From: Bacteroidota bacterium
GTDB taxonomy: Bacteria; Bacteroidota; Bacteroidia; Bacteroidales; FEN-979
NCBI GenBank assembly: GCA_007280875.1
Contig: QYQJ01000006.1
Location: 1 to 35,284 of the forward strand
Length of the DNA: 35,284 nt
Direction of reading: 5' to 3'
The notes under the pieces were generated by a model that had not been told where the DNA came from, made no database searches, and saw only the letters and a list, made by a program, of their open reading frames with translations. Shown here piece after piece: positions 1-35,284 of this stretch. Every line of letters starts with the position of its first letter. Within the stretch, counting starts at the first letter, position 1. Position numbers and translations under genes: made by a program.

Positions 1-204
1 ATATATGAACGTTATCGCCAAGATATTTCTTGAACAATATAGCAAATATACGACGATTTTTCAAGATTTTTCTCTTTTCAAACGGGTGTTATCACTTTTT
101 TAGTAACTGTAGGCAAAATCCGGGTAAGTGTAACTTTTTGCCCTCCAGTAAAGTCTGCGTTTAATAAAATTGTGCTATTTTTACCCAAAAATTAGCGAAA
201 AGCG

Positions 205-230
205 TTGCTTCTCTACGCTCGCAATGACAT
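205..230 (-). repeat. Dispersed intergenic repeat, copy 1 (ATGTCATTGCGAGCGTAGAGAAGCAA on the minus strand)
   Basis: Reverse complement shares ATGTCATTGCGA...AGAAGCAA with the copy at 16221-16256; only the central part differs. Confidence 0.6.
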
Positions 231-266
231 CGGTAAAAACCGGTAAAATATGTATACCATCTTCCT

Positions 267-537
267 ATGAAAAAATTAAACAAGTACCAGAAACTGATCC
301 TGTTGATCGCCTTTATTATCTTCCTGCATCAATAGTTTCCCTCCCTGGCGGGCCGTGGCCAACCCGCCGGAGTATACCGTCACCCAATCCATCGGATATG
401 CACCCTTTTTCAATCCTCCCAACAGTCCGCTGGGCTTTGAATCCTACGTGATAATTAACTATGGCCGGCTCTTCCTGGAGTGGGCCGGACTGGTGGTCCT
501 GACAGGGGCTGCCATCTTGTTTACCGGAAAAAAATAG
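267..537 (+). pseudogene. Small two-TM membrane protein split by an apparent 1-nt frameshift
   Basis: ATG at 267 encodes MKKLNKYQKLILLIAFIIFLHQ* (TM-like). The adjacent frame continues without a gap as NSFPPWRAVANPPEYTVTQSIGYAPFFNPPNSPLGFESYVIINYGRLFLEWAGLVVLTGAAILFTGKK to 537. The frames differ by 1 nt around 328-336. Confidence 0.5.
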
Positions 538-540
538 GGT

Positions 541-595
541 GAAACCCGAAACACGAAACACGAAACCCGAAACCCGAAACACGAAACCCGAAACA
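541..595. repeat. Heptamer tandem repeat (GAAACCC/GAAACAC), about 8 units
   Basis: Direct reading: gaaaccc gaaacac gaaacac gaaaccc gaaaccc gaaacac gaaaccc gaaaca. Confidence 0.9.
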
Positions 596-600
596 AATAT

Positions 601-871
601 GGCAGAAAAATCATTGTACGACCAGGGTCTCCCGCACGAGGAGATCATGTACCGCGAGCATTACCAGCGAGGACAGGACTTTTGTAAAATCGAACTCTTC
701 CGCTCGGCCCGGGAAGAGTTCCGGGCTGCTTTGCACTACAAGCCAGGAGACGAAGCGGCGAAAAAACTATTTGAAGAGTGCAAGTTACAGGTCAAATCAG
801 ACGCGAAAAAGGTCTACCTACTCGTTCCGATCGTCCTGGCTATCATAGCCGCCATCATCATCTTTGCCTAG
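601..871 (+). CDS. Small TPR-like protein with C-terminal transmembrane anchor
   Basis: MAEKSLYDQGLPHEEIMYREHYQRGQDFCKIELFRSAREEFRAALHYKPGDEAAKKLFEECK... followed by VYLLVPIVLAIIAAIIIFA. Start set at 601 because upstream codons come from the tandem repeat. Confidence 0.65.
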
Positions 872-884
872 CCCCCCATCCCGC

Positions 885-2903
885 ATGCAGGAACGCAGGC
901 TTAAACTGGTGAAGGAGGATCCCTGGCTGGAGCCGGTCGAACGGGAGATCAACGACCGGTACCGTCGTTTCCGGGAGCGGCTTCACTCCCTGGAGACCGA
1001 TGCCGGGTCCCTCTCCCGTTTTGCCGACGGCTATCACTACTTCGGGATCACCTACGACCGGAAACAACAAGGATGGTTTTACCGGGAATGGGCTCCCCAC
1101 GCCGAGGACCTGTACCTCTTCGGGGACTTCAACGACTGGCAACGATACGCCAACCGGCTGACCCGGCTGGAAGGCGGCATCTGGGAACTCTTTCTGCCTG
1201 AGGACAAATACCGGGACCGATTCACCCATCAGAGTAAGATCAAGGTACTGGTTCACTCCGACATGGGATGGGAAGAACGGATCCCTGCCTGGATCAGGCG
1301 TGTTGTTCAGGATCCGGGCACCCTCGATTATGCCGGGCAGGTATGGATGCCTCCCCATCCGTTCAACTGGGAAGGGGACCACTTCTCCATCGGAACCCTG
1401 AAGGAACTGATCATTTATGAAACCCATGTGGGGATGGCCCAGGAGCGGGCGGGGGTGGGCACCTTCGTGGAGTTTGCCGATTATCTCATCCACTACATCA
1501 AAAACGCCGGGTACAACACCATCCAGCTGATGGCCATTGCCGAACATCCCTACTACGGCTCGTTCGGGTATCACGTCACCAACTTCTTTGCTGTTTCCAG
1601 CCGTTTCGGAACCCCGGAAGAGCTGAAATACCTCATCAAGAAAGCCCACGAGCAGGATATTGCGGTCATCATGGACCTGGTCCACTCCCATGCCGCTAAA
1701 AACACTCTGGAAGGGATCAATAATTTCGACGGATCGGGCCACCAGTATTTCCATTCGGGAGAACGGGGAAATCACCCGCACTGGGATTCCAAAATTTTTG
1801 ATTACGGAAAATGGGAAGTCCTCCGATTCCTCCTGTCGAACGTGAAATTCTGGCTGAAAGAGTTCCATTTTGACGGGTTCCGGTTCGACGGGATCACCAG
1901 CATGATTTACTTCGATCACGGATTCCGGGAGGTGTGGGACCTGGATGGCTACTTCCGGTCCACCGTCGAATGGGATGCCATCACCTACCTGCAGCTGGCC
2001 AATACCCTGGTGCACCGGATCAACCCGGAAGCGGTTACCATCTCCGAGGATGTCAGCGGCATGCCGGGGATGTGCCGTCAGGTGCGGGAAGGGGGAATCG
2101 GGTTTGATTACCGGCTGGGGATGGCGATCCCCGACTACTGGATCCGCATCCTTAAAGAGAAGCGGGACGAAGAATGGAACATCCACGAGCTATGGAGTGT
2201 TTTAAACGAACGCCTCTCCTCAGTCAAAACGATAGCCTATTGCGAATCCCACGACCAGGCGCTGGTCGGCGACCAGACGATCGCCTTCCGGCTGATGCAG
2301 GCTGAGATCTATTTCAAGATGTCGAAACGGGACCAGAGCGTGATCATCGACCGGGGGCTGGCTCTCCATAAAATGATCCGGCTCATCACCATCACCCTGG
2401 GCGGACAGGCTTACCTGAACTTCATGGGAAATGAGTTCGGCCACCCCGACTGGATCGATTTCCCCCGGGAGGGGAATAACTGGAGTTACCAGTATGCCCG
2501 CCGGCAGTGGTCGCTCAGGGAAAACCCTGATCTGAAATACCACTACCTGAGCGAATTTGACCGGCAGATGATCCGCCTGGTGAAATCGTTTGACATCCTA
2601 TGTCAGTGTTACGGAAAGCAGCTCAACATGGATGAAGCGAACAAAACCATTGTGTTTGAAAAGCAGGGACTTATTTTCGTCTTCAACTTCCATCCTGACC
2701 GTTCCATACCGGGATACTCCTTTCAGGTACCCGAACCCGGGGATTACCTTTCCGTACTGAATACCGACGATCTTCGTTTTGGCGGTCTGGGCCGGATCGA
2801 TCAGAACCAGAAGCACATCACCACCTACGATCCCAAAGCAAAAGCCCACTGGCTTTCCATTTACAATACCAACCGGACGGCACAGGTCTTCCGGAAGATT
2901 TAG
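885..2903 (+). CDS. glgB: 1,4-alpha-glucan branching enzyme, eukaryotic-type (GH13_8-like)
   Basis: CBM48-like YLFGDFNDW; GH13 motifs DLVHSHAAKN, GFRFDGITSM, TISEDVSGMPG, ESHDQALVGDQT; NFMGNEFGHPDWIDFPREGNNWSYQYARRQW. ATG 885 preferred over TTG 864. Confidence 0.93.
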   Translation: MQERRLKLVKEDPWLEPVEREINDRYRRFRERLHSLETDAGSLSRFADGYHYFGITYDRKQQGWFYREWAPHAEDLYLFGDFNDWQRYANRLTRLEGGIWELFLPEDKYRDRFTHQSKIKVLVHSDMGWEERIPAWIRRVVQDPGTLDYAGQVWMPPHPFNWEGDHFSIGTLKELIIYETHVGMAQERAGVGTFVEFADYLIHYIKNAGYNTIQLMAIAEHPYYGSFGYHVTNFFAVSSRFGTPEELKYLIKKAHEQDIAVIMDLVHSHAAKNTLEGINNFDGSGHQYFHSGERGNHPHWDSKIFDYGKWEVLRFLLSNVKFWLKEFHFDGFRFDGITSMIYFDHGFREVWDLDGYFRSTVEWDAITYLQLANTLVHRINPEAVTISEDVSGMPGMCRQVREGGIGFDYRLGMAIPDYWIRILKEKRDEEWNIHELWSVLNERLSSVKTIAYCESHDQALVGDQTIAFRLMQAEIYFKMSKRDQSVIIDRGLALHKMIRLITITLGGQAYLNFMGNEFGHPDWIDFPREGNNWSYQYARRQWSLRENPDLKYHYLSEFDRQMIRLVKSFDILCQCYGKQLNMDEANKTIVFEKQGLIFVFNFHPDRSIPGYSFQVPEPGDYLSVLNTDDLRFGGLGRIDQNQKHITTYDPKAKAHWLSIYNTNRTAQVFRKI

Positions 2904-2909
2904 TTTTCG

Positions 2910-2917
2910 TACATTTG
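2910..2917 (+). promoter_or_regulatory. Candidate Bacteroidota -7 box TACATTTG
   Basis: Matches TAnnTTTG, 22 nt before ATG 2940; the -33 element is weak. Confidence 0.35.
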
Positions 2918-2939
2918 CAGGAACCTAAATCCCGGAATC

Positions 2940-4541
2940 ATGAACCAATCTGCCAGTAAACTAACCCTGCTCCTGCTCCTGTTTCTGCTGAGCCCGTTGT
3001 TGAAGCTCCATGCAGCGGACGGACCCAACGATACCACCTATCAGCTTCTCTTTGAACTCAATATGACCAAAGCCATCCAGGAGGGGATCTTTGATCCCGA
3101 CTCCGGCCAGGTGTATGTCGATTTCGCGGAACCCATTCCGGACCTTCTCCTGATGAAGGGGGCCAACCGGGTTTTTAACGGCGTGATCCAGCAGGGGCTC
3201 GATTCAGGGGCCACCTATCACTTCCGGTTCCGGATCAACGACACGATCTATGATTCCATAGACCGGGAAGCAACAGCATTACCCGGGATCACAACGATCA
3301 GTACCTGGTGGAACGATGACTTCCTGAACACCACCACCTTCCGGATCGATCTCACCCACACCCCTTCGTATGTGTTCACGATTGGCCTGGATACACTGGA
3401 GATCCTGGGAGATATGACCGATTGGGAGCCGGTGCGGATTGAGCGGAATGGCTCCACCCTCTTTTACGACATAACCTATCACCTGGATCCCTCGCTCCTC
3501 TATGAATACATCTACCGCATCAGGCGGGACACCCTCATCTGGTACGAGAATTTCGGCGGACTGAACCGGATGTTTTTGCCTCCGGATACAACCATCATGG
3601 TGGTTCAGTACTTCAACAACCAGGACACCAGTAAGATCCTGTTGACGCTCCGTTGTCATATGACCATCCAGGAGGAGTTGGGGAACTTCGATCCGGAGAC
3701 CGACTTTCTGGATGTGGCAGCCAGTTTCAACGACTGGGGGGCCTGGGATCTGCTATACGATCCGTATCATTCCGGGACCTACCAGGTATCCAAAATGCTG
3801 GACAAATCACTGATCGGCGGGCCACCTGTGGAATTCAGGTTCCGGATCAACGGGTCGTGGGCCACCGCGGAACTGGACAGCCTGGATCCCCGGTCCTATG
3901 TGCTGTTGCCGATCGATACCAACGGCAATCCCAATACCTATACCTGCTGGTATAATGATGTGGGACCGGTTCCCTCTTCGCCCTGGGTGACCGACCTCTT
4001 TATCCAGGGAGTGCTGGAGGTGAAGCAGATCCTCACCGGCTCTTACCTCTATCATAACCTGAGCGGCATCCCCGAAGGGAACTCCCTGTATAAATGGTAC
4101 CGGGCCGACTCGGTCGGAGCCACCCTGGAGCCGATCGACAGCGCCTGGACCATCAATTATACCCTTGACAGTATTGCCGACCTCGGGAAATACATCGTGT
4201 TTGAGGTCACTCCGGTGGCAGCACACGGTCCCGACAGCATAGGTCTGCCGGCACAGGTTTATACTACGGGCCGGATCGGAGCCGTCGGCATTCCGGAGTA
4301 TGCTCAAAACCAGCTGCACCTCTACCCGAATCCAGCCGGAAACTATATTATCTGTGAAGGAAAATACATAATCAACCGGTTCGAAATTTTCAACCTCAGC
4401 GGGATGCTGGTTTACAGTTCCGGAATCATGGAGGAGGAAAAGATCCGGACCGACGTTTCACAACTCTCTCCGGGTCTCTATTTCTTCAGAGCCTACACCG
4501 ATGGTTTGATCCCGGTACATATGAGGTTTATAAAAAAGTAA
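2940..4541 (+). CDS. Secreted non-catalytic multimodular protein with starch-binding-like modules and T9SS C-terminal domain
   Basis: Signal peptide; two repeats of MTxAIQEGxFDP...FRFRIN...WYND type plus a middle module LDTLEILGDMTDWEPV; C-terminus LHLYPNPAGNYIICEG...LSPGLYFFRAYTDGLIPVHMRFIKK is a typical type A T9SS sorting domain. No GH catalytic motifs seen. Confidence 0.75.
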   Translation: MNQSASKLTLLLLLFLLSPLLKLHAADGPNDTTYQLLFELNMTKAIQEGIFDPDSGQVYVDFAEPIPDLLLMKGANRVFNGVIQQGLDSGATYHFRFRINDTIYDSIDREATALPGITTISTWWNDDFLNTTTFRIDLTHTPSYVFTIGLDTLEILGDMTDWEPVRIERNGSTLFYDITYHLDPSLLYEYIYRIRRDTLIWYENFGGLNRMFLPPDTTIMVVQYFNNQDTSKILLTLRCHMTIQEELGNFDPETDFLDVAASFNDWGAWDLLYDPYHSGTYQVSKMLDKSLIGGPPVEFRFRINGSWATAELDSLDPRSYVLLPIDTNGNPNTYTCWYNDVGPVPSSPWVTDLFIQGVLEVKQILTGSYLYHNLSGIPEGNSLYKWYRADSVGATLEPIDSAWTINYTLDSIADLGKYIVFEVTPVAAHGPDSIGLPAQVYTTGRIGAVGIPEYAQNQLHLYPNPAGNYIICEGKYIINRFEIFNLSGMLVYSSGIMEEEKIRTDVSQLSPGLYFFRAYTDGLIPVHMRFIKK

Positions 4542-4570
4542 GAAATACGAAATTAGGAAAGTAGGAAATA

Positions 4571-4628
4571 AATCGAAAATCGAAAATCGAATTATTCGGA
4601 GATCACTTCGACCCTCGACCCTCGACCC
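4571..4628. repeat. Two adjacent heptamer tandem repeats: (TCGAAAA)n and (TCGACCC)n
   Basis: aatcgaaaatcgaaaatcga (4571-4590) and tcgaccctcgaccctcgaccc (4608-4628). Confidence 0.85.
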
Positions 4629-4641
4629 TGAACCTTCGCCC

Positions 4642-5976
4642 ATGACCCACAAACCTCCCCTCTCCTTCTGGCAGATCTGGAACATGAGTTTTGGCTTCCT
4701 CGGCATTCAGTTTGGCTGGGGGCTCCAGATGGCCAATATGAGCGCCATTTACGAGTACCTCGGCGCGCAACCCAACGAGATCCCGTTACTCTGGCTTGCT
4801 GCGCCGCTTACCGGACTGATCGTGCAACCTGTCATCGGGAACCTGAGTGATCATACCTGGAACCGTCTGGGCCGCAGGCGCCCCTATTTTCTGGTCGGAG
4901 CGATCCTTTCTTCGCTGGCCCTGATCTTCATGCCCAATTCTTCCGCACTCTGGATGGCGGCCGGGCTCCTCTGGATCCTGGATGCTTCGATCAACATTTC
5001 CATGGAACCTTTCCGGGCTTTCGTGGCCGACAAACTTCCCGAAAACCAGCGTGCCCGCGGATTTGCCATGCAGAGTATCTTTATCGGCCTGGGGGCGATC
5101 ATAGCCAGCGCCCTGCCCTGGCTTCTGACCAACCTCTTCGAAGTACAGGCCGGTTCAACCGGCGACAGCGCCATTCCCCTGACGGTAAAACTCTCCTTCT
5201 ATATCGGAGCAGCCGCCTTCGTCGGCGCGGTGCTCTGGACCATCGTCCGAACCAAGGAGTATCCCCCGGCAGATCTGGCTGCGTTTCAAGCACAAAAAGC
5301 GGCTAAAAAGAGTCTGACCCGGTTCTTTGCTGAGATTTTCCGGGATATTATTCATATGCCGGCTGTAATGCGGAAGCTGGCCTGGGTTCAGATCTTCACC
5401 TGGCTGGGACTTTTTTGCATGTGGCTCTACTTCCCGGTTGCAGTGGCCCGGAATGTCTTTGGAGCACCCGATGAAACCTCCCCGGTTTACCAGGAAGGGG
5501 TCGAATGGGCCGGTATCTGTTTTGCCATGTACTCGCTGGTGTGTTTTGCCTACGCCTTTCTCATCCCGGTCATTGCCCGGACGATCGGGATGCGGTGGAC
5601 GCACATCGTGAGCCTCGCCTGCGGAGCGGCCGGACTTATCTCGGTCATCCTGATCCATGAACCGTGGGTCCTGCTGCTTTCGATGACTGGTGTGGGTATT
5701 GCCTGGGCCAGTATTCTCTCGATGCCATATGCCATTCTCTCGGGGCACCTGCCTCCCGAGAAGACAGGAGTATACATGGGGATCTTCAACTTTTTCATCG
5801 TACTGCCGGAGATCGTTGCTTCGCTGGTCTTCGGATGGGTGATGCTGAACCTGCTGGATAACAACCGGCTGGCCGCGGTGGTGGCGGGGGGAGCCTGTTT
5901 GCTGATTGCGGCGGCGCTGATGCTGAGGGTGAAAGACGAGGAACGAACGACGTTAGACGTGAGACGTGAGACGTAA
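4642..5976 (+). CDS. MFS sugar transporter, SLC45/GPH-like (candidate maltose/maltodextrin importer)
   Basis: About 12 hydrophobic segments; FLGIQFGWGLQMANMSAIYEYLG, PLTGLIVQPVIGNLSDHTWNRLGRRRPYFLVG, DASINISMEPFRAFVAD. Confidence 0.82.
   Translation: MTHKPPLSFWQIWNMSFGFLGIQFGWGLQMANMSAIYEYLGAQPNEIPLLWLAAPLTGLIVQPVIGNLSDHTWNRLGRRRPYFLVGAILSSLALIFMPNSSALWMAAGLLWILDASINISMEPFRAFVADKLPENQRARGFAMQSIFIGLGAIIASALPWLLTNLFEVQAGSTGDSAIPLTVKLSFYIGAAAFVGAVLWTIVRTKEYPPADLAAFQAQKAAKKSLTRFFAEIFRDIIHMPAVMRKLAWVQIFTWLGLFCMWLYFPVAVARNVFGAPDETSPVYQEGVEWAGICFAMYSLVCFAYAFLIPVIARTIGMRWTHIVSLACGAAGLISVILIHEPWVLLLSMTGVGIAWASILSMPYAILSGHLPPEKTGVYMGIFNFFIVLPEIVASLVFGWVMLNLLDNNRLAAVVAGGACLLIAAALMLRVKDEERTTLDVRRET
5951..5974. 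repeat. GAGACGT-type heptamer repeat overlapping the MFS 3' end
   Basis: ttagacgtgagacgtgagacgt; encodes the last residues LDVRRET. Confidence 0.75.
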
Positions 5977-5989
5977 AAATATTTGTAAT

Positions 5990-6034
5990 CAATTTCCTAA
6001 TTTCCTAATTTCCTAATTTCGTATTTCGTATTTC
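5990..6034. repeat. TTCCTAAT octamer repeat followed by TTTCGTA heptamer repeat
   Basis: aatttcctaatttcctaatttcctaatttcgtatttcgtatttc in the MFS-malQ spacer. Confidence 0.85.
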
Positions 6035-6050
6035 TATATAACTATCCCCT

Positions 6051-7553
6051 ATGATTAACGATCGCGCCTCCGGCATCTTACTTCACCCCACTTCGCTTCC
6101 CGGGAACTATGGGATCGGGACCCTGGGAAAAGCAGCCTTTGACTGCATCGATTTTCTGGCACTGAGCAAGCAGCGGTACTGGCAGATCCTGCCTCTCGGT
6201 CCTACCGGGTATGCCGATTCACCCTACCAGTGCTTTTCGGCTCATGCTGGAAATCCAAATCTTATTGACCTGGAACTGCTGGTGGATGAAGGGCTGCTGC
6301 AGGCAAAAGACCTGGCAACGTTCCCTTCCTTCGGCGAGGGGCCGGTTCAGTTCGACGAAGTCCAGAATGCCCGGAAGCCCCTGTTGCAAAAAGCGTATGA
6401 ACAATTCAGCCGGCAGGCCGGTGAGACGGAAAAGCTCAAATACCGGAATTTCCTGAAGGAGCACTACAAATGGTTAAATGATTTTGCCCTCTTCATGGCG
6501 ATCAAAAACAGCCTGAAACTGAAACCGTGGCTGCAATGGGACCGTGACATCCGGCACCGCGAACCGGATGCCCTGAAGAAATTCCAGGATGAGCTGAAGG
6601 AGGAGACAGCCTACTATAAGTTTCTTCAGTATCTGTTCTTCAGGCAATGGACCAGGGTCAAAGCCTATGCTCACCGGAAGAAGCTCCGGATCATCGGTGA
6701 TATTCCCCTCTACGTGGCGCTCGACAGCGCCGATGCCTGGGCTAATTCCGGGCTGTTTGAATTTGATAAAGAGCTGAAACCTGTCCGGGTAGGGGGTGTG
6801 CCTCCCGACTATTTCTCCGAAACCGGTCAGCTCTGGGGGAATCCCCTCTTCCGCTGGACCGATCAGAAAGTGAATGTCTGCGCCTGGTGGAGAGAACGGA
6901 TCGCGACTAACCTATTTTTATTCGACATAGTCCGCATCGACCACTTCCGTGGATTTGCCGCTTACTGGGTTGTTCCGTATGGCGAAAAAACTGCTGTGAA
7001 CGGAAAATGGATCGACGGGCCGGGAAAGGAGTTCTTTGATGACATGCTGAACCATTTCGGCCAGCTTCCGATCATTGCAGAAGACCTCGGGGTGATCACC
7101 CCCGATGTGGAGGAGTTACGCGACTCCTATGGGTTTCCGGGGATGAAGATCCTGGAATTCGCCTTCGACTCGGAAGAGGCCAATGATTACATCCCGTATA
7201 ACTTTTCAAAGAACTGTCTGGTCTACACAGGAACACATGATAATGATACGGTACGGGGATGGTTTGCGTCACTGAAACCGGCTGACAAGGAGTTTCTGCT
7301 GGAGTATCTGAATACACCGGGGACCGATATCAACTGGGATTTGATCCGGCTGGCCTGGAGTTCCGTCGCCAATACGGCCATTGTCCCGATGCAGGATCTC
7401 ATCGGGTTGGATTCTTCCGGCAGGATGAATGTTCCCGGAACCACAACCAGTAACTGGCGCTGGCGGGCAAAATCGTCATATTTTACCCCGGAACTGGCGG
7501 AACGACTGGCTAAACTGACGATCCTCTACGGGCGAGCCACCCGGAAAAAATAA
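6051..7553 (+). CDS. malQ: 4-alpha-glucanotransferase (GH77, amylomaltase)
   Basis: RASGILLHPTSLPGNYGIGTLG, QILPLGPTGYADSPYQCFSAHAGNPNLIDLE, RIIGDIPLYVALDSADAW, VRIDHFRGFAAYW, PIIAEDLGVITPDVEELRD, YTGTHDNDTVRGW. Confidence 0.96.
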   Translation: MINDRASGILLHPTSLPGNYGIGTLGKAAFDCIDFLALSKQRYWQILPLGPTGYADSPYQCFSAHAGNPNLIDLELLVDEGLLQAKDLATFPSFGEGPVQFDEVQNARKPLLQKAYEQFSRQAGETEKLKYRNFLKEHYKWLNDFALFMAIKNSLKLKPWLQWDRDIRHREPDALKKFQDELKEETAYYKFLQYLFFRQWTRVKAYAHRKKLRIIGDIPLYVALDSADAWANSGLFEFDKELKPVRVGGVPPDYFSETGQLWGNPLFRWTDQKVNVCAWWRERIATNLFLFDIVRIDHFRGFAAYWVVPYGEKTAVNGKWIDGPGKEFFDDMLNHFGQLPIIAEDLGVITPDVEELRDSYGFPGMKILEFAFDSEEANDYIPYNFSKNCLVYTGTHDNDTVRGWFASLKPADKEFLLEYLNTPGTDINWDLIRLAWSSVANTAIVPMQDLIGLDSSGRMNVPGTTTSNWRWRAKSSYFTPELAERLAKLTILYGRATRKK

Positions 7554-7631
7554 ATCTGTGATCATCCGCAAAAATCAGTGTGATCTGTGTTCCATATTTT
7601 CTTAAATTCACGGCTCTAACGATAGACGAAA

Positions 7632-9482
7632 ATGCGCCCTCTTGTTATTCTGCTCACGTTCCTGATCCTGAGCCTGAACCTGCCTGCCCAGGAGAACCAG
7701 GAGCTGCGAATAGAACCCCCGTTCTGGTGGACCGGCTTCAACCATACCGAACTTCAGTTACTGGTGCACGGGAAAGCCATTTCCGCCACCTCCGTGCACA
7801 TCCGGTATCCGGGAGTTGAACTGGTCTCGGTCGATACGGTCCCAAATCCGAACTACCTCTTCATCAACATGAAGATCTCTCCGGAAACCCAACCCGGATC
7901 GTTCCCTATCCGCTTCATGAAAGAGAAAGCCGTGGTGGCCGAGGTGCGTTATGAACTCCTCCGGCGGAAAGATCCTTCCAACCGTTTTCAGGGTTTTGAT
8001 GCGTCGGATGTGATCTACCTGCTGATGCCCGACCGCTTTGCCAATGGAGATACCCTCAATGATAACCTCCCCGGAATGAGGCAACTTGCCGACCGGTCCA
8101 ATCCCGATGGACGGCATGGCGGAGATATCCGTGGGATTACAGACCACCTGGATTACATCATGGACCTGGGGGTAACGGCTTTATGGATCAATCCTTTACT
8201 GGAGAACAACCAGGAGATCTACTCCTATCACGGCTATTCCGCCACCGATTACTACCTGATCGATCCGCGCTTTGGAACCAATGAGGATTACCTGGAGCTA
8301 TCCGATAACATCCATCAACGCGGGATGAAACTGATCATGGACATGGTATTCAACCATTGCGGAAGCTTCCACTGGTGGATGGAAGACCTCCCGTCCCCCG
8401 ACTGGATCAACCAATGGCCAGAGTTCACCCGTTCCTCTTACCGGGGAGGTACCGTCAGCGACCCCTATGCAACCCCTTCCGACAGCATAAAATTCGTCAA
8501 GGGGTGGTTCGATAAAACCATGCCCGACCTGAACCAGCACAACCCTTTCCTGAAAAACTACCTGATCCAGAACAGCCTCTGGTGGATCGAATACGCCAGC
8601 CTGGATGGAATCCGCCAGGATACCCATCCTTACCCGGTCAAGGATATGATGGCTGAATGGGGAAAACGTGTACTGGATGAATACCCCGACTTTAACATTG
8701 TCGGGGAGTGCTGGTTGGCCTATCCTCCGGCAGTGGCTTACTGGCAAAAAGATGCAGGTGACCGGGACGGGTACAATTCCAATATCCCCTCAGTGTTTGA
8801 TTTTCCACTTTATGACGCGCTGAAGGTGGCCTTCAACGAAGCAGAGGGATGGAGTTCTGGAATCGTGAGGCTGTACGATGTGCTTTCCCAGGATTTCGTC
8901 TACCCCGATCCTTCAAACCTGGTTATTTTTGCCGACAACCACGATATCAACCGTTACCTGGACACCCAGGAAGACGACATCAGAAAACTGAAGATGGCGA
9001 TGGCCTTTATCCTCACCACCCGGGGAATCCCGCAGCTTTATTACGGAACGGAACTGCTGATGACCACCGGCGAGGATAAAGGGCACGGATCGATCCGGAA
9101 GGATGTGATGGGCGGATGGCCATCAGATCCCCGGAATACTTTCAGTATAGAGGGACGAACGCCGGAAGAGCAGGACATGTACACCTATCTCCGGACGATC
9201 CTCCGGTGGCGGCAAAACACACCGGTCATCCACACGGGACGACTGAGGCACTTCATCCCGCAGGACGGAGTCTACGTCTATTTCCGGTTCAATGAAACAG
9301 ACACGGTGATGGTGGTGATGAATAATAACGAGGAGGAGACGGTACTTGAAACCGGGAGGTTTAGTGAGTTCCTGAATCCGGGAACCACCGGCACGGAGAT
9401 CATCAGCGGGGTAAGCATCTATCCTCTGCGCAACCTCGTTATTCCTGGGAAAACAGCCATGATCATAGAACTTTCCCAATAG
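7632..9482 (+). CDS. Secreted GH13, SusA/neopullulanase or cyclomaltodextrinase-like
   Basis: Signal peptide; N-terminal RIEPPFWWTGFNHTELQLLVHG (cyclomaltodextrinase N-domain type); GH13 motifs DMVFNH, LDGIRQDTHPYP, NIVGECWL, FADNHDINR. Confidence 0.9.
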   Translation: MRPLVILLTFLILSLNLPAQENQELRIEPPFWWTGFNHTELQLLVHGKAISATSVHIRYPGVELVSVDTVPNPNYLFINMKISPETQPGSFPIRFMKEKAVVAEVRYELLRRKDPSNRFQGFDASDVIYLLMPDRFANGDTLNDNLPGMRQLADRSNPDGRHGGDIRGITDHLDYIMDLGVTALWINPLLENNQEIYSYHGYSATDYYLIDPRFGTNEDYLELSDNIHQRGMKLIMDMVFNHCGSFHWWMEDLPSPDWINQWPEFTRSSYRGGTVSDPYATPSDSIKFVKGWFDKTMPDLNQHNPFLKNYLIQNSLWWIEYASLDGIRQDTHPYPVKDMMAEWGKRVLDEYPDFNIVGECWLAYPPAVAYWQKDAGDRDGYNSNIPSVFDFPLYDALKVAFNEAEGWSSGIVRLYDVLSQDFVYPDPSNLVIFADNHDINRYLDTQEDDIRKLKMAMAFILTTRGIPQLYYGTELLMTTGEDKGHGSIRKDVMGGWPSDPRNTFSIEGRTPEEQDMYTYLRTILRWRQNTPVIHTGRLRHFIPQDGVYVYFRFNETDTVMVVMNNNEEETVLETGRFSEFLNPGTTGTEIISGVSIYPLRNLVIPGKTAMIIELSQ

Positions 9483-9487
9483 GTCAT

Positions 9488-9520
9488 TTCACCACGAAGA
9501 CACAAAGACACAAAGGACAC
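9488..9520. repeat. Left inverted repeat, containing a GACACAAA octamer repeat
   Basis: ttcaccacgaagacacaaagacacaaaggacac. Confidence 0.8.
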
Positions 9521-9524
9521 CAAA

Positions 9525-9914
9525 TCATCTAAAACCATTTACTCGTCTTCGTATGCCTTCTCTCATAACGGGAACATTGAAGTTTAGAAGAAATCCAAGC
9601 CATTTACCAGAGAGTCGAAGATACGATAATAATTGGGCTTCATGAATTGGTGCAATTCCATCAACCGACTTTACCTCAATAATAATCTCCTCTTCAATTA
9701 ATAAATCTATTCTGAAGTCTTTATTCAACAACCTCCCTCGATACGTTAAAGGTAGAAACACCTCACTCCGAACCATTAATCCTCGTAGTTTTAGTTCTTC
9801 TGCCAGACAAAACTGGTATACAGATTCCAATAGTCCTGGCCCGAGTTCACGATGAACCCGGATCGATGCATCAATAACTTCTTTTGCAATAATTTCAATT
9901 TTATCTCTTTTCAT
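9525..9914 (-). CDS. GxxExxY family protein (PD-(D/E)XK nuclease-like)
   Basis: MKRDKIEIIAKEVIDASIRVHRELGPGLLESVYQFCLAEEL...FRIDLLIEEEIIIEVKSV; contains GPGLLESVY (GxxExxY) and D...EVK active-site pattern. Confidence 0.9.
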   Translation of the reverse strand: MKRDKIEIIAKEVIDASIRVHRELGPGLLESVYQFCLAEELKLRGLMVRSEVFLPLTYRGRLLNKDFRIDLLIEEEIIIEVKSVDGIAPIHEAQLLSYLRLSGKWLGFLLNFNVPVMREGIRRRVNGFR

Positions 9915-9977
9915 ACTTTTTTTTATACATTAATCAGCTTTCTATTAAAAAGGTTATATGTTTTTCTGAATAAATTT

Positions 9978-10010
9978 GTGACCTTCGTGTCTTCGTGTCT
10001 TAGTGTTGAA
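9978..10010. repeat. Right inverted repeat, containing a CTTCGTGT octamer repeat
   Basis: gtgaccttcgtgtcttcgtgtcttagtgttgaa; ends 3 bp before the next start codon (10013). Confidence 0.8.
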
Positions 10011-10012
10011 GT

Positions 10013-11263
10013 ATGCTAAAAATCCAGAAAAACCTCACCCGCACATTTTACGTCATCCTCGGCCTGCCTTCCACAGCCATGGGATTTGCCCTTTCGATCC
10101 AGATCGCTGTGTTGAGCTGGATCCTTCGAACCCGGTATGGCCTGGAGATCCACGAGATCGGCTTCGTGTGGGCGGCCGGTCCCATTGCAGGGATCATCGG
10201 CCAGCCCCTTATCGGGCTGATCAGCGACAAGATCTGGTTCTGGGGCGGACGACGCCGGCCCTTCATCATCATCGGCGGGATCCTTGCTGCCCTTTCGATC
10301 ATGGCGCTGCCATTCCTCGGCCGGATCAACGACTTCTTCGGGATCGGCAGCCTGATGGCCGTGGCGATCACCGTGGCCCTGACCCTTGATCTGTCGATCA
10401 ACATCAGTTTCAATCCCACCCGGTCCATCATTGCGGATGTCACCCCCGACGGGCAGCCCCGTACCAAAGGATATACCTGGATGCAGTCGATCTCCAACCT
10501 GTTCGGCAGCCTGGCCTATCTCACAGGCGCCCTCCTGGGTAATTACATCCTCATATTCTCAGGCGCCGTGATTGTTTTCATCTTCTCCATCGGTCCGCTT
10601 TTTTTCATCCGGGAGCCAAGGGAACTTATCCCCGAAAAGAAAGAGGACAACGGGGCAGTCAAGGCCACCCATACAGAATGGGGAGAGCTGTTCAAACTCT
10701 ATTTTGCGCACGCCTTCTCCTGGCTCGGGATCCAGACGATGTTCATCTACATCATCGCCTTCATCGAACAGAAGATCCACCCGGAGACCGATATCCAGAT
10801 CGGGCAGATGATCGGGTGGTCCTTTTTTATCCTGAATGCGGTCGGGTTTATCTGGCCTGCCTTTCTGCTGGAACCGTTAAGCAAACGGATCGGCCGGATC
10901 AGAACCCATTTCCTCTGCCTGGTTTCCATGTCGTTCGGCTATTTCGGGATCGTGCTCTGGGCGCATGACGCTATCCTGCTCTACACCATGATGGGTGTTC
11001 TTACCTTCGGATGGGCGGCCGTGGTCAGCCTGCCCTTTGCCATCATGTCGGAGAAGGTGAATAAAGCCCGGATGGGGTTCTTTATGGGGATCTTCAACCT
11101 CTCGGTAGTGATCCCGCAACTCGTTTCCAGCTTCGTGATCGGTGGCGTGATCAACCGGGCCGCAAATAAAAATATCATCTTTATCATCAGCGGAGTCTCC
11201 CTGGCCATCTCGGCGCTTCTCTGGCTGTTTGTGAAAGAAAAACGAAAGAACAATCCGGTATAA
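10013..11263 (+). CDS. Second MFS sugar transporter, SLC45/GPH-like
   Basis: AMGFALSIQIAVLSWILRTRYGLEIHEIGFVWAAGPIAGIIGQPLIGLISDKIWFWGGRRRPFIIIGG, DLSINISFNPTRSIIADVTP. Confidence 0.82.
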   Translation: MLKIQKNLTRTFYVILGLPSTAMGFALSIQIAVLSWILRTRYGLEIHEIGFVWAAGPIAGIIGQPLIGLISDKIWFWGGRRRPFIIIGGILAALSIMALPFLGRINDFFGIGSLMAVAITVALTLDLSINISFNPTRSIIADVTPDGQPRTKGYTWMQSISNLFGSLAYLTGALLGNYILIFSGAVIVFIFSIGPLFFIREPRELIPEKKEDNGAVKATHTEWGELFKLYFAHAFSWLGIQTMFIYIIAFIEQKIHPETDIQIGQMIGWSFFILNAVGFIWPAFLLEPLSKRIGRIRTHFLCLVSMSFGYFGIVLWAHDAILLYTMMGVLTFGWAAVVSLPFAIMSEKVNKARMGFFMGIFNLSVVIPQLVSSFVIGGVINRAANKNIIFIISGVSLAISALLWLFVKEKRKNNPV

Positions 11264-11281
11264 CCTGTAAAATTCATCCGC

Positions 11282-12349
11282 ATGACGAACTATACTATCC
11301 TCTGGATCAGTCTGATTATATGCGCTCTTCCTGCTCATTCCCAGACCTATCCCTATTTTGCAAACGACTCAACAGTCTATTTCATTTACACCGGCAATGC
11401 CGGTAAGGTGGCCCTGGCAGGCGATGCAACCAGCTGGAAACCCACCATTCCGTTCAGTAACGTAGCCGGAACCCCCCTCTGGTATCTTACCAGAATCTAC
11501 GAACCCCAGGCGAGACTGGATTATAAAATCGTGGTAGACGATACCACCTGGATCCTGGATCCATTGAATACGGATACCTGTATGAGTGGATTCGGGCCAA
11601 ATTCCGAGCTCCGGATGCCAGGCTATCAGACCCCGCCTGAAGTCGCATTTTATCCTGATATTCCTCACGGAATCCTCCTGGATATAAACAGTACCAGTAC
11701 AATACTTGGGAATTCAAGAACCGTTACCATATACCTTCCCGCCGGGTACGGGAGCAGTGACGGGGATTATCCTGTGGTGTTGTTCCATGATGGACTCGAA
11801 TTCCTGAAGCTGGCGAATGCAAAAAACATCCTCGATTACCTGATCGCCCACCGGATGATTACTCCCCTGATCGGGATTTTTGTACCGCCGGTACTGCGGG
11901 ATCAGGAGTACACAGGACCTACCAAAGACTCCTTCCGGCAGTTTCTGGTGGAAGAGCTGATGCCGGTTATTGATGAGCAATTCCGCACCCGTAAGGATCC
12001 CGGGGACCGGGCCATGGTCGGTATCTCCAACGGAGGGAATATCGCCCTCTATATCGGGATCACGAATCCTGAACTCTTCGGGAAGGTGGCTGCCATGTCG
12101 AGCAATTATGAAGAGGATCTGTTCACCGCTTTTCAAAAGAAGAAAACCGATCTGGAGCTTTACCTGGATATGGGAACATACGATATTCCCCTGCTGGAAG
12201 AGCTGGCAAGTGAGTTTACGGAGGTTCTTGAAAAAAAGGGTTACACGTTCATCTTTCATACGTTTCCCGAAGGACACAGCTGGGGGAACTGGGAGGGGCA
12301 CCTGCGACTGCCCCTGATGCAGTTCTTCCCTGTCAGGGAGGCTGAATAA
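11282..12349 (+). CDS. Secreted esterase D/enterochelin-esterase-like alpha/beta hydrolase with N-terminal E-set (CBM48-like) module
   Basis: Signal peptide; AGKVALAGDATSWKP...TWILDPLNTDTCMSGFGPNSELRMPGY module; GISNGGNIALYIGITNPELFGKVAAMSSN; EGHSWGNWEGHL. Confidence 0.82.
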   Translation: MTNYTILWISLIICALPAHSQTYPYFANDSTVYFIYTGNAGKVALAGDATSWKPTIPFSNVAGTPLWYLTRIYEPQARLDYKIVVDDTTWILDPLNTDTCMSGFGPNSELRMPGYQTPPEVAFYPDIPHGILLDINSTSTILGNSRTVTIYLPAGYGSSDGDYPVVLFHDGLEFLKLANAKNILDYLIAHRMITPLIGIFVPPVLRDQEYTGPTKDSFRQFLVEELMPVIDEQFRTRKDPGDRAMVGISNGGNIALYIGITNPELFGKVAAMSSNYEEDLFTAFQKKKTDLELYLDMGTYDIPLLEELASEFTEVLEKKGYTFIFHTFPEGHSWGNWEGHLRLPLMQFFPVREAE

Positions 12350-12371
12350 CAGGAAACAGGATGAATATCCT

Positions 12372-12379
12372 TACCTTTG
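12372..12379 (+). promoter_or_regulatory. Candidate -7 box TACCTTTG
   Basis: TAnnTTTG match 21 nt before ATG 12401; no clear -33 TTG. Confidence 0.3.
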
Positions 12380-12400
12380 GGAAGCATTAATACCACTTCG

Positions 12401-14782
12401 ATGAAATTATCCTGTATTATCCCGGAACTGATGCTTCTGGCATTGCTTGGTACCGGATGCGATCAACCTGAACGGCTAAGGGTCCCCGACCACCCGCTGC
12501 TGCATAAACTGGCTCCTCCGATCACCCTGAGGTATGATTCGACGATAATTCTGCTGGCCGATTATTTCGGGAGACCTGACCGCGTCGATTCGATTGTCGC
12601 TGCTCTATCGCTCCGCCTTATTTTTTCGGCAGATTCATCCATCCTGATACTGAAACCGATCACTCAGGATATCCCCTTTCTTTCTACTCTTCGGGTTTGG
12701 TCCGGCGGATTTTCGTACGACCTGGTTCTGACCCGGTCGCCCGAAGTCTCTGTGAAGGTGACCTATGATCCGGGCCGCAAGCGTTGCAGGAAGGTGGAAC
12801 TGGCTGGTCAGATCAACGACTGGACCCCATCCCGGACACCCCTGCAATTCCATGACGGAATCTGGGAAACTACTCTGCTGCTTTTCCCCGGCAACTATCA
12901 GTATCAGGTAGTGGCCGACGGAACCTGGATGCTTGATCCGGCCAATCCCGATTCGGCCAGCAACGGGATCGGCGGTTACAACAGCGTGCTTCGGGCAGGT
13001 ACCCTGAGTGAGTTGAGTTCACAGGGAATCTACACAGAAGAAAGAACAGGCGGCAAGATCGTTATAGGAGGGACCGGAGCAGGATCAGCAACCATGGCAC
13101 TGTGGCAGAATTACCGGATTCCGGAGCAGTTGCTGCACTTCGACACCACCGGCCTCACGATAGAGATCCCGGAGAATGCCAGGCTGCAGGAACGGAGTTT
13201 TATCCGGATCTGGGCTGCAGGACCCGGTTCTGTAACAAACGATCTGCTTATTCCGCTCCAGCGCGGGAAGGTCATCACCCATCCTGCCGAACTTACCCGA
13301 ACCGATAAAGAGACCATGATCTTCTATTTTATGCTGGTCGATCGTTTCTATGATGGAAATCCCGGTAATGATAAACGGGTTAATGATCCGGAGGTGGCCC
13401 CCAAAGTGAATTACATGGGTGGGGATCTGGAAGGAATCCTGGAAAAACTGCGCGAGGGATATTTCACCAGTCTGGGCGTCAATACCCTCTGGATATCTCC
13501 CATCACCCAGAATCCATGGACCGCTTACCATGAATTTCCGCCTCCCCACCGCAAATTTTCGGGATACCACGGGTACTGGCCGGTTTCACTGACCTCCATC
13601 GATCCACGCTTTGGTTCTCCGGAGGTATTGAAAGAGCTGGTGGCAGAATCGCACCGCGACGGGATCAATGTGGTTCTCGATTTTGTAGCACACCATGTGC
13701 ATCAGGACTACCCCCTGCTGGCCAGCCATCCCGACTGGATCACGCAGGTAGACCTGCCGGATGGCCGGAAAAATATACGGATCTGGGACGAATGCAGGCT
13801 AACCACCTGGTTCGATAGTTTCCTGCCAACCCTGGATCTGTCCAAACCTGAGGTCTATGAGCTGGTATCCGATTCAGCGACTTACTGGGTCAGTGAATAT
13901 GAACTGGATGGGTTCCGGCACGATGCCGCCAAACATGTACCGGAGGTATTCTGGCGGACCCTCACCCGTAAACTTGATTCCGTGCTGCAGCGACAGAACC
14001 GGGAATTTTACCAGATCGGAGAGACCTTCGGCAGCCGGGAACTGATCAAAAGCTATATCAATCCGGGAATGATGGATGCCCAATTCGATTTCAATCTTTA
14101 CTGGGAGGTCCGGAATGCATTTGCTTTCGACAACGGGTCCTTTGAAGATCTGAACACGGCTCTGTTGCAATCCCTTGCCTTTTTCGGCTCGCATCACCTG
14201 ATGGGCAACATCACCGGAAACCAGGATATGGCCCGGTTTATCTCCTATGCCGATGGATCGCTATCGACCGGAGAGGAGGACCGGGAGGCAGGATGGGTTC
14301 GCACAATTGAAGTCAGGGATCCGGTCGGATACAGGCGGCTTGCCTCCCTCATGGCCTTCAACATGACCATCCCGGGGGTACCGGTGATCTATTACGGGGA
14401 TGAGTTCGGATTACCCGGTGCCAATGATCCGGATAACAGGCGCATGATGAAGTTCGACGGACTGACCGAAAATGAACTGCTGACCCTGGAGCAAACCCGG
14501 GCTCTGACCCGGCTCCGTAGTGATCACATGGCCCTGTTGTATGGTGATTTTCAACCGTTGCTGGTCAGCCGTGATCAGTATGTCTACCTGCGATCCTATT
14601 TCGATGATGTAGTGATCATTGCCTTCAATAAAGCCAGGGAGGACACAACGGTCGCAGTGCCACTCCCCTCCAGGGTGCAGGCCGGAACCTTGAAACCAGC
14701 GTTCGGCTCAATAGTAGAAATAGCTGATAATCAGATACAAATCAACCTTAAAGCCAATTCTTTTGAAATCTTAGTTCATTAA
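12401..14782 (+). CDS. GH13 alpha-amylase-family lipoprotein with N-terminal E-set/CBM48-like module
   Basis: Lipoprotein-like N-terminus ...LLALLGTGCDQ; VELAGQINDWTPSRTPLQFHDGIWETTL...GTWMLDPANPDSASNGIGGYNSVLRAG; DFVAHH, LDGFRHDAAKH, YQIGETFG, GNQDMARF. Confidence 0.9.
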   Translation: MKLSCIIPELMLLALLGTGCDQPERLRVPDHPLLHKLAPPITLRYDSTIILLADYFGRPDRVDSIVAALSLRLIFSADSSILILKPITQDIPFLSTLRVWSGGFSYDLVLTRSPEVSVKVTYDPGRKRCRKVELAGQINDWTPSRTPLQFHDGIWETTLLLFPGNYQYQVVADGTWMLDPANPDSASNGIGGYNSVLRAGTLSELSSQGIYTEERTGGKIVIGGTGAGSATMALWQNYRIPEQLLHFDTTGLTIEIPENARLQERSFIRIWAAGPGSVTNDLLIPLQRGKVITHPAELTRTDKETMIFYFMLVDRFYDGNPGNDKRVNDPEVAPKVNYMGGDLEGILEKLREGYFTSLGVNTLWISPITQNPWTAYHEFPPPHRKFSGYHGYWPVSLTSIDPRFGSPEVLKELVAESHRDGINVVLDFVAHHVHQDYPLLASHPDWITQVDLPDGRKNIRIWDECRLTTWFDSFLPTLDLSKPEVYELVSDSATYWVSEYELDGFRHDAAKHVPEVFWRTLTRKLDSVLQRQNREFYQIGETFGSRELIKSYINPGMMDAQFDFNLYWEVRNAFAFDNGSFEDLNTALLQSLAFFGSHHLMGNITGNQDMARFISYADGSLSTGEEDREAGWVRTIEVRDPVGYRRLASLMAFNMTIPGVPVIYYGDEFGLPGANDPDNRRMMKFDGLTENELLTLEQTRALTRLRSDHMALLYGDFQPLLVSRDQYVYLRSYFDDVVIIAFNKAREDTTVAVPLPSRVQAGTLKPAFGSIVEIADNQIQINLKANSFEILVH

Positions 14783-14798
14783 CTCATACAATTTTAAT

Positions 14799-14819
14799 GG
14801 AACACAGAATACACAGAAA
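14799..14819. repeat. Short ACACAGAA-type repeat at gene junction
   Basis: ggaacacagaatacacagaa. Confidence 0.5.
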
Positions 14820-14844
14820 TGCATTGATTTCCAAAACATAAAAA

Positions 14845-16212
14845 ATGAAAATAAAAAAGGAAACCGTTTTAATCAGTAGTGTAATTTTAGCAACTATGCT
14901 GTTTCCGCTGTTTTCCTGCAAACAAAAAGCGGTCACCCCCTTCGATCATCCCGAATGGAGCCGGAATGCCACTATCTATGAAGTGAACGTCCGGCAGTTC
15001 ACCCCCGAGGGGACCTTCCGGGCTTTTGAGGAGCATTTGCCCCGGCTTCAGCAGATGGGAGTGAAGATCCTCTGGCTGATGCCCATCAATCCGATTGGAG
15101 AGGAAAACCGGAAAGGGACCCTGGGCAGCTACTACGCCGTGAAAGATTACCTGGAAGTGAACCCCGCGTATGGCACGAAAAAGGATTTCCGCCATCTGGT
15201 AGAGAAGATCCACGAACTGGGCATGTATGTCATCATCGACTGGGTGGCCAACCATACCGCCTGGGACAATCCGCTTCTGGTGGAACATCCCGAATGGTAT
15301 CTGAAGGATTCGACGGGAGCTATTATTCCACCCGTTGCTGACTGGAGCGACGTGGCCGGTCTGGATTATTCCAATCCTGCATTGTGGGGCTACATGTCGG
15401 ATGCCTTACAGTACTGGGTCAGGGAGTTCAATATCGATGGGTACCGGTGTGATGTGGCCGGTATGCTTCCGGTCGGTTTCTGGAACCGTGCCGTCCCGGA
15501 AATTAAAAAACTCAAACCTATTTTCATGCTAGCCGAATGGGAGACACCTGATATGCACGACACCGCATTCGATGCCACTTACTCCTGGGACTTCTACCAC
15601 CTGATGAACGAGCTTGCAAAAGAGGAAAAACCACTCCGGGACATCGATACCTTACTAAAAAAGGAACGGAAGAGTTATCCCTCCCATGCATTCCGGATGC
15701 GGTTCACATCCAATCATGACGAGAACAGCTGGAACGGGACCGAGTATGAGCGACTGGGAGAAGCTGCGCAGGCATTTGCCTTACTGACCTTCACCTTTCC
15801 CGGGATCCCGCTGATCTATACCGGGCAGGAGTCGGCTATGAATAAACGTCTCTCGTTCTTTGACAAGGACACGGTTCCCTGGCTGGATTACCCGCTGGGA
15901 CCCTTCTATACCAGACTTGTAAAGCTGAAACTGGATCATCCTGTGCTGGATGCAGGCGAAACCGGGGGCACCTACCAGCGGGTGCACTCCACCAACGACT
16001 CAGCCGTACTGGCCTTTGTCAGGAAGAATCCCGAAGAGCAGATCCTGGTGGTACTGAACCTCTCGCCAAAAGAACAGGAGGTCGGACTGAAGGGAAAAGA
16101 CTTCTCCGGAGCGTATACGGAGATTTTCACGCAGGCCAATGTCACCCTTGGGAAAGGGAAAACACTGACCCTTGAACCATGGGGGTACAGGGTTTATGTG
16201 ATTTCCGATTGA
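14845..16212 (+). CDS. GH13 alpha-amylase-family lipoprotein (compact)
   Basis: MLFPLFSCKQK lipobox; ATIYEVNVRQFTPEGTF, DWVANHTAWDNPL, IDGYRCDVAGMLP, MLAEWETP, TSNHDENSW. Confidence 0.92.
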   Translation: MKIKKETVLISSVILATMLFPLFSCKQKAVTPFDHPEWSRNATIYEVNVRQFTPEGTFRAFEEHLPRLQQMGVKILWLMPINPIGEENRKGTLGSYYAVKDYLEVNPAYGTKKDFRHLVEKIHELGMYVIIDWVANHTAWDNPLLVEHPEWYLKDSTGAIIPPVADWSDVAGLDYSNPALWGYMSDALQYWVREFNIDGYRCDVAGMLPVGFWNRAVPEIKKLKPIFMLAEWETPDMHDTAFDATYSWDFYHLMNELAKEEKPLRDIDTLLKKERKSYPSHAFRMRFTSNHDENSWNGTEYERLGEAAQAFALLTFTFPGIPLIYTGQESAMNKRLSFFDKDTVPWLDYPLGPFYTRLVKLKLDHPVLDAGETGGTYQRVHSTNDSAVLAFVRKNPEEQILVVLNLSPKEQEVGLKGKDFSGAYTEIFTQANVTLGKGKTLTLEPWGYRVYVISD

Positions 16213-16220
16213 TTCGATTA

Positions 16221-16256
16221 ATGTCATTGCGATCCCGAGTACTCGGGAGAAGCAAT
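16221..16256 (+). repeat. Dispersed intergenic repeat, copy 2, with perfect palindromic core CCCGAGTACTCGGG
   Basis: atgtcattgcgatcccgagtactcgggagaagcaat; palindrome at 16234-16247. Confidence 0.7.
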
Positions 16257-16283
16257 TCGATTTACGATTTATTCCATCACTTC

Positions 16284-16318
16284 ATGACCTTCATCACCCT
16301 CATCACCATCATTACTTT
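16284..16318. repeat. Nonamer-like tandem repeat (TCATCACC-type)
   Basis: ttcatgaccttcatcaccctcatcaccatcatta. Confidence 0.6.
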
Positions 16319-16333
16319 CTGAACCAATGACCA

Positions 16334-18175
16334 ATGAAAAAAACAGTACCACTGCTAATCATTCTGTGCATGGCCGGATGTGCTCCAAAACATAAACCGA
16401 CCCCGTTGAATGAGCCGCCTGCCTGGGCTAAGGATGCGGTCTGGTACCAGGTCTTCGTCGAACGGTTTCACAATGGTGACCCGTCAAATGATCCGACCCC
16501 GGCCACGATCAGCATTCCGCCTATGGGACAGCTTGCGCCAGCCGGATGGTCGGTTACCCCCTGGGGCCACGACTGGTATGCCAAGGAATCGTGGGCAGAA
16601 CGAACCGGGAAACCCTTTTACGACAACCTGCAGTACCGGCGGTACGGGGGCGACCTGCAGGGGGTACTGGACAAACTGGATTACCTGCAGGATCTGGGCA
16701 TCACGGCTATTTACCTGAATCCCATCAACGACGCTCCTTCGCTGCATAAATACGATGCCCGGAACTACCATCACGTGGATATCAATTTCGGGCCCGATCC
16801 GGAGGGAGATCTCCGGATCATGGAATCGGAAGATCCCGCCGATCCCTCCACCTGGCAGTGGACTTCGGCTGATAAGCTGTTTCTCAGGGTGGTGGAAGAA
16901 GCTCACAGACGCGGGATGCAGGTGATCATGGATTACTCGTGGAACCATACCGGGGTGCTCTTCTGGGCGTGGCAGGATATCCTGAAGAACCAGTCAAAAT
17001 CGAAGGTTAAAGAGTGGTATGAGATCCTTTCGTTCGATGACTCCACCACCGCCGTGAACGAGTTTACCTACAAAGGGTGGCTGGATATTAAAAACCTGCC
17101 CGAACTGAGAAAAGTGGATGTCGCGGCACCCCGTGAGAATGGTCGTCCCTACGAAGGGGACATAAATCCGGCTGCCAAAGCGCATATTTTTGATGTCACG
17201 CGCCGGTGGCTGGCTCCTGATGGTGATACCGCCAGAGGCATCGACGGGTTCCGCCTGGATGTGGCTGATCAGATCGGGCTGAAGTTCTGGCGAGACTACC
17301 GGAAGTTTGTCCGGTCGATCCAGCCGGAGGCTTACCTGGTGGGAGAGATCTGGTGGGAGGATTATCCCGAAACTCTGATGGATCCGGTCCCCTATGTGAA
17401 CGGTGATGTGTTTGACGCGGTGATGTTCTACCAGGTCTACCGGCCGGCACGGTATTTCTTTGCGAAAACCGGAACACCGATTGATGCAAAGCAGCTGAAG
17501 GACAGCCTCGAACTTCAGTGGAACCGGATGAAGCCTGCGACCCTGCATGCCATGATGAACGTCTCTTCAACACACGATGCCCCGAGACTACTGACCAGCT
17601 TCTACAATCCACACAAGTACAAATACCAGGCAAATCCGCGGGATAACGCGAAATTCAAAACCGGGAAGCCGGATGCAGAGACCTATCAACGGCTCCGGCT
17701 CTATCTGGTCCACCTCTTCACCATCCCTGGAGCTCCGCATATCTGGAATGGCGAAGAGATGGGCATGTGGGGAGCCGATGATCCCGATTGCCGGAAACCC
17801 CTCTGGTGGGAGGGTATGGCATTTGATCCCGAGACCCGGACCAATATCCGGAAAGGGAAAAAACTTTATGATTCCGTTGGCTTTGACAGGGAGCAGTTTG
17901 AATTCTATAAAAAGCTGATCGACATCCGGAAGAGTAATCCCGTTCTTGCCATCGGGCAAGTGGAGTTCCTGATCGCTGAGGGGAATAAACTGGGCTACCG
18001 GAGATATGACGGCCGGAACGAAATCCTGGTCCTGTTCAATCTTGAACCCCGCCCGGTGTCATTTGATCTACCTGGAAATACCGGCTATACTGACCTGCTT
18101 CATGGAGGGATCATATCCGGCGATTCTGTAGGGCTAAATCCCCTCAGTGCACTGGTATTAAAAAGGGAACACTAA
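16334..18175 (+). CDS. GH13 alpha-amylase-family lipoprotein
   Basis: CMAGCAPKHK lipobox; AVWYQVFVERFHNGDPSND, YGGDLQGVLDKLDYLQDLGITAIYLNPI, MDYSWNHTG, IDGFRLDVADQIG, LVGEIWWEDYPETLM, STHDAPR. Confidence 0.93.
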   Translation: MKKTVPLLIILCMAGCAPKHKPTPLNEPPAWAKDAVWYQVFVERFHNGDPSNDPTPATISIPPMGQLAPAGWSVTPWGHDWYAKESWAERTGKPFYDNLQYRRYGGDLQGVLDKLDYLQDLGITAIYLNPINDAPSLHKYDARNYHHVDINFGPDPEGDLRIMESEDPADPSTWQWTSADKLFLRVVEEAHRRGMQVIMDYSWNHTGVLFWAWQDILKNQSKSKVKEWYEILSFDDSTTAVNEFTYKGWLDIKNLPELRKVDVAAPRENGRPYEGDINPAAKAHIFDVTRRWLAPDGDTARGIDGFRLDVADQIGLKFWRDYRKFVRSIQPEAYLVGEIWWEDYPETLMDPVPYVNGDVFDAVMFYQVYRPARYFFAKTGTPIDAKQLKDSLELQWNRMKPATLHAMMNVSSTHDAPRLLTSFYNPHKYKYQANPRDNAKFKTGKPDAETYQRLRLYLVHLFTIPGAPHIWNGEEMGMWGADDPDCRKPLWWEGMAFDPETRTNIRKGKKLYDSVGFDREQFEFYKKLIDIRKSNPVLAIGQVEFLIAEGNKLGYRRYDGRNEILVLFNLEPRPVSFDLPGNTGYTDLLHGGIISGDSVGLNPLSALVLKREH

Positions 18176-18204
18176 CACGCAGGATAGCCTCTGCAAACCT
18201 TCTC

Positions 18205-18259
18205 AAAAAAAGACCCCTCCCTGGCCCTCCCCTTGAAGGGGAGGGGATGGGGAGGGGTC
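18205..18259 (-). terminator. Long GC-rich hairpin followed on the minus strand by a T-run; rho-independent terminator between convergent genes
   Basis: GACCCCTCCCTGGCCCTCCCC-ttgaa-GGGGAGGGGATGGGGAGGGGTC (18212-18259), preceded on + by aaaaaaa, i.e. TTTTTTT after the hairpin on the minus strand. Confidence 0.65.
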
Positions 18260-18279
18260 CTCAGAAATCCCCGAAAAGG

Positions 18280-19320
18280 TTAATTCGCCTTCAGTTTGTA
18301 CTTGTAGATCGGTTTATTCAGCTCAAGCGTGATGGTGTAGTTACCAGCGGCAGGTACCGGGATATTGGCGCCATCCTGCTGCAGGATTCCATTGCCCAGG
18401 TTGTCTCCGTAATTAAGATCCCAGGCATCGTTGGCGCGGAACTTGAACTCGTCGGCTGTCAGATCCATAGTAACCGTCCAGTGCTGGGTCTCTACATCAT
18501 AGGTCATCGGGGTAGAGGCGTCCCAGCCTCCGGGTGTCGCGCTTCCTATAACACCCCATTCTGTTCGGAGGGCAGAATGCGTCAGTGCAATGAGATCGGC
18601 ATTCAGCTTGTAATAACCGGCGACCGCGGCGATAATGTTAGCGCCACCGGGGTCCAGGGTGCCATCGGCGTTATCATCCCCCCAGTTCTCATCCCAGCTG
18701 CCTTTGGCAAACTTATATTCGGTGTTATCGTCTGCGAACCAGAGGAATCCTTCATACAGGTCGTTCGACTTCAGAGATGCGATGGCGGTATTGGAGTCGG
18801 CCGGATTCCATCCCTGGTAGCTTCCGGGTACGTTGAGGATCGGATAGACCACCGGGACATAATAGGGTGTGATGGTTTGCTTGATCACTGCAGAGTAGAG
18901 TGGATTTACATTGGGGTTGACAGCCGTCTTCACCCTGAACTCCAGCGCAATGGGTTCCGGAACTGCCGGATCGGGAAGATAGGGTAACAGCTTGTTGTTA
19001 AAGTCACTGGTCACAATGGTCAGCTCTTTTGCATGGGTAACTGCTCCAACGGCCACGGCATCAGCGAAGTTATTCCCCTGTTTGTCCATCTGCAGGGTGT
19101 AGGTTACCACCAGTTGAGGACCATAGTTGGCTGTATCCCATTGAAAAATGATCGGGACATTTTGATTCTCAAGCAGAAGAACGATCACAGCGCCATCCTG
19201 CAACTTCAACACCGCTGCATTCGGCTTGGAGCTGAGTTCGGTTTTGTCCACCTTCTTACATCCTGCAAGAGTGAACAAACCCACAATTATCAGAAAAAAT
19301 GTTATCTTTTTCATAGACAT
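18280..19320 (-). CDS. susE: SusE/SusF-like outer-membrane starch-binding lipoprotein
   Basis: Lipobox LFTLAGCKK; SusE-like N-domain; two modules PGSYQGWNP...GDDNADGTL and WGVIGSATPGGWD...FKFRANDAWDLNYGD. Confidence 0.88.
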   Translation of the reverse strand: MSMKKITFFLIIVGLFTLAGCKKVDKTELSSKPNAAVLKLQDGAVIVLLLENQNVPIIFQWDTANYGPQLVVTYTLQMDKQGNNFADAVAVGAVTHAKELTIVTSDFNNKLLPYLPDPAVPEPIALEFRVKTAVNPNVNPLYSAVIKQTITPYYVPVVYPILNVPGSYQGWNPADSNTAIASLKSNDLYEGFLWFADDNTEYKFAKGSWDENWGDDNADGTLDPGGANIIAAVAGYYKLNADLIALTHSALRTEWGVIGSATPGGWDASTPMTYDVETQHWTVTMDLTADEFKFRANDAWDLNYGDNLGNGILQQDGANIPVPAAGNYTITLELNKPIYKYKLKAN

Positions 19321-19332
19321 CGGTTTTACAGG

Positions 19333-21531
19333 TTAATATCCAGGATTTTGTTTCAGGTTTGGATTGGCTGAAACATCGGAAGCCGGGAGCGGGAAGATGT
19401 TGTAGATGGAACTTGTTGAGCTACCTGCCTGCGTTCCGCCTTTCCATTGCCATATATAGTCACCTCCCGTAAATTTACCATACCTGACCAGGTCGGTCCG
19501 GCGCGTAGCTTCCCAGTAAAGTTCGCGGGCACGCTCATCCAGGATGAAGTCTAGCGTGAGATCAGCCTGTGTGATATTGCCTAATTCATCTCCATAGGCC
19601 CGTGTTCTCACGTCATTGACATATTGCAATGCCTGGGCTTCAGAGCCTCCGCCACCCCGCAGTACGGCTTCAGCGTACATGAGGTATACATCGGCCAACC
19701 GGAAGAGGATGAAGTCGTTATCTACAAAGGTCTGATCCGAACCCGGCTGACCCGTACTGGTCACGTTTTTGAATTTGGCAATGGCATATCCGTCGGTAAA
19801 CGTACCTATATCATTGATATCCAGCGACTGACCATCGGTCCAGAACATCGCCCGCTTATCGTAGCTGTTCCTGACAACGGAATAGGTATAATCAGGGATA
19901 CCCAGTTTCATGGTGATCACATAGGTTCCGGCTTCCGGAATGGCTATGTTGGCGCCATTCTGCTCCAAAATCCCGTTTGCGCCGTCGTCGCCGTAGTTGA
20001 GATCCCAGCTATCGTTTGCACGGAACTTGATCTCCCCTACAGTCAGGTCCAGGGTGGCCACCCATACTCCGCCAGTGGCGTCGTAATCCATATTCTGGTC
20101 ACTATCCCAACCCCCAGCTGTGGCTGAGCCAATCACGCCCCAGGTTGTGTTCATCTTGGTGTAGGTGAGGTTGTTGAGATCCACGTTTACCTTGTAATAG
20201 CCTGCGTCGGCAGCGACAATATTCGCTCCGTTCTGTTCCAGTGTCCCGTCTCCGTTATCGTCTCCGTAATTCAGATCCCAGTTTGGATTCACACAGAACT
20301 TGAACTCCGTATTGGCGTCGGGGAAGTATAGATAGCCTTCAAAATTCCCGTCATTCAACGCCGAAGCCAAAACAGTGGTGGTGTTGGTCGGATCCCATCC
20401 CTGGTAAGAGCCGGGACAGTACAACAACGTGTAGGCCGCTGCACTCTTCGGGGGAATGGGAGAATGGTAGAGACCGTTCTTGATTTCCGGGTAGAACTTC
20501 TGAACGAGCGACTTGGTTGTCCGGGTTCCTCCCCATCCGCCACCTACGCCGAAATCGGCCGGTACCATACTTCCGCCAATCGCAGCATGAATGATGAAGG
20601 TGGTACCACCCCAGGTCTGGGTGCGCAGCCCATCAAAATTGATCGTGAAAATAGACTCGGGGGTATTGTGGTTATCAGCCAGGAAAAGATTCTGGTACTC
20701 GGGATCCAGGGAATAACCCGCATTGATGATCTTCACGCAGTTGTTCACGCAATCGGTATACCGGTTGGAGCCTTTGTAGACCTCGGCATTCAGGTACAGT
20801 TTTGCAAGAAGCGCCCATACCGCTGCTTTATCGGCCCGGCCGTACTCATTTTGCCGGGCATCGATCAGTAATGGTTCGATGGCGTTCAACTCTGCGTCGA
20901 GGTAATCAAACAGGCTTGCCCTCATGATTTGCTGAGGAAAGAATTTTCCTACCGGGTCGGCATCGGTCACAAACGGAACATTGCCGAAGAGATCGAGAGC
21001 GTGGTAATAACTCAGCGCCCGCAGGAACCTGGCTTCTGCCCGGTAATGGGCAATATCGGTCAGGATCGGACCGGTAATGCCGCGTTCGCTAAGCTTTTCA
21101 GGAGTCGTTTCCCGGATGAATTCATTGCACAGACAGATCTGGTAATAGATCCGGTAGTACATAGCAGAGATAAAGACATCACTGGAACCCCAGTTCTGGG
21201 AGTGAAAGTCCTTAATGGTCTGGTCGTTCCAGCCGATGACCGCTTCATCGGTGCTTAGCTCCTGGTGATACCAGTAGCCACGGAGGTACTCCCCGAACCC
21301 TTCATCGATACCAGCGATATCCGGATTCCCTGCCGGTCCCTGCTGTCCCGAAAGGGCCAATCCGGCATACAACTTGGCAAGCACCAGGATGTAGTTATTG
21401 GCGTCTTTGTACACGTCCTCTGACGTCAATTCAAGTGGATTTAATGGCTTGGTATTCAGATCCTTGACGCAGGAACCAAGAACCATTGCTAAAGCCATAA
21501 ACAGGATTGCTATTTTATAATTTCGTTTCAT
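19333..21531 (-). CDS. susD: SusD-family nutrient-binding lipoprotein with inserted SusE/F-type modules
   Basis: MVLGSCVKDLNTKPLNPLELTSEDVYKDANNY...; SusD core on both sides; C-terminus FPLPASDVSANPNLKQNPGY. Insert at about residues 367-553. Confidence 0.9.
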   Translation of the reverse strand: MKRNYKIAILFMALAMVLGSCVKDLNTKPLNPLELTSEDVYKDANNYILVLAKLYAGLALSGQQGPAGNPDIAGIDEGFGEYLRGYWYHQELSTDEAVIGWNDQTIKDFHSQNWGSSDVFISAMYYRIYYQICLCNEFIRETTPEKLSERGITGPILTDIAHYRAEARFLRALSYYHALDLFGNVPFVTDADPVGKFFPQQIMRASLFDYLDAELNAIEPLLIDARQNEYGRADKAAVWALLAKLYLNAEVYKGSNRYTDCVNNCVKIINAGYSLDPEYQNLFLADNHNTPESIFTINFDGLRTQTWGGTTFIIHAAIGGSMVPADFGVGGGWGGTRTTKSLVQKFYPEIKNGLYHSPIPPKSAAAYTLLYCPGSYQGWDPTNTTTVLASALNDGNFEGYLYFPDANTEFKFCVNPNWDLNYGDDNGDGTLEQNGANIVAADAGYYKVNVDLNNLTYTKMNTTWGVIGSATAGGWDSDQNMDYDATGGVWVATLDLTVGEIKFRANDSWDLNYGDDGANGILEQNGANIAIPEAGTYVITMKLGIPDYTYSVVRNSYDKRAMFWTDGQSLDINDIGTFTDGYAIAKFKNVTSTGQPGSDQTFVDNDFILFRLADVYLMYAEAVLRGGGGSEAQALQYVNDVRTRAYGDELGNITQADLTLDFILDERARELYWEATRRTDLVRYGKFTGGDYIWQWKGGTQAGSSTSSIYNIFPLPASDVSANPNLKQNPGY
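19873..20433 (-). other. Two SusE/SusF-type starch-binding modules inserted in the SusD ORF
   Basis: YTLLYCPGSYQGWDPTNTTT...WDLNYGDDNGDGTLEQNGANI...WGVIGSATAGGWD...IKFRANDSWDLNYGDDGANGILEQNGANI...YTYSVV, closely matching the SusE C-terminal half. Confidence 0.85.
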
Positions 21532-21550
21532 TGCTTTTCGGTTTTATACG

Positions 21551-24529
21551 TTAAAAGGAAAGATTTACGCCCAAAACAAATGCCCTGGAACGGGGATACA
21601 TATTGTTGTCGATCCCTCTCGTAGTTCCCAGGTTGACTTCCGGGTCAATACCCTTGTACTGGGTTATGGTGAACAGGTTGTTCACGGTGAAGGAGAGGCG
21701 CAGATGAGCCGTATTCTTCGCCAGGTTCCCGAAGTCATATCCCAGGGTCAGGTAATCGAGTTTGAAGAAAGAGGCGTCCTGGACATAATAATCCGAAAGA
21801 TACTGCTGATTGACGAAATTGATGTCGTACACATCGGTAGTCACGTTACCGAGATAAGGGCCTTCCGGACGGAAGAGGTTGTTGTAAACCCCCCGGTTGG
21901 CCTGCACGTTGTTGTAAACATAATTTCCGATCATCGCATGGCCTGCTGCAGCCAGACTCCATTTCTTATAACGGAGCGAAGTGGAGATCCCTAAGGTAAA
22001 ATCGGGACTCGGATTTTTGTAGTGGTACCGGTCGGCATCCGTGATCTTTCCATCGTTGTTCCGGTCTACATACAACCCTTCTATCGGGTTTCCGGCATCA
22101 TCATAAACCTGCTGATAAACGAAGAAATCGAACGGAGCATATCCTACGCTGAGAATCTGCACCGTATTCCCGACACCGCCGCTGATCCCTCCGATGAAAT
22201 ATCCGAGGTAGTTTGGATCCTCGTACAGGGTCAGTTTCGTGATCTCATTGTGATTGTAAGCCGTGTTGAAACCAATCTCCCACTTCCAGTCGTTGGTCAC
22301 CACCGGTTTGGCGTTGATAGCAAACTCCACCCCGTTGTTTACCATGTCACCCACGTTGGTCCAGATGTAGTTCTGGAGGTTTGTCCCTGCGGGGACAGGT
22401 ACATAGTTCAACAGGTCGGAGGTATATCGCAGATAGTAATCGATGCTACCGTAGATCCTGTCTTCCAGGAATCCAAAATCAAGGCCGGCATTCCAGGTAG
22501 TAGTTTTCTCCCATTTGATACCGGCATCATAGCCGTTTGGACGCAGCGTAACATAATAAACATTTCCGAATTCGTACATCGCAAACTGGTTGCTTTCAAC
22601 ATAAAGCGGCAGGGAGGGGTACCAGTTATCACCGATATCCTGCTGACCGGTCTGGCCAAAGCCCAGTCTGAGTTTCAGCTGGGAGACCACTTTTGAATCC
22701 CGCAGGAACTTCTCATCGTTGATTTTCCATGCCAGCGCCAACGACGGGAAGAGGCCCCAGCGGTCGTCTTTGGCAAATTTTGACGAACCGTCATTACGTA
22801 AGGTAAAGGTCAGCAGATAGCGATCCATCAGTGTATAATTGAACCGTCCGTAAAAAGAGAGCAGGACATACTCCTTTTTTATGGGTAACCATTCGTAGTA
22901 AGAGGTATCGTGCGGGATATTGTTATTGTACGTGTTTGCTTCAACAAAAAAGCGCTGGTAGGAATATCCTGCCATGACATCAAATTTGCTCTTGATCGAT
23001 TTGACATCCTTGACGTAGTTGAGATAAAAATCGAGCAGCCGGTTATCCTTTTTCTGGTCGTATTTGGTATCCCATCCTTTCCGGAAGAAAGCCCAGGAAG
23101 CATATTCCGGTATCACACGGGTGCCGCTGGTGGATATGTAATCCAGACCGAGGTTCAGGACTGCCCGCAAATCCGGGAAGAAATGGAGTTTATAATCAAT
23201 TTGTACATTCCCCAGAAACCGGTTTGCAACTGACTTATCCTTGCGGAGATTCAGAAGGGCAAGTGGATTTGTAGTTGCCTGATCAACCGGAAGTGTACCT
23301 CCGGGTTGCAGCCAGGCCCAGTAACCTCCGAATTTGTTATCTGCCATGACCGGTTTTGTAGGGTCAAATGCAATGGCAGCGCCAATCGCACCCTGATCGG
23401 CAAAATAGTTTGATTCACGGAAATATTTTGCATTTACCGTTACTTTCAGATAGTTGTCAAAAAAAGCGGGACTCAGGTTTAGCCCTGCCGAGAACCTCTG
23501 AAAGTTATCAGTTTTTATTGTTCCATCCTGGAACAGATACCCGACAGAGACCCGGTAGGGCATCGTGCTTATGGAGCCGGTAAAGGCCAGGTTATGATCG
23601 GTCATAATGGCCGACCGGTAGATCTCCTTCTGCCAGTTGGTGCTCTGGGTTCCCAGCAGGGTGTCCACATCAGGCCGGTTGGGATAACGCTCCTTCACCA
23701 GTGCTCTGAATTCATCCCCGTCAAGCACCGAATAAATCTTTGGCACGGTGGAAAGACCTATTTTCCCTGAATACTCCAAACCGAATTTCTTGGATCCGGG
23801 GACTCCTTTCTTGGTAGTGATGATGATAACCCCGTTGGAAGCCCGTGAACCATAGATGGCTGTTGCCGAAGCATCCTTCAGTACCGTATAGCTCTCAATC
23901 TCATCCGGATTAATCATGCTGAGGGTCCCACGGGCCCCCGATGTAGCTGTATTATCGATAGGAACCCCGTCGATGACCATAAGGGGATCGTTGGAGGCAT
24001 GCAGTGAAGAGCCGCCACGGATCCGGATAGAAGCATTTCCACCGGGCGCACCTCCAAGGGTGGTTACAGTAACACCAGGGATTTTCCCGATGATCTGCTC
24101 CTGAGGAGAAATGACATTCCCCCGGTTGAAACTTTGATCATCAATAACAGATACAGAACCGGTTGCATCCTGCTTCTTGACCGTACCATAGCCGATCACA
24201 ACCAATTCGTTCAGGAATTTTACGGCTGTTTTCAAGCCGATCACAAGGTTGGTCTGGTCTGTAATCGTTATCTCCTGGGGCTCATACCCGACAAAAGAGA
24301 AGACCAGCACATCGCCAGGCTTTGCCTGCAGCGAAAAATTCCCACTGATATCCGTGGCTACACCAACGGTTGATCCTTTGATCATCACCGTTACGCCCGG
24401 CAGAGAACTTCCATCTGCTGCATCCGTTACAATCCCTTTAACCGTCATTTCTTGCCCGTAAAGAAGGGATACGGACAGGAAGGAAAAGAGAAGAAACAGA
24501 TTACGTAACCATAGTACACTTTTCTTCAT
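21551..24529 (-). CDS. susC: SusC/RagA-family TonB-linked outer-membrane transporter
   Basis: Carboxypeptidase-regulatory-like N-domain (GIVTDAADGSSLPGVTVMIKGS); LVVIGYGTVKKQDATGSV; plug IRIRGGSSLHASNDPLMVIDGVP, TVLKDASATAIYGSRASNGVIIITTKKG; C-terminal beta strand RAFVLGVNLSF. Confidence 0.97.
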   Translation of the reverse strand: MKKSVLWLRNLFLLFSFLSVSLLYGQEMTVKGIVTDAADGSSLPGVTVMIKGSTVGVATDISGNFSLQAKPGDVLVFSFVGYEPQEITITDQTNLVIGLKTAVKFLNELVVIGYGTVKKQDATGSVSVIDDQSFNRGNVISPQEQIIGKIPGVTVTTLGGAPGGNASIRIRGGSSLHASNDPLMVIDGVPIDNTATSGARGTLSMINPDEIESYTVLKDASATAIYGSRASNGVIIITTKKGVPGSKKFGLEYSGKIGLSTVPKIYSVLDGDEFRALVKERYPNRPDVDTLLGTQSTNWQKEIYRSAIMTDHNLAFTGSISTMPYRVSVGYLFQDGTIKTDNFQRFSAGLNLSPAFFDNYLKVTVNAKYFRESNYFADQGAIGAAIAFDPTKPVMADNKFGGYWAWLQPGGTLPVDQATTNPLALLNLRKDKSVANRFLGNVQIDYKLHFFPDLRAVLNLGLDYISTSGTRVIPEYASWAFFRKGWDTKYDQKKDNRLLDFYLNYVKDVKSIKSKFDVMAGYSYQRFFVEANTYNNNIPHDTSYYEWLPIKKEYVLLSFYGRFNYTLMDRYLLTFTLRNDGSSKFAKDDRWGLFPSLALAWKINDEKFLRDSKVVSQLKLRLGFGQTGQQDIGDNWYPSLPLYVESNQFAMYEFGNVYYVTLRPNGYDAGIKWEKTTTWNAGLDFGFLEDRIYGSIDYYLRYTSDLLNYVPVPAGTNLQNYIWTNVGDMVNNGVEFAINAKPVVTNDWKWEIGFNTAYNHNEITKLTLYEDPNYLGYFIGGISGGVGNTVQILSVGYAPFDFFVYQQVYDDAGNPIEGLYVDRNNDGKITDADRYHYKNPSPDFTLGISTSLRYKKWSLAAAGHAMIGNYVYNNVQANRGVYNNLFRPEGPYLGNVTTDVYDINFVNQQYLSDYYVQDASFFKLDYLTLGYDFGNLAKNTAHLRLSFTVNNLFTITQYKGIDPEVNLGTTRGIDNNMYPRSRAFVLGVNLSF

Positions 24530-24660
24530 AAAAGGTTTTTGTTAAAAGTTAAACATCCGTTATTTAATTGTACACATTATTATATGCCAGTTTGAACCTA
24601 TTTCACATCCTGATAATGAAATATTTAGATACGTTAAATTGGGTTTTTCACGAAAACATG

Positions 24661-24693
24661 CAAATATAATAAGAATAAGATTCGATGTAACAA
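24661..24693 (-). promoter_or_regulatory. Bacteroidota-type promoter for susCDE (-7 TATATTTG, -33 TTG)
   Basis: On the minus strand: TTG-N22-TATATTTG, about 130 nt upstream of the susC start. Confidence 0.55.
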
Positions 24694-24697
24694 ATTT

Positions 24698-25864
24698 TTA
24701 AAATGATGCCGGCATTTGCAAATATTCTATTGAAATCAGCGTACGACCCTGGAAATCAAACAGGGAGCAGTTATCCCAGGCCGATCCGGTGCCCCAATTA
24801 TCCTTCATGGAAGAGGTAATCCAGGCCGGTTCCCAGTACATACAACCGGTTGCGCCGCCATCCAGTACAGCCCGGGTCAATGCGTTCAGGTAGTTCATCT
24901 GTCCTTCAGGGGTTAACGGATACCCGGCTATACTGTCGGAAGGTCCGAAGATATTGGGGTACTGATCGGCATCCTCTCCGGTCCAGGGGCAGGCTGTTTC
25001 CACTACCATCACCCGTTTGCCAAAGCTGGTCCTGATCTCTCTGGTTATGGCGGTGATCTGGGAGAGCTGTGAAATAGTTGACCATTTTGCATAATGGGAG
25101 ATCCCCAGGATATCGAAATCAGTGACCTTCCCTGCATGGATCACCTGATCGATCCACCACCGGGAGTTTTGAAATTGCGCCACATGCAGGATGATCAGGG
25201 GTTTTATCTTCGCGTTGACGGAGAAATCCCGGACCGCCTTGATACCGGCGTTAAGTAACGTACCAAAAGGGATCCAGTTATCGTTTTCGACCTTCCCAAC
25301 CGGATAAAGCATCCCGCTGTTGGTTTCATTCCCTATCTGCACCATTTCTGGTGTAAGCCCTTTCATTGCCAGGTGCTGCAGGACAGCCAGGGTGTAATTA
25401 TAAACGGAATCGCAAAGGGTTTCCAGTGCCAGCCCGTTCCAGGCTTCCGGAGTTTCCTGATGGGAAGGATCGGCCCAGGTGTCGGAATAGTGTATATCCA
25501 GGTTCACCGCCATCCCCAGCGCTTTTGCCCGGGTGATGGTCTTCTCCACATCCGCCAGGTCACTGTACAGCGCTCCGCCGGTCAGTTCCCCGACCCATTG
25601 CGGATTATGCCACAAACGGACCCGAACCGTGTTGGCTCCATGATCATGAAAAATCCGGAAGGGATCCCGCACCTCTCCCGAGTCGGAATATACTCCACCA
25701 AAATCCTCAATCTCATTTACATAGGATAGATCCACCCCTTTGCTGAAAGTTTTCCAGGAAGGCGTCTCGGGTTGGATCTGATCAGGCTCCTGCGGGTTGC
25801 TATCCTTGCAGGAGGACAATACCAGAAAAACTCCGGCAAGAACTATACGTATCAACCGTTCCAT
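24698..25864 (-). CDS. GH53 arabinogalactan endo-beta-1,4-galactanase lipoprotein
   Basis: Start placed at MERLIRIVLAGVFLVLSSCKDS (25864); GVDLSYVNEIEDFGGVY, NTVRVRLWHNPQ, DIHYSDTWADPSHQETPEAW, VQIGNETNSGMLYP (acid/base), VMVVETACPWTGED (nucleophile). Confidence 0.93.
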   Translation of the reverse strand: MERLIRIVLAGVFLVLSSCKDSNPQEPDQIQPETPSWKTFSKGVDLSYVNEIEDFGGVYSDSGEVRDPFRIFHDHGANTVRVRLWHNPQWVGELTGGALYSDLADVEKTITRAKALGMAVNLDIHYSDTWADPSHQETPEAWNGLALETLCDSVYNYTLAVLQHLAMKGLTPEMVQIGNETNSGMLYPVGKVENDNWIPFGTLLNAGIKAVRDFSVNAKIKPLIILHVAQFQNSRWWIDQVIHAGKVTDFDILGISHYAKWSTISQLSQITAITREIRTSFGKRVMVVETACPWTGEDADQYPNIFGPSDSIAGYPLTPEGQMNYLNALTRAVLDGGATGCMYWEPAWITSSMKDNWGTGSAWDNCSLFDFQGRTLISIEYLQMPASF

Positions 25865-25883
25865 AGTAATCAGGATATCCGTA

Positions 25884-25914
25884 CGAAAATAGGAATAAAA
25901 CTGCTTGCTGTCAA
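25884..25914 (-). promoter_or_regulatory. Candidate promoter for GH53 gene (-33 TTG, -7 TATTTTCG)
   Basis: TTG-N20-TATTTTCG on the minus strand; one mismatch to TAnnTTTG. Confidence 0.35.
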
Positions 25915-25932
25915 CGAATCTGAAGTTTTTTT

Positions 25933-25940
25933 TACCTTTG
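25933..25940 (+). promoter_or_regulatory. Candidate -7 box TACCTTTG for the T9SS GH13 gene
   Basis: TAnnTTTG match 20 nt before ATG 25961, divergent to the GH53 promoter. Confidence 0.45.
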
Positions 25941-25960
25941 GAGAAACCATCTGAAATTCC

Positions 25961-28792
25961 ATGAACAAACTTGTCCTGCAATTTACTGCTCTGTTGTTGC
26001 TGATCCTGTCAGCCGGATTCTCTCCGGCACAGGTTGTGGTAACCGAACCTGAATTTCCGACCGATCTTGATTCCTGCGTTGTATTCTTTGATGCTACCCA
26101 GGGAAATGGCGGACTGGCCGATGTCCCTCCGCCCCTCTATGCGCACACAGGAGTCATTACGAACCTCAGCACCAGCCCCACTGACTGGAAGTATGTGGTC
26201 GCTGCCTGGAATGAAAACATACTTAAAGCGCAGCTTATCCCCCTGGGAGATAATCTCTGGGAACTCAGGATAATCCCTTCGATCCGTGAATATTATGGGG
26301 TTCCGGCAGGGGAAGTGATCCAGCAGCTGGCCTTTGTGTTTCGTAACGCCGACGGGTCCCGGTCCGGCCGGAATGAGGATGGGAGTGACATCTTCGCAGA
26401 TGTCTATCCGGCAACGCTGAGCGTGAATATCATCCTTCCTGATCAAAAAGAACTGCTACTGCTTCCCGGCGATTCCATCCCTGTACTGGCCAAAAGCCCC
26501 CTGGCCGACTCCCTTCTCCTATACAGAAATGACACCCTGCTGAAATCGGTCGCCGGTACTGTGATCTCCGATACCCTTCCGGCTACAACCAGCTCGTTCT
26601 GGACCGAAGAGTGGATCAGGATTGTGGCAAAAAACGATACCGGCTCTGTTGCCGACTCCTTTTCTTACCGGGTGATCCCCCCTCCACCCGTAGCGGAGCT
26701 TCCGGCAGGAGTCATCGACGGAATCAACTATGTTGATCCGGAAACAGCCATTCTCTCGCTGTATGCCCCGGAGAAGTCATACTGCTTTGCCATCGGCGAT
26801 TTTACCAACTGGAAAGCAGACTCTCTTTTTTACATGAACCTGACGCCGGATGGAACCCGTTACTGGATCCGGTTGAACAACCTGACGCCACTCCAGGAGT
26901 ACCGGTTCCAGTATTTCGTTGACGGTACATTACGGGTGGGCGATCCTTACGCCGATAAGGTGAGCGATCCAAACGATATCTATATCACATCCGCTACCTA
27001 TCCCAACCTGATCCCCTACCCCACCGGACTGACTACCGGCATTGCGACCATTCTGCAAACAGGTCAGAAACCTTATCCATGGGATACGGCTTCGTTTGAT
27101 CCACCGGATGTAAGCGACCTGGTGATTTATGAACTGTTGCTCCGTGACTTTACGGCCGCCCACACCTTCAACTCCCTGGCAGATACCCTGGACTACCTCT
27201 CCCGGCTGGGAGTGAATGCCATTGAACTGATGCCGATCATGGAGTTTGAAGGGAACAGCTCGTGGGGGTATAATCCCGATTTCTCCTATGCAGTTGATAA
27301 ATATTACGGCCCGAAAAACACCTTCAAACAACTGGTTGATGCAGCTCACGAAAAAGGAATTGCTGTTATTCTCGACATTGTGTGCAACCACCAGTTCGGC
27401 CAGTCCCCACTGGTCATGTTATACTGGGATCCGATATTCCAGCGACCGGCTGCCAACAACCCCTGGTTCAACCAGATACCAAAACACCCCTTCAATGTAG
27501 GCTATGATTTCAACCATGAAAGCGGGGAGACGCGACAGTATATGGACCGGCTGATCCGGTACTGGCTGGAGGAGTATCATGTGGACGGTTACCGGTTCGA
27601 CCTATCCAAAGGATTCACCCAAAAGGATTCTTACCCCAATAATGTTTCACTCTGGGGCCAGTACGATGCCTCCCGGATCGCAATCCTGAACCATTACGAC
27701 TCCGTGATCCGGTCGGTGAACCCCCTTGCATACAACATCCTCGAGCATTTCGCCGATAACAGCGAGGAGAAGGTGCTGGCTGCCTCAGGCATGATGCTCT
27801 GGGGAAACATGACCGGGCCTTACGCTGAGGGTGCCATGGGCTGGAACCAGAGCGGTAAATCCGACTTCTCCTGGGCTTCTTACCAGGCACGCGGATGGGC
27901 CTCACCGCATTTGGTCGCCTATATGGAGAGTCACGATGAAGAACGGATGATGTTCAAGAACATCTCTTACGGCAATGCCACCCTTCCGCCATACAATGTC
28001 AAAGATACCTTCACAGCCCTCAAACGGGTGGAACTGGCAGCCAATTTTTACTTTACCATTCCGGGGCCGAAAATGATCTGGGAGTTCGGGGAGCTGGGGT
28101 ATGATTTCTCGATCAATTACCCCACCGGTACGGCCGAATCCCGTCTGGCGCCCAAACCCATCCGATGGGATTATTACACCGAATGGAGAAGACGGTATCT
28201 GTACAATGTCTTTTCTTCCCTGATTGCCCTGAAAAAGGAGGAGCCTGCTTTTGTCACAGATGATTTTACGCTGCATGTCGCTGCCTCCATGAAATCCGTC
28301 ATCCTCCGGCATGCGGACATGGATGTGGTGGTTCTGGGAAATTTTGATGTAGAGGAAAACGGGATCATTCCAAATTTTACAAAACCGGGAATCTGGTATG
28401 AATACTGGACCGGGGATTCCCTCTCGGTATCCGATCCCGCTGACCCCCTGCAGCTTCAACCGGGTGAATACCGGCTGTACACTACAAAAAAGTTTGTAAA
28501 ACCGCCTTTTACAGGGATCCGGGATCCGGGATCCGGCAACCTGCCCGAACCCCCGGCCGTGTTGTTTTATCCAAATCCGACATCGGGAAGGATCACCATC
28601 GAATCACAGGAAAAAGAGTTGGATGTCACCATCGTGGAGCCGGGGGGACGTACCGTCCTGTATAAGCACCGGGCCGGGACCGGGACCGGGATCAGTACAC
28701 TCGATATCAGCCGGCTCTCACCGGGTATCTATTTCATCCGGTTTGAAGCACCGGGGAAGAAGCCTATAGTGGAGAAGATCATCAAGTACTGA
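25961..28792 (+). CDS. Secreted multimodular GH13 with T9SS C-terminal sorting domain
   Basis: Signal peptide; CBM48/E-set (CFAIGDFTNWKAD); GH13 motifs DIVCNHQFGQSP, VDGYRFDLSKGF, YNILEHFAD, MESHDEERMMF; C-terminal LFYPNPTSGRITIES...LSPGIYFIRFEAPGKKPIVEKIIKY. Confidence 0.9.
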   Translation: MNKLVLQFTALLLLILSAGFSPAQVVVTEPEFPTDLDSCVVFFDATQGNGGLADVPPPLYAHTGVITNLSTSPTDWKYVVAAWNENILKAQLIPLGDNLWELRIIPSIREYYGVPAGEVIQQLAFVFRNADGSRSGRNEDGSDIFADVYPATLSVNIILPDQKELLLLPGDSIPVLAKSPLADSLLLYRNDTLLKSVAGTVISDTLPATTSSFWTEEWIRIVAKNDTGSVADSFSYRVIPPPPVAELPAGVIDGINYVDPETAILSLYAPEKSYCFAIGDFTNWKADSLFYMNLTPDGTRYWIRLNNLTPLQEYRFQYFVDGTLRVGDPYADKVSDPNDIYITSATYPNLIPYPTGLTTGIATILQTGQKPYPWDTASFDPPDVSDLVIYELLLRDFTAAHTFNSLADTLDYLSRLGVNAIELMPIMEFEGNSSWGYNPDFSYAVDKYYGPKNTFKQLVDAAHEKGIAVILDIVCNHQFGQSPLVMLYWDPIFQRPAANNPWFNQIPKHPFNVGYDFNHESGETRQYMDRLIRYWLEEYHVDGYRFDLSKGFTQKDSYPNNVSLWGQYDASRIAILNHYDSVIRSVNPLAYNILEHFADNSEEKVLAASGMMLWGNMTGPYAEGAMGWNQSGKSDFSWASYQARGWASPHLVAYMESHDEERMMFKNISYGNATLPPYNVKDTFTALKRVELAANFYFTIPGPKMIWEFGELGYDFSINYPTGTAESRLAPKPIRWDYYTEWRRRYLYNVFSSLIALKKEEPAFVTDDFTLHVAASMKSVILRHADMDVVVLGNFDVEENGIIPNFTKPGIWYEYWTGDSLSVSDPADPLQLQPGEYRLYTTKKFVKPPFTGIRDPGSGNLPEPPAVLFYPNPTSGRITIESQEKELDVTIVEPGGRTVLYKHRAGTGTGISTLDISRLSPGIYFIRFEAPGKKPIVEKIIKY
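28514..28536. repeat. In-CDS heptamer repeat GGGATCC x3.3
   Basis: gggatccgggatccgggatccgg in the linker before the T9SS domain. Confidence 0.85.
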
Positions 28793-28812
28793 TCTCCGAT
28801 TTTCAGATTTTT

Positions 28813-29553
28813 TTAGGGATTCAACAGAAACCCCAGATCCTCCCCGGCATGCAGTTCCCGGGTCTCTTCGCCATATTTGAATATCCGCAGCGGGCGGCTC
28901 CCGACCAGTTCCATTTTATCACCGGTCACCTTCAGCAGACACCCTTCACGCAACCCTGCTACATACATGTCGCGGTTGACCGTCAGGAATTCCAGGATCC
29001 GCTGTTCACGTGTCTCTCCGGCATGTCCGGCCGGATTGGCGTCCAGGTAATGCGGATTGATCTGGAAGGGGATCAGGTTCAGGCAGCTGAAGGAGGGTGG
29101 TTCGCTGATGGGCATGTCGTTGGTGGTCTTCATAGTGGGACAGGCTACATTGGATCCGGCACTCCAGCCGGCATAGGGGATGCCCTGCAAAACCCGGTCC
29201 CTGATGGCCTGCATACTCCCTGTTTCGTGCATCATTTTTACCAGGTGGAAGGTGTTTCCACCTCCTACTGCGATGGCTTCGGCATTTCGGACCGCTGCAA
29301 CAGGGTCGGCTTCCCGGTGAATGGAATGGAGTCCGAGTCCGAGTTCGCCGAACACCGCCGCCACCCTCTTTTCATAAACATCGAACGATTTTTCCACGCT
29401 CTGGGGAGCGAGGTTTACCCCGGCATACGGAACGAAAAGTATATCTTTCACACCGTATCCATGATAAAATGACCGGAGATGGGGTCCCGGCCATGCCAGG
29501 TAATCCTCTCCGGCATTGGTTGAGTTGCTTATCAACAGAAGGTTTCGGTTCAT
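28813..29553 (-). CDS. pepE: Dipeptidase E (peptidase family S51)
   Basis: NRNLLLISNSTNAG, DILFVPYAGV, IAVGGGNTFHLVKMM, YAGWSAGSNVACPTMKTTNDMPI, PFQINPHYLDANPAGHAGETREQRI. Confidence 0.93.
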   Translation of the reverse strand: MNRNLLLISNSTNAGEDYLAWPGPHLRSFYHGYGVKDILFVPYAGVNLAPQSVEKSFDVYEKRVAAVFGELGLGLHSIHREADPVAAVRNAEAIAVGGGNTFHLVKMMHETGSMQAIRDRVLQGIPYAGWSAGSNVACPTMKTTNDMPISEPPSFSCLNLIPFQINPHYLDANPAGHAGETREQRILEFLTVNRDMYVAGLREGCLLKVTGDKMELVGSRPLRIFKYGEETRELHAGEDLGFLLNP

Positions 29554-29557
29554 GGTT

Positions 29558-32257
29558 TCACGGTGTTTTGAGGGATTTTTCCGTTTGTAACTGGCTCCAT
29601 CGATCGGTATAAGCCGATGCAAATTTAGCAAACCAGCGGTTGCCACCGGTAAAGATTCTGACTCGTTCATCGGGATTTCCTCCGGGGAATTGGGTAAAAT
29701 CCCTCGACGCCATCACGCTGCCTATGCTCTCCTGATACTCCCTGACATCCTTTGCCTCCACATTCTCACTCCGCAGCCAGGTCAGGCAGTTCCATGCAGC
29801 TGAGATATCGTTCCCCTGCAGAAAAAACCGGATAGCCTCCAGGAAAAGGGGAACACGGGAGGATTCAACTACAAAATCAAGCGGAGAACTAAAGGGAACA
29901 CCAAACTGCTCAAGTCCTTTATGGCGATAGAACCGCTCATTATCGCTGACCAGCTGCAACGCTTCCGGGTAATTCCCCAGAGCTACCTGGTGCCGGGCCT
30001 CCTGCTGTTTTTCCTGGTAAAATGCTGCCGAGAGGTATCTTCTGATTGTCTCTTCAATGGCAAGGAGATCAATCCCGCATTCGGGATGCTGCCTTACCAG
30101 TTGCCTGGCTTCACCCAGCTGTTTGACGGCCAGATCAAACTGCTTCAGTTCGATGTTCCTCCGTGCCCGGATCGACAGCATCTCTGATTCCTCCTTCAGG
30201 TTCAGGCAAACCTTCAGATCGATCTTCTGCCGGTAATTCCGGAGAGCCGCCTGAAGATCCGGATCGGTCTCGAGGTTATATAGATCCATCACACTCTCCA
30301 CTTCACGGGCATATTCTCTCGCCTGGTCGAATTCATCCTTCCAGATCATCCCCGTAGCCATGGAGATCTCATTAAGCATATGGTGTTTGTAACACTCCAT
30401 GTACATGTTCCCGATGACCGTGTCCAACGGGATCCCCAGTATCTCACCCACATCCTTTAACCGGTTGAAGGTTTGGAATGCCTCTTCGTGGTTGTAGGTA
30501 AGATAGAGGTATTTCCCCCGGTCGGCCAGCTGACTGTACCGGACCGGCAACATCCGGCTATCCAGATCTGCCCTGGCCGATGTGACCTCCTGATCCGACC
30601 GGATCATATCCGAATACCTGCAGGCTTGATCATAAAGTACCAGAGCACTGTCGGGTTCCCGTTGTCGCATCAGCTCCAAAATGCGGCTCCGCTCCTCCAG
30701 AAACAGACCCTTGACCGCCAGCTGCTTCCGCGATGCCAGATGCTCCTCCACATAGGCGACCATGGTAGGAGGATAGCTCTCCATAAAGTACTGGTAACAA
30801 TCATATGCATCCTGGAACCGCTTCTCAGCAAGAATGCCGTCACATCCTTCCAGCCGGCGGTTAAACAGCTTACCGGATACCCGCTGAAACATGGTGTCGG
30901 CCGGGATCACCCCCTCAAACTCTGTCAGGTACTCTTCCGCCCGGCGGATATACGTATCGGCCATCTGCCATTTCTGCTGCTCAATACAGCTCTCCGCAAT
31001 ACCCAGGTAAGAGGCATAGATCCCTTTGACTGCTTCTACCAGCATGGGTCCGGGATCCGGCAATTCCTTCCCGGAGGGGTTATGGTCCCGGAAAGAGCCG
31101 GTGACCTGCAGGAGCAGGATCGCAGCAGCATAATCGGATTCGCTGATGAGCCGGAGGGCTGAACGGAACGAGGCATCACACACCGATCGGGATATCCGGG
31201 AGATCGCTGCAGCCGGATCCTCGGCCGGATACATTTTCTGAACCAGACTCGAAAAGATTTTCGCCTCCTGATCAAATCCATGGATCTGAAACCAGGTATC
31301 AAGGTACTCGCGGTAGATCCCTCCCCGCTCTCTGTTCAGTAGCATGGACTTGCGGATATAGGCTATAAGATGTAAGACATAAGTTTCGGAAAGTTCCTTC
31401 AACGATCCGGTCCACTCCAGCGGTGAGGGATCCGCAAGTTGCTCTTCAACTGTCATCGTTGCGCTGCGAGAGAATTTATCCAGCTTCAGAAACTTCTCCG
31501 AAAGGTGTTCCGGATCGTTTTCCCCGAGCGATAGCTGCTCCCCGAAGCGGTGGTTCCCGATTAACCGGACCACCCGGTTGATCTCCATCAGCCGGATGTA
31601 CTTCGCAGGGAGGTCTTTTGTCGATACCGGATCCCATTGGTCAGTCAGGCGTAACAGGGAATCAGTCAACGAAGTGGCAGCATAGTAGTCATGGATCAAC
31701 CTGATCCGCTCATGAAATTTTTCCAGGGCCCTGTCGCTGAAGTGAAATGTGACATCACTCAGGGTAACTGAGAGTTTCCCCGGTTGTACAATGGGTATTT
31801 CGTGGCTTGTATATCCGTAAGCAAGCTGGCCGATCTCCAGGTTGGTCAGCAAGAATTGCCTCAGGATATTACTGTCGGGCAGATCAATCAGGTTCAGGTG
31901 GCAGTTTACCAGATCGGGTGTGAGTACTTCCCTCATAGAGAAGCTCCGGTAGAGAGGAGCCTGAAACGGGTCAACATCAGTTATCCGAATTAATACATCC
32001 GGGTTCTTCATGGCAGAACTATGAACCTCGAGTATCTGCTCAAACGAAATACGGATCCGTACCTGGAAGGGGCTCTTATCCATGGCCGCAGCTAATTGCA
32101 TAAGAATGGCATTGCTGTTGGCCTGTGTGGCGGATTCAGATTCTTGAAATAGTATGGAAGCATGCTGCAATACCCGTTCACTACACACCGTATCCTGGGC
32201 CGACACAATCAGCGGAAACCAGACAAATAACAATAAAAAAGTTGTTTTGAAATCCAT
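29558..32257 (-). CDS. Large secreted helical (TPR-like) protein of unknown function
   Basis: Start placed at MDFKTTFLLLFVWFPLIVSAQ (32257); about 900 aa, alpha-helical repeats resembling degenerate TPRs (e.g. EKRFQDAYDCYQYFMESYPP, QFDLAVKQLGEARQLVRQHPE, QVALGNYPEALQLVSDNE). Confidence 0.65.
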   Translation of the reverse strand: MDFKTTFLLLFVWFPLIVSAQDTVCSERVLQHASILFQESESATQANSNAILMQLAAAMDKSPFQVRIRISFEQILEVHSSAMKNPDVLIRITDVDPFQAPLYRSFSMREVLTPDLVNCHLNLIDLPDSNILRQFLLTNLEIGQLAYGYTSHEIPIVQPGKLSVTLSDVTFHFSDRALEKFHERIRLIHDYYAATSLTDSLLRLTDQWDPVSTKDLPAKYIRLMEINRVVRLIGNHRFGEQLSLGENDPEHLSEKFLKLDKFSRSATMTVEEQLADPSPLEWTGSLKELSETYVLHLIAYIRKSMLLNRERGGIYREYLDTWFQIHGFDQEAKIFSSLVQKMYPAEDPAAAISRISRSVCDASFRSALRLISESDYAAAILLLQVTGSFRDHNPSGKELPDPGPMLVEAVKGIYASYLGIAESCIEQQKWQMADTYIRRAEEYLTEFEGVIPADTMFQRVSGKLFNRRLEGCDGILAEKRFQDAYDCYQYFMESYPPTMVAYVEEHLASRKQLAVKGLFLEERSRILELMRQREPDSALVLYDQACRYSDMIRSDQEVTSARADLDSRMLPVRYSQLADRGKYLYLTYNHEEAFQTFNRLKDVGEILGIPLDTVIGNMYMECYKHHMLNEISMATGMIWKDEFDQAREYAREVESVMDLYNLETDPDLQAALRNYRQKIDLKVCLNLKEESEMLSIRARRNIELKQFDLAVKQLGEARQLVRQHPECGIDLLAIEETIRRYLSAAFYQEKQQEARHQVALGNYPEALQLVSDNERFYRHKGLEQFGVPFSSPLDFVVESSRVPLFLEAIRFFLQGNDISAAWNCLTWLRSENVEAKDVREYQESIGSVMASRDFTQFPGGNPDERVRIFTGGNRWFAKFASAYTDRWSQLQTEKSLKTP

Positions 32258-32299
32258 TCTGAAACCAATCCTGAAAAACGAAGAAATCCGGTGAGCGAG

Positions 32300-32307
32300 C
32301 AAAAATA
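32300..32307 (-). promoter_or_regulatory. Candidate -7 box TATTTTTG for the 900-aa secreted protein
   Basis: TAnnTTTG on the minus strand, 42 nt upstream of start 32257. Confidence 0.4.
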
Positions 32308-32331
32308 ACCATTATTCATCAGATATTTTTT

Positions 32332-32339
32332 TACTTTTG
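32332..32339 (+). promoter_or_regulatory. Candidate -7 box TACTTTTG for the RND operon
   Basis: TAnnTTTG, 22 nt before ATG 32362. Confidence 0.4.
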
Positions 32340-32361
32340 GCCTAAATAATTTCCCTGTCAT

Positions 32362-33531
32362 ATGAATTACAAAGCAGTATTCTCCTTACTCTTCATGGCA
32401 TCATCAGGAGTTCTGATGGTTGGACTTTCCGGCTGTAAACAGGACAACAAGAACATCCAGCAACCCCCTTCCTTCAGCGTCATGACCGTTACAGGAACCA
32501 GTGTCCCGGTTTACCTGGAAATGGTGGGACAGGCTGAAGGAATTCCGACTGTTGAAATCCGTGCGCGTGTGGAAGGATACCTGGAAAACTGGTCTTTCCA
32601 GGAGGGTTCAATTGTTCGGAAAGGGCAGGTCCTCTTTACGATTGAAAAAGACCAGTACATCAATAATGTCAATTTTTCGCAGGCCGATCTTGCCAACAAG
32701 GAGGCTGCCTGGGAGTATTCAAAACTCAACGTGGAGAGGTTGAGACCTCTTGTTGCTACCAGCGCCATCAGCCAGAATGACTTCGATGTCGCCGTAACGC
32801 AGGAGAAACAGGCAAAGGCAGCCGTCGAAAGTGCCAAAGCCGACCTCCGGCAGTCCAATCTCAATCTCTCCTACACCACCATCATCAGTCCGATTACCGG
32901 GTATATCGGAGCGGTTGATGTGCGTCCCGGTAACCTGGTCGGACGGGGGGAGAGCACCCTGCTCGCAACGGTCTCAGCGGTTGATCCGATCTATATCAAT
33001 TTCCAGATGAATGAAACTGACTACCTCCGGATCGTCCGATGGATAGCGGAAAACGAACAGGTAATCGAAAAGCGGGGGGAGGCTCCCATCAAGGTCTATC
33101 TGACGCTATCCGATAATAAAGAGTATTCACTCGCAGGAGAAGTAGATTTTATAGGAAGAACCATCGATCCTGCTACGGGAGCAATTGCGATGCGGGCTGT
33201 ATTCTCCAATCCGAAGGGGATCATCAAGCCGGGAACGTTCGCCAGGGTAAAACTGATCCTGAACGAAAAAGAGGATGCCGTGGTAATCCCGCAAAGCACC
33301 ATCCAGCAGATCCAGGACAAGTACTTTGTTTTCATCCTGGATACAGCCAATAAAGTGACCCGGGTTCCGGTCATCCTCGGGCAGTACATCGGGAACACGG
33401 TGGTTGTTTCTAAAGGGTTGGATCCCGGTGCCCGCATCCTGCTGGAAGGATACCAGAAGATCAGGGAAGGCATGCCGGTGACCCCGGTGGAAGTAAAGGA
33501 TACATTGACTGTACCTGCGCCAGGAGAATAA
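32362..33531 (+). CDS. RND efflux periplasmic adaptor subunit (AcrA/MexA-like lipoprotein)
   Basis: LSGCKQDNK lipobox; VEIRARVEGYLENWSFQEGSIVRKGQVLFTIEKDQY; SPITGYIGAVDVRPGNLVGRGESTLLATVSAVDPIYINFQMNE. Confidence 0.95.
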   Translation: MNYKAVFSLLFMASSGVLMVGLSGCKQDNKNIQQPPSFSVMTVTGTSVPVYLEMVGQAEGIPTVEIRARVEGYLENWSFQEGSIVRKGQVLFTIEKDQYINNVNFSQADLANKEAAWEYSKLNVERLRPLVATSAISQNDFDVAVTQEKQAKAAVESAKADLRQSNLNLSYTTIISPITGYIGAVDVRPGNLVGRGESTLLATVSAVDPIYINFQMNETDYLRIVRWIAENEQVIEKRGEAPIKVYLTLSDNKEYSLAGEVDFIGRTIDPATGAIAMRAVFSNPKGIIKPGTFARVKLILNEKEDAVVIPQSTIQQIQDKYFVFILDTANKVTRVPVILGQYIGNTVVVSKGLDPGARILLEGYQKIREGMPVTPVEVKDTLTVPAPGE

Positions 33532-33540
33532 TTCAAAATG

Positions 33541-33617
33541 CAGAAATGCAGGAAAGCAGAAATGCAGGAAAGCAGGAAAGCAGGAAAGAAAGAAAAATCG
33601 TAAATCGTAAATCGAAC
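33541..33617. repeat. Low-complexity 7/8-bp repeats (GCAGGAAA-type and TCGTAAA-type) between RND adaptor and pump
   Basis: cagaaatgcaggaaagcagaaatgcaggaaagcaggaaagcaggaaagaaagaaaaatcgtaaatcgtaaatcg. Confidence 0.85.
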
Positions 33618-33688
33618 TGCGAAGCATTCATGAACACCAATGAAAATGAATGATTTCGTGAATAATCAATCGTAAATCGTAAGCCTTT

Positions 33689-35284
33689 ATGCTTCAAACC
33701 TTTATACAACGTCCGGTACTTTCGTTCGTCATCACCATCCTGATCACACTGGTTGGAATTCTCAGCATGATGAATCTCCCGATCGCACAGTATCCTAATG
33801 TGGTTCCTCCAACGGTTTCAGTATCTGCTTACTACCCCGGAGCCAATGCAGAGACCGTTCAGAAAACCGTTGCGATCCCGCTCGAGGAGCAGATCAATGG
33901 GGTTGACAACATGATGTACATGACCTCTCAGTGTGCCAATGACGGATCGTGCACCATCACGGTCTATTTCGAAGTAGGGACAGATCCTGATATGGCAACG
34001 GTCAATACCCAGAACCGGGCGCAGCGCGCTTTTAATGTTCTTCCCCAGGAGGTGGTTCAGGGGGGTGTGATCGTCATGAAAAGGAATCCCAGCATCCTGA
34101 TGCTTTATGCCCTGGTTTCGGAAGACACCTCCTACGGATACAAATTTCTCAGCAATTATGCCCAAATCAACATCGTCAGTGTATTAAAGCGGTTGAACGG
34201 CGTCGGCGATGTTTCGTTGCTTGGTGGTGATGACTACTCCATGCGCATCTGGCTGAATCCTCAACGTATGGCTGGATTTGGGATCACGACCGACGATGTT
34301 CAAAACGCAATCCGGGACCAGAACCTGGAAGCTGCTGCTGGAGGGATTGGAAAAAATCCGGCTGTCAGGGGTCAGGAACTGACCTATACGATCCGCGCGG
34401 AAGGGAGGCTTCAGACAGTTGAAGAGTTTGAAAATATCATCGTCAAATCCAAGCCCGACGGCTCCATGGTCAGGATGAAGGAAATAGCACGTGTGGAACT
34501 GGGCCTGAAAAGCTATGACGTCACTTCCCGGTTCAACAGGAAAACATCCCCGTTTATTGCCGTCTATCAATCGCCGGGTTCCAATGCAGTCCAGGTCAGG
34601 AAGGAGAGCGACGCTACCATGCAGGAGCTGGCGGCACAGTTTCCTCCCGGGATGTCCTATCAGGTAGCACTGGACACCGTTGAATTCGTGGACGCTTCTG
34701 TGGAGGAGGTTTTAAAAACCCTGCTTGAAGCCTTCATCCTGGTGTTTATCGTGGTATTTATCTTTCTTCAGGACTGGCGTGCCACCCTGATCCCGGCTGT
34801 CACAGTTCCCGTTTCCCTGATCGGAGCGCTGGCTGCGTTCCAGCTTTTTGGTTTTTCCATCAATATGTTAACCCTCTTTGGCCTTGTACTGGCAATCGGA
34901 ATTGTGGTGGATGATGCAATCGTGGTCCTGGAAGCAGTTCAGGAGAAGATCGATGAGCACGGCATGACCCCGCTCGAAGCTACCAAAGCCACGATGCACG
35001 AGATCACCGGGGCGATCTTCACCATTACCCTGGTCTTATCTGCCGTGTTTATCCCGGTTACTTTCCTGGGAGGAACCACAGGCCAGATGTATAAACAGTT
35101 TGCACTTACCCTCACCTCCTCCATTCTGATCTCTGCCCTGCTGGCTGTTACGCTGAGTCCGGCGATGTGTGTCCTGCTTTTAAAACCAAAACAAAAGAGG
35201 AGAGGATTACTGGGGAAATTCTTTACCGGATTTGATAAGGGTTTTGATACAACCACCCGTAAATACCTGGGAATTGTAAACAAC
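33689..35284 (+). CDS. RND efflux pump permease (AcrB-like), 3' truncated by window end
   Basis: Not in the ORF track because no stop is reached. MLQTFIQRPVLSFVITILITLVGILSMMNLPIAQYPNVVPPTVSVSAYYPGANAETVQKTVAIPLEEQINGVDNMMYMTSQ...GIVVDDAIVVLEAV. 532 codons open to the edge. Confidence 0.95.
   Translation, partial: MLQTFIQRPVLSFVITILITLVGILSMMNLPIAQYPNVVPPTVSVSAYYPGANAETVQKTVAIPLEEQINGVDNMMYMTSQCANDGSCTITVYFEVGTDPDMATVNTQNRAQRAFNVLPQEVVQGGVIVMKRNPSILMLYALVSEDTSYGYKFLSNYAQINIVSVLKRLNGVGDVSLLGGDDYSMRIWLNPQRMAGFGITTDDVQNAIRDQNLEAAAGGIGKNPAVRGQELTYTIRAEGRLQTVEEFENIIVKSKPDGSMVRMKEIARVELGLKSYDVTSRFNRKTSPFIAVYQSPGSNAVQVRKESDATMQELAAQFPPGMSYQVALDTVEFVDASVEEVLKTLLEAFILVFIVVFIFLQDWRATLIPAVTVPVSLIGALAAFQLFGFSINMLTLFGLVLAIGIVVDDAIVVLEAVQEKIDEHGMTPLEATKATMHEITGAIFTITLVLSAVFIPVTFLGGTTGQMYKQFALTLTSSILISALLAVTLSPAMCVLLLKPKQKRRGLLGKFFTGFDKGFDTTTRKYLGIVNN

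Follow-up and report, generated by a model that had tools for sequence, protein, structure and literature searches.

Two starch-binding modules of the SusE/SusF type inserted in a SusD protein: likely starch-catching arms on the lid of SusC

The SusD protein of the locus analysed here carries two modules of the SusE/SusF type in the middle of its chain, and from its sequence and a structural model it is likely to be a lid of SusC that catches starch with arms of its own. The window, by which we mean the whole analysed stretch of 35,284 nucleotides from a Bacteroidota bacterium, corresponds to contig C152 of a genome assembly in 232 contigs that is 88% complete. Here, susD (19333-21531, minus strand) is encoded directly after susC, and the 732-aa product is a lipoprotein by sequence, with a lipobox of the LGSC type and an invariant C21. 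Pfam analysis of this single open reading frame led to PF07980 (SusD_RagB, 138.9 bits with a gathering score of 23.1) and PF14322 (SusD-like_3, 36.0 bits with 27) as well as PF16411 (SusF_SusE, 60.6 bits with 27.5) and PF22058 (X25_BaPul_like, 33.3 bits with 27). Among 21 aligned relatives, PF07980 and PF14322 were matched in all 21 and PF16411 in 20. The N-terminal SusE domain PF14292 was absent from the SusD chain in the Pfam search and present in the next gene, so that SusD carries SusE modules and is no SusE itself. Similarly, its score of 430 bits for NCBIfam NF033071 (SusD sensu stricto), below the curated cut-off of 725, indicates a relative of that SusD rather than exactly that protein.

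Alignment to the solved SusDs 3jys and 3ck7 resulted in two matching blocks with the insert between them; for 3jys, these were aa 39-346 and aa 557-732. The N-terminal core (aa 1-346; 20494-21531, minus strand), assigned by PF14322, PF07980 and the 3jys/3ck7 alignment, comprises the lipoprotein signal with C21, a helical TPR-type region and the starch-site residues, and the C-terminal core (aa 558-732; 19336-19860, minus strand) was assigned by PF07980 and the 3jys alignment. The whole inserted segment (aa 347-557; 19861-20493, minus strand), delimited by segment lengths in 183 SusDs and by the junctions in 148, consists of a variable linker and two modules and begins 14 residues past W333, the counterpart of W320 in SusD of Bacteroides thetaiotaomicron. 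Module 1 (aa 367-460; 20152-20433, minus strand) is an X25_BaPul-like beta-sandwich according to PF22058, and module 2 (aa 461-556; 19864-20151, minus strand) a SusF_SusE beta-sandwich according to PF16411. A preliminary description of this DNA had already placed two SusE/SusF-type modules inside the 732-aa SusD, which the Pfam gathering scores and the alignment blocks confirm, and the coordinates given there for aa 367-553 (19873-20433) are exact. As a refinement, the stretch that does not belong to SusD, variable linker included, extends over about aa 347-557, and by Pfam the first module is X25-like and not SusF_SusE. Minus the inserted modules, the protein is, judged by its sequence, an ordinary starch SusD.

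The gene content identifies the locus as a starch PUL. SusD is accompanied by its partner SusC, a TonB-dependent transporter of 992 aa (21551-24529, minus strand; Plug, CarbopepD_reg_2 and TonB barrel), and by the SusE lipoprotein of 346 aa (18280-19320, minus strand), in which Pfam found the PF14292 N-domain followed by an X25 and a SusF_SusE module. As expected from the preliminary description, these are the modules of the SusD insert in identical order, with about 56-57% identity to it. Six GH13 genes are present at the locus, one with CBM48, one coding for a cyclomaltodextrinase and one with a SusG_C domain, together with GH77 and sugar MFS transporter genes. They include the alpha-amylase family protein with SusG_C, likely the surface amylase (14845-16212, plus strand), a further alpha-amylase family enzyme (16334-18175, plus strand) and a GH13 protein with a type IX secretion tail (25961-28792, plus strand). 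In addition, a GH53 gene (endo-beta-galactanase family; 24698-25981) was observed among these starch genes; it shares the strand of susC and lies immediately upstream of it.

AlphaFold2 with 148 homologues predicted the whole SusD chain with a mean pLDDT of 94.6 and a pTM of 0.85, superseding a first run with 21 sequences (core pLDDT 64). The model is a SusD fold with the insert as two beta-sandwiches, with pLDDT mostly 95-98 in module 1 and mostly 90-98 in module 2, and thus the modules are indeed predicted to fold, as had been considered before. In Foldseek the best PDB matches of the model, with TM scores given by target length, were 3jys (0.90) and B. thetaiotaomicron SusD with maltoheptaose (3ck9; 0.84-0.85); SusF (4fe9) was among the structural matches of the earlier model. 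A single-sequence search of the PDB with the insert alone led to no match, and profiles were needed to find its relatives, with module 1 matching SusF 4fe9 and module 2 matching BT3088 SGBPdex.

The residues that bind starch in SusD structures, D73, R81, W98, Y296 and W320 of the B. thetaiotaomicron protein, correspond to D76, R84, W101, W307 and W333 here, and its N101 is replaced by D103. In 51 two-module SusDs, D76, R84, W101, D103 and W333 were kept in all or all but one, and core position 307 was always aromatic (W/Y/F). The predicted starch site of module 1 (W379, K411, W418) was kept in about 42 of the 51, and for that of module 2 (W475, K502, (R504), W509) the residues W475, K502 and W509 were found in 45-47. 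The K-7-W spacing and the paired tryptophans of the modules match the solved maltotriose site of Sca5 X25 (PMC9112005). About eight Saprospirales-type SusDs have lost the module-1 site residues, so that not every arm would be able to bind in the usual way; module 1 without its W/K/W residues was seen in L224, L279 and other SusDs from Saprospirales and Chitinophagales.

We were interested how widely this architecture is spread, and the segment between the two SusD blocks was cut out in 183 SusDs. Two modules were present at the site in 69 of them and a short linker of 0-20 aa, typically KF-PDETGD-DxRAMF or similar, in 95. A single module was found in 16, nine being X25-like (Balneolaceae where named) and seven SusF_SusE-like (Flavobacteriia and one Saprospiraceae), and three modules in one, an 859-aa SusD from a Prolixibacteraceae MAG (L234:4450-7026), whose third module groups with other SusE-type modules and not most closely with the second. 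Two 613-aa SusDs of a flavobacterial group (L317:3817-5655 and L318:3486-5324) contain an unrelated, unrecognised insert of 84-85 aa at the same site. Carriers of two modules belong to Bacteroidales, Marinilabiliales and Saprospirales and include one cultured isolate, Neolewinella aurantiaca SSH13. Among 44 genomes of the window's family, a full-length insert-bearing SusD was detected in 20 (the window's genome counted) and a close insert-less SusD in three. About 20 of 395 genomes drawn from the order, from many families, had an insert-bearing SusD, and a scan of named genomes found the insert in Lentimicrobiaceae, Prolixibacteraceae, Saprospiraceae and Lewinellaceae. In most loci read, the gene order was SusC-SusD-SusE, and the site residues and the fold persist across orders at about 50-70% identity. 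To the question of the preliminary description whether the insert is native to the subfamily, the answer is divided: it is native to a broad SusD lineage, yet close relatives without it exist, and it is thus a genuine insertion that comes and goes.

Module number varies in SusD and in SusE, and no simple pattern was found between them. In nine insert-bearing loci (L116, L119-L122, L124, L128, L137 and L140) the C-terminal part of SusE is different or diverged and not the usual pair. Pairs of X25 and SusF_SusE type also occur within other large proteins (L188, L189, L190, L191 and L192), some of which have Fib_succ_major domains or a type IX secretion tail domain. A same-genus contig (G001 contig C299:3006-3254) encodes only the first 83 aa of SusD, 90% identical, at an apparent contig end.

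A tree of 81 SusD cores without the insert led to five changes of the insert label, three of them forced by well-supported branches, and in a tree of 148 proteins the insert was gained or lost at least 13 times. The module trees were built from about 94 columns; in them, the initial collection of 36 two-module inserts from Bacteroidales formed one clade (97/97) apart from the SusE modules, broken only by three long-branch rows. A single origin of the cassette within this set, with later losses or exchanges, is therefore most likely. L144-L146, three insert-less SusDs of the window's own family, are nested inside insert-bearing relatives; since the linker at the junctions of L145 and L146 is also shorter than in typical insert-less SusDs, their sequences suggest a secondary loss.

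The insert of the window is closer to 13 SusEs from other loci than to its own SusE, which ranks 14th of 84, and insert and own SusE were reciprocally best matches in only 4 of 43 loci. A local transfer or duplication from the adjacent susE, as put forward in the preliminary description, therefore could not be upheld for an insert that is common to 69 sampled SusDs in several orders. A recent copy of this susE into susD is contradicted by the insert clade (97/97) and by the rank of the own SusE. The general idea of SusE modules moving into susD is supported, but not for the window's locus in particular; the modules probably go back in the end to a SusE-type protein. An assembly chimera, which had also been considered, is refuted by the recurrence of the architecture in dozens of assemblies and in N. 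aurantiaca SSH13. Of the other loci, only L205 from a Bacteroidales MAG (SusD 4501-6702, SusE 6715-7779) gave a clear sign of recent local copying. Its insert resembles the SusE of that locus most (66%, against 55% for the next one) and is apparently a separate or converted copy, from recent local copying or gene conversion.

A single origin of the two-module inserts was not rejected on module 2 (p 0.425). A single origin for all inserted modules is ruled out for the Balneolaceae-type single X25 inserts, as joining them with the two-module inserts was rejected by the AU test (p 0.001), and only marginally so for the flavobacterial single inserts (p 0.041), several of which fall among flavobacterial SusE modules (98/94). 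From these trees, the two-module cassette is probably ancient, coming from a SusE-type protein once for most carriers, and the single modules in Balneolaceae and Flavobacteriia are apparently separate arrivals from local SusE relatives.

As evolution has loaded the same loop with modules more than once, starch is probably caught in part by the lid itself. In the proposed mechanism, the loop shortly after W333 has been replaced by the tandem of two SusE/SusF-type starch-binding modules, and the protein would still fold as the lid of SusC. The arms would project clear of SusC, capture alpha-glucan on the outer side of the transporter and keep it next to the binding site of SusD, to which it would be passed. 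A single chain could then achieve capture and delivery into SusC, which would not be left to a separate SusE alone. The cassette would have come anciently from a SusE-type protein and then been lost or exchanged between susD genes. A more specific version is possible but rather doubtful: the module pair might close on a helical alpha-glucan like the X25 pair of Ruminococcus bromii, hand the chain to the adjoining SusD site and drive lid closure on SusC by binding, with selection having built this several times from SusE modules in the same loop.

An explanation that we regard as unlikely is that the inserted modules serve mainly for assembly, docking SusD to SusE, SusC or an amylase or stabilizing the utilisome, with starch binding being secondary. 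The homology to the modules of the neighbouring SusE, the Saprospirales members that keep module 1 without its site residues, and the stable SusCD-SGBP-GH complexes known for levan and dextran (PMC7618045) would fit, whereas the retention of the site residues in most lineages, the insert-bearing loci with other or diverged SusE modules (L116, L119-L122, L124 and L128) and the rarity of mutual best matches between insert and own SusE (4 of 43 loci) argue against it. Less probable still is a recurrent, selectively near-neutral insertion in a permissive loop with no dedicated function. It would account for an insert gained or lost at least 13 times on the core tree and for the clean short linker left by the apparent secondary loss in the window's family (L145, L146), yet fold and site residues are kept at about 50-70% identity across orders, and the modules are nearly always of alpha-glucan-binding types (the 84-aa insert of L317 and L318 being the exception) in loci of the starch SusCDE type. 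Finally, it is highly improbable that the window shows an assembly chimera or modules newly copied from the neighbouring susE, even though the next gene has this module pair in matching order and L205 looks like such a copy, as 69 two-module SusDs from many assemblies and one isolate, the single insert clade and the 14th rank of the own SusE speak against it.

SusD lids and surface glycan-binding proteins are usually treated as separate lipoproteins; with starch-catching arms on the lid, both roles would be united in one chain, repeatedly in evolution and each time at a loop that is a near neighbour of the starch site in the sequence. How glycans reach the transporter mouth is debated between a stable utilisome and a dynamic assembly (PMC7618045), and related SusDs with 0, 1, 2 or 3 modules make the glycan hand-over directly comparable by experiment.

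SusD, SusE, SusF and X25 modules are all known already. No description of a CBM-bearing SusD was found in the literature searched, which covered few subscription journals or bioRxiv preprints, and starch-binding modules inside SusD are apparently an undescribed combination, although such absence is not proof. Nor was an experimental study of binding, transport or structure found for any SusD with such an insert. SusD of B. thetaiotaomicron (3ck7-3ckc) and the B. vulgatus protein 3jys resemble the window SusD in core fold, lipoprotein nature and SusC partner, but are without inserted modules, the flanks in 3jys being joined by a short loop. SusE and SusF (4fe9) share the X25-like and SusF_SusE module families and the aromatic/lysine site pattern with the insert; their modules, however, are C-terminal in a separate lipoprotein behind a spacer domain and not inside the SusC lid. 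The tandem X25 proteins Sas20d2 and Sca5X25-2 of R. bromii show the same W...K-7-W pattern (PMC9112005). The solved maltotriose site of Sca5X25-2 consists of W620, K654 and W661, the X25 pair forms one site common to two modules with clamshell-like closing and no binding singly, and Sas20d2 binds maltoheptaose with a Kd near 0.6 uM (PMC9112005). Unlike the insert in the SusC lid, they belong to a Gram-positive amylosome and not to a transporter. Alpha-glucan SusDs of North Sea Flavobacteriia, looped or open, likewise show loop variation close to the site where SusD binds alpha-glucan; this loop is about 17 aa long, and the passages considered mention no inserted binding module (PMC11093988). 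In the amylase SusG, CBM58 is inserted in domain B (cited in PMC11267923), a binding module within another Sus surface protein and thus a precedent for such insertions, differing from the window SusD in that the host is an enzyme and the module family is another.
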